Of a DNA stretch of 48,123 nt, positions 1 through 48,123 are shown in pieces (position 1 is the first letter of the stretch; each line of letters opens with the position of its first letter). This DNA comes from an uncultured Phycisphaerae bacterium (GTDB taxonomy: Bacteria; Planctomycetota; Phycisphaerae; Sedimentisphaerales; Anaerohalosphaeraceae), in the NCBI GenBank assembly GCA_937949545.1, contig CALEDR010000005.1, positions 1 through 48,123 on the forward strand, read 5' to 3'. The notes beneath the pieces were generated by a model. The model was given only the letters and a program-made list of their open reading frames with translations, was not told the DNA's origin and ran no database searches. The position numbers and the translations under genes are program-made.

Positions 1-299
1 GGGGTGGGTTTGCGCATTTTTCCCCAAAAAATTTGCATTCTTTCGTACTGTTTATCGGTGACAATAAGAAGACGGACCTCCCCATCAGGAGGAAGAAACG
101 ACTGAACGCGTTTTGCGTGGACCTGGGCATTTTCTTCACTGGCACAATGCCGAATATATACGGAATATTGTATCATCGTAAACCCATCTTGTACAAGGTT
201 TTTCCGAAAATCGGCATAGTCTTTTCTCGCCTTTTTTGTATCGACCGGCAGGTCGAACATGGCTATGATCCACATGGCTTTGTACCCTGTTTCAATCAT
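1..299 (-). CDS. cas2: Cas2, CRISPR adaptation endoribonuclease-fold protein (3' end cut by window edge)
   Basis: This is the structural partner of Cas1 in the spacer-integration complex. The visible 99 residues start MIETGYKAMWIIAMFDLPV and carry the Cas2 first-strand aspartate (MFDLPV, D16), the RNNLxxxGF-like helix (FRKNLVQDGFTMIQYSVYIR) and the RLLIVTDKQYERM strand typical of type II Cas2. The stop codon lies beyond position 1. The ATG at 299-297 overlaps the cas1 stop by 8 nt, so cas1 and cas2 are translationally coupled and the gene is third in the cas9-cas1-cas2 order. By eye the gene is clearly more AT-rich than cas1. The identification is firm; only the C-terminus is unseen. Confidence 0.95.
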   Translation of the reverse strand, partial: MIETGYKAMWIIAMFDLPVDTKKARKDYADFRKNLVQDGFTMIQYSVYIRHCASEENAQVHAKRVQSFLPPDGEVRLLIVTDKQYERMQIFWGKMRKPT

Positions 300-1188
300 A
301 GACAGGCAAATCCAACAATTTCTGTTCTCCAGCAAAGCATCGGGCCAGGGAGGCGGCGGTTCGGTGGAGGGCGACCATCAGGGGGCCTTTGAAGCCGCCG
401 ACCGTGACGGAGCGGTAAAGGACTTCCAGAAGCGCGGCCTTGGTTTCTTTGGTCAGCTGGCCGTCTGAGGGGCCGCAGCGGGTGTACAGCTCCCGGACCT
501 TTTCTTCAACAAAGCCGCGGAAGGGCTCGATGAGGTCATCGGCAAGAGCAAAGGCGTTGTATCGATTGCGGTGATGAATGCCGAGGGTCGGCAGCAGCCC
601 CGCACTGCACAGGGCCCGTGCGACGGCGGAACGCAGGACAATATAGCCGTAGTTGAGCAGGTGATTGGGCGGAGAACCTTCGCGGTGACGGCGAAAGGAG
701 GGGTCCTGCAGAAAGGCGGGCCAGAACTTAGCGGAGGCCTGGGCCTCGACATTTTCGGGGTCACCGGAACGGACGCGTCGGCGGAGGGCCATCAGGGTCC
801 GATACGTCTGCTTGTCCGTGCGGACCAAATGGGCCTGATGGGCGATTTTGGCCTGGACAATCTGCTTCCAGATGCGTTTTTTGAGAGACTGGCCGGCGGC
901 AATCTGGTCCCGAAAGCGTTCGGCCTGAACGGTATTGGACTCGAGGGGCAGGAGGAGTCCGGCGGGCAGATGTTTGCCGTTGCAGACAACAACGGCGGCC
1001 CCCTGCTCTAAAAGAACGGTCAGGACGGAATGGGTATAGGTGACGGCGGGATGGTCAATCAGCAGAATGCCGATGTCTTCACAGGGGATTTGCCCTTTGA
1101 GCTGGCCGTCCTGCCGGATGAGCAGCTGTCCGAGATGGACCGATAAAAACGTCCCTGCCGTGGAACATTCGACAACCCGTTTAATCAC
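292..1188 (-). CDS. cas1: Cas1, CRISPR integrase (type II)
   Basis: Cas1 is the metal-dependent integrase that inserts new spacers at the leader end of the CRISPR array, as a complex with Cas2. The 298-residue length is normal for type II Cas1. Candidate catalytic metal ligands are in place: E148 (NVEAQAS), H205 (GIHHRNR) and E221 (ADDLIEPFR). The N-terminal beta domain (residues 1-75) and the helical C-terminal domain are both complete. It begins 53 nt after the cas9 stop and overlaps cas2. No cas4 or csn2 is seen between the genes, so the set is type II-C in layout. Its GC content looks much higher than that of cas9 and cas2 on either side. Confidence 0.97.
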   Translation of the reverse strand: MIKRVVECSTAGTFLSVHLGQLLIRQDGQLKGQIPCEDIGILLIDHPAVTYTHSVLTVLLEQGAAVVVCNGKHLPAGLLLPLESNTVQAERFRDQIAAGQSLKKRIWKQIVQAKIAHQAHLVRTDKQTYRTLMALRRRVRSGDPENVEAQASAKFWPAFLQDPSFRRHREGSPPNHLLNYGYIVLRSAVARALCSAGLLPTLGIHHRNRYNAFALADDLIEPFRGFVEEKVRELYTRCGPSDGQLTKETKAALLEVLYRSVTVGGFKGPLMVALHRTAASLARCFAGEQKLLDLPVYD

Positions 1189-1196
1189 AACCCAGC

Positions 1197-1214
1197 CCTC
1201 GCAGTTCTGCGAGG
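1197..1214 (-). other. Short perfect hairpin in the cas9-cas1 gap
   Basis: CCTCGCA and TGCGAGG form a perfect 7-bp stem around a 4-nt loop in the 53-nt spacer between cas9 and cas1. On the transcribed (-) strand no T-run follows, so it is not an intrinsic terminator. It could be an RNA-processing or stability element that sets different cas9 and cas1-cas2 levels. That role is inference. Confidence 0.4.
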
Positions 1215-1241
1215 ACTGTATCGGCCGTAAAGAGAAAATAC

Positions 1242-4200
1242 TTAATCACGGATTAGAAACTTAATATCCCCAAGAGGACTAACCCAGACCTTTTGGGGTT
1301 CTGTACCCGGTTCGACACCCAAGCGTTGTAATTGGGCTGCACTTAAGGAAATCTCTTCACGTGCCGGACAATCTTCGGATTCTTTGCTTCTACCCGCATC
1401 ATAGTGAGGTGTAAAGTGAATAGAACCCTTATCATCAATTTGGAAAACAACAAAATAATTCGGTTTTCCCGTATCAGGATGCTTCATATAAACCATTTCG
1501 CCAATAGCAAGAGACATAATAAATTGTCCACAGTCTGTATCGATGCGATTGACCGCCGACGGAGGAACCCATCCTTTAGGCTTTGGATTCGGCGGGTTCA
1601 CTCGAACTCGACGAGCTGCATCATAATTCGTTATGACCTCACCAATCCATTTACCTTTTTGATTTCTGCGAATTTCAATATGATGATTATTCTGCGGTTC
1701 GTAAATACGGAGTGATTTCTTGTCCGTTTCCGGATGATACACATATTGCTTTAAATTCAAGTCCCATTTTTTGCGAGGGATTGCAATTAAAGTCGGTGAA
1801 CGTAACAATGTTATGCGTCTGACAGGCACACCGCTTTTTAAGAAAACCCCCTTTCCCTTAATTAAGTTTTTTATCTGGTCTTCTTTAAAATGATCGGGGT
1901 CAATTTGATTTCTTCGCAAATAATCCCTTATTTCTTCACGGAACCAACGATCGCAGAGTACACCCGGTTTTCCAGGTTTTACATCCTCTAATGCCAGCAT
2001 TTTTTTTCGAATTTCTTTTTTCAATGCTTTCGTGGGTGCATTTTCCAATCTTATGCGGAGTTCTTCCCAGCCATCGGGAACCCGCAAATGGTTTGGGGTT
2101 AGTTCCCCAATAGGTTTTCTAATTTTTGCTCGTACAAGTTCACCCGTTTCTTTATCGAAAACAGGTCCATAAAGAGTATCATTATGCAAGGCACCTGACA
2201 ATTTTCGTCTTTCAGGTCTATGCGCAACAATCAGCCGGTTTATTTTTTCCATCACCTGCCGGCGAAAAGACTCATGGGTTCCCCAAGGAGGAGGCAAGGG
2301 AGAACGCTTGTCTAATTTTTTCCCTTCTGCTCTGGCCAATTCCCTCTCCTCAGCTATTCTGGCCAATTGTTGAATCCGCTCAGGGCCGCTGAAAGCTACG
2401 GCTATTGCATCCAAAGAATGATGCCTGTGATCAGAGCGATCCTTCTCTTTTGGCTGTTCATCAGACCTGTCCAAAAACAACTGCCAGTCTTTTCGGAGAA
2501 TGGAGGTATAAACCCCTTTCGTCGTAAACACTCTTCGAACGCCATCCTTTTTCCCCTCGTAAAGGACATCGTTCAGCCAGTTTGCCACTTGTCTGGAAGC
2601 ATATGCTGTATCTGTTAATTGCGATTTTACAAAACCTTCTAAATCTTCGACTTGTTTATGCAGATTTTCCCATTTCACAAGATTCTCTTTTTTGAGATGC
2701 TCCATTCTCTGTTCCAGCCGAGCAAACTGCTCCTTGGTCAGCCATTCTTGGGGGGTTTTATTGCCTTTTCCTCTGTTAGAACCATCATAACACAATACAA
2801 GATTATTCAGAGAATTATCTCCCCCCCTGCTCCTGGGTATAATATGATCCACTTCAAGACCCCGCCCCCTGGCGGCGTCCCACTCGTCAATTTGAATTAC
2901 CTCGGCCGAGTCCAAGTTTGAATAGGGGCAGATTCCTTTCTGCTCTCGGCAGAGCAAAACTCTCATTACGGTTTTTTCCTGCTTATTACGTTCCAGATTA
3001 CCGAGATTGTAATCCTCTATAATTTTTTTCTTTATCCCCTCCCGTTCCCGATTTTGCGAAAGTCTCTTTTTCCGAACAACTGCCGTCTGACGAGCTTCTC
3101 GTGCCAACTCAACGATCACTCGATCCGGTTTTCTTTTAAACTTTCTCATATAAGCCGCAAGATGTCGTCGGACTTCATGAATCGCTTTGCGAACCACAGG
3201 GTTGCTTATCTCCTGAGGAGCCGGAGGGATCATGTCCGGATGTTTCTGCAGATATTTTCGCAAGGCACGATTAGCAAGGCATTCCCCGAAGCTGTATCGT
3301 CTGCGCTGTTCTTCCGTAGCATTGTTGGAGGCATCTTGTGCAAAGAGTTTTCTTGCTTCATTCACAGAATATCCCTGCCGCATATAAGGAAGCAGGTTCA
3401 GGACAGCCTTTCTTGAATAATTTATACGTTCATTTAAATTCGGACGAGCACTCCATGCATCGAGAAATCTGGTTGTTTGCTCCTCGCTGAAATTCCACCA
3501 CTTTTTACAGCCACTTGATAACTTCTCTCGATCCCGAATATTGTTAGGGTCAAACTTTAAAATAGCTTTATTAACAGATTCCTTCTGCTTTTGTGGCATA
3601 GAATCCCAAACGGACTTCCCTATTGCACCAAGAATGATTTCTCTATAAAACCAATTTGTATTCAGCTGCCTTTTCGGGTCATTTTCGATATTGAGTGTGT
3701 ATAATTTCTTTTTTTCTCCGCTGTTGAGCTTCAATGCTTTTCTCACGAAAGATGCGGTAACTGTTTTCTGAGAGCCAAGAAGTTCCAGAAGAACGGCTCT
3801 CTCTTCAGATGTCAGACTTCTTTCCGTACCCCCAGCAGGTATGATCCGTATATTATTGAGCGATTCCAGAACAAGATATTCCTGTGCATACATATCCGCC
3901 TTGGGACATTTCATATCCGTCGGTTCTAAGTCGCATCGCCCCAACGTGCCCAAATCCCAATATGTTTTTCTTTGTCCAAAAAGAATACCTTTATAAAGCC
4001 AAGTATCATCTCCCTCAGGATTGTCCAAAATCCTGCGGCAATCTTCAGTCAATTGTTCCGCCAGATCCCCTGCATACGTTCTTTGTTTATTCCATAATAG
4101 ATCAAATTCGTGCCATAGCATTTTTCTGTCTGCGCAAAATTCGTATGTGTATTGTCCATCCGCTGTTTTTCTGTTTCGAATAGGCAATCCAATAAATCGT

Positions 4201-4796
4201 CGGCACTCCTTTTTCTTTTCTCTTTTTTCTATTTCTTTTTTTCTCTCAAAATATTTGGATGCCATAAATTGGCCAAAGGTTTGATAATCACCTTTTCTCA
4301 TTTCGTCCTTTGTTTTTTCTATTGCTGCTTTTATTTTTTTTTGATCAGGTTGCTCTTCCCGCTCTTCTCTATTATTCGGAGAACTTTCTTCTTCTGACAT
4401 TCCAAATCCCCAGGCCCCGCGACGTTGGCACATATGCAGTAAGATTCTTCCGAACTCATACGGCGTAAGCTGCCTTTCAAGACCTTCCTTTCGCAACAAC
4501 CACGGATTCATCTGAAGCCAATTATCCCGTTCCTCTTTATCTGTGGGCATCCATCCTTTGCTTATCAGAAACGCCCACATGGCGTGTTTCCTATCAGCTT
4601 TTCTATCTGTATTTCTCCTTCTTTGTCGGAAGGAACGCCTTGCCTGATTTTTGGGTGCTCCCTTTTTTCGCCCCGACTCTTCTATACCTGCAGGGAAAAT
4701 ACTACACCCTAAAGAGATTTCCTGGTTTTCGAGGTCAACCCAAGCAGAACCAACAGAATTTGTGCCGATATCAAGCCCCAAGATAACCTTTTCCAT
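1242..4796 (-). CDS. cas9: Cas9, type II-C RNA-guided DNA endonuclease
   Basis: Cas9 is the single effector that cuts both strands of a target matched by crRNA:tracrRNA. The chosen ATG (4796) is followed by EKVILGLDIGTNSVG and sits 6 nt behind a perfect AGGAGG (4803-4808). The longer reading frame upstream to 4946 has no support. The protein has 1184 residues. RuvC-I has D9, the arginine-rich bridge helix is at about 41-72, and the recognition lobe spans about 75-540. RuvC-II has E563 (VIVELAREAR) and the HNH domain has D650-H651 with N664 (EVDHIIPRSRGG). RuvC-III has H793 and D796 (HHSLDAI), followed by the wedge/PAM-interacting region to the end. All nuclease residues are intact. It is larger than many II-C proteins (about 1000-1100 aa). 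The gene is AT-richer than cas1 and the chromosome beyond. Confidence 0.98.
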   Translation of the reverse strand: MEKVILGLDIGTNSVGSAWVDLENQEISLGCSIFPAGIEESGRKKGAPKNQARRSFRQRRRNTDRKADRKHAMWAFLISKGWMPTDKEERDNWLQMNPWLLRKEGLERQLTPYEFGRILLHMCQRRGAWGFGMSEEESSPNNREEREEQPDQKKIKAAIEKTKDEMRKGDYQTFGQFMASKYFERKKEIEKREKKKECRRFIGLPIRNRKTADGQYTYEFCADRKMLWHEFDLLWNKQRTYAGDLAEQLTEDCRRILDNPEGDDTWLYKGILFGQRKTYWDLGTLGRCDLEPTDMKCPKADMYAQEYLVLESLNNIRIIPAGGTERSLTSEERAVLLELLGSQKTVTASFVRKALKLNSGEKKKLYTLNIENDPKRQLNTNWFYREIILGAIGKSVWDSMPQKQKESVNKAILKFDPNNIRDREKLSSGCKKWWNFSEEQTTRFLDAWSARPNLNERINYSRKAVLNLLPYMRQGYSVNEARKLFAQDASNNATEEQRRRYSFGECLANRALRKYLQKHPDMIPPAPQEISNPVVRKAIHEVRRHLAAYMRKFKRKPDRVIVELAREARQTAVVRKKRLSQNREREGIKKKIIEDYNLGNLERNKQEKTVMRVLLCREQKGICPYSNLDSAEVIQIDEWDAARGRGLEVDHIIPRSRGGDNSLNNLVLCYDGSNRGKGNKTPQEWLTKEQFARLEQRMEHLKKENLVKWENLHKQVEDLEGFVKSQLTDTAYASRQVANWLNDVLYEGKKDGVRRVFTTKGVYTSILRKDWQLFLDRSDEQPKEKDRSDHRHHSLDAIAVAFSGPERIQQLARIAEERELARAEGKKLDKRSPLPPPWGTHESFRRQVMEKINRLIVAHRPERRKLSGALHNDTLYGPVFDKETGELVRAKIRKPIGELTPNHLRVPDGWEELRIRLENAPTKALKKEIRKKMLALEDVKPGKPGVLCDRWFREEIRDYLRRNQIDPDHFKEDQIKNLIKGKGVFLKSGVPVRRITLLRSPTLIAIPRKKWDLNLKQYVYHPETDKKSLRIYEPQNNHHIEIRRNQKGKWIGEVITNYDAARRVRVNPPNPKPKGWVPPSAVNRIDTDCGQFIMSLAIGEMVYMKHPDTGKPNYFVVFQIDDKGSIHFTPHYDAGRSKESEDCPAREEISLSAAQLQRLGVEPGTEPQKVWVSPLGDIKFLIRD

Positions 4797-4823
4797 AAAA
4801 AACCTCCTAACTGCATTTTTTTG

Positions 4824-4852
4824 TTGACAAGAATATAAAGTATTTTTAGAGT
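4824..4852 (+). promoter_or_regulatory. Promoter of the predicted tracrRNA
   Basis: A consensus TTGACA (4824-4829), a 17-nt spacer and TAGAGT (4847-4852) point rightward, away from cas9. The start should be near 4859. The -35 lies on the predicted cas9 transcription start and the two -10 boxes lie within 10-15 bp of each other, so RNA polymerase probably cannot occupy both promoters at once. Confidence 0.65.
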
Positions 4853-4860
4853 AATTGCAA
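4832..4860 (-). promoter_or_regulatory. cas9 promoter
   Basis: On the - strand a TTGCAA -35 (4855-4860) is followed by a 17-nt spacer and a TATATT -10 (4832-4837). Transcription should start near 4825, about 29 nt before the cas9 ATG, with AGGAGG in the leader. It is fully interleaved with the divergent promoter at 4824-4852. Confidence 0.6.
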
Positions 4861-4977
4861 TATTGTAACTGACCTATGCTGGAGAGTTTTTCCACAACAA
4901 GAGGAAAAATTCGTAGGCACCTGCCTTCGGGCGACCGCCGTAGCACGCGAAACCCGCGTTCTGCGGTTTCTTTTTTT
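4859..4977 (+). ncRNA. Predicted tracrRNA for the type II-C Cas9
   Basis: This is a stand-alone RNA gene of about 119 nt, divergent from cas9, with a promoter in front and an intrinsic terminator behind and no reading frame. Positions 4863-4898 (36 nt) begin TTGTAAC and end CCACAAC. Their reverse complement starts GTTGTGG and ends GTTACAA, which is the length and end pattern of II-C repeats (GTTGT...ACAAT). I therefore read this stretch as the anti-repeat. It is followed by a GCC-UUCG-GGC hairpin (4923-4932) and the terminator stem. A competing 9-bp stem (TTTTTCC with GGAAAAA, about 4885-4911) can form inside the RNA. The array repeat is not in the window, so pairing cannot be checked here. 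Confidence 0.72.
4949..4977 (+). terminator. Intrinsic terminator of the predicted tracrRNA
   Basis: GAAACCCGC and GCGGTTTC pair, with one bulged C, around a GTTCT loop. They are followed directly by an uninterrupted run of T (4971-4977). This is a good rho-independent terminator on the + strand and defines the 3' end of the small RNA before priA. Confidence 0.75.
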
Positions 4978-5099
4978 GCGGCCTCTGGGGCAAACCTTTT
5001 TTAAATCCTTCCTGCAACGGCACTTCAGGGATTTTTGACAAAGAATTCGGTACAAGTCGGGGATGTTTTTCGGCCGGGTTCGTGGTAGAGTATCCGTCT
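4978..5099 (+). other. Spacer between tracrRNA terminator and priA
   Basis: The spacer holds a perfect TTGACA at 5035-5040, but I see no convincing -10 box 16-18 nt downstream, so a priA promoter here is only possible. No reading frame, repeat or CRISPR unit is visible in it. Confidence 0.3.
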
Positions 5100-7463
5100 A
5101 TGAGACGCCGAGAAAGCGACAGTCTGTTCGGTCTTCAGCAGCCGCCTGCAGCGGACGGCCGGGTCATTCGTGCGGCCTTCAACACCGGGGCCGATGCGCT
5201 GTTTGATTACCTGCTGCCCAGCGGGCTTGGCCCTGTACAGCCGGGCCGGCGGGTGCGCGTGCCGTTCGGACGGACCAATCGGCTTCTGGAGGCGTTTGTC
5301 GTGGAGGTTGAGCCCGCCGATGCCGAAGCGGATTCCGAATGGCGGAAAGCGCGGGCGTTTGACCTGAAAACGGTTCGAGAGATTCTCGACGAAGAACCGC
5401 TGCTGGATGAACAGCTGATGGAACTGGCCAAGTGGATCAGTTCCTACTACGTTTGTCCGCTGGGTCAAGTTCTGGCGGCAATGGTGCCGGCGGCGGTGAA
5501 AAAAGAAGCGGGCGTCCGCAAGGAAGTGCGGGTGTATCTGGCGGGCAAGCTCCCGGACGATTCAGCTCTTGGCAGCGGGCCGCAGCGGACCCTGGTCCGT
5601 CTTCTGCGCCAGGAGGGGGCCGTCAGCGAAGAGACGGCCGTCGAAAAAACGATTCTGCTGGAGCGTGCGGGCTGCACGGAGGGACCGCTGAAGAGACTGC
5701 TGCGCGACGGTGTGGTGTGCGGTGCGGTGCGGTATGGGGTACGGCCGCTGCCGATTGTGCCGGAGGGACTGCGGGAGCAGGTGGAGGCCGTCGTGCTCAC
5801 GGAGGACCAGCAGCGGGCGCTGACCCATCTGGAACAGCAGCTGCAGGCGGGACGGTTTGCCGTAACACTGCTGCACGGCGTCACCGACAGCGGCAAGACG
5901 GAGGTGTATATTCGGGCGATTGAGAAGACCCTGTCGATGGGCCGGCAGGCGATTGTGATGCTGCCGGAGATTGCCCTGACGGCCCAGACGGTCCAGCGGT
6001 TCGGGGCGCGGTTTGAGCGGCTGGCGGTGATGCATTCGGGCCTGTCGGGCCCGCAGCGGAATGCACAGTGGCAGGCGATTCGCCGCGGGCAGGCGGATGT
6101 GGTCATCGGGGCCCGCTCGGCCGTCTTTGCGCCTCTGCAGCGGCTGGGGCTGATTGTGGTCGATGAGGAGCACGAAGCAAGCTACAAGCAGGATACGGTG
6201 CCCCGCTATCACGGGCGCGATGCGGCAATCAAGCGGGCACAGCTGGCCGGAGCAGTATGCCTGCTCGGTTCGGCGACCCCCTCGCTGGAGACGCTGCACA
6301 ACTGTCAGACGCGGACCAGCTATACGAGGATTGTGATGACTCGGCGTGTCCGCAATCTGCCGATGCCGAAGATGGAGGTCATCAATATGCTGACGGCCTT
6401 TGCGGGCAGAGCAGTCCGGCAGCCGCAGCTGCTCAGCCCCGTGCTGGAAGAGGCCCTGCACGAAGTGCTCCATCGCGGCGAGCAGGCGATTCTGCTGCTC
6501 AACCGCCGCGGCTACAGCCATTTTATCTACTGCCCCTCCTGCCGCCATACGCTGCACTGCCGCAACTGCGACGTGACGCTCACCTATCACAAACGGCCGC
6601 ATCGGGAAGATACAGCGGAAACGGTGCTCGGACAGCATATGACCGGCGGTTATGCGATTTGTCATTATTGTCTGGCCAAGACGCTCGTGCCGAAGGCCTG
6701 TCCCTTATGCGGCCATGCGATGACGATGATCGGTTTGGGGGCCCAGCGGCTCGAAGAAGAGGTCCAGCATAAACTTCCGCAGGCACGCCTGCGCCGCATT
6801 GATAGCGATGCCATGGCCGGCAAGGATTACTACGGCCTGCTGGAGGATTTCGCCGCGGGGCGCATTGATATTCTGGTCGGCACGCAGATGCTCGCCAAAG
6901 GCCTGCATTTTCCCAATGTGACGCTGGTGGGAATAGTCAGTGCCGATACCGCCCTCTCGCTGCCGGATTTTCGCGCCAACGAGCGGACCTTCCAATTGAT
7001 TTGCCAGGCGGCCGGCCGCGCCGGACGAAGCGAGAAAGGCGGACGCGTGCTCATCCAAACTTTTCTGCCCGGCCAGCCCGCCATCGAATTTGCCTGCCGA
7101 TACGACTGGGAGGGGTTTGTGCAGGAGGAAATGAAGCACCGGCGGACCTGCCGTCTGCCGCCGGTCTGGCGGATGGCGATGGTTCTGATGCGCGACAGTC
7201 AGTATGAACGGCTCACCGCCGCCGCCAAAGCGGTCAATGCACGGCTGGAGCAGATTATCGACCGGGAGAAACTGCCGATTCTCCTTCGCGGACCGATGGA
7301 AGCGCCCATCAGCCGCATCAGCGGTCAGCACCGAATGCATCTGATTGTCCAGGCCCCGCAGCCGCAGACGATTCAGCATTTGTTTGCGCGTTTTCGCGCT
7401 TCCTCCCCGATTCGTCCATCTGTTCAGATTCAAATTGATGTGGACCCAATGAGTGTTTTGTAA
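5100..7463 (+). CDS. priA: PriA, primosomal replication-restart helicase (N')
   Basis: PriA is a 3'-to-5' DNA helicase that recognises stalled forks and reloads the replisome. The N-terminal DNA-binding domain (about 20-110) is followed by the helicase core. Walker A is GVTDSGKT, Walker B is VVDEEHE (DEEH class), and the C-terminal helicase lobe has GTQMLAKG and QAAGRAGR. Two zinc-binding clusters of the CxxC type lie between the lobes (YCPSCRHTLHCRNC and ICHYCLAKTLVPKACPLC). The length (787 aa) is usual for the family. I prefer the ATG at 5100 with TAGAG in front; an in-frame GTG at 5082 would add six residues. It is a housekeeping gene, unrelated to the CRISPR locus next door. Confidence 0.96.
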   Translation: MRRRESDSLFGLQQPPAADGRVIRAAFNTGADALFDYLLPSGLGPVQPGRRVRVPFGRTNRLLEAFVVEVEPADAEADSEWRKARAFDLKTVREILDEEPLLDEQLMELAKWISSYYVCPLGQVLAAMVPAAVKKEAGVRKEVRVYLAGKLPDDSALGSGPQRTLVRLLRQEGAVSEETAVEKTILLERAGCTEGPLKRLLRDGVVCGAVRYGVRPLPIVPEGLREQVEAVVLTEDQQRALTHLEQQLQAGRFAVTLLHGVTDSGKTEVYIRAIEKTLSMGRQAIVMLPEIALTAQTVQRFGARFERLAVMHSGLSGPQRNAQWQAIRRGQADVVIGARSAVFAPLQRLGLIVVDEEHEASYKQDTVPRYHGRDAAIKRAQLAGAVCLLGSATPSLETLHNCQTRTSYTRIVMTRRVRNLPMPKMEVINMLTAFAGRAVRQPQLLSPVLEEALHEVLHRGEQAILLLNRRGYSHFIYCPSCRHTLHCRNCDVTLTYHKRPHREDTAETVLGQHMTGGYAICHYCLAKTLVPKACPLCGHAMTMIGLGAQRLEEEVQHKLPQARLRRIDSDAMAGKDYYGLLEDFAAGRIDILVGTQMLAKGLHFPNVTLVGIVSADTALSLPDFRANERTFQLICQAAGRAGRSEKGGRVLIQTFLPGQPAIEFACRYDWEGFVQEEMKHRRTCRLPPVWRMAMVLMRDSQYERLTAAAKAVNARLEQIIDREKLPILLRGPMEAPISRISGQHRMHLIVQAPQPQTIQHLFARFRASSPIRPSVQIQIDVDPMSVL

Positions 7464-7470
7464 AAGCGAC

Positions 7471-7502
7471 GACGCCCTTGCCCCGGGCGGCAAATCCGCG
7501 TC
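7471..7502 (+). other. Stem-loop after priA
   Basis: GACGC/GCGTC form an outer stem and TTGCC/GGCAA an inner stem around CCGGGC, just past the priA stop. No T-run follows, so if it ends transcription it is not a classical intrinsic terminator. Confidence 0.3.
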
Positions 7503-7616
7503 AGCAAATCCTATCCCCTGACTGAGTTTTATTTGGAAAAACACTTCAGCCCGGCTACAATACCTTGGAGAATTACGTCAATCAGAAACATCAACCGTCA
7601 TAAAGGAATCACTGCG

Positions 7617-8819
7617 ATGAAAAACCAAACAATTACGGCCCCGAAGGGCTTCTTGGCAGCCGGACTGCACTGCGGCATCAAGGCCAGCGGCAGACCGGAC
7701 CTGGCTTTGCTGTATTGTCCGGGCGGTGCGGCCGCAGCAGCGGTCTTTACCACCAACAAAATTGTGTCGGCGGCGGTGACGGTTTGCCGCGAGCATGTAC
7801 GAAGCGGACGCACCTTTGCCGCCGTCATCAACAGCGGCAACGCCAACGCCTGCACCGGCCAAAAAGGAATTGCCGATGCCCGGACCATGTGTCAAACCAG
7901 CGCGGAATTGCTGGGGATTCGACCGGAACAGGTTCTGATTGCCTCGACGGGGATTATTGGACATCCCCTGCCGATTCAAACCGTCTGCGAGGGGATTCGG
8001 AAAGCCGCCGCCCGCCTCGGTGACGGGGTCGGGGCCGGAATGAATTTTGCCAGGGCTATTCTGACAACAGACACAAAAGTCAAAAACGCTGTTCGAACCG
8101 TCAACCTCAACAGCAAAACCGTGACGCTGGCCGGAACCGTCAAAGGGGCCGGAATGATTGGTCCGAATATGGCTACGACGCTTTGCATTCTGACGACGGA
8201 TGCGGCCATTCGCAAACCGCTTCTGCAGAAAGCACTCCGCACAGCCGTGGACCAATCGCTGAACCGGCTGACGGTGGACGGGCACCAAAGCACCAACGAT
8301 ACGGCGATGATTCTGGCCTCCGGTCTGGCGGGCAATCGGATGATTCAGAAACAGGACGGGGCCTATCGACGTTTTGAAACGTCGCTGACGGATTTATGCC
8401 TGGACCTGGCCCGTCAGATGGCGCTGGATGCCGAGGGAGCAACCCGAATGTTTACAGTTGTTATTGAAGGAGCCGCTTCGGCAGCCGAAGCTCGTCAGGC
8501 CGCCCGTGCTGTCGCCAACTATGATTTGGTCAAATGTGCTGTGCACGGCGCGGACCCAAACTGGGGACGGATAATCTGTGCGGTCGGGTCCAGCGGTGTC
8601 CGTTTAAATCCGGAAAAATTAACTTGCAAAATTGGGCAAATTACTGTATTTCGAAACGGTCAACCCGCACGATTCGATCCCAAAAAGGTCTCGCGGATTA
8701 TCGCCCAGAGAGAACATACGATCGCAGTATATCTGGGCGCAGGCAGCCACAGCGATTTCTGCATGGGATGTGATTTAAGTCGTGAATATATAACGATTAA
8801 TGCAGATTACCACACGTAA
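7617..8819 (+). CDS. argJ: ArgJ, glutamate N-acetyltransferase / amino-acid acetyltransferase
   Basis: ArgJ transfers the acetyl group from N-acetylornithine to glutamate in the cyclic arginine pathway, and some members also use acetyl-CoA. The protein is 400 aa, the usual length. It carries the self-cleavage site in KGAGMIGPNMATTL, where the chain breaks before T187 to give alpha and beta subunits with Thr as nucleophile. The C-terminal GADPNWGRI motif is present. The start ATG at 7617 has AAAGGA upstream; the frame is open farther upstream but without family similarity. Whether it is bifunctional cannot be read from the sequence. No other arg biosynthesis gene is adjacent; argS farther down is a tRNA synthetase. 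Confidence 0.95.
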   Translation: MKNQTITAPKGFLAAGLHCGIKASGRPDLALLYCPGGAAAAAVFTTNKIVSAAVTVCREHVRSGRTFAAVINSGNANACTGQKGIADARTMCQTSAELLGIRPEQVLIASTGIIGHPLPIQTVCEGIRKAAARLGDGVGAGMNFARAILTTDTKVKNAVRTVNLNSKTVTLAGTVKGAGMIGPNMATTLCILTTDAAIRKPLLQKALRTAVDQSLNRLTVDGHQSTNDTAMILASGLAGNRMIQKQDGAYRRFETSLTDLCLDLARQMALDAEGATRMFTVVIEGAASAAEARQAARAVANYDLVKCAVHGADPNWGRIICAVGSSGVRLNPEKLTCKIGQITVFRNGQPARFDPKKVSRIIAQREHTIAVYLGAGSHSDFCMGCDLSREYITINADYHT

Positions 8820-8878
8820 GGGATGCCCCAAAACCCTTCGGAATCCGGGCCAAAGAAAAAAGGCCGGGAAACCTTGAA

Positions 8879-8901
8879 TTGGGGGGTTGAAAAACCCCCA
8901 A
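8879..8901 (+). other. Stem-loop in the argJ-hppA gap
   Basis: TTGGGGG and CCCCCAA form a 7-bp stem with a 9-nt A-rich loop in the 152-nt gap (8820-8971). The bases after it on the + strand are A-rich, not T-rich, so it is not an intrinsic terminator. It may lie in the hppA leader. A TACAAT at about 8930 could be an hppA -10, but I see no matching -35. Confidence 0.3.
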
Positions 8902-8971
8902 AAATCGATAGACTGTTTACAATTTTCATACAATAGAGAAACAGGATACAGATTCTGGAAAGGATGAACAA

Positions 8972-11398
8972 GTGAAAACACAAAGTACAGTACGGACAGT
9001 CGGGGCGGCCCTGATGCTGATGTTTACTTCAGCACCAGTTTGGGCCGCAGAGGGTGCTCCTGCCGCAGGGGCAGGTTTGGAGTGGTTTGCTCCTCTGGGC
9101 GCTTTGGTTTGCGCCATTCTGGCACTGGTCTTTGCCGTTTATTTCTACAAAAAGGTGATGGCGGCACCGGCCGGCAATCAGAGAATGATTGAAATTGCCG
9201 CCTACGTGCAGGAAGGCGCTTATGCCTATCTGAGACGACAATACAAAGTTGTGGCAATTGTCTTTGTTGTGCTGTTTTTTATCTTTGGAGTGCTGTCCTA
9301 TTACGGCGTTCAGAATCCGTTTGTTCCTGTGGCCTTTCTGACAGGCGGCTTCTTCAGCGGTCTGTGCGGCTTTTTGGGGATGAAAACGGCTACCAACGCC
9401 TCTTCCAGAACGGCTCAGGGAGCCACGGAAAGCTTAAACCGCGGCCTTCAAGTGGCCTTCCGCAGCGGTGCCGTGATGGGGCTGGTGGTGGTCGGCTTCG
9501 GCCTGCTGGACATTACGCTGTGGTATCTGATTCTGGACAAGCTGGTCTATACAGCCGCCCATATGAAGGAAGGGCTCAAGCTGTTCGGCAACTTCTATCT
9601 GGTGCACCCGGAAATGGACCCGAGCCAGAAGCTGATTGAAATCACCACGACGATGATTACGTTCGGAATGGGTGCTTCGACCCAGGCGCTGTTTGCCCGT
9701 GTGGGCGGCGGCATTTACACCAAGGCGGCGGACGTGGGAGCCGACCTGGTGGGCAAAGTTGAGGCAGGCATTCCGGAAGACGACCCCCGAAATCCGGCAA
9801 CAATTGCCGATAACGTGGGTGATAACGTCGGCGACGTAGCGGGTATGGGCGCCGACCTGTATGAAAGCTACTGCGGCTCGATTTTGGCCACAGCGGCCCT
9901 CGGCGCGGCCCTGCCGGCGGCGGCCCTGCAGATCAAGGGCGTTTCGCAGCTGATGGCCGTGCTGGCTCCGATGATTGTGGCGGGCATCGGCATTGTGCTG
10001 TCCATCATCGGCATCTTTATGGTGCGGTGCAAGGAAGGCGCTTCCCAGAAGAACCTGCTGCGGGCGCTGCTTCTGGGAACCGGAAGCAGTTCCGTGCTGA
10101 TTCTGATTGCCCTGGTGATTATGGCCTGGCTGGGGATGATTACGTGGGGCATTTTCGGCTCGGTTGTGGCGGGACTGATTGCGGGCGTGATTATCGGGCA
10201 GATTACGGAATACTATACGTCGGATGAATACAAACCCACCAAAGGAATCGCCGGACAGGCTCCGATGGGACCGGCTACTGTGATTATCGACGGGTTTGCT
10301 GTCGGGATGTTCTCAACAGGCTGGTGTGTGATAACGATTGTTATCGGTATTATTCTGGCGTTTGCCAGTGCCGGCGGTTTTACCAATTTCTCGATGGGGC
10401 TGTACGGAATCGGTTTTGCCGCGGTCGGGATGCTGTCCACACTGGGAATTACGCTGGCGACGGATGCCTACGGTCCGATTGCGGACAATGCAGGCGGCAA
10501 CGCGGAGATGAGCGGACTGGGCGAGGAAGTTCGCAAGCGGACGGACGCTCTGGACGCCCTGGGCAACACAACTGCCGCAACAGGCAAGGGCTTTGCCATC
10601 GGCTCGGCAGCCCTGACAGCCATGGCCCTGCTGGCGGCCTACATTGAGGAAATCCGCATCTGGATAAAGAAACTGTCGGTTGCCAACGGCGGCACATTCC
10701 GGGTCGGAGATGTGATTTTTACAACGGAATCGGTGAAGGTCGCTTCGGTGCTGGATTTTGTGCATGCCTACGATTTGACGATTATGAATCCGAAGCTGAT
10801 TTGCGGTCTGTTCATCGGCGGAATGATGGCGTTTGTCTTCTGTGCGATGACAATGAAAGCTGTCGGCCGTGCAGCAGGTGCAATGGTCAATGAAGTCCGC
10901 CGGCAGTTCAAGGAAAAACCCGGGATTATGAAGGGAACGGAGAAGCCGGATTATGCCAGGTGCGTGTCGATTTCCACAGCCGGGGCTCAGAAAGAAATGC
11001 TGGTGCCGTCCCTGATGGCGATTATTGTACCGGTTATGACGGGGCTGCTGCTGGGAGTACCGGGGGTAATGGGACTTCTGGCAGGCGGTCTGACCACAGG
11101 ATTTGTGCTGGCGATTACACTCAACAACGCCGGCGGTGCCTGGGATAACGCCAAGAAGTACATTGAAAAGGGCGCCTACGGCGGCAAGAAGCTGCCGGAC
11201 GGCACAAAGAACCCCGTTCACGGAGCAGCCGTCATCGGCGACACGGTCGGCGACCCGTTCAAGGACACCTCCGGCCCGAGTCTGAACATTCTGATCAAAC
11301 TGATGACCATGGCTAGCGTGGTGTTCAGCGGCGTCGTGGTGAAGGTTTCGCCGATGATCAACGAGTGGCTGACCCGAACCTTCGGGATTGGAAATTAA
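8972..11398 (+). CDS. hppA: HppA, membrane-bound ion-pumping pyrophosphatase (K+-dependent type)
   Basis: HppA is an integral inner-membrane enzyme of 808 aa that couples pyrophosphate hydrolysis to H+ or Na+ export. It has the catalytic loop with the [17 protein letters not shown] motif, [19 protein letters not shown], and the late [12 protein letters not shown] and [14 protein letters not shown] signatures. In the GNTTAA segment alanine replaces the lysine of K+-independent enzymes, so it should need K+ (family knowledge). H+ versus Na+ cannot be decided by eye. The start is a GTG with AAAGGATG in front; the nearby ATG reads into a stop. The N-terminus looks like a cleavable signal peptide ([17 protein letters not shown]) before the first ordinary membrane segment, which is unusual for this family. 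Confidence 0.97.
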
Positions 11399-11439
11399 CC
11401 CGGCATCCTTGACGAATCCTTTCCTCGAACGTATCCTGC

Positions 11440-11470
11440 AGGGGCGGCCTGACGGTCGCCCCTGTTTTTT
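11440..11470 (+). terminator. Intrinsic terminator of hppA
   Basis: AGGGGCG (11440-11446) and CGCCCCT (11457-11463) make a perfect 7-bp stem with a 10-nt loop, followed by G and six T. The run ends only 2 nt before the first possible ATG of the next gene, which argues that rsfS starts farther in. Confidence 0.85.
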
Positions 11471-11502
11471 GAATGAAGCGAACACACTGCGAGGACTTCG
11501 CT

Positions 11503-11937
11503 TTGGCAGCAAAAAAAACAACAAAAAAGAGACCGGCCGAGAAAACGCCGGCCAGGCGAAAAACCAAAAAGGAACCCGTTTCACCGGATCGGCAGTTTGC
11601 GATGGCGGCAGCGGCAATTGCGCGGGACCGTCACTGCAGCGATATTGTGATTCTGGACCTGCGGACCATCAGTCCGGCGACCAATTATTTTGTAATTGCC
11701 ACCAGCACCAGCGACCGGCAGGCCCGCAGTGTCGCCGATGAGATTTCCGAGGCGGGCGAGCGGTTCAATTATCCGCGCTTCGGGCGGGCCGGCTATGAAC
11801 AGGGACGGTGGATTCTGCTGGATTTTGTGGATGTAGTGGTGCACCTGTTCAACACGGAGACGAGAGCGTATTACAATCTGGAGATGCTCTGGGGGGATGC
11901 TCAGCGGCTGGAGCTGGAGGAGCCGGGCAGGCGATGA
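11503..11937 (+). CDS. rsfS: RsfS, ribosome silencing factor
   Basis: RsfS (Iojap/YbeB/DUF143 family) binds ribosomal protein L14 (uL14) and blocks 30S-50S joining in starvation. The core runs from AMAAAAIARDRHCSDIVILDL through ATNYFVIATSTSDRQ and GRWILLDFVDVVVHLF to the family tail YNLEMLW. Before it lies a Lys/Arg-rich extension of about 30 residues. I choose TTG at 11503, which has GAGGA 7 nt upstream. The in-frame ATG at 11473 has no ribosome site and touches the T-run of the hppA terminator. The stop overlaps the argS start in an ATGA, so the two genes are coupled. Confidence 0.9.
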   Translation: MAAKKTTKKRPAEKTPARRKTKKEPVSPDRQFAMAAAAIARDRHCSDIVILDLRTISPATNYFVIATSTSDRQARSVADEISEAGERFNYPRFGRAGYEQGRWILLDFVDVVVHLFNTETRAYYNLEMLWGDAQRLELEEPGRR

Positions 11938-13700
11938 AGAATCTGCTGACGATTCTGGAGGAGCGGATTTCGGATGCCCTGCGGCAGGCCGGCGCTCCGG
12001 CGGACGCCGCAGCGATAGTGAATCCGTCGAAAAATCCGGCCTTCGGCGATTACCAGGCCAACGGGGTGATGGCCGCCGCCAGGCAGCTCAAAACGAATCC
12101 GAGACAGCTAGCCGAGCAGGTCGTCCGCCTTCTGCAAATAGACGACCTGTGCGAAACCGTCGAGATTGCCGGCCCGGGATTTATCAATCTGCGGCTGAAA
12201 CCTTCTCTGCTCGAGCAACGGCTGCTCGGGATGTTCGCCGACCCGGTTCGATTGGGGATGGAGCCGGCGGAAAAACCGCGAACCATTGTCGTGGATTACT
12301 CCGGACCGAACATCGCCAAAGAAATGCACGTCGGCCATCTGCGAAGCACCATTATCGGCGACTGGATTGCCCGCGTTCACGACTTTGAAGGACATCGCGT
12401 CCTCCGGCAGAATCATATCGGCGACTGGGGGACGCAGTTCGGGATGCTGACGGCGTATCTGAAGGCCGAGTATCCGCAAGTGCTGGAGAATCCCTCTACA
12501 GCGGCAATCGCAGATTTGGAAGTCTTCTACCAAAACGCCAAGCAGCGAAGCGAACAGGATCCGAAGTTTGAGAAGACGGCCCGGGCGGAAGTGGTGAAAT
12601 TACACAATCACGACCCGGAAACCATTCGGCTCTGGCAGCACATTGTTGAGCAGTCGCGCCGACACTATCAGCCGATTTATGAACGTCTGAATATTACACT
12701 GCGGCGGGAAGATGAGCGGGGAGAAAGTTTTTATGCCCAGATGCTGCCGGAGGTGGTCAAGGAACTCCGGCAGAAAGGACTGGCGGTTGATTCGGAGGGG
12801 GCGGTGTGCGTGTTTCCGAAGGGCTTTGTCGGCAAGGACGGCGCCCCTCTGCCGTTCATTATTCAGAAATCCGACGGGGCGTATCTGTATGCAACGACGG
12901 ATTTGGCGGCCCTGCGGTTTCGGATTCATCAGCTCCGAGCCGACAAAATTGTCTATGTGACGGACGCGAGGCAGACGCTTCATTTCCAGATGCTGTTTGA
13001 GACGGCTCGGTCGGCGGGCTGGACAGACAGCCGGGTGGAGCTGGTGCACGTGACGTTCGGCACGATGCTCGGACCGGACGGGCGGCCGTTTAAGACGCGG
13101 GAAGGCGGCACGGTCAAACTGAAGGACCTGCTCGAGGAGGCCGTGGAAAAGGCGCGGGCGGTGGTGGAGGAGAAGAATCCTTCTCTGCCTGCCGAACAAA
13201 AGGCGGCCATCGCGCAGGCGGTGGGAATCGGGGCAGTCAAATACGCCGACTACGCCAACAACCGCGATACCGATTATGTGTTCAGCTTCGATAAGATGTT
13301 GGCGATGGACGGCAACACGGCTCCGTATATGCAGTATGCCTACGCCCGCATTCGTTCCATCGAGCGCAAAGCGGCGGACAAAGAGGTGGATGTGGAGCAG
13401 GAACGGGCGGGAATCGAGCAGGTTGTACTGTCGGATGCGGCGGAAATCGAACTGGCCAAGAAGCTCATCAGCTATGAACAGGCGATTGAATCGGCGGCGG
13501 CCTCGTACCGGCCGAATCTGCTGACGGCCTATCTTTATGACTTGTCGCAGTCGTTCAGCCGGTTTTACAATGCCTGTCCGGTGCTGGGAGCGCCGGCGGA
13601 TGTGCGTCCGAGCCGCCTGCTGCTGTGCGAACTGACCGCACGGGTGATTCGTCACGGAATGCAGGACCTTCTGGGGATAGAAACTCCCGAACAAATGTAG
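11934..13700 (+). CDS. argS: ArgS, arginyl-tRNA synthetase
   Basis: ArgS is a class I synthetase that charges tRNA-Arg. At 588 aa it is of normal size. The N-terminal additional domain (about 1-110) is followed by the HIGH-box region SGPNIAKEMHVGHL and the arginine-binding QNHIGDWGTQFG. The KMSK equivalent is relaxed (GPDGRPFKTREGG). The C-terminal helical anticodon-binding domain ends with FYNACPVL and RLLLCELTARV. The ATG overlaps the rsfS stop and has GGAGGAG upstream inside rsfS. The gene meets nikR tail to tail with only 12 nt between the stops. Confidence 0.97.
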   Translation: MKNLLTILEERISDALRQAGAPADAAAIVNPSKNPAFGDYQANGVMAAARQLKTNPRQLAEQVVRLLQIDDLCETVEIAGPGFINLRLKPSLLEQRLLGMFADPVRLGMEPAEKPRTIVVDYSGPNIAKEMHVGHLRSTIIGDWIARVHDFEGHRVLRQNHIGDWGTQFGMLTAYLKAEYPQVLENPSTAAIADLEVFYQNAKQRSEQDPKFEKTARAEVVKLHNHDPETIRLWQHIVEQSRRHYQPIYERLNITLRREDERGESFYAQMLPEVVKELRQKGLAVDSEGAVCVFPKGFVGKDGAPLPFIIQKSDGAYLYATTDLAALRFRIHQLRADKIVYVTDARQTLHFQMLFETARSAGWTDSRVELVHVTFGTMLGPDGRPFKTREGGTVKLKDLLEEAVEKARAVVEEKNPSLPAEQKAAIAQAVGIGAVKYADYANNRDTDYVFSFDKMLAMDGNTAPYMQYAYARIRSIERKAADKEVDVEQERAGIEQVVLSDAAEIELAKKLISYEQAIESAAASYRPNLLTAYLYDLSQSFSRFYNACPVLGAPADVRPSRLLLCELTARVIRHGMQDLLGIETPEQM

Positions 13701-13712
13701 CCGTCGGCCCTG

Positions 13713-14126
13713 TTAGGCCCCAACAGCGGACATAATATTCACACGGCTCAATTCGACCCCCTTCAGACTGGTCATCCGATCGGCCAATGACTGAATTTCC
13801 TTCACTTTCCCTTTGAGGATAATGACCTCCAGGCAATTGTGATGGTCCAGATGCACATGGGTTGTGGTGATAATATGGAGAAGGTGGCTGTGCTGAAGAT
13901 GGGTAAGTTTAGCAGTCAAGCCGGTCAGATGATGGTCATAAATTAAAAGAATCGCCGCTACGGCATCCGCCGAGGTGTCGGCCAGATACTCCTGCTCCAG
14001 CCGCGCCCGAATCAGGTCGCGCACGGCCTCGGAACGGTTCGGATAGCCCTGCTTTTCAATCAGGGCATCAAATTTTGCCAGCAGCTCCGGCTCCAGCGAG
14101 ATTCCAACGCGTTCAATTTTACTCAT
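13713..14126 (-). CDS. nikR: NikR, nickel-responsive transcription regulator
   Basis: NikR represses nickel uptake genes when Ni(II) is bound. The protein has 137 residues. The ribbon-helix-helix DNA-binding domain (about 1-45, VGISLEPELLAKFDALI and RSEAVRDLIR) is followed by an ACT-type ligand domain. The four high-affinity nickel ligands are present with the Escherichia coli spacing: H79, H90, H92 and C98 (THVHLDHHNC). It is divergent from an outer-membrane porin and a NikMN transporter, which fits a local nickel circuit. Candidate operator dyads lie in the 155-nt intergenic region. Confidence 0.96.
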   Translation of the reverse strand: MSKIERVGISLEPELLAKFDALIEKQGYPNRSEAVRDLIRARLEQEYLADTSADAVAAILLIYDHHLTGLTAKLTHLQHSHLLHIITTTHVHLDHHNCLEVIILKGKVKEIQSLADRMTSLKGVELSRVNIMSAVGA

Positions 14127-14152
14127 TTTTCAACACTCCAAACTCGTTTTCG

Positions 14153-14172
14153 GCAGATTGTATTGCATCTGC
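14153..14172 (-). promoter_or_regulatory. Inverted repeat over the nikR -10 box
   Basis: GCAGAT (14153-14158) and ATCTGC (14167-14172) form a perfect 6-bp dyad with an 8-nt centre. On the - strand the centre contains most of a TACAAT -10 (14157-14162) for nikR. A repressor bound here would block nikR, so autoregulation is possible. The sequence differs from the classical enterobacterial NikR box. Confidence 0.4.
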
Positions 14173-14191
14173 AAAAAAAAGAAATTTTTAA

Positions 14192-14233
14192 TTGACTCGG
14201 TAGCACGATTTCAATAGTTTTATGCGCCGTGTT
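14192..14233 (+). promoter_or_regulatory. Porin-nikMN promoter with possible NikR operator
   Basis: TTGACT (14192-14197), a 17-nt spacer and a weak TAGTTT (14215-14220) point to the porin. AGCACG (14203-14208) and CGTGTT (14228-14233) form a 5-of-6 dyad that brackets the -10. This is where a NikR operator would be expected, but the match is weak and is my inference. Confidence 0.35.
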
Positions 14234-14281
14234 TTGGTGCAGTTTATCCAAACATTTTTCTGTATCGGGAAAGGAGTTTTT

Positions 14282-15541
14282 ATGAGGAACTTTTTTGCGG
14301 GGTTCATGGGTGCTTTTCTCCTGGTTGTTCCGGCAGCCTTTGCTGAACCGTCCGAAAGTTTTTGGCAGTGGGAGTCCATGACCGATGGGTTCGGGAAACT
14401 GAATGAGCTCTGGGAACCGTCAGGAATTCAGCTTGGGCTGAGTCTGACAAGCATTTACCAGCAGAATGCCCGCGGGGGAATCAGCACGCATCGGTATCAG
14501 GGGCGCTGGTCGGGCAGCTATGACCTCGAACTGGATACGGATATGGAGCGGCTGGCCGGTCTGAAAGGCGGCACGCTGTATCTGCACGCTGAAGGCACGT
14601 GGTCCCGGCTGGGTCTTGACGAAACCTCTGTTCAGTCGCTCTTCGGCGTCAACGGGGATTTTGCTCCGCGCGAGGCCTTCAACCTGATTGAACTGTGGTA
14701 TCAGCAGAGTCTGTGGGATGATACGCTTCAGGTACGGTTTGGAAAAATTGATATGACCGGCGGATTTGAATGCCGCGGCTGTCCGGTCTCGTTTGACTGC
14801 AGCCGTTATGCCAACGACGAAAACACCCAGTTTCTCAATTCGGCCCTCGTGAACAACCCGACGATTCCGTTCCCGGATTACGGCATAGGAGCGATTGTGC
14901 TGTGGACGCCTTCCGAACTGTGGTATCTTTCGTTTGGGGCGGCGGATGCGCAGGCGGACAGGCGGGAAACGGGTCTGAATACGGCGTTTCATCAGGAGGA
15001 CTACTTTGTGTATATGGCCGAGACGGGGCTGACGCCTGCTTTTTCCTCCGCCAACGGGGCTCTGCCGGGAGCGTATCGGGTCGGCATATGGTACGACCCG
15101 CAGCCAAAAGCGAATCTGGATGAAACTCGATTCTATCGGGATGACACAGGCTTTTATCTGAGCTTTGACCAGATGCTTTGCAAAGAAAGCAGGAATCCGG
15201 ACGACAGCCAGGGGCTCGGAACCTTTTTCCGCTACGGCTATGCGAATGGGCGGTCGAACGCCGTCAGCCATTTTTACAGCGGCGGCATCCAGTACGAAGG
15301 GCTTTTGGAGGGACGTGATACAGATGTGCTGGGTGTCGGCTATGCACACGGGGTTTTGAGCGACCGAACCGGCAGCCCGTTTACGGAAGATTTTGAAAGT
15401 GTGCTGGAGGCGTACTACGCCTGGAAAGCCGCCGGCTGGATGACAATCACACCGTCGATTCAGTATGTGACCAATCCGGGCGGGATGGGCGAGTCGAAAA
15501 ATGCCGTCGTAGTGGGTATGCGGACTGTGATTACATTCTAA
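14282..15541 (+). CDS. OprB-family outer-membrane porin, probably for nickel entry
   Basis: This is a 419-residue beta-barrel of the carbohydrate-selective OprB porin family. The ATG at 14282 has AAAGGAG 5 nt upstream and opens a clear signal peptide (MRNFFAGFMGAFLLVVPAAFA). The family features are visible: the N-terminal WEPSGIQLGLSLTSIYQQN, paired amphipathic strands, an RFGKIDM strand and a terminal aromatic residue (VITF). It lies 17 nt before nikMN and opposite nikR, so I infer that it passes nickel complexes rather than sugar. An odd cysteine set in an otherwise porin-like region (FECRGCPVSFDC, plus a later Cys) could bind metal or form disulfides. Confidence 0.85.
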   Translation: MRNFFAGFMGAFLLVVPAAFAEPSESFWQWESMTDGFGKLNELWEPSGIQLGLSLTSIYQQNARGGISTHRYQGRWSGSYDLELDTDMERLAGLKGGTLYLHAEGTWSRLGLDETSVQSLFGVNGDFAPREAFNLIELWYQQSLWDDTLQVRFGKIDMTGGFECRGCPVSFDCSRYANDENTQFLNSALVNNPTIPFPDYGIGAIVLWTPSELWYLSFGAADAQADRRETGLNTAFHQEDYFVYMAETGLTPAFSSANGALPGAYRVGIWYDPQPKANLDETRFYRDDTGFYLSFDQMLCKESRNPDDSQGLGTFFRYGYANGRSNAVSHFYSGGIQYEGLLEGRDTDVLGVGYAHGVLSDRTGSPFTEDFESVLEAYYAWKAAGWMTITPSIQYVTNPGGMGESKNAVVVGMRTVITF

Positions 15542-15558
15542 AAACCGGAGGGTTTTTT

Positions 15559-16593
15559 ATGCATATGGCGGATGCGCTGCTGTCGCCGGCGGTCGGCGGG
15601 ACGATGTGGGCCGTCAGCGCCGGGCTGCTGGGCTATTCCTGCAGAAAAATTCGGGCGGAATTTCAGGAAAGCAAAATCCCGCTGATGGGGGTGGCCGGGG
15701 CGTTTGTGTTTGCGGCCCAGATGATCAACTTTACGATTCCGGGTACCGGCTCCAGCGGGCATCTGGGCGGCGGACTGCTGCTGGCTGTTCTGCTGGGACC
15801 CTGGGCGGGGTTCGTGACAATGGCCTCGATTTTGGTTATTCAGGCCTTGTTTTTTGCGGACGGCGGACTGCTGGCCCTCGGATGCAACATCTTTAATCTG
15901 GGTTTTTGGACCTGTTTTGTTGCCTATCCGCTGATTTTTCAGCCGATTGCCGGAACGAATCCGACTCGAAAACGCATCCTTTGGGGGTCAATGCTCGCGG
16001 CGGTTGTCGGACTTCAGCTGGGGGCTTTTTCCGTCGTGATAGAAACGGTTTTATCCGGCATCACCGAACTGCCGTTTGGGTTGTTTGTGCTGGCGATGCA
16101 GCCGATTCATCTGGCAATCGGCATCGTCGAAGGACTTGCCACAGCAGCGGTCGTCCTGTTTGTCCTGCAAAACAAACCGCAAATCATCCTTTCGCCGCAA
16201 ACTGCTCTGCCCGGCTCCTCCATTCGCAGAACGGCTTTGGTGTTTTTGACAGCGGCCCTTGTGCTGGGCGGAGCGGCCAGCTGGTTTGCCTCCACCCGTC
16301 CGGACGGGCTGGAATGGTCAACGGCACGGGTATCGGGCAAAGAAGAACTGGAATCCCCGGAGAAAGGCATTCATTCTTCGCTGGCTCACATTCAGGAGAA
16401 AACAGCGATTTTGCCGGATTACGGCTTTCAGACCGCTCATCCGGAGGAATCCGAGAACACTCGCTGGCCCGCCGTGGACATCGGGACAAGCGTATCCGGG
16501 ATTGTAGGCGGTCTTCTGACGCTGGTGCTGACCGCAGGGATTGCTGCGGCAATCAAAACGGCTCATCGGAAGCCGGACACCCGGGTCTCGTAA
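15559..16593 (+). CDS. nikMN: NikMN, fused substrate-binding subunits of an ECF nickel transporter
   Basis: The N-terminal part is the CbiM/NikM membrane protein. Its MHMADALLSP start supplies the metal-binding N-terminus and His2, and H68 in SSGHLGGG is the second ligand site. Six to seven membrane segments follow. The C-terminal part is NikN/PDGLE: a membrane segment, the signature PDGLEW in the exported loop, and a last membrane helix (GIVGGLLTLVLTAGIAAAI). GGAGGG precedes the ATG. The transmembrane NikQ and ATPase NikO subunits are not encoded next to it, since the following gene is convergent. They must be elsewhere, or the protein works without them as reported for some CbiMN units. Confidence 0.93.
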   Translation: MHMADALLSPAVGGTMWAVSAGLLGYSCRKIRAEFQESKIPLMGVAGAFVFAAQMINFTIPGTGSSGHLGGGLLLAVLLGPWAGFVTMASILVIQALFFADGGLLALGCNIFNLGFWTCFVAYPLIFQPIAGTNPTRKRILWGSMLAAVVGLQLGAFSVVIETVLSGITELPFGLFVLAMQPIHLAIGIVEGLATAAVVLFVLQNKPQIILSPQTALPGSSIRRTALVFLTAALVLGGAASWFASTRPDGLEWSTARVSGKEELESPEKGIHSSLAHIQEKTAILPDYGFQTAHPEESENTRWPAVDIGTSVSGIVGGLLTLVLTAGIAAAIKTAHRKPDTRVS

Positions 16594-16606
16594 GTCCAGC
16601 GCCGCA

Positions 16607-18046
16607 TCACCTCGATTCGGCCTTCGCATAGGCCCAAGCACCCGCGCGGCTGTCGGGCTCCTTTTGCGCAGATACTGACCGTTGGGCCTCCTGGAGCCAT
16701 TTTTGGGCTTCGGACGAATTTTTCGGTACAGCCTGCCCTTTCAGGTACATTCTGTCCAACGCGGCCTGTGCCCGGGGAAATCCGTTTTCCGCCGCACGCC
16801 GGAACCACTCGGCGGCCTCATTGAAATCCTGCTCGACTCCCCAGCCCCTGTAATACAGCCAGCCGAGGGCATATTGGGCGGGGGCGGCATTTTGTTGAGC
16901 AGCTTTTCGAAACCAGGCCGCTGCCTGCTGATAATCCTGCTCAACCCCCAAACCCTGATAATACATCAGGGCCAGATTGTTTTGAGAAGGAGCAAATCCT
17001 TTTTCGGCGGCAATCCGATACCACTTTTCGGCCTGCGGATAATCCTGCGGAACCCCCTGGCCGCCGGCATACATCAGCCCCATCGCATGACAGGCGGCGG
17101 AAACCCCCTGCTCGGCGGCAGGCTGAAGCCATGAAAGCGCCTGGGCATAATCCGGTGACTCCTGTTCCAGATACAGGATGCCCAATCCGGCCTGGGCCTG
17201 AGGAATTCCGGCCTGAGCCAGCGGGCGAAGCAGTTCGAGGGCTTTTTGTGAATCCGGTTTGACACCGCGGCCTTTCAGGTACATACGGGCCAGATTGTTG
17301 GCGGCAGCGGGCAGATTGCGTTTATGGGCCTGCTCATACCAATAGACCGCCCGCGCATAAGACTGAATGACCCCTTGTCCGTCCTCATACAGAAGCCCGA
17401 GCATATTCTGGGCCGGTGCATAGCCCTGATTGGCGGCCTGTTTCATCCATTTGGCGGCCTTTCGAACATCCCGTTTGACGGCCAGACCTTCCCGATACAT
17501 CATAGCCAGCGTGTACTGGGCCTGCGGATTTCCATCCAGAGCCGCCCTGCGAACCAGCCCGAAGGCCCGGGCGGGGTCCTGGCCCGTTCCCTCGCCCCGC
17601 AAAGACAGCAGACCGTAATTCTGCAGGGCCCAGGAATGTCCTTTCGCTGAGGCGGCCGCAAACAGTTCCGCAGCGCGGTCAGGATTCCGCTCGACTCCCT
17701 GTCCATTCCAGTAGCAGAGGCCGAGATTGTTCTGTGCAGGAGAAAACCCCTGTTCGGCGGACAACCCATACCAGTGAGCGGCCTTTTGGGAGTCCTGTTC
17801 AACACCGAGCCCCTCTTCGTACATCAGACCCAGATAAAATTGAGCCCGCGGGTCTCCGGATTCAGCGGATTGACTCCAAATCTCCGCCGCCGCATCATAC
17901 TCCTTCCGCTGATACGCATTCCATCCCTTTTCGAATGAACCGCTGCAGCCGGCGGCAAAGACCGATAAGAACGCCCCTATCAGCATTCCGCCGACCCGAT
18001 TTGTGCTGTTTTCCGTCTTGCGACTCAATTCCGTGATGTCCGCCAT
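16607..18046 (-). CDS. Sel1-repeat lipoprotein
   Basis: The start is the ATG at 18046 (MADITELS), 8 nt behind CAGGAG. A hydrophobic segment ending SVFAAGC looks like a lipoprotein signal with C as the lipidated residue. The rest is eleven full Sel1 units of about 36 residues with the usual AQxxLGxxYxxGxGVxxD core and a twelfth partial one. Such solenoids scaffold protein-protein contacts. It is the last gene of the TonB locus on this strand and ends 13 nt from the convergent nikMN stop. A 126-nt gap separates it from the preceding Sel1 gene, so it may have its own promoter. No specific partner can be named. Confidence 0.85.
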   Translation of the reverse strand: MADITELSRKTENSTNRVGGMLIGAFLSVFAAGCSGSFEKGWNAYQRKEYDAAAEIWSQSAESGDPRAQFYLGLMYEEGLGVEQDSQKAAHWYGLSAEQGFSPAQNNLGLCYWNGQGVERNPDRAAELFAAASAKGHSWALQNYGLLSLRGEGTGQDPARAFGLVRRAALDGNPQAQYTLAMMYREGLAVKRDVRKAAKWMKQAANQGYAPAQNMLGLLYEDGQGVIQSYARAVYWYEQAHKRNLPAAANNLARMYLKGRGVKPDSQKALELLRPLAQAGIPQAQAGLGILYLEQESPDYAQALSWLQPAAEQGVSAACHAMGLMYAGGQGVPQDYPQAEKWYRIAAEKGFAPSQNNLALMYYQGLGVEQDYQQAAAWFRKAAQQNAAPAQYALGWLYYRGWGVEQDFNEAAEWFRRAAENGFPRAQAALDRMYLKGQAVPKNSSEAQKWLQEAQRSVSAQKEPDSRAGAWAYAKAESR

Positions 18047-18172
18047 ATTTTGTGCTCCTGAAAAAGATTGTTTCCGGAGCAAGCCATCGGCGAGCAGGCC
18101 GCGGCGGTTAAGTTAAATTTTCATAAAGAGACATCTCGGAGAGCGGATGGATGGACCAAGTGCCGGCTTCGC

Positions 18173-19228
18173 TCACAGCAGCGGGCCGCAGCCGATTTGC
18201 GGAAAATCAAGAGAGTTGACAAAAGACTGGAAATCCGGAGGCGGGGCCGTTTCCGGAAAAACGCAGGTCAGAACGAGAAAGGTCCTTCCGGCAAAAACAA
18301 GAAGGCCCTGGTGAATGCTTCGGCCTTCGGCAGCCGGGGCGGTGTGTTTAAACAGAACGGCTGGATGTCCGAAATACAGCGTCGTCCGGCGGAGAAGCCG
18401 GCCGTCGGAGGAAAGACGGGCCCGAGCAGCCAGATAATCCTGAATAAAGCTTTGCTGAAAAGAAGGACTGTCGGCCGAATCAGACAGAAACCGCCGGACA
18501 GTCAGATGATAAGCGGTGCGGCCGTCCGCTGCAGCAGCCTGATAGGAAACGGTATAACTGTTCGGGTCATGCTCAGGCCGGTGCTGAACAGGAGGCGAAG
18601 GAAACAAAACGGAAAATCCCTCTTCTTCTGAAACATAACGAACCTGCCCCGGGATGCGTTCCGTCAGATACGGATGTCGGCGGACAAGCTCACCCAGACG
18701 GACCTGCGCATCGACAAGCAGGTCATCTTCTCTTTCCGCCAATAATTTCTTTTTTTGCTCAGATGAATCGATCCCATTCAGCTCCGCCAGCAGCACCCAC
18801 AGATAAGAGGAAACGGGCTGAGTGTCTGCCAGCCGAAGACTGAGGAACAGCTGCGCCCATCCGTTTGCCTGCAGGGCGGCCTGTCGATACCAGAAAAGGG
18901 CTTTGTTAAAATCCTTCAAGACTCCTTTGCCCTCTTCATACAAACCCGCCAAGGCAATTTGTGCATCGGCATCACCACCGCAGGCCGCTGCTTTATACCA
19001 GAAAGCAGCTTGAGCCCAATCTTGCGGGACCTGACGACCATCTGCATACAGAAAACCAAGCAGATATTGGGCCCTGATATCTCCGGACTGGGCTTGCACA
19101 AGCAGCGCATCTATTTCAGGATGCTCTGTAACGTTTTGAGCCCAGGAGCACAGACTCTCCCCAAAGAGCATCTCGAACCCAAACCATATTATTCCGCAAA
19201 ACCGGACCAATTTCATCGTTTCAGACAT
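18173..19228 (-). CDS. Secreted Sel1-repeat protein with unknown C-terminal domain
   Basis: This is a 351-residue protein with an N-terminal hydrophobic export signal (FCGIIWFGFEMLFGESLCSWA). Three Sel1 units follow at about 40-140 (for example AQAAFWYKAAACGGDADAQ). The C-terminal half (about 200-340) is a beta-rich region without repeats. It contains GFSVLFPSPPVQHRPEHD, a tyrosine-rich strand and RTFLVLTCVFPE, and resembles the small periplasmic domains that test for protein solubility, but I cannot assign it to a family. The start codon overlaps the stop of the TPR gene in TGATG, so it is in the same operon. Confidence 0.75.
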   Translation of the reverse strand: MSETMKLVRFCGIIWFGFEMLFGESLCSWAQNVTEHPEIDALLVQAQSGDIRAQYLLGFLYADGRQVPQDWAQAAFWYKAAACGGDADAQIALAGLYEEGKGVLKDFNKALFWYRQAALQANGWAQLFLSLRLADTQPVSSYLWVLLAELNGIDSSEQKKKLLAEREDDLLVDAQVRLGELVRRHPYLTERIPGQVRYVSEEEGFSVLFPSPPVQHRPEHDPNSYTVSYQAAAADGRTAYHLTVRRFLSDSADSPSFQQSFIQDYLAARARLSSDGRLLRRTTLYFGHPAVLFKHTAPAAEGRSIHQGLLVFAGRTFLVLTCVFPETAPPPDFQSFVNSLDFPQIGCGPLL

Positions 19229-20631
19229 CAGCGGGTTTTGGCGGCCCGTTCCACCTGCTCGAGGTATTCGCGGACGTTGTCGCGCGGGTCAATCTGCTGA
19301 GCCCGCCGAAGCAGCGGAAGGGCCTCTTCATACTTGCCCTGCTGCACAAGGAGCTGGGCATGCCGGATTCGGGCCTGGGCTTCGTATCTCTCGATGGCCG
19401 CCGCCCGTTCGAAATAAAAGACCGCCTTTTCCGTATTCTGCATTTTTCCCCAGTGCTGTCCGAGCAGAATAAGGGCCTCGCCGTCCAGCGGGTCAATGGC
19501 GATAATTTCCTCCAGCAGACGAACCTGCTCTTCACTGCCGGCCCCTTCGGCCACAGCAATGCGGGCCTGGAGTTTGAGCATTTCCACCTTCAGAGAATCG
19601 GGAAACTGTCCTTCAAAGGCCTGCTGCATCTGCTCAAGCAGCTGCCGGCTTTCCGCCAGGGCTCCGCGGGTCATCAGGGCCCTGGATGCCCGAAGGAGCC
19701 GTTCAGCGGGCACAGACAGTTTCTGCTCGAGGGCTCGGGTGTAGGCCCTGACAGCAGATTCATACAGTTCTTCATTGATGTAAATATCGCCCAGAAGCAG
19801 CAGACTTTCCGCAGTCGAACGGCCCAGAGTGTCGAGCCATTCGAAAATCTCGGCGGCTTTGAGCGGCTTGTTCATTCCGAGGGAGGCGTTGGCCAGAAGG
19901 AGCCACAAATCCGCTCGGTCGGGGAACTTCCGGAGAAGTGATTCACAGAGGGCGGCGGCTTCCGGATACCGCTCCTGCCGGAACAGACTTCGTGCCAGCC
20001 CCATTTTCCAGTCCATTGTGGCCGGGTCCAACAAAACAGCCATCCGATAGGACGATTCGGCCGCCAGATGATCCTCCAGCGAGGCATAGGCAAACCCGAG
20101 CAGGCCGTACGTCACGGCGTCCGATCCGCCCAGCTCAATGACTTTAGTAAAAGCGTCGGCGGCACCGGCAAAATCGCTGTTCCGGATGCAAATCAGGCCT
20201 AAATTGCGCCAGGCCCGCCGAAATTTGGGGAATTTCTGCACGGCCTGCCGGTAGGCGGCGGCCGCCTGATTTAGGTTCTCCTGCTGAAAATAAATGTTGG
20301 CCAGCGTAAAATCAAAGACAGCGCTGGCGGCGGCATTTCGGGCCAGCTCTTTTTGAATGGCTGAAGCAGCTTCATTCATCTTATCCGACGAAATGAGGTT
20401 CAGAATTTTCAGAAGCCGCTCGCGTTCTTCTGCGGTCAGGCGGGGTTCAATGTCCGTTTCCGCCAGATAGCTTTCCGCCAGACGCTGCTGGAAGGAGGGC
20501 TGATTCCAGAAGGACAAAAACGACTCCGGCAGCGGCCGAGCCGGTTCCTCCGCCCGGCACAAAAATTTGCAAAACGGAGATGCGCTAAGCATCAAAGCCA
20601 GAACCGCAGAACGACGAATCACAGAAACCAT
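19228..20631 (-). CDS. Periplasmic TPR protein of the TonB2/TtpC-type cluster
   Basis: The protein has 467 aa with a signal peptide (VIRRSAVLALMLSASPF). About ten tetratricopeptide repeats follow, such as AAAAYRQAVQKFPKFRRAWRN and AVFYFERAAAIERYEAQAR. AAAGGAT upstream lies in the end of tonB. In Vibrio and Shewanella TonB2-type clusters a TPR protein occupies this same place after tonB, so I infer a helper that stabilises or organises the ExbB-ExbD-TonB complex in the periplasm. The stop is fused to the next start (TGATG). Its substrate or partner is not visible from sequence. Confidence 0.85.
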   Translation of the reverse strand: MVSVIRRSAVLALMLSASPFCKFLCRAEEPARPLPESFLSFWNQPSFQQRLAESYLAETDIEPRLTAEERERLLKILNLISSDKMNEAASAIQKELARNAAASAVFDFTLANIYFQQENLNQAAAAYRQAVQKFPKFRRAWRNLGLICIRNSDFAGAADAFTKVIELGGSDAVTYGLLGFAYASLEDHLAAESSYRMAVLLDPATMDWKMGLARSLFRQERYPEAAALCESLLRKFPDRADLWLLLANASLGMNKPLKAAEIFEWLDTLGRSTAESLLLLGDIYINEELYESAVRAYTRALEQKLSVPAERLLRASRALMTRGALAESRQLLEQMQQAFEGQFPDSLKVEMLKLQARIAVAEGAGSEEQVRLLEEIIAIDPLDGEALILLGQHWGKMQNTEKAVFYFERAAAIERYEAQARIRHAQLLVQQGKYEEALPLLRRAQQIDPRDNVREYLEQVERAAKTR

Positions 20632-20637
20632 GTTTTT

Positions 20638-21297
20638 TTATCCTTTCGGAAACGTAATTGGTACCCGCATACGAAACTTCACCGGCTGACCGTTTCGCCG
20701 GCCGGGTTCAAATTTCCACTGTTTGACGGCATTCAGAGCGGGCTTTTCGAAAATCGGGTCCGTGCTGGACTGCACGGTCGGATTTTCGACCCGCCCCTGT
20801 TCATCGACGACAAAAATAATATATACCGTTGCCGGTGTTTTCTTCCGGAGCTCTTTGGTCATCAGCGGACTGGGCTGATAAATCACACGCGGCTTCTGGT
20901 CGAGGTCTGCAATGGAAAAGAGGGCCTCGGCGTTTTTGGTTTCCGCCGCGACATTCTGCAGAGAAACGGCGAAATCCCCCTCCATCCAGCTGCCGCTGAG
21001 GGTTGGATTCAGCGCCAGCGTCAGCTGCTCGAGCGTCAGCGGCGGCGCCTCTTCGGTCAGCTCGGGGTGACTTTCTTCGGGCTCCGGTTCCTGCGGCGGC
21101 TTTTCTTCAGGCGGAGGCGGAGGCGCATCCAGTCTGGCTGTATCGACAGGGCGCAGAATCAAATCCGCCGCGGGCGGCTTGGCCAGGGTCTGCATCAGCG
21201 GCAGAATCAGGAAAAACAGCAGGGTCATCCCGATGCCGCCCAGCAGAACCGCCAGACGATGAAACAGTCTCCAGAACCAGCGAAACAGTGCACGCAT
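20638..21297 (-). CDS. tonB: TonB, energy transducer to outer-membrane receptors
   Basis: TonB spans the periplasm and passes proton-motive energy from ExbB-ExbD to TonB-dependent receptors. One N-terminal membrane helix (LAVLLGGIGMTLLFFLILPL) is followed by a proline/glutamate-rich linker (PPPPPEEKPPQEPEPEE). The C-terminal TonB domain has VYIIFVVDEQGRVENPTV and the ALNAVKQWKFEPGRRNGQPV signature. It is about 220 residues, on the short side, like TonB2. The start is not certain: GAGGAG is 6 nt before a TTG at 21306, 15 nt before the ATG used here (21297), and abuts another TTG (21312). Confidence 0.95.
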   Translation of the reverse strand: MRALFRWFWRLFHRLAVLLGGIGMTLLFFLILPLMQTLAKPPAADLILRPVDTARLDAPPPPPEEKPPQEPEPEESHPELTEEAPPLTLEQLTLALNPTLSGSWMEGDFAVSLQNVAAETKNAEALFSIADLDQKPRVIYQPSPLMTKELRKKTPATVYIIFVVDEQGRVENPTVQSSTDPIFEKPALNAVKQWKFEPGRRNGQPVKFRMRVPITFPKG

Positions 21298-21317
21298 ATG
21301 CCGCAAATCCAACTCCT

Positions 21318-21731
21318 CTACGGGCCGCCTTGTCGAGACGCTACGCTCACTTTGACCGCCCCGGCCAGTTTGGCCTCATCAATAACCCGAACCAGCTGGC
21401 CGGAGGGAGCCCCCTGATCGGCCTGAATAATGACGGGCACCTGTTCTTTCTGCAGCATTCGCTTGACAAGGGGCTGGATGCCGCTAAAGCCGATCTCGCG
21501 TCCCCCATACACCACCTGCCCCTTGTCGGTCAGGGCGATCAGGATGCTGTTTTTCTCCAGACGCACGGAGGAGGCCGCCTGCGGTTTGTCCACTTCGATT
21601 CCGGTCTCCTCTACAAACGTCGTCGTCACAATGAAAAAAATCAGCAGAATAAAGACGCAGTCCATCAGCGGGGAAATGTCAATCCCGACATCTTGATTGT
21701 CATCGGATGCGATTGAACGAAAACGTCCCAT
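21318..21731 (-). CDS. exbD: ExbD, proton-channel subunit
   Basis: ExbD forms the proton-conducting core with ExbB and pulls on TonB. It has one membrane helix near the N-terminus with the essential aspartate ([22 protein letters not shown]24) and a periplasmic domain of the ExbD/TolR fold ([29 protein letters not shown]). It has 137 residues, normal for the family. Its start overlaps the exbB stop by one base and it precedes tonB, so exbB-exbD-tonB form a continuous unit. Confidence 0.96.
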
Positions 21732-22408
21732 CAGTTGTCTCCTTTGGACCGGCGGATTTGTTTATAAAGATACTGGATGCAGACGGTTTCCAAATGAGCC
21801 AGAAAAGCCTTGTATCGGTTCTGTTTTCGAACCAGCTGATAGTGAAAAAACAGACCCGGCAAAGCAATAATCAGGCCGGTTTCCGTCGTGATAAGGGCCT
21901 CGGAAACACCGCCGGCGACCATCGCCATCGTTTTTTCCCCGCCGCTGCCAGTCGCCAATGCCGAAAACGTGGCCAGCATGCCGGTGACGGTTCCCAGCAG
22001 ACCGAGCAGGGGCGCCAGTCCGACGCAGATTTTCATCACCCGCAGGTCTCTTTCAAACGGTCCCAGCTCGGCGGTTTTGAGCTCTTCAAAGAACAGCACA
22101 CAGTCTTTAAGCGTGGAAAAACCAGATACCTCATTCAGGATTCGTCCGACGGTTCCTTTGCGAAGATGGGGCTGTTCGAGCCACTGCCGCCAGGTTTTTT
22201 CGCGGATTCGGGTAAATCCTTTTTCCGCAAACCGGAGCCACAGATGAACCCCCAGCCCGAACATCACAATGCCGACGGCGGCGATGGCCGTCATAGCCCA
22301 CCCGCCGGACAGCCAGATGCTCCAGGCCTCCTCCAGAAACCTCTGCACCGATTCGGGCAGAAGCCGAAGCATCTCGGAAAACTGAATTGGAAGATTCAGC
22401 TCGCTCAC
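21731..22408 (-). CDS. exbB: ExbB (ExbB2-like), proton-channel subunit
   Basis: ExbB is a MotA/TolQ/ExbB-family membrane protein of 225 aa, the pentameric scaffold of the TonB motor. The first membrane segment is [22 protein letters not shown]. The paired helices TM2 and TM3 carry the family signatures [14 protein letters not shown] and [25 protein letters not shown]. The start overlaps the upstream stop in ATGA and the stop overlaps exbD, so stoichiometry is set by coupling. Together with the longer TtpC-like relative upstream it makes the two-ExbB arrangement known from TonB2 systems. Confidence 0.95.
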
Positions 22409-24255
22409 TGGACCTCCTGACGACTCGACGCATTTCGGCTCATCTGGCCGACCAGACGGTCCTGATGATCCAAAATCGGCAGATGCGTGTCTTTGTGCTG
22501 CTCGAAGGCCTTCTGAACCTGTCGGGGATGCGCATCAATTCGGATAAAGGAGTCTTTGCGGTCAAGCAGATGCTCCAGAGGCGTATTGGCAGGCCGGGCC
22601 AGCAGCTCCTGAACCCGCACGGAGCCCAGGTATTTGCCCGCCTTGTCCACGACAAAAATCCGATCGAGAGAATCTCCGTTTTCGAGGGCCAGAATCTGCA
22701 CAAGGATTTCGGCGATTGGGGTCTTCGGTTCCGCCTGTACAAACGGCGGAATCTGTACAGACAGCTGGACGGCCGGCTTTTCCTGCACCGGTTCGGCAGC
22801 GGCCGGAGCCGACGAGACCGATGGGGCATGGGCAGCGGCTTTGGCCAGCTCGTTGAGAAACGCAAAGGCCGTCTTTTCCATCTGATTGAGAATGCCCTTG
22901 GATTTTCGGGAAAGAAAAGCGTGAATCAGCAGGGAGGGAATGGCCACAATCAGACCGAATTCGGTTGTAATCAGGGCCTCCGAAATGCCGCCAGAGAGTG
23001 TTTTGACATCTCCGGAGCCAAACACGGTAATCAGTTTAAAGGTGTTGATGATGCCGGTAACCGTCCCGAGAAGCCCCAGCAGCGGTGCGCAGGCGGCGCT
23101 GACGGCAATAAAGGGCAGGAACCGCTCCAGTTTCAGACGAACCGCCAGGATTTTCTCATACAGAATCTCCTCCACAAGTTCCCGCGGCTCGTTCATGTGC
23201 TCTGCGCCGACCCGGAGCATCTGTCCAATCGGGCCCCGGATAATGCGGGCTTTTTCCTTCGCCTCGGCGGAATCCATTTTGGAAACCGCCTTGAGAAAGG
23301 CGCTGATTTTTTTGGAGGAAGGCATTCGAATCCAAAGCATGCTGAGCCACTTAAACAGGGCCACCAGAAACGCCGCGCCCGCCAGGGCGAAAATCGGGAT
23401 CATCACGGGGCCGCCTTTCTGAATATGCTCCAGAAGGGTTTCACGAGTCTGTTCAATTTTCCGGGCGCTGCCGAGGGTCGGGTCCAGCGGAAAGAGCCCC
23501 CGGGATGTCTCAATCAGCTCGGCGGCAGCCTGGGCTGTCTGCGGGTTTTCAAAAGGCATCACGGTCGGTTCAAGAGAGCCGATCTGCTGTTCAACGGTGC
23601 CGACAACCCGTCCGTCCTGAGAGCGGAACAGGGCAATCGGCCCCAGCAGAACAAATGTCCCTTTCTGCACCAGACCCGTGGAATCCACAGCGGTACCCTC
23701 AAAGCGGCTCCCGCCGAGGGCTTCTTCCAGACGGTCCAGAGCCGTCAGGAGCAGGCGGCCCTGTGCCTCATAGATTTCCATTGCACTGAGGGTTCGGTTT
23801 TCCGCCGCCAGTTTGGCCTCCTCGAGCACCGCCCGATACCGCTGAAGTTCGGCGATATGAAGGCGGGATTCAAAATTGCGGATGTATTCTCCCAACAGGC
23901 CGGACAAATAAGATGCCTCCTCCTGACGGGCCTTGATTTCATTGCGGAGGGTGCTCAGGTCCAGCGTACGCCCGTCGAGCAGCCGGGAGGTCTGCTGGTA
24001 CTGCCGGCGGACTTCGAGCAGCCGGTTTTCCAGCTCATTGATTCGCCGGTTCAAAGGCAGCAGTTCCTCGGCCGTCTGCTGCCGGAAGGCGGCCAGTTCG
24101 GCCAGGCTGTCATCGAGTTTCTGCTGAATTTTCTGAACGGAGGCATTGACATCCGCCGTCTGGCTCTGACCGTATCCGATGGAAACAAGACCCAAAGTCA
24201 AGACAATTGCGGCCAGACTTCTATGCAGAATGATTGTTCGAAAAGATTGTGTCAT
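22405..24255 (-). CDS. TtpC-like long ExbB protein with a C-terminal CBS domain
   Basis: TtpC is the extra ExbB-family subunit required by TonB2 systems. This 616-residue protein has a signal peptide (to about Q30), a periplasmic coiled coil (about 33-165) and a linker domain. TM1 is at 281-307. The ExbB signature pair lies in TM2 (379-409, [13 protein letters not shown]) and TM3 (424-448, [20 protein letters not shown]). After a Pro/Ala-rich linker (475-510) the C-terminus (511-606) reads as a CBS pair of the MgtE kind (DRIFVVDKAGKYLGSVRVQELL; HLPILDHQDRLVGQM). Ordinary TtpC proteins end after TM3. The CBS part would be cytoplasmic and could bind a nucleotide, which is inference. AAGGA precedes the ATG. 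Confidence 0.88.
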   Translation of the reverse strand: MTQSFRTIILHRSLAAIVLTLGLVSIGYGQSQTADVNASVQKIQQKLDDSLAELAAFRQQTAEELLPLNRRINELENRLLEVRRQYQQTSRLLDGRTLDLSTLRNEIKARQEEASYLSGLLGEYIRNFESRLHIAELQRYRAVLEEAKLAAENRTLSAMEIYEAQGRLLLTALDRLEEALGGSRFEGTAVDSTGLVQKGTFVLLGPIALFRSQDGRVVGTVEQQIGSLEPTVMPFENPQTAQAAAELIETSRGLFPLDPTLGSARKIEQTRETLLEHIQKGGPVMIPIFALAGAAFLVALFKWLSMLWIRMPSSKKISAFLKAVSKMDSAEAKEKARIIRGPIGQMLRVGAEHMNEPRELVEEILYEKILAVRLKLERFLPFIAVSAACAPLLGLLGTVTGIINTFKLITVFGSGDVKTLSGGISEALITTEFGLIVAIPSLLIHAFLSRKSKGILNQMEKTAFAFLNELAKAAAHAPSVSSAPAAAEPVQEKPAVQLSVQIPPFVQAEPKTPIAEILVQILALENGDSLDRIFVVDKAGKYLGSVRVQELLARPANTPLEHLLDRKDSFIRIDAHPRQVQKAFEQHKDTHLPILDHQDRLVGQMSRNASSRQEVQ

Positions 24256-24268
24256 GCTGATTCCTTGT

Positions 24269-25099
24269 TTACTGAATGGTTAGAGGCAGAAGAACATAAG
24301 AAGCGGTTTTCTCGTTTTTCAAGATGGCAATCAAATCGCTGACGGAGCCGGCAATCTCCGGTTTCACGGTCCAGTTCCACCGGCTCTCATCCGGGAACCC
24401 AAAACCGCCTGCGGTCTGGGCCGGATTGCTGAAATACCCGCAGCTGATGCCGACATAAACAGCGGCAACCTCCTGCGAGGTGCCGTCCGGAAGCGTGCGG
24501 ATTTCACTGACGGCCGTAATTTCCTTATGAAACTTATCCACCTCATTGAGAATCCCCACCACATTCTGGAACCGCTCGGACAGGGACTGGCGAGAAGAAT
24601 CCGCTTTCCCGGCGATTCGCTGACTAAGAGGCTTGACGTGCTGACGAAGCGGCTCGGGCAAACGCTCCAACAGGGTGCAAACCCGCTCTTCCATCCGGCT
24701 GACGAGTTTTTTCAGCACAGAGGAGGCATCCAGCAGCCGCTCTTTTTCCTCGAGCATTTCATCGCGTTTGCGGTCCGCTTCGGCAATGCTGGCGTCCGCT
24801 TCGCGGATTTTATTTTCAACCGATTCTATCTCCCGCTCCAGCAGGGCTATCCGTTCGGCCAGGAGTTCCTTGGCCAAAGCGAAATCCCGCTTTTCTTTCG
24901 ACAGAATCCGCTGGGTTTCCACCCATTTTTCTGTGGCGGAGCGGATGGTTTCGAGCGTCTCGGCGGGTTCCGAGGCCCGGGCCGCGGAGAAAAAAAGGCC
25001 GACAGCAACCAGCCCGAGCAGCCATCGACGGATACCGGACGGCCCAAACGCCGGATGCCGTTTTCCGCAATCTGCTTTTTCTGAAAGACTTCTGTTCAT
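24269..25099 (-). CDS. DUF3450 periplasmic coiled-coil protein of the TonB2/TtpC cluster
   Basis: The protein has 276 aa with a signal sequence (IRRWLLGLVAVGLFFSAARA). A long coiled coil runs over about 60-130 (LLEREIESVENKIREADASI), followed by the DUF3450 C-terminal beta region with AAVYVGISCGYF and FPDESRWNWTVKPEIA. It is the first gene of the DUF3450-ttpC-exbB-exbD-tonB-TPR order seen in marine gammaproteobacteria, and likely contacts the TtpC coiled coil in the periplasm (inference). GGAAGGATG precedes the ATG. Its own promoter lies in the 131-nt gap upstream. Confidence 0.9.
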   Translation of the reverse strand: MNRSLSEKADCGKRHPAFGPSGIRRWLLGLVAVGLFFSAARASEPAETLETIRSATEKWVETQRILSKEKRDFALAKELLAERIALLEREIESVENKIREADASIAEADRKRDEMLEEKERLLDASSVLKKLVSRMEERVCTLLERLPEPLRQHVKPLSQRIAGKADSSRQSLSERFQNVVGILNEVDKFHKEITAVSEIRTLPDGTSQEVAAVYVGISCGYFSNPAQTAGGFGFPDESRWNWTVKPEIAGSVSDLIAILKNEKTASYVLLPLTIQ

Positions 25100-25157
25100 T
25101 TACGAACATCCTTCCTGAATCGTTTTCAGTTTCTTTTTGCTTACCTGGAACAAGAGG

Positions 25158-25200
25158 ACTCTACTCTTAACCTGTTAGGGATTTATTAAAATCCTGTTTG
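25158..25200 (-). promoter_or_regulatory. Promoter with phased CTAACAG element before the DUF3450-tonB operon
   Basis: On the - strand CAAACAG (25194-25200) and CTAACAG (25172-25178) start exactly 22 bp apart. CTAACAG is followed by 8 nt and a TAGAGT -10 (25158-25163). This is the same layout as at 31422-31464. No -35 is needed if an activator of the PhoB/OmpR family binds there. An inverted repeat GGATTT-TAAT-AAATCC sits between the two copies. The predicted leader is about 50 nt. Confidence 0.55.
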
Positions 25201-25230
25201 CTTCCGGTAAGTTTGCGGCTCTGCTGCGTC

Positions 25231-28200
25231 CTAAAAAGATGCGCTCAGACTAAGGGAAAACTCCATTCCCTTCCGGTACGTGCTTTTGGTTACATCGTCT
25301 CCGATATATTTGGAGCGGTACACGGTTTTGATTTCCGGATCGAGCAGGTTCTTGGCCTGAAACTTCAGTTTCCAGATAGACCCGAGGGGCTGGGTCAGAC
25401 TGAAGTTGAGCGTGCCGTACTCGGTTTCGTAGAGACTGGGAATCAGCACGCGGGTCTGGCCGGCACCCGGGCTGGCTCCGGCCACGAGCGTATCGCCGCG
25501 CACCGTATAAAACAGGGCCAGCTGCGTTTTGACTTCGGGCACATCGTAAGTCATGTAAATGTTGTAAAGATAGGCCGGGGCATTGGTCATATCCCGCTTG
25601 GTCATCGGCGCACGAACATTGGGATGATTGAACCGCTCAGCCTCATCGGGCGGAAGGGTCACCTCGGAATTGATCAGCGTGGCGTTGCCGCCGACGGAAA
25701 GGCCGTTCATGCTTTCCCAAAAACGGGCCAGGTCCTGACGAACCTCCAGTTCATACCCGCTCATTTGACCTTCGGGGTAATTGACAGCGGTCGTGTAATC
25801 AAAGGAGGCGGTGACCCGCTGAACATACTCGATGGGGTCCTTGACCTTTTTATGGAACCAGGAGACGGAAACGAGACTGCCCGCATACGGGGTATAATCC
25901 AGCCGCAGGTCATAGTTTTTCAGAGAGCTGGTCTGCAAATCCGGATTTCCGATAAAGACATCGCCGCCCAGGTACTCGCTTTGCATAATCGGGGTCAATT
26001 CTTTCAGGGTCTGGCGGGCGATGGTTTCACTGTAGGAGCCGCGAAGCGTAATCGGGTCCCACGGACGATACTGAAATCCGATCGAGGGCAGAACATCGGT
26101 CTGCTGCGTCGAGACATCCGCATCGCCGGGATTGAGTTTTACGGCGGTGTACGAACCTTTGGGATACCAGAAAACCTGGGATTCGGGCTGATTGACAATA
26201 TCGAGGGTGGTTTTTTCGACCCGACTGCCTCCAATCAGGTTAAACTGGGAGGTCAGGGGCATATCCATCATATAATACCAGGCGGAAATTTTTTGCAGAC
26301 CTTTATAGTCTACATCGACCTGACCGGCCGTAATGGGGTGATTTTCGGTCGGAAATGTGCTGCTCCAATAAAACTCCCACGGCCTTTTGGGACCCATCTG
26401 GTTATCTGCAAAATTGGCAAAAGACTCCTGATTGTATTGCCGAGTCACAGTGTCTTCAAAAAACCCGAATTTCAGATACCCTTCCTGACCGCCCCACTGT
26501 TCAAACGGAAGTTTCAGATTGATCTGATATTGCTCGCTGTCTTCCGTAATTTCTTTCCAGACTCTCTGGAGATAGCCCATCGTAAAATTGGCGGAGGGCT
26601 TGAAGGGCTGGTGCCGGCCGACCACCTGTCCGCCTTCAATCAGCGGATACCATTTGGTGCCGAACATCCGCTTGTCAGGCTGAACCATCCCGGCGGAACT
26701 GTAGGCGATTTTCCAGTCCACCTCCGGCGGCAGAGTCCGCAGCCAGCGGCCCAGACTCAGGTCCAAATCAAACAGCGTATGGCGTCCGCTGAACTGGAGA
26801 GTGCGGGTGGTCCGTTCGGTATATTCGAGCGTTTCCGAACGCAGATACGGGGAAGCATCCGGCGTTTCGGCGTTGCCGGGGTGGTCCGGGTTATACGGGT
26901 CATAATTGTCAAACTCAGGTCCGAAAAAGGTCGGCCAGTATCGATGCAAATTTTTCTTGCCCCGTGTATTTTCGGCCAGCATGGCGGTATCTTCCGCCAG
27001 ACGTGTATAAAGATACAGAATGGAAAACCGGTGGTCTTCCAGCTCGATGCCGGCAGTCCCCAAGGTGCCCCACTGAACAGATTGGGTGCTCTCCCGAATG
27101 TCCCAGAGCGAGGTTTTAAAAGCATCCCATCCTTCAATTTGCGACTGACGCGGCGTCATTGGCTGACCGGGACTGCGGACCCAATAGGCATCATCCCGTC
27201 CCTCTTTATAGGAGCTGTCCTTTTCATAAAAGAAGCTGCCGAATCCGCCGAGTCGCGTTCCGTCGGCCAGGTCAAACTTATCCCCGCCGGACAGAGACCA
27301 CTTATAGTCGCGCGGCTGCTCCTCAGGACTGACTCCGACAGCACCATTCCAGTTCATACCCAGTCGGTCGAACTGAATATCCCGTTCTCCTTCGTCTTTG
27401 CCCCATCGGTTGACGCCGCCGCCTCGATACCCGAGAAAACGGCTTCCGGCGGAAGGATAATCCCAGCTGGCTGAATAATCCGCCTTCAGGGTTCGTTCGT
27501 TCGGCACCCCTTTCAGAATAATATTGACCGCCCCGCCGGAGGCGTCGCCCTGCTGGTCAGGGGTAAAGGTTTTGCTGACCTGAATGTTTTCGATGGCGGC
27601 GGCGGGGAACTGGTCCAGCTGGACGGCTCGTTTGTCGGCGTCGGCTGTGGGCAGACGCACACCGTTCATCTGGGAATTGACATATCGGTCGGGAAGACCG
27701 CGAATGACGGCGTATTTTCCGTCCTGAATGGTTGCCCCTGCCACCAGCCGCAGGGCGCTGGCGGCGTCGGAGGCGCCCGCCCGGCTCATTAAATCGGCAC
27801 TGATGGAATCCATCAGCGCCGGACTTTCCATCCGCAGGTCCAGCAGCGCCGCTTCCGTACCGGCTCCCATCTGCAAGTCTTCGACGACAAACTCTTCAAT
27901 ATCCGTAAAATCGCCGGCCAGCGAAACATTCAGTTCCGTCATCTGACCAGCCTGGACCAGCACATCGGAACGAACCTGTCGGGTATAGCCGCTTTTAGAA
28001 AAAATCAGAGTATAGGTTCCAGGAGCCGCTTCCGGAAACACAAACAACCCTTCTGAATTGGTTTGAACGGTAAGATTGAGCTCTGGAATGACGATCGAGA
28101 CCTCCCCAAGGGGCATCCCAAAATCGCCATCATAGACACTTCCGCGTATGCTTCCAATTCCCTCAGCAGCCCGAGCCGAAAAACCAAAAGCCCCCAGTAG

Positions 28201-28239
28201 CAGCCAGATAAAAACCCCGCTAACCGTTTGTTTTACCAT
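25231..28239 (-). CDS. TonB-dependent outer-membrane receptor with carboxypeptidase-regulatory N-terminal domain
   Basis: This outer-membrane gated barrel of 1002 aa imports a ligand using TonB. The start is the ATG at 28239 (MVKQTVSGVFIWLLLGAFG), a signal peptide. A CarboxypepD_reg-like beta domain follows (about 25-105, GSIRGSVYDGDFGMPLGEV). A TonB-box-like stretch (DIEEFVVED) leads to the plug (about 125-260, ATIQDGKYAVIRGLPDRYVNSQMNG; ENIQVSKTFTPDQQGDASGG). The rest is a 22-strand-type barrel ending in SLSASF with the terminal aromatic. The start overlaps the TPR gene stop by 7 nt. The ligand is unknown; the beta-helix protein and TPR protein upstream are the likely partners. Confidence 0.94.
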   Translation of the reverse strand: MVKQTVSGVFIWLLLGAFGFSARAAEGIGSIRGSVYDGDFGMPLGEVSIVIPELNLTVQTNSEGLFVFPEAAPGTYTLIFSKSGYTRQVRSDVLVQAGQMTELNVSLAGDFTDIEEFVVEDLQMGAGTEAALLDLRMESPALMDSISADLMSRAGASDAASALRLVAGATIQDGKYAVIRGLPDRYVNSQMNGVRLPTADADKRAVQLDQFPAAAIENIQVSKTFTPDQQGDASGGAVNIILKGVPNERTLKADYSASWDYPSAGSRFLGYRGGGVNRWGKDEGERDIQFDRLGMNWNGAVGVSPEEQPRDYKWSLSGGDKFDLADGTRLGGFGSFFYEKDSSYKEGRDDAYWVRSPGQPMTPRQSQIEGWDAFKTSLWDIRESTQSVQWGTLGTAGIELEDHRFSILYLYTRLAEDTAMLAENTRGKKNLHRYWPTFFGPEFDNYDPYNPDHPGNAETPDASPYLRSETLEYTERTTRTLQFSGRHTLFDLDLSLGRWLRTLPPEVDWKIAYSSAGMVQPDKRMFGTKWYPLIEGGQVVGRHQPFKPSANFTMGYLQRVWKEITEDSEQYQINLKLPFEQWGGQEGYLKFGFFEDTVTRQYNQESFANFADNQMGPKRPWEFYWSSTFPTENHPITAGQVDVDYKGLQKISAWYYMMDMPLTSQFNLIGGSRVEKTTLDIVNQPESQVFWYPKGSYTAVKLNPGDADVSTQQTDVLPSIGFQYRPWDPITLRGSYSETIARQTLKELTPIMQSEYLGGDVFIGNPDLQTSSLKNYDLRLDYTPYAGSLVSVSWFHKKVKDPIEYVQRVTASFDYTTAVNYPEGQMSGYELEVRQDLARFWESMNGLSVGGNATLINSEVTLPPDEAERFNHPNVRAPMTKRDMTNAPAYLYNIYMTYDVPEVKTQLALFYTVRGDTLVAGASPGAGQTRVLIPSLYETEYGTLNFSLTQPLGSIWKLKFQAKNLLDPEIKTVYRSKYIGDDVTKSTYRKGMEFSLSLSASF

Positions 28240-29495
28240 GGTTGCCCCAATCCACCCTGAATCTGACGCATCCGCTCCCACAGTTCTTCATCCGGTTCAA
28301 TCGAATGCAGGGCCATCGAACAGCAGGTCGCCGCCAAATCCTCCGCCCGAGGTCGAGAATTGGGATTTTCTGCCCCCTCCTGGACGGCTCTTTTGTAAAG
28401 AGCCAAAGCCGAGGTCTTGTCGCCCATTCCGGCATAGGCCTCCGCCAGGGGACGCAGTGCACCGGCCCGATAAATGTTGAAAAGAGATGACCTCTTCACT
28501 TCATAAGTCTTCAGAAGGTCTTGAACCTCTTTTTGGGCTTCTTCAGACTGTCCGGCCCGATAACGCAGGGCAATCAGCGGAGCACCCAGCGAAAACTGAG
28601 TTTCATCCGGCCATTGATACCTTTCCATCAGCAGCCGGGCTTCTTCCAGCAGTTCGACCGCTTTGGCAGAATCGTTATGGGCTAAGGCAGCCTGCGTAAG
28701 ACGCGTCAGCAGCTGGACCCGCTGAAAAGCGGGCAGCGGAGACCAGGACTCTTTAATCATCTTCTCCAGCCGAACCCGCGGCTCTTTCTGATCATAGAGT
28801 ACTTCATACATTTGCGCATACGAGAGAAGAACATTATGGCGCACTTCTGTATGATTTTGCTTCAGCTCCGATTCCAGACGCTGAAATTCTTTCTCAAAGA
28901 GTTCCGTCTGCTGAAGCTGACAATCAGAAAGAACCATGCGCCCTCTCTGAGACGGTTCCAGCCCTGCCTGGGTCTTCAGAGCCACCTCCAGCCGCCCCAA
29001 AAGAGCATAAGCCTGTGCAATTTTGGACTTGATCAGATCCTGCCGCCATTCCTGAGCTGTCTCTTGCGGAGCATTCGGCAGGCCTTTTTCGGCCATCTCC
29101 TGGGCTTGCCGGAGATACTTCTCTGCCAGATCAGCCCGCTGATGACCAGCGGCATACACAGCCAGATCGGCCAGACAGGCCCCTCGTCTCCAGTTCTCAA
29201 TCTTTTGAAGATACCGAAGGGCACGGGCGGGCTGATCCAGTTTCAATGCCGTTTCCGCCACCATGGCCTGCGTGCGGCTTCGGTCCTTCAGATGCGGCTT
29301 GGATGGCATCCTCGAAACGCTCTCAAATGCCAAATCCAGCAGTTCAAGCCGATAGGGTTCCAGCGGAAGTTCCTCAAAATCATCCGACCGGGTTTCCCGT
29401 ACCGCCAGCTCGGGTTGACCCTCAAGTTTTGCTGCTTCACAAAAGGCACAAACAGCACAGACAGACACTGCAAAAAAACAGAGAACGCTTTTCAT
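28233..29495 (-). CDS. Secreted TPR-like helical-repeat protein upstream of the receptor
   Basis: The protein has 420 residues with a signal peptide (MKSVLCFFAVSVCAVCAFCEA). It continues as degenerate helical hairpins of TPR type (ALRYLQKIENWRRGACLADLA, AEKYLRQAQEMAEKGLPNAP, LAEAYAGMGDKTSALALYKRA). It lies between the beta-helix gene and the receptor gene, is coupled to the receptor by a 7-nt overlap, and has its own promoter. I infer a periplasmic adaptor or receptor-assembly helper. No catalytic motif is visible. Confidence 0.8.
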   Translation of the reverse strand: MKSVLCFFAVSVCAVCAFCEAAKLEGQPELAVRETRSDDFEELPLEPYRLELLDLAFESVSRMPSKPHLKDRSRTQAMVAETALKLDQPARALRYLQKIENWRRGACLADLAVYAAGHQRADLAEKYLRQAQEMAEKGLPNAPQETAQEWRQDLIKSKIAQAYALLGRLEVALKTQAGLEPSQRGRMVLSDCQLQQTELFEKEFQRLESELKQNHTEVRHNVLLSYAQMYEVLYDQKEPRVRLEKMIKESWSPLPAFQRVQLLTRLTQAALAHNDSAKAVELLEEARLLMERYQWPDETQFSLGAPLIALRYRAGQSEEAQKEVQDLLKTYEVKRSSLFNIYRAGALRPLAEAYAGMGDKTSALALYKRAVQEGAENPNSRPRAEDLAATCCSMALHSIEPDEELWERMRQIQGGLGQPW

Positions 29496-29575
29496 ATAAT
29501 TCCTTTTCTGACAAGCATTCGGCTTGTCCGCGTCGATTCCGATTTCTGCGGGGACTTTATACGGGTTTTATGTAC

Positions 29576-29618
29576 AGTATATTTGGAATCGATTAGGTTT
29601 CCGTTAGACCCCAGAATG
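29576..29618 (-). promoter_or_regulatory. Promoter with phased CTAA elements before the TPR-receptor unit
   Basis: On the - strand CTAACGG (29601-29607) and CTAATCG (29590-29596) start 11 bp apart. CTAATCG is followed by 8 nt and a TATACT -10 (29576-29581). The spacing to the -10 is identical to that of two other promoters in the locus. A possible third unit, CATTCTG (29612-29618), continues the 11-bp phase. The leader is about 75 nt. Confidence 0.5.
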
Positions 29619-29625
29619 AAGGCAT

Positions 29626-29661
29626 AAAAAAGGGATGGCAGAAGCCGTCTTCTGCCATCCC
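29626..29661 (-). terminator. Strong intrinsic terminator after the beta-helix gene
   Basis: A perfect 13-bp stem (29632-29644 with 29649-29661) closes on a 4-nt loop and is followed on the - strand by six T (29626-29631). It should end most transcripts of the beta-helix gene and so uncouple it from the TPR-receptor unit downstream, letting the secreted protein be made in excess. Confidence 0.9.
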
Positions 29662-29696
29662 CTTTCCTTGAACTTCCAGTCTGGTGCGAAGTTCGT

Positions 29697-31313
29697 TTAT
29701 AGACTCAGGAGCCAGTTCTCGCTGAGAACCGAAATATCATCCAGATTCACCTGTTCATCACCGGTCACATCGCCCTTCAGACCAGTCAGACCATACTGAT
29801 AAGCCGCTGTCCAGCCGACCAGCCAGTTGTCATACGCATTGAAAGCTCCACGATAGCTGACCGGAGTGAAAAATCCATCCGCCGGAGCCGTCAAACCCGC
29901 TGTCAGGGCATCGTTAGCAGCCCGCGGATCCAGATACACCACCGGCTGGATCGTCTTGCCGCCGGCAGACACGTTCGCCCCGCGGACCAAAGCCCGAATC
30001 GGCATCACAGAGGCAAAAATATTGTTCACACAGTTGCTGCCGGACAGACCAGATACGTAATTGTAGCCGTTGCTGTTCGAATAGGCACTGGCATTCTGAT
30101 TGCGGAAGAACACACAGTAGTTGATTTCAGCCAAATTGCCCGACGTCTGGGCCTGATACATATTCTGCAGGTCCGCCGCAGAAGCACAGCTGACATTCGG
30201 ATGTCCGCCGGTCTTCGGGTTCGACTTATTCCAGGCCTCACTGTAAGCAGTCGTCCAGGTTTCCGCCCAAGTAAGCGTTCCATTGTAAGCATAACCGTTG
30301 TCGTTGTCGCTGGCATTGTCGAACCGAACCAGGTTGGTCCCCAGATCCATAAAGATGCTGTTGTGGAACTGCACGCGGGCGTTCCCTCTCCAAGCCGTTC
30401 CCGCACGACCGGCCAAAGGTTGCCCAATAGCCGTAAAGTTGTATAGATTGGCTGTCGTAACCGGCTGAGCATCCGAGTTCTCGGCACCATCCATTTCAAA
30501 ACAATGATCGCTCACACCGGAGCCCTGAGGAGCATCCGCACTGTACCCCTGAACAATCAAACCGAACTGGGCTTTGCCTCTCCAGCCCTGATCCAAATCG
30601 AACGAGTCATCGCCAACATTCCAGATGCTCACATACTTCAGGTTGACAGTACCACCCCAAATTTCGATTCCGTCATCCACGTTGTTCATAATCTCGAGGT
30701 AGGCAATATCCGTTTCCCGTCCAACACCGCCCAGCGAAAGACCGTTCAACTCATTGGCCAGACCAACCACACGGCCGCCGTACCGAATCGAAACATACAT
30801 CAGCGAACCGCTGTCGTCATTATCATTGGTCCCGCCGTAAAGAACCCGAGTGTCTCCCGGAAACTCTTCCACAAGCCCCTCCATCGGCGAAACATTCGAC
30901 CCGAGGGGGCAGGACTGCTGATTAAGGATATTCGTGTTAGAAATCATGGCCTGTCCCATAATGGTTAAATTGCCCCACTCATTGCAGGCTGGCCGCCAAG
31001 TCTTGAAATCATCGTTCTTCGAGGTGAAAATAATGGGCTTTAAGGCCGTACCAACTGCATAAATTTTCCCGCCCCGGCAGACTGCCAGACTGCCGGCACC
31101 ATTGGCTGTCGGCGTACTCGCAATCACCGTTCCCGGCTCAATCGTCAGAGTGGCACCGGGAAGAACATAAATTTGATTCTGCAGATTGTAGGTGTTGTCG
31201 GCCGTCCAGGTCGTCGAAACCGAAATATTGTCGGTTACCAAAATTTCGGCTCCGGAGGCCATGCCGACCGCCAGAAATCCACCTAACAGAACACTTGCAA
31301 AAACTTTCTTCAT
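29697..31313 (-). CDS. Secreted beta-helix protein with dockerin-like C-terminal tail
   Basis: The ATG at 31313 follows AAAGGAAAAGG. The 538-residue product has a signal peptide (MKKVFASVLLGGFLAVGMAS). Its repetitive beta body, about 25-500, resembles a right-handed parallel beta helix (LTIEPGTVIAS, AYLEIMNNVDDGIEIWGGTV, LKYVSIWNVGDDSFDLDQG). The last 27 residues form a dockerin-like half repeat (GDVTGDEQVNLDDISVL) ending in NWLLSL, a tail common on exported proteins of Phycisphaerae (family knowledge). It is the first gene of the TonB locus and has its own promoter and terminator. It may be a cell-surface ligand-capture protein that feeds the receptor. Its ligand and any enzyme activity are unknown. 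Confidence 0.82.
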   Translation of the reverse strand: MKKVFASVLLGGFLAVGMASGAEILVTDNISVSTTWTADNTYNLQNQIYVLPGATLTIEPGTVIASTPTANGAGSLAVCRGGKIYAVGTALKPIIFTSKNDDFKTWRPACNEWGNLTIMGQAMISNTNILNQQSCPLGSNVSPMEGLVEEFPGDTRVLYGGTNDNDDSGSLMYVSIRYGGRVVGLANELNGLSLGGVGRETDIAYLEIMNNVDDGIEIWGGTVNLKYVSIWNVGDDSFDLDQGWRGKAQFGLIVQGYSADAPQGSGVSDHCFEMDGAENSDAQPVTTANLYNFTAIGQPLAGRAGTAWRGNARVQFHNSIFMDLGTNLVRFDNASDNDNGYAYNGTLTWAETWTTAYSEAWNKSNPKTGGHPNVSCASAADLQNMYQAQTSGNLAEINYCVFFRNQNASAYSNSNGYNYVSGLSGSNCVNNIFASVMPIRALVRGANVSAGGKTIQPVVYLDPRAANDALTAGLTAPADGFFTPVSYRGAFNAYDNWLVGWTAAYQYGLTGLKGDVTGDEQVNLDDISVLSENWLLSL

Positions 31314-31421
31314 ACCTTTTCCTTTCTTTGATGAAACTTTTCCTGCTTTCCATACACACACCAATTTGGACACACTCCACACACGGCCGCCGGCGGCACA
31401 CACCGCGACAAAGCCGCTGGA

Positions 31422-31464
31422 TTTGTAAGGGAACGCTGTTAGGCAGGAATGAAGCAACTGTTAA
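31422..31464 (-). promoter_or_regulatory. Promoter with phased CTAACAG element before the beta-helix gene
   Basis: On the - strand TTAACAG (31458-31464) and CTAACAG (31436-31442) start exactly 22 bp apart, with TTCATTC midway at 11 bp. CTAACAG is followed by 8 nt and a TACAAA -10 (31422-31427). The layout matches a PhoB-type activated promoter in which the box replaces the -35. The leader to the ATG at 31313 is about 100 nt. I see nothing else in the 31465-31557 stretch. Confidence 0.55.
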
Positions 31465-31557
31465 AAAAAGGTAAAACAAATACCTCCTGAAATACTGCCA
31501 TAGTCTATACAGTAAATCTTAAATAAACATAACTTGCCGGAAAAACCACACTCCCGA

Positions 31558-31586
31558 TTGCAAAAGGACCCGAAAAATGATATGGT
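31558..31586 (+). promoter_or_regulatory. Promoter of tRNA-Ser
   Basis: TTGCAA (31558-31563), a 17-nt spacer and TATGGT (31581-31586) point at the tRNA, with a start near 31593. A 6-bp stem TCAGGC/GCCTGA lies in the short 5' leader before the mature end. Confidence 0.5.
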
Positions 31587-31616
31587 AAGCAACCTCAGGC
31601 AAAACTGTGCCTGAAG

Positions 31617-31704
31617 GGAGAGGTGTCGGAGCGGCTGATCGAGCTGGTTTCGAAAACCAGTGTGCCCTTTTAGGGTACCGCGGGTTCGAATCCCGCCCTC
31701 TCCG
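31617..31704 (+). tRNA. tRNA-Ser (CGA)
   Basis: This is an 88-nt class II tRNA. The acceptor stem GGAGAGG pairs with CCTCTCC. The anticodon arm CTGGT-TTCGAAA-ACCAG gives anticodon CGA, reading UCG. There is a long variable arm typical of tRNA-Ser (GTGCCC...GGGTAC) and a TPsiC arm CGGGTTCGAATCCCG. The 3' CCA is not encoded. hisH begins 76 nt downstream with no terminator between, so the two could share a transcript. Confidence 0.97.
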
Positions 31705-31780
31705 GTCGGATTCTCTCTTCAGGACTGCCCCTGAGGATTCTCTTTGGAAGCCATTCTTTCCTGCTTGGCAGTTTCGCGAA

Positions 31781-32401
31781 ATGCTGGTGATTATTGATTA
31801 CGGTGTGGGGAATGTTCGGAGTGTGATTAATGCATTCCGGTACATCGGCGCCCCGATTGAGGTTTCGTGCGAACCCGCCGACATTCGCCGGGCCCAAGGT
31901 TTAATTTTGCCAGGTGTAGGAGCCAGCGGATATGCCATGCAGAATTTGGCTCCAATTGCTGATGTGATTCAGGAAGAGGCCCTGTCGGGCAAGCCGCTGC
32001 TGGGAATCTGTGTCGGCTATCAAATCCTGTTCGACGAAACGTATGAAATGGGGATCCATCGGTGCCTGGGACTCATTCACGGCAAAGTCGTCCCGATTCC
32101 CAAGGACCTCGGGCTGACAATTCCGCATATGGGATGGAACTATGTGGAGATTCCGGAAGGAATGACACTGCTCGAGGAACTGCGGCCAGGAAGACACTTC
32201 GCATTCGCCCATTCCTACTTCGCTGAGATTTCCGACCCAGATACGAAAATGGCTGCCGCACATTACGGGATAAAAATCCCCGCAGCCGTCCAGAAAAAGA
32301 ACATCTTCGGCTGCCAGTTTCATCCGGAAAAGAGTGCGGCCGACGGGCTGCAGTTTTTGAAGAATTTTGTACGGTTCTGTGAGAAGCAGGCGGTATGCTG
32401 A
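31781..32401 (+). CDS. hisH: HisH, glutaminase subunit of imidazole glycerol phosphate synthase
   Basis: HisH makes ammonia from glutamine and channels it to HisF in histidine synthesis. The 206-residue class I amidotransferase has the nucleophile in LLGICVGYQ and the His-Glu pair in GCQFHPEKS, so the triad is intact. The glycine-rich [11 protein letters not shown] stretch is also typical. The start ATG ([11 protein letters not shown]) has no clear ribosome site. It overlaps hisF by 7 nt, which is usual for this pair. No other his gene is adjacent, so the pathway is scattered in this genome. Confidence 0.97.
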
Positions 32402-33162
32402 CCAAACGAATCATCCCCTGTCTGGACGTCAAAGACAACCGGGTTGTCAAAGGGGTGAATTTTGTCAATCTGCGGGATGCAGGCGACCCCGTGGAATTGG
32501 GGGCCCGCTACAGCGAAGAAGGGGCAGACGAGCTGGTCTTTCTGGATATTACGGCGACGATTCGCTCCCGAAAAACCATCGTAGAGATGGTGGAAAAGGT
32601 AGCCGAGCGGGTGTTTATACCCTTCACAGTCGGCGGCGGAATATCGAGTGCCGATGAAATCGGACTTCTGCTGCGAAGCGGTGCGGACAAATGCTCCGTC
32701 AATACGGCAGCAGTACGCAATCCGCGATTGATTTCCGAAGCCGCCCAGCGATTCGGAAGTCAGTGCGTTGTGCTGGCTATCGATGCCCGGCGAACACACG
32801 GGCAGAACAACCGCTGGCACGTGTGCGTCAAAGCCGGTTCCGAACCGACGGACCTGGACGCGGTCCAATGGGCCATACGGGCTCAAGAACTCGGGGCCGG
32901 AGAAATCCTGCTGACCAGTATGGATGCCGACGGAACGCAAGCCGGCTATGACGTGGCCTTAACCAAAGCGATTGCCGAAGCGGTGGATATTCCGGTGATT
33001 GCTTCCGGCGGAGCCGGCACACTCGAAAGCATGGCCGAGGTGATCGAAGAGGGAAAAGCCGATGCCGTCTTGGCAGCCTCAATTTTCCATTACGGCACCT
33101 TTTCGATTCGTCAGGTAAAAGACTATCTGGCCAAACGAGGCATCCCAATCCGTCCGGCCTGA
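32395..33162 (+). CDS. hisF: HisF, cyclase subunit of imidazole glycerol phosphate synthase
   Basis: HisF is the TIM-barrel synthase that uses ammonia from HisH to form imidazole glycerol phosphate and AICAR. The 255-aa protein has the catalytic aspartates in [13 protein letters not shown] (D11) and [12 protein letters not shown] (D130-type), and the phosphate-binding loops PFTVGGGI and VIASGGAGT. Its length is normal. It starts inside the end of hisH and is convergent with the radical SAM gene, 41 nt apart. Confidence 0.98.
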
Positions 33163-33177
33163 AGGCTTTTTCTCATC

Positions 33178-33199
33178 CTGCCGCAGAATAAGCCGGCAG
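33178..33199. other. Inverted repeat between convergent hisF and radical SAM gene
   Basis: CTGCCG and CGGCAG face each other across a 10-nt loop between the two stop codons. There is no T-run next to it. It may help end transcription from both sides, but it is weak. Confidence 0.3.
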
Positions 33200-33203
33200 T
33201 TAG

Positions 33204-34340
33204 TTACTCCGGCCCATACAAATGATAAGGCCGATCCACCGGATAATCCCGAATAACTTCTTCATAGTCATCCAGCCAGCAGGCCTTCGGATTCGAGCGG
33301 CAAACAAGAAGCCGGCTGCTGTCAGCATCATTGGCAGCCCAGTGATATTTAAAATATGTGTATTCATCCGTTTTAGCGATGATTTCAAGTTTGCCGCTCG
33401 AATGGGACATCACATAACGAAGCCGTTTGGCCAGCCCAGAGACCTTCGATTTGGCCTGACGCAGAATCTCATAGCCCTCCTCAATCGGCACCGTATAGGC
33501 ATGATTGCCCAGGGCTGGTCTGCACTGAAACAGATAATACGGCACAATCCCGGCAAAGGAACATCGACGCATCAGAAGAGCCAGCGTTTGCGGGTCATCG
33601 TTAACCCCGCGAATGAGCGGGCACTGATTGCACAAGACCGCGCCGGCCCTCTGAAGACGATGGGCGGCCTCAAGAGCCGGCGGCGTCAATTCCCTCGGAT
33701 GGCAGAAATGAGTCATCATATAGATTTTCTTATCCGGCAGAGAATACCGTTCAATCAACGCGGTCAAGGCGCCATCCTCTAAGATTCGGAACGGATTGAA
33801 AACGGGTATCCGGGTGCCGATGCGGATAATCTGAACGTGGGGAATCTGACGCAGCGGGGCGATAATCTGTTCCAATTTGCCCGTGGTCAAAACCATTGGA
33901 TCCCCTCCGGTCAAGAGAACGTTTGTAATCTCTGGATGCGAGCGGATATAATCCAAGGCTGCCGGCAGATCGCGGAGTACTTCCTGTTTTTGACGGGCAA
34001 AAAGCCGCTTGCGAAAACAATAGCGGCAGATGCCGTCGCAGACTTCGCTGACCAGAAGCAGAACCGTTGTGTTGTATTTGTGTTCGACCCCCTGCATCAC
34101 CGTATAGGCGCTTTCATCAGAGGGGTCAGGCCGGCCCCACGGCTCCAGTTCATCGACGCTGGGTACAATCATTCGCCGAATGGGGTCGGCTGGGTCATTC
34201 CAGTCAATCAGGGAAAGATAGTAGTCATTGGCCCGGAAGGGAAACCGCTCGACAATAGGTTCCAAAACCTTCTTTTGTTCATCTGACAAAAAAGGAATCT
34301 GCCGGATGTGTGTGTAGTAACGGATTTTGCCTGTCTTCAT
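33204..34340 (-). CDS. KamA-family radical SAM aminomutase-like enzyme, substrate uncertain
   Basis: The 378-aa protein is related to lysine 2,3-aminomutase and EpmB. The iron-sulfur motif is CDGICRYCFRKR (Cx3Cx2C), followed by the SAM-binding LLTGGDPM. The partial barrel continues with THFCHPRELTPPAL and CNQCPLIRGVNDD. In lysine 2,3-aminomutase two aspartates bind the substrate side-chain amine. Here the corresponding places read QCRPALG and VMSHSSGK, so both appear to be lost. The K of SSGK may be the PLP lysine. A substrate other than lysine is therefore likely. I use the ATG at 34340, which has GAGGGG upstream; the frame is open to 34415. The gene stands alone with its own promoter. Confidence 0.88.
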   Translation of the reverse strand: MKTGKIRYYTHIRQIPFLSDEQKKVLEPIVERFPFRANDYYLSLIDWNDPADPIRRMIVPSVDELEPWGRPDPSDESAYTVMQGVEHKYNTTVLLLVSEVCDGICRYCFRKRLFARQKQEVLRDLPAALDYIRSHPEITNVLLTGGDPMVLTTGKLEQIIAPLRQIPHVQIIRIGTRIPVFNPFRILEDGALTALIERYSLPDKKIYMMTHFCHPRELTPPALEAAHRLQRAGAVLCNQCPLIRGVNDDPQTLALLMRRCSFAGIVPYYLFQCRPALGNHAYTVPIEEGYEILRQAKSKVSGLAKRLRYVMSHSSGKLEIIAKTDEYTYFKYHWAANDADSSRLLVCRSNPKACWLDDYEEVIRDYPVDRPYHLYGPE

Positions 34341-34368
34341 ATAAAGCCCCTCTGGAATGCAACTATTA

Positions 34369-34397
34369 ACAATATCTTCTTCCGGAAGAGTAGTCAA
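34369..34397 (-). promoter_or_regulatory. Promoter of the radical SAM gene with a 12-bp palindrome in the spacer
   Basis: On the - strand TTGACT (34392-34397), a 17-nt spacer and TATTGT (34369-34374) form a good promoter. The spacer contains a perfect 12-bp palindrome TCTTCCGGAAGA (34378-34389). That is a position where a dimeric repressor, or a MerR-type regulator, would act. The regulator is unknown. Confidence 0.5.
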
Positions 34398-34456
34398 AAA
34401 CACAGGGACCGGCAAGGGAAAAAAGGACTTGTGAGGAGAAAAAGTTAAAAAATCCC

Positions 34457-35500
34457 TTACACCTTTTTAAGAAAGCCCTTTTTCCAAATCAGCAGAAATG
34501 TTAGACAAATCGTGAGGAGATAGAGAAGGAGCGCCAGGCGAAGGCCGATTCGATAACCGAGAAGGCCAACGGCTGAAAACAGGGCTGTCAAGAGATAACA
34601 AGCCCAAATCGATTGCGTTTTGGTAAAGCCGCGATCGACCAGCTGATCGTAAATATGCCCCCGGTCCGAAACGAAGAGCGGCTTTTTGTTCAAAAACCGC
34701 CGAAGAATGGCCACCGATGTATCTAAAATCGGCAGACCAAAAATAAACAGAGATGCCAGAAAAGCCGCCGGGCCCTGCAGCAGGAACAAAATCATCTGAC
34801 AGGCCAGCAGGAACCCAATCAAAAGCGAGCCGGCATCGCCCATAAAAATCGAAGCGGGCGGATAATTAAACACCAAAAAACCTGCAACGGCACCGGCCAG
34901 AGACAAAGCCATCGTTTCCTGGATTGGGCTGAAGGCCGAGCGGCTCATCGCCGCCAGCAGAAAAAACCCGATGCAAATCAAAAACGTCACCCCTCCGCAC
35001 AAGCCGTCCAGGCCGTCCAGCAGATTGACGGAGTTGGAGGCCCCGAGAACAAAAAAAACAAGCAGTGCCAGTGAAATGACAGCGGCTGCCGAGGCCGACA
35101 GCGAGGGAAAAGTTTCGTTCAGAGTGGGACTAAGGAAAAAGACCGCCAGGACAGCAGCCGCAATCTGTCCGGCAACTTTGCGGCCCGGAGACAATGAAAG
35201 AATGTCATCCGCCAGACCGACCAGACAAATCAGAATGGAGGCGGCCAAAAACCAGACAAGACCGGCCAAACGTTCCGCCCCCGCCAGCAGCGGAAGCATC
35301 CCGACGGCAAACCCGACCCAGATGCCCAGTCCGCCCAGATAGGCAATCGGCCGGTCGTGCGTTTTGACAGTGTTGTCCGGCCGGTCGACAATATGGAATC
35401 GAAGGGCCAGCCGGCGGCAAAAATAGACCGCCGCCAGAGCCGTAAAAAACGAAAGCGAAAACCAAACCGCCTGAGCCGAAGCAATCAGTCCCATCTCCAT
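34457..35500 (-). CDS. WecA/MraY-family undecaprenyl-phosphate sugar-1-phosphate transferase
   Basis: This integral membrane enzyme of about 347 aa starts polysaccharide repeat assembly by moving a sugar-1-phosphate from a UDP-sugar onto undecaprenyl phosphate. About ten membrane helices are visible. The family motifs are LVGLADDILSLSPG (catalytic/Mg aspartates), SVNLLDGLDGLCGG, SIFMGDAGSLLIGF and the cytoplasmic HIYDQLVDRGFT loop near the end. It is the last gene of the FucNAc polysaccharide operon, 43 nt after the triple-fusion gene. The sugar is not certain. A 116-nt gap with a new promoter follows. Confidence 0.92.
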   Translation of the reverse strand: MEMGLIASAQAVWFSLSFFTALAAVYFCRRLALRFHIVDRPDNTVKTHDRPIAYLGGLGIWVGFAVGMLPLLAGAERLAGLVWFLAASILICLVGLADDILSLSPGRKVAGQIAAAVLAVFFLSPTLNETFPSLSASAAAVISLALLVFFVLGASNSVNLLDGLDGLCGGVTFLICIGFFLLAAMSRSAFSPIQETMALSLAGAVAGFLVFNYPPASIFMGDAGSLLIGFLLACQMILFLLQGPAAFLASLFIFGLPILDTSVAILRRFLNKKPLFVSDRGHIYDQLVDRGFTKTQSIWACYLLTALFSAVGLLGYRIGLRLALLLYLLTICLTFLLIWKKGFLKKV

Positions 35501-35543
35501 CCGTTCTCTTGAAAATCAAAAAGAGTTGATAGACCTTGCGATT

Positions 35544-38069
35544 TTAATGCACCATTTGCCTGCCGGTGGGATTGACCTGAAAACCGGAGGCAACAAATTT
35601 TTTTGCATAGTCCAGATATTGTGCGAAGAACGGAAGATGATCCCCCGGCAGCCACGAATCATGATAACAATCCGGCTGCCGCTGAAAAATCTCTTTCGTC
35701 TCTCTCCAGCGCTTCTGACGAAGCCGATTCAGCAGCGCCAGGCAATCGCCTAAAATCCAGCGACAGTAAATCTGCCGTCTGACAAAGGAATCGAAACAAA
35801 CCGGATGCCCGACCGCCAATCGATACCACATCCACGGGAAATCCACTCCCGCAAAAATCGACAAGGCGATGGCTCCCCACGGACGCGGATTGATTTCGAT
35901 GATTTTGAAGTTCCCCTCGCTGTCTTCGATTAAATCCATATGAACCAGCCCGTGCCAGCGAAGCGAATCCAAAACAGTCAAGGCCTTCTGAATCACCGTT
36001 TCATCCTCCCAGGTTCGCCGAAGGGTGGAGGTACCGAATCGTCCGGGTTCTTTGCAGCGAAGGTATTCTTCGCCGAACCAAGCCAGGCACTGTCCCTGAT
36101 TGTACAGGGCGCAAATCCCGACAGCCCGGCCGGGCAGAAACTCCTGAAGAAACGGCCATCGCTCCTGCGGCAGATGGAACAGACGAATAAACTCTTCAAA
36201 CTTGTTATGCAATTCCTGCGGATTCCGGACGATGGTCACCCCTTTGGCACTGTTGCCGCTGCGGGCCTTCAGGACCAGCGGAAATGACAGGGTCCGACTC
36301 AGTTCCTCCAGTTGTTCTCGGCTGTGAATCGGATAGGACTGCGGAGCCATGCCGTTAAAGCGGCGGATATAATCCACACTTTTCAGCTTATCTTCCATCA
36401 GTTGATATGTTTCCCACGTCGGGATTGCCGTTCGGATATGTTCCGGAAAACGGTCGCGGTATCGAGATACCAGCCCTGTATCTTCATGACAGGGCAACAG
36501 GACGCTGGCTCCCGTTTTCTTCAGGGCATCCAGAAGAGCTTCGATATAGGCCTGCGGTTCAGCGAAGAAATCGGGAAGGCAAGTAAACGACCTCGCATAT
36601 CGGGAAAAGCGAGACATGGCCAGGGAAGAGGCATCCCCCACATGCACCGGTATGCCCTTTTGTCCGAGTGACCAAAGCACAGTATAAGAAGAGCGGCACC
36701 AGCCGTAGGTCACAAAAGCCGGCGGATAGTCGGGCAATCGAACCGTCTTGGTTCCGGAAGCGGTTTCGGCGCCGGCACCGGCCTGCCTTGCCAGATAATC
36801 CTGTTTATCCATCCACACGAAATACCAGGAGTTCTCAATGAGGATTTTCCTCCAGCCGAGCCGTTCCATAAACAATTTTTGGCTTGCCACGTTGTCCAAA
36901 GCGATTTTTCCCCAGACTCGAACCGCGCCGAGGGCAAACATATGTTCTATCAGAGCACAAACCAGACGGTCGGCATGTCCGCCTCCCCGAAAATCAGGAT
37001 GCAGCGCAACAGGCTGAAAGCAAGCAACCAGTCCGGCCGGAGCGGGGTCTACGGATACCGATGGCAATGACCGAGACCGAAACGGATTGTTCGCTTTGAG
37101 AAAAAGAAAAACTATTTTCCAAACAACCCGTTTGGTGCACAATCCAATAAGCAAATACCAGACCAGCATCGGCAAGTAGGTCCAAAAGAACCGCTTATGA
37201 AAGCCCGGCCGAAGGGTGCCCGCTGTATAGCCGCCGATAAGGCCTGTTTTCACTTCTTCGAGCACCATTCCCATGCTGCACGCTTCCTTCACATATTGGG
37301 CATACAGATGGCAGGTTACCCGGGGATGTAAAACGGAGAACAGGGAACGGGTCGGGGAAAAACAGATTCGGTGAATCTCCGCTATCTGCCGGACATCCTC
37401 CATCCGCATCGGCCGAATCCGAACCTCAGAAGGATTTTCTTTCTCAAAATGACGGGTGGAAGCCACATACACGTTGCTGACAATGCCGTGATTCTGAATC
37501 TGGGCCACGCGGGGAAAGCCGAATTTCTCATACATTTTGTTGATGGGACCGATGGCCTCCGCCGCCAGAATTTTCAGTTCCCGAACCCCCCTTCGCCGGC
37601 ATTCCTCAAATCCCATCTGGACAAATCGGGTTGCCAGTCCGTGCCCGCGTGCTTCCGGAGCCACGGCCATGGATAAGAACTCCGCCCTCGGAATTTTGTG
37701 TCTTTCGATGCGTTGGGGGTAAATCAGCGTCTCCAGAACTTTTCGAATCACTGTCCAGGTAAAATGCTCCCGGACCAGAATGGACAGAAACTGAATCCCC
37801 TTTTTCCGAATGACCGTCCAATACAGTTTGTTCAGATTGGTGGTAAAGGAGGCGAAGCCGATGACTTTGCCGTCCTTGACAGCCACATAGCCGAAGCTTT
37901 CCGGACTTTCGCAGAGCCCTTCGTACAGCGCTGTGACAAAATTTTCGCCCAGTGAGCTGATAAACCCCATCCGAATCCCCTCGATGTGAAGTCGCGCCAC
38001 CTCCCGTGCATGCTCCCTGCGCATCGGGAGAATCTGAACCTCTGAACCCGGCTGTTCCGTCTGACTCAT
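35544..38069 (-). CDS. GNAT-GNAT-ATP-grasp triple-domain protein
   Basis: One chain of 841 residues holds three enzymes. GNAT acetyltransferase 1 (about 11-205) has the acetyl-CoA loop PEARGHGLA. GNAT 2 (about 216-420) has HPDFRGGGHA. A CarB-like ATP-grasp domain (about 450-830) has VLKARSGNSAKGV, FLQEFLPG and the metal-binding IIEINPRPWG. Both GNAT domains carry a hydrophobic insertion in the same place (about 80-126 and 292-345, for example TYLPMLVWYLLIGL), which suggests internal duplication and membrane contact. ATP-grasp enzymes join a carboxylate to an amine through an acyl phosphate. In a FucNAc polysaccharide operon the protein may build and cap an amide on the sugar (inference). AAAGAGGG precedes the ATG. 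Confidence 0.88.
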   Translation of the reverse strand: MSQTEQPGSEVQILPMRREHAREVARLHIEGIRMGFISSLGENFVTALYEGLCESPESFGYVAVKDGKVIGFASFTTNLNKLYWTVIRKKGIQFLSILVREHFTWTVIRKVLETLIYPQRIERHKIPRAEFLSMAVAPEARGHGLATRFVQMGFEECRRRGVRELKILAAEAIGPINKMYEKFGFPRVAQIQNHGIVSNVYVASTRHFEKENPSEVRIRPMRMEDVRQIAEIHRICFSPTRSLFSVLHPRVTCHLYAQYVKEACSMGMVLEEVKTGLIGGYTAGTLRPGFHKRFFWTYLPMLVWYLLIGLCTKRVVWKIVFLFLKANNPFRSRSLPSVSVDPAPAGLVACFQPVALHPDFRGGGHADRLVCALIEHMFALGAVRVWGKIALDNVASQKLFMERLGWRKILIENSWYFVWMDKQDYLARQAGAGAETASGTKTVRLPDYPPAFVTYGWCRSSYTVLWSLGQKGIPVHVGDASSLAMSRFSRYARSFTCLPDFFAEPQAYIEALLDALKKTGASVLLPCHEDTGLVSRYRDRFPEHIRTAIPTWETYQLMEDKLKSVDYIRRFNGMAPQSYPIHSREQLEELSRTLSFPLVLKARSGNSAKGVTIVRNPQELHNKFEEFIRLFHLPQERWPFLQEFLPGRAVGICALYNQGQCLAWFGEEYLRCKEPGRFGTSTLRRTWEDETVIQKALTVLDSLRWHGLVHMDLIEDSEGNFKIIEINPRPWGAIALSIFAGVDFPWMWYRLAVGHPVCFDSFVRRQIYCRWILGDCLALLNRLRQKRWRETKEIFQRQPDCYHDSWLPGDHLPFFAQYLDYAKKFVASGFQVNPTGRQMVH

Positions 38070-38081
38070 AACACCCTCTTT

Positions 38082-39317
38082 TTAATCACGTCCGATAATA
38101 AACACAACGTTGGTCGTAGCCGAGCCGCCGATATTCAGCGTGGCAACGCGGCGGGCACCGGGCACCTGATAGTCTCCGGCGGTTTCGGTCACCTGCTTGT
38201 AAGCATCCAGCAGCTGGCGTGCGCCGGTGGCCCCGACCGGATGGCCGCATCCGATGAGCCCGCCGGACGGATTCATCGGCAGCCGTCCGCCCATCTCTAT
38301 AACCCCCTCCTCAATCGCCTTCCAGGACTGCCCCGGCTCTGTCAGCCCAAAGTGGTCAATCGCCATATACTCAGAGGTCGTAAAGCAGTCGTGCGTCTCA
38401 ATGGCATCCAAATCCCAGCAGTCCTTCAGTCCGGCCCGTCGGTAGGCATCGGTAATCGCCTTGCGGGTCCAGGGCAGGACATAGGGCTGCCCCTCGGACT
38501 CGGCGACTTTGGTCACAAACTCCATCGGGGCTGTTGTATGGCCCCAGCCCAAAATCCGGGGAAGCCTCTCCAGCGGCTGCCCCAGCCGGCGGGCATATTC
38601 GGCGGCAAAATTCTCCGAGGCCAGATAAATGCAGACCGCCCCGTCTGTCACCTGCGAGCAGTCCGTCACCTTGATGCGTCCGACAATGGCAGTATTGTAC
38701 TGCCCCTTCCGGCAGGCATGGTCATAATTCATAAACCAGTCGCGGGTCTGGGCGTTCGGATTGAGCTTGGCGTTGGCATAATTAATCGCCGCAATCCGGG
38801 CCAGATACCGATTGTCCAGACCGTAGCGGGCCTCATAGACATCGCCGAGTTTGCCGAACAGTTTGGGGAAGGGAAACTCAATGCCGGCCGATTCCCGCTC
38901 GTACCAGGCTGCCGTCCCCAGATAGTCGCCCCCCTTGGCCGGCGAAACGGTCTTCATCTGCTCGACTCCGACAACGGCGATGCAGTCATAAAGTCCGGCC
39001 TGGATGTGAGCCATCGCCGACAGGGCCGCCAGAGCGCTGGAAGCACAGGCCCCTTCAAACCGGCAGGTCGGCAGGCCGCGGAAGGCTGGGTCAAAATCGA
39101 CAAAGAAGGCCCCTAAATGCCCCTGCATACAGTACAATTCAGCGGCGAAGTTGCCGATAAAGGCCGCCTGAATATCCCGCGGCTCAATGCGGGTTACGGC
39201 CAGCGAGCCCTCGTAGGCCTCCCGCATCATCGCGCTGATATGTTTATTCTCGCGTGCCCAGTTGCGGGCAAAATCGGTCTGATAACCGCCCAGAAGGTAA
39301 ACAGATTTCTTCCTCAT
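38082..39317 (-). CDS. Thiolase-family acyl-CoA acetyltransferase (archaeal/SCP-x-like)
   Basis: The 411-aa protein has the thiolase fold. The nucleophile cysteine is in EGACASSALAAL (C91) and the base histidine in GCGHPVGATG (H359). The second cysteine of classical thiolases, in a CGGG loop near the C-terminus, is replaced by NIGGSATTNVVF, as in archaeal-type and SCP-x-like members. It could condense or cleave a 3-oxoacyl-CoA, or act as a ketoacyl-synthase-like enzyme. It sits between the dehydrogenase gene and the triple fusion with short gaps (15 and 12 nt), so it belongs to the polysaccharide operon rather than to fatty-acid degradation. Confidence 0.9.
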   Translation of the reverse strand: MRKKSVYLLGGYQTDFARNWARENKHISAMMREAYEGSLAVTRIEPRDIQAAFIGNFAAELYCMQGHLGAFFVDFDPAFRGLPTCRFEGACASSALAALSAMAHIQAGLYDCIAVVGVEQMKTVSPAKGGDYLGTAAWYERESAGIEFPFPKLFGKLGDVYEARYGLDNRYLARIAAINYANAKLNPNAQTRDWFMNYDHACRKGQYNTAIVGRIKVTDCSQVTDGAVCIYLASENFAAEYARRLGQPLERLPRILGWGHTTAPMEFVTKVAESEGQPYVLPWTRKAITDAYRRAGLKDCWDLDAIETHDCFTTSEYMAIDHFGLTEPGQSWKAIEEGVIEMGGRLPMNPSGGLIGCGHPVGATGARQLLDAYKQVTETAGDYQVPGARRVATLNIGGSATTNVVFIIGRD

Positions 39318-39332
39318 GAGCTTTCTCCCAGT

Positions 39333-40622
39333 TTATTTGGCAGGAAAATAGCGTCCGGCATTGAAGGGATACCGTTCACAAACCGTATCCTCCAGCAACG
39401 AAGCAGGCACCTGCAAACCTTTGGAGGCCAGCAGTTCAGCCGCTTGGTTTTTGCCGCCGAGCATATAAACCAGCAGACTCGGAGAGGCCCAGTTAAAGCC
39501 GGTCATCATCACCCGGTCAATGCCCTCGATGCCGTGCTTTTGCTCCGTAACTTCCCCGACGAGCATATAGGAATAGGCAATATAGGTCGTCAGAATCTCC
39601 TGAACAATGTCCGCCTCCGTTCCTTTGGCGTCTCGAATACGCTCAAAAGCATCTCGATAGCGTCCGATATGAATCAGCTGCTTGGCCTCCTCGACAAAGC
39701 GGACGTGCGGCTGGAAAGCCGGGATATAGACCAGACTCTTCGGGTCGATATACTCGTACTGGCCGCTTTCAAGACGCTTGTAAAAACCGCCCTTGTCCCG
39801 CGTCTTTCGGCCCAACCGTCCCTGTTCAATCATCTTTTCCAGATAGTCCGGAAGCACCAGTTTGAAATGCATGGCATCACGGGTATGGGTCTGAAGACTC
39901 TGGATAATAGCCTTATGAATGTCCAGGCCGACCAGGTCAATCGTCGCCAGCGGGGCCATCACCCGTCCGGTATAGGGACCGATCAGATAATCCATCATCT
40001 CTACCCCGTACTCGGCAGCCAGTTCCGTAATCCGGGCAAACAGCAGGAAAGCAATGCGGTTGCCGGCAAACCCGGCGGTCGGCCGAACGGGAATCACCGT
40101 GCGGCGCAGCCGGCGATGCAGAAAGTCCGCCATAAACTCCACCAGAGCCGGGTCGGTTTTGGAGTGGCCGCAGATTTCACAGGCAGACATCTTTCCCGGC
40201 GGATTATAGAAGTGGGTCGAAAGAAAATGCTTTTGAAAATCCTCCGAGCGGCCCTTGGGCAGGTCCTCGAGCACCAGACTGCTGGTGACGGAGCTGACAA
40301 TGGTACCCGGTCGGCGCAGCGGTTCCAGCCGTTCGTACATCGCCTGCTTGACGGACAGGTCCTCCGCCACACTCTCGAGAATCCAGTCCGCTCTGGAGAC
40401 GGCCTCCGAAAGCATGGAGTCATAATCCCCGCAAATAATATTTTCTGTGATGACTTCCGAGCGGGCCTGAGCAATCGCCTTTTCGAGGCCTTTCCGAGAG
40501 CCCTCTTGAGTACGGCTCAGAAAATACACCCGCAACCCGTTCTGGGCCAGAAATCCGCCCGTCAGCGAGCCGACGGTGCCGCTGGCCCCGAGCACAGCGA
40601 CCGTTTGAATGGTTCGTTCCAC
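39333..40622 (-). CDS. 3-hydroxyacyl-CoA dehydrogenase-family NAD-dependent enzyme
   Basis: The 429-aa protein starts with an NAD-binding Rossmann motif (VAVLGASGTVGSLTGGFLA, a variant of GxGxxG). It continues through the 3HCDH N-terminal domain (ADWILESVAEDLSVK; STHFYNPPGKM) and the helical C-terminal domain (GFAGNRIAFLLF; LGRKTRDKGGFYKRL). The likely reaction is oxidation or reduction at C3 of an acyl-CoA, next to the thiolase that would make or use the 3-oxo compound. The start is a GTG with AGGGA 7-8 nt upstream. It lies 15 nt before the thiolase gene. A beta-oxidation role cannot be excluded but the context argues for a special acyl group. Confidence 0.9.
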   Translation of the reverse strand: MERTIQTVAVLGASGTVGSLTGGFLAQNGLRVYFLSRTQEGSRKGLEKAIAQARSEVITENIICGDYDSMLSEAVSRADWILESVAEDLSVKQAMYERLEPLRRPGTIVSSVTSSLVLEDLPKGRSEDFQKHFLSTHFYNPPGKMSACEICGHSKTDPALVEFMADFLHRRLRRTVIPVRPTAGFAGNRIAFLLFARITELAAEYGVEMMDYLIGPYTGRVMAPLATIDLVGLDIHKAIIQSLQTHTRDAMHFKLVLPDYLEKMIEQGRLGRKTRDKGGFYKRLESGQYEYIDPKSLVYIPAFQPHVRFVEEAKQLIHIGRYRDAFERIRDAKGTEADIVQEILTTYIAYSYMLVGEVTEQKHGIEGIDRVMMTGFNWASPSLLVYMLGGKNQAAELLASKGLQVPASLLEDTVCERYPFNAGRYFPAK

Positions 40623-40649
40623 GTTTGTTCCCTAAAAAAGTCCCTGCTT

Positions 40650-41675
40650 CTATTTCGACAAATCAAAAATCTCGATAATGCCGCTGCCGCGAATATCCGA
40701 TGTGGCGATATACCGGCCGTCCGGCGAAAAAGCCACTCCGCTGATAATTTTGTGCGAGACATCCACTTTCCGCCGAAGCTGCCATGTCTGGACATCAATC
40801 AGGTAAAACGACGGGTCGCACGAGGCCGCCAGAGTTTTCCGGTCGGGGCTGAGCACCACCCGCTGAATCGTCCGCAGTTTGGTTTGTCCGGCCTGCAGGG
40901 GAACCAGCGGGAGGCTCTTGATGAGTCGGCCGTCAGCGGCGTCAATCTGACTGACCGCTCCATCCCGAGAGCCCGCAAAAATCAGCGGCGGATTGTCCAG
41001 AAAACAGACGGAATAAAATTCCATTTCCTCCGGATAGATTTTTTCCCATCCAACTCGTCCGGTCGGAATCTCAATCAGGGCCAAATAGGCCTTTTTGTCC
41101 TGGGTGCCGGCCAAAATCAGTTTGTCCAGTGCATCGGACAAACAAAGCCGCCGAATCAGAAAATCGCGCCCGCCCTGAAGCTCTGCCAGATTCAGGAGGA
41201 TTTCCTGCTGCAAATCGACTTTTTGGAAACGATATTCGCTGCTCCGGTCATAGAGATATTGACAAGCCGAAATGATAAGCGAACAGGCGGAATCCGAAAC
41301 CAAAAGCACTTCGGCGGGCTGGCCGGTCAAAGGAATCCAGAGCGTACAGCCGGGCGAGTTTTCCAGCACCAGACCGCGCTTATCCTTGACGGAGAGAATC
41401 CGCTCATCCGGCAGAAGAATCGACGGATAAAAGGCCGCCGGCAATTCCCGGCGGGCCGCCTGAAGGTCGGACCAGTCAAAAAGATGAAACCCGCGGCCCA
41501 TTTCTGCGGCAATCAGACGGCTGTCTCGCGTCCAGAGCTCCTCAATGCCCTGGTTGTCGGGAATGTCCAGAATGATACGTCCATCACGGCGCTGATTGAA
41601 AAACACAATCAGCAGCTGCACTACTGCCGCCAGAACAATGATTTGAAACACCCTGTTTTTCAGCAATCCCTTCAT
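40650..41675 (-). CDS. Membrane-anchored beta-propeller protein (WD40/PQQ-like)
   Basis: The 341-aa protein has one N-terminal membrane helix (VFQIIVLAAVVQLLIVFF) and a large outer domain with several propeller-like blades (GIEELWTRDSRLIAAE; VVLSPDRKTLAAS; GVAFSPDGRYIATSD). No catalytic motif is seen. Its ATG overlaps the upstream glycosyltransferase stop (ATGA), so it is made with the polysaccharide enzymes. It could be an assembly scaffold or sensor in the envelope. No function can be assigned from sequence. Confidence 0.75.
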   Translation of the reverse strand: MKGLLKNRVFQIIVLAAVVQLLIVFFNQRRDGRIILDIPDNQGIEELWTRDSRLIAAEMGRGFHLFDWSDLQAARRELPAAFYPSILLPDERILSVKDKRGLVLENSPGCTLWIPLTGQPAEVLLVSDSACSLIISACQYLYDRSSEYRFQKVDLQQEILLNLAELQGGRDFLIRRLCLSDALDKLILAGTQDKKAYLALIEIPTGRVGWEKIYPEEMEFYSVCFLDNPPLIFAGSRDGAVSQIDAADGRLIKSLPLVPLQAGQTKLRTIQRVVLSPDRKTLAASCDPSFYLIDVQTWQLRRKVDVSHKIISGVAFSPDGRYIATSDIRGSGIIEIFDLSK

Positions 41676-42934
41676 AGCCGGGCTGCTCCCTTTCGGCCCC
41701 TTTTCTCCCTGGAGGCGCTGACCGCTTCCGCAAACAGACGCTCAAACCGCTCCACCCCCGCTTCCATAGAAAGATATTTTTGATAAAACTCCCGGCCTCT
41801 TTGCCCCATCTGCATCCGTTCCTGAGCAGACATTTCAGCGAACCGCAGAACACACTCCGCCAGCCGTTCGGGCTTTTCGGAAGGACAGGCCAAACCGGCT
41901 CCGGCTTGCTCAACAAGGTCCGCTGCATCGCCGGAGACCGCCGCCAGAATGGGCTTTCCGACATACATATAAGCCTGAATTTTGGACGGGATGGTAATCC
42001 GAAACAGCGGGTCCTCCTTCAGATGGACAAGCAGAACATCGGCAGCGTTCAAAACCCGTCCGATTTCGCTGCGGGGTCTAGCCGGCAGGAACTGCACATT
42101 CCGCAGCTCCATTCGGGCGGCCGTCTGTTTGAGATGGTCCACCTCAACCCCGCCGCCGATAAAGGTAAAGAGAATCTTCGGATTTTGCGGCTGCAGAATC
42201 CGCGCCGCCTGAAGAACCGATTCGAGGGCCTGGGCCTTGCCCATATTCCCGGCAAACAGCACGCTGAACCGATTGTGAAAAGACAACTCCTTTAAGAACT
42301 CCTCCGTCGGCGGCTCTGACTCGATCTGGGTCTCATCGCACCAGTTGTAAATGACTTCAATCTTTTCCGCCGGCACGTTTTTTTCAATAAGCTTCTGCTT
42401 AAACCCCGGCGACAGAACGGCAATCCGGTCGGCACGATGATAGAAAAAGCGGCAATAGCGGTCCACCATCCGCAGACCGAACGGATGATTAAACATACCC
42501 GTGGCCGCCAGCGTATCGGGCCAGAAATCCTGAATATCCAAAACAACCGGAATTCTCCGGAAAAGTTTCAAAACAAACGCGGGCAGATAGGCCGTGGGCG
42601 GCGGATGATAGACATAAATGACATCCGCTTTCTCCGTCACCCAGGGGCCGATGGCCGCCGCAGAGAAAGCATAACTGAGATAATTGGCCGTCCGCCGCAG
42701 ACCGGAGCTGTCATGACTCGGATACAGGGGAACGCGGTGCACCGTCACCCCCTCCATCACTTCCTTCTGATAGAGACGGATTTTGTAGCCGCCGAACACC
42801 TTTCCGCTCGGATAGTTCGGATACCCGGTCAGGACCTGAACCTGATGGCCCCGGGCCATCAGTGCATGGGCAAATGGAATTCCTTTTGTAAAGGATTCCG
42901 GCTGAAACCACTGAGAGACGATTAAAATCTTCAT
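41672..42934 (-). CDS. WbuB-like family 4 glycosyltransferase
   Basis: This 420-aa GT-B fold transferase starts MKILIVSQWFQPES. The N-terminal half has the WbuB-type stretch GYPNYPSGKVFGGYKIRLY and VPLYPSHDSSGLRRTANYLS. The C-terminal half has FAGNMGKAQALES, the GGGVEVDHLK loop and a donor-binding region (FRITIPSKIQAYMYVGKPI). WbuB in Escherichia coli transfers L-FucNAc, which fits the fnlA-B-C genes just upstream. I start at the conserved MKILIV (42934), although the frame is open upstream and the ribosome site is weak. Confidence 0.9.
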   Translation of the reverse strand: MKILIVSQWFQPESFTKGIPFAHALMARGHQVQVLTGYPNYPSGKVFGGYKIRLYQKEVMEGVTVHRVPLYPSHDSSGLRRTANYLSYAFSAAAIGPWVTEKADVIYVYHPPPTAYLPAFVLKLFRRIPVVLDIQDFWPDTLAATGMFNHPFGLRMVDRYCRFFYHRADRIAVLSPGFKQKLIEKNVPAEKIEVIYNWCDETQIESEPPTEEFLKELSFHNRFSVLFAGNMGKAQALESVLQAARILQPQNPKILFTFIGGGVEVDHLKQTAARMELRNVQFLPARPRSEIGRVLNAADVLLVHLKEDPLFRITIPSKIQAYMYVGKPILAAVSGDAADLVEQAGAGLACPSEKPERLAECVLRFAEMSAQERMQMGQRGREFYQKYLSMEAGVERFERLFAEAVSASREKRGRKGAARL

Positions 42935-42951
42935 TGTTGTCGGCAAAGAAC

Positions 42952-44088
42952 TCAACTGAGGTCGTTGTACTGAATATTGTCCCACAGATGGCTGAGTTTG
43001 GCGGTGCCGAGAATCAGCTTGACCACTCGTTCGGAGGTGTTTTCAATCTGATAATCCGCGGGCACACACACCGGACGCGAACGGATATCCTCGGACATCT
43101 GGAGCCGAACCGCCTGCAGAATCACATCCGCATTCAGGCCGGTCACGACAATCGAGCCGGTGTCCATGGCCTCCGGACGTTCGATAGCATTGCGGACCGT
43201 CACCGCCGGAAAATTCAGAATCGAAGACTCCTCACAAATCGTTCCGCTGTCGGACAGGACACAGGCGGCATTCACCTGAAGATGCACATAATCCAGAAAC
43301 CCGAAGGGCTTCAGAAAAAGCAGGCCGTCCGAGAGGTCTTTTGGGCCCAATTTTTCCAGACGATTGCGGGTCCGCGGATGGGTGGACACGATAACGGGAA
43401 AACCGTACTCTCGATGAAGACGCTCGAGGGCCGTCAGCAGCTGTGTCAGGGAGCTTCGGCGGTCCACATTTTCCTCCCGATGAATGCTGGCCAGGAAGAA
43501 CTTTCCTTTCTCCAGCTTCAGTTCCTCCAGAATCTTGGAGGCCCTGATTCGGTCCAGATGAAGCATCAGCACCTCCCGCATCGGCGAGCCGGTTACATAA
43601 ATCCGTCGATGAGGCAGTCCTTCGCTGAGCAGATGACGCCGCGCGTGCTCCGTATAGACAAGATTGAAGTCGCTGATATGGTCGATAATCCGGCGGTTGA
43701 TTTCCTCCGGCACATTCAGGTCAAAACAGCGGTTGCCCGCCTCCATATGATAAATCGGGATTTTCAGCCGCTTGGCCATAATACCCGCAATGGAGCTGTT
43801 TGTATCGCCCAGAATCAGCACGGCATCAGGCCGCTCCTTCCTGAGAATGTCCTCGGCGGCAATCAGGATGCCTCCATAGACACGGCCCAGTGAGGAGGTA
43901 TCCACATTCATAAAATAATCCGGCTTTCGAACCTGAAGGTCCTGAAAGAACACTTCATTCAGTTCATAGTCATAATTCTGTCCGGTGTGCACAATTTTGT
44001 GTTCGACGTGGCGGTCCAGACGGGCCATCACGGCGGACAGACGAATAATCTCCGGGCGCGTGCCGAGGATGGTCATGACCTTCATCAT
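42952..44088 (-). CDS. fnlC: FnlC/CapG, UDP-sugar 2-epimerase of UDP-L-FucNAc synthesis
   Basis: The 378-aa WecB-like non-hydrolysing epimerase catalyses the last step to UDP-N-acetyl-L-fucosamine. It starts MMKVMTILGTRPEIIRLSAV and has the motifs HTGQNYDYELNEVFF, GDTNSSIAG, YHMEAGNRCFD and NVPEEINRRIIDHISD. LSDSGTICEESS lies near the C-terminal UDP site. The gene follows fnlB with no gap. Alternative assignment as plain WecB is less likely because fnlA and fnlB are directly upstream in pathway order. Confidence 0.94.
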   Translation of the reverse strand: MMKVMTILGTRPEIIRLSAVMARLDRHVEHKIVHTGQNYDYELNEVFFQDLQVRKPDYFMNVDTSSLGRVYGGILIAAEDILRKERPDAVLILGDTNSSIAGIMAKRLKIPIYHMEAGNRCFDLNVPEEINRRIIDHISDFNLVYTEHARRHLLSEGLPHRRIYVTGSPMREVLMLHLDRIRASKILEELKLEKGKFFLASIHREENVDRRSSLTQLLTALERLHREYGFPVIVSTHPRTRNRLEKLGPKDLSDGLLFLKPFGFLDYVHLQVNAACVLSDSGTICEESSILNFPAVTVRNAIERPEAMDTGSIVVTGLNADVILQAVRLQMSEDIRSRPVCVPADYQIENTSERVVKLILGTAKLSHLWDNIQYNDLS

Positions 44089-45207
44089 TCAAACCTTTTC
44101 AAAAAAAGTATCCGGGTCGTTTGGGTCAAACGGCTCACTAATCCAGAACAAAGTGACTAAATCCGTATCTCCAATATTCGTGATATTGTGTGTATAGTAA
44201 ATCGGCATCTCGATCCAGCACGGCTCCTCGCCCGATACAAGATACTCAATCACTTTATCGGTACCGAGTCGCCTCAGTTTAATCGACGCCCGCCCGCTGA
44301 CAACGCAGAATTTTTCACTTTTTCGGATGTGATAATGGTTGCCTCGTGTGATGCCGGGCCGCGTGGTGGAAAAAGAGACCTGGCCTCCTTTTTCTGTTTT
44401 AAAAACTTCTACAAAAGTGCCTCGCTCATCTGTATTGCGTTTCAGGCGGCGCTGCCAGTCCGCATCGTCCATATATGTCAGGAAAGTGGTGTACAAATCC
44501 CGCTCAAACGGGCTTTCCAGCGACGGCACCGTTCCGCTTTCATAATAGAATTTCTGAAATTTTTTCAGATGGGAAAGGACCTGGGACACCCTGGTTTCCA
44601 CGCGCGGACGAATATATTCCACCCGGTACCCGGCCGGAGGGTTCTGAATCAGAGAAACAATGTCCTCTACGAGATCATTGATATAAATCAGATTCAGCAC
44701 GCCGTCGTTGAGAATGGTCGGCTCCTGGCCGTGCGTCAGCTGGTAGCAGAATGTCGCCACAACGGAATTGTAAAAGGGTCTTCCGCCGTCCCCGAAAACA
44801 TTCGGGATGACCATCGAAACGGCCGGGGCCTTTCGGCGATGGGCCCATTCCTCCAGCAGCTCCATCGCCCGCTTCTTTCCGCGTCCGTATTCGTTATCAC
44901 GGTCAATCTGGGTACTGGAGGAAAAGAGAATATAGGGGGTTTTGCCGGCGGCGTCGACAAACTGAAGGAGCTTTTCCATCAGTTCAATGTTTTTTCGATA
45001 CACAATTTCCGGTTCATCCCGGTTCACACCCGCCAGGTGAACAATCACATCGGCCTGCCGACAAAAATGAATAAACTGAGGAGGATTGTCGTAATACGAA
45101 TCCTCATAAGGCAAAACAGCAAACGACGCTTCCCGCAAAAGGCGGTCCCGCAGGTGAGACCCTACAAACCCGCAAAGCCCCGTGATCCCGACTTTGACTT
45201 TCTCCAT
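44089..45207 (-). CDS. fnlB: FnlB/CapF, bifunctional reductase-cupin of UDP-L-FucNAc synthesis
   Basis: The 372-aa protein is the second enzyme of the pathway. The N-terminal SDR domain has ITGLCGFVGSHL and HLAGVNRDEP, with the active-site region IQIDRDNEYGRGKKRAMELL. The C-terminal cupin (about 255-372) has the metal-binding GNHYHIRKSEKFCVVSG. The cupin epimerises C3 and the SDR reduces C4 (family knowledge). It lies 12 nt after fnlA and is adjacent to fnlC. Confidence 0.94.
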   Translation of the reverse strand: MEKVKVGITGLCGFVGSHLRDRLLREASFAVLPYEDSYYDNPPQFIHFCRQADVIVHLAGVNRDEPEIVYRKNIELMEKLLQFVDAAGKTPYILFSSSTQIDRDNEYGRGKKRAMELLEEWAHRRKAPAVSMVIPNVFGDGGRPFYNSVVATFCYQLTHGQEPTILNDGVLNLIYINDLVEDIVSLIQNPPAGYRVEYIRPRVETRVSQVLSHLKKFQKFYYESGTVPSLESPFERDLYTTFLTYMDDADWQRRLKRNTDERGTFVEVFKTEKGGQVSFSTTRPGITRGNHYHIRKSEKFCVVSGRASIKLRRLGTDKVIEYLVSGEEPCWIEMPIYYTHNITNIGDTDLVTLFWISEPFDPNDPDTFFEKV

Positions 45208-45219
45208 GGCTTTGACCCC

Positions 45220-46257
45220 TTATGGGTTCCAACCTTCCAGTTCAGCCGTGACTTCCGGCAGACTCAAAAGCAGCTCCTCGACCTGTTTGACGTTCAGGCG
45301 GGTGGTGTTGTGAGAATGATAATCCTCTACATACACTTCCTTCGGGTCCCCCTGAGTGAAATAGAGGGCATAATTGAGGGTCCTGTCATCCAGCCGGATT
45401 CGGTAATAATCCCCCATATCCTCCGCCCGCTGGAGTTCTTCTTTGGTAACGAGGGTTTCATAGAGCTTTTCCCCGTGTCGAATGCCGATGATTTTAACCG
45501 GCACATCGGAGCGGAAGATGTTTTTGAGGGCCTGAGCAAGGTCGCCGATGGTGCACGCCGGCGCCTTTTTGACAAAGAGGTCTCCGGGAGCGGCGTGGGT
45601 AAAGGCAAAGAGAACCAAATCCACGGAATCGCGCAGCGGCAGCAGAAACCGCGTCATTTCCGGCACAGTAATCGTCAGGGGCTTGCGGGACTTGATTTGA
45701 CTGATAAACAGCGGAATGACCGAACCGCGGGAGCACATCACATTGCCGTATCGCACGCAGGAGACGACAGTATGATTGCTGGCCCGCGTGCGGGCGACGG
45801 CCTGGGCGACTTTCTCCATCAGGGATTTGGTCATGCCCATCGCATTGATGGGATACACCGCCTTATCCGTGCTCAGACAGACGACGCTCTGCACACCGGC
45901 CGCCACGGCGGATTCAATCACGTTGTGGCCGCCGATGATATTGGTCAGGACGGCCTGCATCGGAAAGAATTCACAGGAGGGAACCTGCTTGAGGGCCGCT
46001 GCGTGAAAGACCAAATCGACGCCTTTCATCACATTGTCCACGCTGTCGCGGTCCCGCACGTCCCCGATGTAAAACGACAGCCGCGGCTCATTGTAGGCAA
46101 TCCGCATTATTTCCTGCTTCCACTCATCCCGGCTGAAAATTCGTATCTGGGCCACCTCGGTTTTCAGAAGCCGGTCCACCATGGCCTTTCCAAAGGAGCC
46201 CGTTCCGCCGGTTACAAGAACGGTTTTGCCTTTTACGCTTTCATTCGGATTGATCAT
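45220..46257 (-). CDS. fnlA: FnlA/CapE, UDP-GlcNAc 4,6-dehydratase / 5-epimerase
   Basis: The 345-aa extended SDR is the first step from UDP-GlcNAc to UDP-L-FucNAc. The NAD site is VTGGTGSFGKAMVDRLL. The catalytic region reads MGMTKSLMEK, with methionine in place of the usual tyrosine, as in CapE and related FlaA1/PseB enzymes. VRYGNVMCSRGSVIPLF and the C-terminal PDxE-like region are also present. The start overlaps the upstream glycosyltransferase stop (ATGA). Confidence 0.95.
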   Translation of the reverse strand: MINPNESVKGKTVLVTGGTGSFGKAMVDRLLKTEVAQIRIFSRDEWKQEIMRIAYNEPRLSFYIGDVRDRDSVDNVMKGVDLVFHAAALKQVPSCEFFPMQAVLTNIIGGHNVIESAVAAGVQSVVCLSTDKAVYPINAMGMTKSLMEKVAQAVARTRASNHTVVSCVRYGNVMCSRGSVIPLFISQIKSRKPLTITVPEMTRFLLPLRDSVDLVLFAFTHAAPGDLFVKKAPACTIGDLAQALKNIFRSDVPVKIIGIRHGEKLYETLVTKEELQRAEDMGDYYRIRLDDRTLNYALYFTQGDPKEVYVEDYHSHNTTRLNVKQVEELLLSLPEVTAELEGWNP

Positions 46258-47447
46258 GCTGAGTCTCCCTTACTGTATTGTCCTCTTGCCAGGTTAGAAA
46301 AATGTTCCAGCAGTTCCTCCGCCACCTGCTCCCAGTTTTCTGCGAATTTGCTGCGGTCCGTCAGCTGCCGGCGGCCGCTGTCCGTCAGCCGACGGCGAAT
46401 CGCCTCATCCTGCCGAAGCCGAAGAAGGTTTTCGAAAACAGACTCCAGGCTGTCCGGGCTGTAATACTGGGCGGCATCCGAACAGACATAACGGGCAAAA
46501 TCATAATCCGGAGCCAAAATGGGCACCCCCATCGTCATCGCCTCTAGAAACGGAAGGCACAGCGTTTCCATCCGCGTGTGCAGCCACAGGAGATGACAAT
46601 GCGTATAATACTGAACCACCTGGGAGCGGTTTAGGGGACCTGCATTGACAATCAGATCTTCAAATCCTTCCTGACGAACCTGCTGCAGGAACAAATGTGC
46701 CTGTTTTCTGGCGTCGGCGGATACCGTAGTAACAAAACAGATTTTCTCCCGGCGCAACTGCTCGTGATGCCGTCGGCACAGCGGCAGAAGAATGTCGGGA
46801 TTCCGATGCGGCATATGACGGGTGAGCATCAGGACGCAAAACCAGCCGCGGCGGTTTTTCAGCAGGTCGGGTTCAGGGCAATCCGGCTGCGGTCTGATTT
46901 CCACCGGCACGGGCATTCGCAGAACGCTGATTCGTTCGGGCGGATAGCCGTACCATTCACTGAACCGCTGACGGACGACCGGAGTCTGGACGAACACCCG
47001 GTCCGTTGCAGGCAGACAGGAAGCGACCTGCCGGCGAAGCGACCGGAAGCGGAGCCGCTCGAGAAGGCTCAGGCCGGGGGCAGAGCGGCTGTCGGAATAC
47101 AGGTAGGCATTGTGAATCAGCAGCACCTGCGGACAGGGAGGATGCGGAATGCTGATATTGCCCAGGCCCATCAGGACATCCGGAGCGGCCTGACGAACAA
47201 TTTTGGGGAGGGCAGCCTGCTCGAAAAACCATCGGCGGGCAGGCCCGTGGGTGTCCTGATAACAATAGGTTCGGCAGCTGTCCCGCCTGAGGATGTCTTC
47301 GTAGCCGTATCCTTTCGAATAGACGACGAAGAACTCACAGGACTTTGCCCGAGCCAGCAGAGCACGGAGAATCTCGCGGGCAATCACCAGTCCCCCTCCC
47401 GCCCGGCAGTTATGAGCAATCAAAAAGATTTTTGTTTTTTGGGTCAT
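46254..47447 (-). CDS. Family 4 glycosyltransferase
   Basis: The 397-aa GT-B glycosyltransferase has an N-terminal acceptor domain with FLIAHNCRAGGGLVIAREIL. The C-terminal donor domain has VLMLTRHMPHRNPDIL, YYTHCHLLWLHTRMETLCLPFLEAM and the glutamate of the E-x7-E-type motif (ETLCLPFLEAM). The sugar it transfers cannot be read. Both ends overlap neighbours by 4 nt, so it is translated in series with the partial glycosyltransferase and fnlA. Confidence 0.88.
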   Translation of the reverse strand: MTQKTKIFLIAHNCRAGGGLVIAREILRALLARAKSCEFFVVYSKGYGYEDILRRDSCRTYCYQDTHGPARRWFFEQAALPKIVRQAAPDVLMGLGNISIPHPPCPQVLLIHNAYLYSDSRSAPGLSLLERLRFRSLRRQVASCLPATDRVFVQTPVVRQRFSEWYGYPPERISVLRMPVPVEIRPQPDCPEPDLLKNRRGWFCVLMLTRHMPHRNPDILLPLCRRHHEQLRREKICFVTTVSADARKQAHLFLQQVRQEGFEDLIVNAGPLNRSQVVQYYTHCHLLWLHTRMETLCLPFLEAMTMGVPILAPDYDFARYVCSDAAQYYSPDSLESVFENLLRLRQDEAIRRRLTDSGRRQLTDRSKFAENWEQVAEELLEHFSNLARGQYSKGDSA

Positions 47448-48121
47448 TTACAAATTGTCGATAGAGCCTTTCGATAACCTTCGATGGCAGAACAGGCGGT
47501 GCGCCACCACAGAATCCGCTCCCGACTGCGCTGTCCCATAGTCCTTCTTAAACCCGGAGCCTGAATCAGCTTTTCAATGTTTTTATAAATGATCCGAGAA
47601 TCGCCTGCCGGAAAAAGAAAACCGTTCCACTCCGGAATAAGCAGATCCGCTGCCGCACCGACCGCATCGGACAAAATCAGGGGCAGACCGCATAATGCTG
47701 CCTCATTCACAACCAGCCCCCAGGGTTCATAGGTGGACGCCAGGACAAAAACATCCGCCGCCGTCAAAAGCTGAATAAGCTTCTTGCGATCAAGATTGCC
47801 CAAAAGTCTGACAGCAGACTGTCCGCTCTCTCTGCTGCAGCGGACAATTTCGGAACGCCTGGGGCCTTCTCCGGCAATCAGCAGCTGCACATCATATCCG
47901 TCCTTTCGCAGTCGGCCTACCGCCGGAATCAATGTTTCAAATCCTTTGGCCTTCACCAGACGTCCCACAGTCACGAGAAGACATTGGTGAGAAGAACATC
48001 CGTACGCTTGTCTGATTTTCTCTCGATTCAGCATGGACTCCTGATAATAGAGCTCCAGTGAATCATAATCTATTTCCCAAGGACACAGAAAACACTGCTC
48101 GGGCTTGGCTCCGTAAAAACA
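47444..48121 (-). CDS. Family 4 glycosyltransferase, 5' end beyond the window
   Basis: The reading frame stays open to the right edge, so the N-terminal acceptor domain is missing. About 225 residues of the donor domain are visible: REKIRQAYGCSSHQCLLVTVGRLVKAKGF in outline, LLIAGEGPRRSEI, VRLLGNLDRKKLIQLLTAADVFVLASTYEPWG and the E-x7-E motif EPWGLVVNEA. These are hallmarks of GT4 retaining transferases. A methionine at 48034 is internal to the fold and not the start. It is the first visible gene of the polysaccharide operon. Confidence 0.9.
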   Translation of the reverse strand, partial: CFYGAKPEQCFLCPWEIDYDSLELYYQESMLNREKIRQAYGCSSHQCLLVTVGRLVKAKGFETLIPAVGRLRKDGYDVQLLIAGEGPRRSEIVRCSRESGQSAVRLLGNLDRKKLIQLLTAADVFVLASTYEPWGLVVNEAALCGLPLILSDAVGAAADLLIPEWNGFLFPAGDSRIIYKNIEKLIQAPGLRRTMGQRSRERILWWRTACSAIEGYRKALSTICK

Positions 48122-48123
48122 AT

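Follow-up and report, generated by a model that had tools for sequence, protein, structure and literature searches.

Three transcription units of an uncultured Phycisphaerae bacterium, encoding a secreted beta-helix protein, a TPR-like protein with a TonB-dependent receptor, and a TonB2-like energiser operon, are preceded by the same tandem box as phoB(R) and pstSCAB-phoU of the same genome. The three elements are, judged from the sequence, very probably Pho boxes. It is estimated, with a probability of about 90%, that phosphorylated PhoB activates phoB, pst, and the three units, the latter forming a phosphorus-scavenging outer-membrane uptake system. The window, as used below, is the whole 48,123-nt stretch that was analysed.

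The tandem box and the genes behind it

All three sites were read on the minus strand (Table 1) and direct reading confirmed the coordinates, spacings, and -10 hexamers given in the first-pass annotation. The units of the 31422 site are 22 bp apart, with a degenerate middle copy; the outer units of the 25158 site are also 22 bp apart, and its middle TTAATAA makes it a series of three 11-bp copies. The box is (CTAAY-N6)n, phased at 11 bp and present in two to four copies, of which often one is degenerate, and the -10 sits 8 nt or 8 + 11 nt from the last good CTAAY copy (tandem promoters). A sigma-70 pair was sought at the three -10 boxes and none was found on the minus strand, supporting the earlier claim that the box replaces the -35. 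The PhoB/OmpR-type promoter geometry that had been proposed is supported as well, as the box also precedes phoB-phoR and pstS, which lie side by side (phoB-phoR and pstSCAB-phoU) on another contig. Indeed, the phoB promoter reads CTAACATcttcTTAATCC-N8-CAATCT and the pstS promoter TTAACCG/CTAACGA/CTAACAA-N8-TAAGGT. The PhoB regulator has TIGR02154 PhoB as its best NCBIfam match (261 bits, under the cut-off of 296), and the partner kinase, of which the gene adjoins pst-phoU, matches the PnpS and PhoR models just under their cut-offs.

Table 1. Promoter elements, putative terminator, and genes of the three units in the window
Feature	Coordinates	Strand	Remarks
Probable Pho box and -10, beta-helix gene	31422..31464	-	TTAACAG-N15-CTAACAG-N8-TACAAA; direct reading
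Probable Pho box and -10, TPR-receptor unit	29576..29607	-	CTAACGG-N4-CTAATCG-N8-TATACT; units 11 bp apart
Probable Pho box and -10, TonB2-like operon	25158..25200	-	CAAACAG-N4-TTAATAA-N4-CTAACAG-N8-TAGAGT
Beta-helix protein, 538 aa, secreted	29697..31313	-	Signal peptide and dockerin-like C-terminus by eye
Hairpin followed by six T	29626..29661	-	Stem 29632-29661; T run read from the sequence
TPR-like protein, 420 aa	28233..29495	-	Signal peptide by eye; TPR match below Pfam cut-off
TonB-dependent receptor	25231..28239	-	CarboxypepD_reg, Plug, beta-barrel (Pfam)
DUF3450 protein, TtpB-like	24269..25099	-	Pfam PF11932
MotA/TolQ/ExbB proton-channel protein with CBS domain, presumably TtpC-like	22405..24255	-	Pfam
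ExbB	21731..22408	-	Pfam
ExbD	21318..21731	-	Pfam
TonB	20638..21312	-	Pfam PF03544
TPR protein, TtpD-like	19228..20631	-	Pfam

The beta-helix protein, with relatives in Alteromonas, Sphingomonas, and Bacteroides, matched no Pfam or NCBIfam family, and its profile matched no chain among the PDB sequences. Its predicted fold contains many short strands (mean pLDDT 80.5, pTM 0.85), and most of the 50 PDB matches listed for this fold were described as beta-helix enzymes or tailspikes, none with E <= 0.001 and with low TM-scores. Alignment A1 includes a protein of which one stretch is undetermined (L032); A3, the alignment used for folding, excludes it. We infer that the protein is ElpS/FI-FII-like; as no cysteine was found by eye in its N-terminal signal region, it is called ElpS-like only and not a lipoprotein of the ElpS/FI-FII family. 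The hairpin behind its gene is likely the terminator of this unit. The ATG of the receptor gene overlaps the 3' end of the TPR gene, which suggests coupled translation. The gene order TtpB-TtpC-ExbB-ExbD-TonB-TtpD of the energiser operon was retrieved in the window (Pfam) and in relatives. Among the best 80 relatives of the beta-helix protein, which belong mostly to the Planctomycetota and in some cases to the Omnitrophota, Verrucomicrobiota, and Sumerlaeota, the TPR-like protein is a regular partner (76/80 loci) and the receptor accompanies the beta-helix gene in 70/80.

Conservation of the box in related genomes

The patterns used for counting were composed after the sites had been seen, the independent tests being orthologous promoters and models from other genera. 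The first-pass annotation had named conservation across orthologous loci as a test, and the sites are kept in related genomes: the tandem occurred in 28 of the 38 promoters of the three units (relatives and own genome; beta-helix 7/11, TPR 8/12, DUF3450 13/15), with 0.86 expected and 1/38 in the antisense control, and was absent from the other ten. The 22-bp pair of the beta-helix promoter was retained in both same-genus relatives. Similarly, the tandem was present before phoB in 11 of 13 and before pstS in 11 of 12 orthologues and before none of six PhoB paralogues, with antisense pairs in 3 of the 36 regions of this count (two paralogues and one distant PstS). In the relatives, porin, alkaline phosphatase, and Na/Pi transporter genes carry the box too. 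Outside the order, CTAAY was found in just 8 of 78 beta-helix promoters; TCTTTA or CTTGAC repeats at 11 bp precede some pstS, phoB, and beta-helix genes there, as a noisy signal. A box of the E. coli type (consensus from general knowledge) reached at best 11/14 before the beta-helix genes of the Alteromonas, Sphingomonas, and Pseudoalteromonas relatives, a score of 11 occurring too in other windows of some of these loci.

The distance to the -10 was counted in the 40 tandem-bearing regions out of 46 taken. This set excludes the same-genus cluster copies (L020 and L021), five phoB/pstS copies nearly identical to others, the six regulator paralogues, four distant PstS loci, and the seven regions of the cluster already found to lack a tandem. 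TAnnnT stood at gap 8 in 10/40 and at gap 19 in 11/40, compared with at most 4 of 40 at any other gap from 0 to 24 and about 1.2 at gap 8 in shuffles; 19/40 had it at either of these two gaps and 21/40 at neither.

Models trained on other genera retrieved the sites of the window as well. With a 17-site 11-bp model, the 29576 and 25158 sites ranked first and second of 96,184, and the 31422 site ranked only 581, because its middle copy is degenerate; a model restricted to 11 bp is inadequate, as it misses this site, and one allowing 22 bp is needed. With an 11-site model built from phoB and pstS sites only and allowing both spacings, the three loci occupied ranks 1 to 3 in the window (31422 first, 25158 second, 29576 third). 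In shuffled windows, scores such as the second and the third would each arise about 0.2 times per window; the 29576 site, with spacers unscored, scored best when the register was displaced by 11 bp. The training sites of both models were chosen by hand, taking in each case the pair closest to the gene. Of the 17 sites, five (two porins, two alkaline phosphatases, and one Na/Pi transporter) are known only from the pattern search, and the 11-site set is without the phoB site of G042, three pstS sites (G019, G035, and G069), and a duplicate phoB copy.

Proposed regulation and competing explanations

When phosphate is scarce, PhoR would phosphorylate PhoB, which would then bind the tandem, 11-bp-phased CTAAY half-sites head-to-tail, with the last copy, 8 nt upstream of the -10, standing in for a -35. 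PhoB would thereby activate its own operon and pst, in addition to the secreted beta-helix protein, the TPR-like protein with the TonB-dependent receptor, and the TtpB-TtpC-ExbB-ExbD-TonB-TtpD energiser. As the three units share their tandem box with the organism's own phosphate-sensor and transporter genes, beta-helix protein, receptor, and energiser are very probably induced together at phosphate exhaustion, and together would constitute an outer-membrane system that takes up phosphate or phosphorus compounds. The earlier proposal of one regulon had named phosphate genes as a possible gene set and is borne out in that the genome-wide matches comprise the promoters of the three units, phoB, and pstS, plus one other.

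The motif is short and simple, so that CTAAY tandems might be considered a general promoter feature unrelated to phosphate, either a -35 peculiar to the lineage or a chance product of AT-rich sequence. Raw pattern counts would agree with this and were rejected as evidence, since the search of 13 genomes gave 21 matches with the pattern and 19 with its reversed control. In the own genome, the 11-bp pattern had five matches (DUF3450, TPR, phoB, pstS, and one other; reversed control five) and the 22-bp pattern three (beta-helix, DUF3450, and pstS; reversed control one); one own-genome match stands before a ribonucleotide reductase gene. The evidence is therefore the location of the matches and not their number. 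Indeed, 17 of the 21 matches stood before pho or cluster genes, whereas none of the 19 reversed ones stood before a pho or cluster gene and 15 lay within ORFs. Furthermore, of 270 genes on stretches picked around pho and cluster genes, 43 had a tandem within 350 nt upstream, 40 of these being pho or cluster genes; the beta-helix gene of the window is missing from this count, because the longest-ORF rule placed its start inside the promoter. Together with the single antisense tandem among 38 promoters, this makes a general promoter feature scarcely credible. Within the window, YTAAYNG by itself was rarer than chance (27 versus 55 expected), and paired patterns with a -10 matched the three sites alone (0 matches in 100 shuffles). 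CTAANNG-N8-TANNNT had three matches versus 0.29 expected, one of them a separate site at 39113; the 31422 site, with TACAAA as its -10, escapes this pattern. Genome-wide, CTAAYNG-N8-TANNNT had four matches (two in the window) versus 33 for the reversed control pattern; for the other two (C2:52003 and C49:14083), no pho gene was seen by eye within the about 10 kb fetched.

Tandem half-sites of 10-11 bp are common to OmpR-family regulators, and the own genome encodes, at C3, another full-length regulator resembling PhoB (44% identity), so that the box could belong to another member of this family, responding for instance to iron or envelope stress and also controlling the pst genes. Such a regulator is very improbable, given that the box precedes phoB itself but none of the second-tier regulators, and that its targets are pst, phoB, alkaline phosphatase, Na/Pi transporter, and porin genes. 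A third explanation accepts the regulon and questions the cargo: the cluster may import iron or another metal and merely be co-induced by phosphate starvation. This would fit the closest characterised energiser, Vibrio TonB2, which is described as a siderophore uptake system induced by iron limitation (PMC6957404), and the 13 plug-domain matches in the own genome, as other receptors could share the energiser. Yet, on an Alteromonas plasmid the cluster adjoins phoB-phoR-pstS, three of four single-contig relatives yielded no receptor other than that of the cluster, and counterparts in Caulobacter and Flavobacterium are described as phosphate-starvation-induced (PMC2996285, PMC8115612), making a metal importer unlikely.

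Phosphorus uptake under PhoB control, the preferred reading, may extend further. The odds are about even that a complete, PhoB-controlled TonB machine dedicated to phosphorus, accompanied by an ElpS-type beta-helix protein, its TPR partner, and a single receptor, occurs across the Planctomycetota and beyond, that some planctomycetes use TonB for phosphorus only, and that the cargo consists of phosphate-bearing macromolecules and not of iron chelates. The principle of Pho control itself is already known. The literature matches listed contained no Pho box for a planctomycete order, no mention of this box sequence in the phylum, and no Pho control of a TonB2-type energiser. A concrete, probable Pho box is now available for a planctomycete order, and a widespread, unnamed cluster (beta-helix, TPR, TonB receptor, and TtpB-type energiser) is tied to phosphate starvation. 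The CTAAY tandem motif can be used for scanning other genomes, and the question of the cargo can be addressed directly.

Comparison with known systems

An 11-bp repeat at a set distance to the -10 characterises the Pho box of E. coli, of which the half-site is CTGTCAT. The tandem direct repeats are the same here, with CTAAC as half-site, in two to four copies of which one is often degenerate. E. coli PhoB is described to bind direct repeats with tandem symmetry that overlap the -35 (PMC3348028). The Pho box of Synechocystis PhoB is built of three repeats in tandem that share a TTAA core, and binding in EMSA required every one of them (PMC11126600). This tandem TTAA-type core is alike, whereas the phylum is another one and the flanking bases and targets are not the same, and a TonB energiser is not named in the accessible text of that paper.

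The Vibrio TonB2 system (TtpB2, TtpC2, ExbB2, ExbD2, TonB2, and TtpD2) comprises the same kinds of genes as the operon of the window; TtpB2 is a DUF3450 protein, encoded by the first gene of its operon, and TtpD2 has TPR motifs (PMC6957404). In contrast with this iron-serving system, the operon of the window carries the probable Pho box. In F. johnsoniae, the PUS III/IV lipoproteins FI-FIII are low-phosphate-induced and polygalacturonase-like, FII being encoded in the phoBR cluster, next to a receptor that has PF07715, PF13715, and PF14905 (PMC8115612). The receptor of the window matches these three families; F. johnsoniae belongs to a different phylum, the likeness was drawn by description and not by sequence, and a TtpB/TtpC-type energiser is not described in the accessible text of that paper. 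Caulobacter ElpS (cc0170) is a phosphate-starvation-induced secreted lipoprotein encoded beside the TonB receptor gene Cc0171, the receptor gene next to elpS being reported as constitutive (PMC2996285). The protein of the window is without a lipobox by eye, and its likeness to ElpS was drawn from the gene context of its relatives. Moreover, the ElpS locus has type II secretion genes, none of which were identified adjacent to the beta-helix gene of the window; in Sphingomonas and Indioceanicola, beta-helix relatives do occur with a TonB receptor and then type II secretion genes, in the order of the ElpS locus.

Cluster promoters and their gene units

Direct reading of the sequence confirmed the three promoters of the first-pass annotation exactly as described, with tandem CTAAY units, phased at 11 or 22 bp, upstream of a -10 box (see the table). 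The second gene unit comprises the TPR-like gene and an overlapping gene for a TonB-dependent receptor, and is separated from the beta-helix unit by a hairpin with a T run. The DUF3450 gene (TtpB-like) is the first of an operon that continues with genes for MotA/ExbB, ExbB, ExbD, TonB, and a TPR protein. Paired patterns including the -10 matched only these three sites in the window and gave no match in 100 shuffles. None of the three -10 boxes on the minus strand had a sigma-70 promoter match.

Coordinates of promoters and accompanying features (window positions unless a contig or locus is named)
Feature	Position	Strand	Context
Beta-helix promoter	31422-31464	minus	Predicted transcription start 102 nt upstream of the start codon, 538-aa secreted protein
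TPR-receptor promoter	29576-29607	minus	Predicted transcription start 74 nt upstream of the start codon, 420-aa TPR-like protein
DUF3450 promoter	25158-25200	minus	Predicted transcription start 52 nt upstream of the start codon, DUF3450 protein
tRNA-Ser(CGA) gene	31617-31704	other strand	Upstream of the cluster
HisA/HisF-type histidine-biosynthesis gene	32395-33162	other strand	Upstream of the cluster
CTAACGG-N4-CTAACAT (locus L137)	G000 (own genome), C49:19465-19496		About 135 nt upstream of the longest frame, class II (B12-dependent) ribonucleotide reductase
Two tandem beta-helix copies	L025 (a relative's locus):5887-9009		Merged into one 1040-aa frame by the longest-ORF rule

Occurrence of the box upstream of phosphate genes

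One contig of the own genome carried phoB, phoR, Porin_5, pstS, pstC, pstA, pstB, and phoU in this order, with the box upstream of both phoB and pstS; judged by eye, this phoB adjoins a HisI-like gene. The genome scan proposed by the first-pass annotation, with phosphate genes as a possible target set, indeed retrieved these two promoters besides those of the window. Over the whole genome, the 11-bp pattern matched five times (control, five) and the 22-bp pattern three times (control, one), and together these matches comprise all three promoters of the window, those of phoB and pstS, and a further site upstream of a ribonucleotide reductase gene. The latter, the sole 11-bp match away from pho and cluster genes, had no clear -10 at 8 nt.

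Among 13 genomes, a search for paired CTAAY units followed by a -10 gave 21 matches, 17 of which were upstream of pho or cluster genes, judged by eye and, for some, with Pfam; the other four were not. These genes were pstS (3), phoB (3), alkaline phosphatase (2), porins adjoining pstS (2), a Na/Pi transporter (1), a metallophosphatase (1), beta-helix (2), TPR (2), and DUF3450 (1). The reversed control pattern gave a similar number of matches (19) in the same genomes but at different locations, 15 being within ORFs of at least 90 aa and none upstream of a pho gene. The tandem was found upstream of 11 of the 13 phoB orthologues and 11 of the 12 pstS orthologues; the one pstS orthologue without it, that of G041, is preceded by a porin gene whose own promoter bears the box. 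Of five distant PstS genes, one had the tandem; the six second-tier regulators of the PhoB family all lacked it.

A weight matrix trained on 17 Pho promoters, none from the window's genus or this cluster, ranked the 29576 site first and the 25158 site second of 96,184 window positions, and the 31422 site (22-bp type) 581st. Because five of the training sites were known solely from pattern search, a second model was built from 11 phoB/pstS promoters found by orthology, with unscored spacers and both spacings allowed. The three loci then took ranks 1, 2, and 3, with an 11-bp shift of register at the 29576 site. Shuffled windows would be expected to yield such scores 0.045 times for the first and, less rarely, 0.22 and 0.24 times for the others; the telling point is that the top three ranks coincide with the annotated sites.

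Conservation and spacing in other genomes

The DUF3450 protein occurred in 14 of 78 genomes, own genome counted. Of 14 relatives' loci, fetched with at most 19 kb around its gene, 10 had the full set of beta-helix, TPR, receptor, and DUF3450 genes; the receptor part was missing from two (L027, L028) and the beta-helix gene from one (L022), and another was truncated by a contig end (L033). Comparison of orthologous loci, also proposed beforehand, revealed that the tandem was mostly retained. YTAAY pairs 11 or 22 bp apart, in the 350 nt preceding each unit (215-350 nt at contig ends), were present in 7/11 beta-helix, 8/12 TPR, and 13/15 DUF3450 promoters, own genome counted, versus 0.27, 0.28, and 0.31 expected from shuffles of the same sequences, and in 1/38 on the opposite strand. 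With the window's genus left out, 19 of 29 cluster promoters retained it.

The claim that the box stands exactly 8 nt before the -10 held at the three sites and needed extension elsewhere. Among 40 tandem-bearing promoters from regions found by orthology, the distance from the last good unit to the start of TAnnnT was 8 nt in 10 promoters and 19 nt in 11 (either gap, 19/40); none of the remaining gaps between 0 and 24 accounted for more than four promoters. In 2000 shuffling trials, gap 8 averaged 1.2 promoters, and no gap ever attained a count of 10. As 19 equals 8 + 11 and the intervening sequence often resembles an additional weaker unit (CTCATAA, CACACAA, etc.), the 8-nt distance is consistent with one phased array. 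The longer phase was seen in the DUF3450 promoters of L022, L025, L026, L029, L031, L032, and L033, the beta-helix promoters of L025 and L026, and the TPR promoters of L029 and L030; this second phase, with a degenerate unit in between, may set promoter strength.

A profile search with the beta-helix protein retrieved 226 relatives among contigs of 84,980 species. The best 80 of these were mainly from Planctomycetota, besides Omnitrophota, Verrucomicrobiota, and Sumerlaeota, and their fetched stretches, some of them short, contained the TPR partner in 76, the receptor in 70, and DUF3450 in 65 cases. In 78 promoters from this set, 6-mers repeated at 11 bp in 20 cases and at each of the other spacings between 7 and 39 in no more than 11, yet CTAAY occurred in only eight; thus, other lineages seem to use a different half-site, the data being noisy. 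Three genomes carrying the beta-helix gene (G078, G086, G092) had TCTTTA repeats at 11 bp in their pstS promoters (L231, L232, L229), which suggests that the Pho half-site was altered between lineages. Beyond Planctomycetota, the box was read by eye in a Pontiellaceae pstS promoter (G090, L221) as CTAATCT-N4-CTAACAT-N8-CAAATT.

Phosphate links and proposed mechanism

Six plasmid loci were opened. A plasmid of Alteromonas macleodii carried phoB, phoR, pstS, an oxygenase gene, and the beta-helix, receptor, and DUF3450 genes in one row, followed by the energiser genes (MotA/ExbB, ExbB, ExbD, TonB, TPR). The Pseudoalteromonas locus contained energiser, beta-helix, and receptor genes, with no pho genes in view, the Parabacteroides locus only receptor and beta-helix genes, and the Marinobacter locus no partners of the beta-helix gene. 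In Sphingomonas and Indioceanicola, beta-helix and receptor genes were followed by type II secretion genes, the gene order reported for Caulobacter cc0170 (elpS) and cc0171 in PMC2996285, according to which phosphate-starved cells make ElpS, which is released and linked with increased phosphatase activity. The Flavobacterium low-phosphate lipoproteins FI-FIII are 31-36% identical, over about half their length, to a Caulobacter lipoprotein of low-phosphate conditions whose description matches ElpS; one of them occurs with phoBR beside a receptor gene, this receptor having the same Pfam make-up as that of the window (PMC8115612, in excerpt). Several Caulobacter TonB receptors are under PhoB control, as stated in a passage of PMC11208175. 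A Plug-domain search over ten genomes found one receptor, that of this cluster, in each of three single-contig genomes (G041, G046, G050), two in the fourth (G010), and 2, 7, 8, and 10 in G035, G042, G004, and G003, respectively; G001, which is devoid of the DUF3450 gene, had five, and 13 matches, fragments among them, came from the own genome.

The first-pass annotation had proposed one regulon of PhoB/OmpR-type activated promoters with the box replacing the -35. Most likely, PhoB~P would bind the CTAAY array head-to-tail and contact sigma at the place of the -35, so that low phosphate would turn on pst, the operon of phoB itself, and the uptake system of the cluster. The beta-helix protein, whose structure model had only weak PDB look-alikes (none with E ≤ 0.001), may bind or process a phosphorus-bearing polymer extracellularly, and the resulting product would enter via the receptor, powered by the TtpB-type machine. 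Neither a planctomycete Pho box nor a Pho-controlled TtpB-type energiser was found among the matches listed in the open-access literature; tandem Pho boxes as such are already well known, one of them, with TTAA cores, from Synechocystis (PMC11126600).
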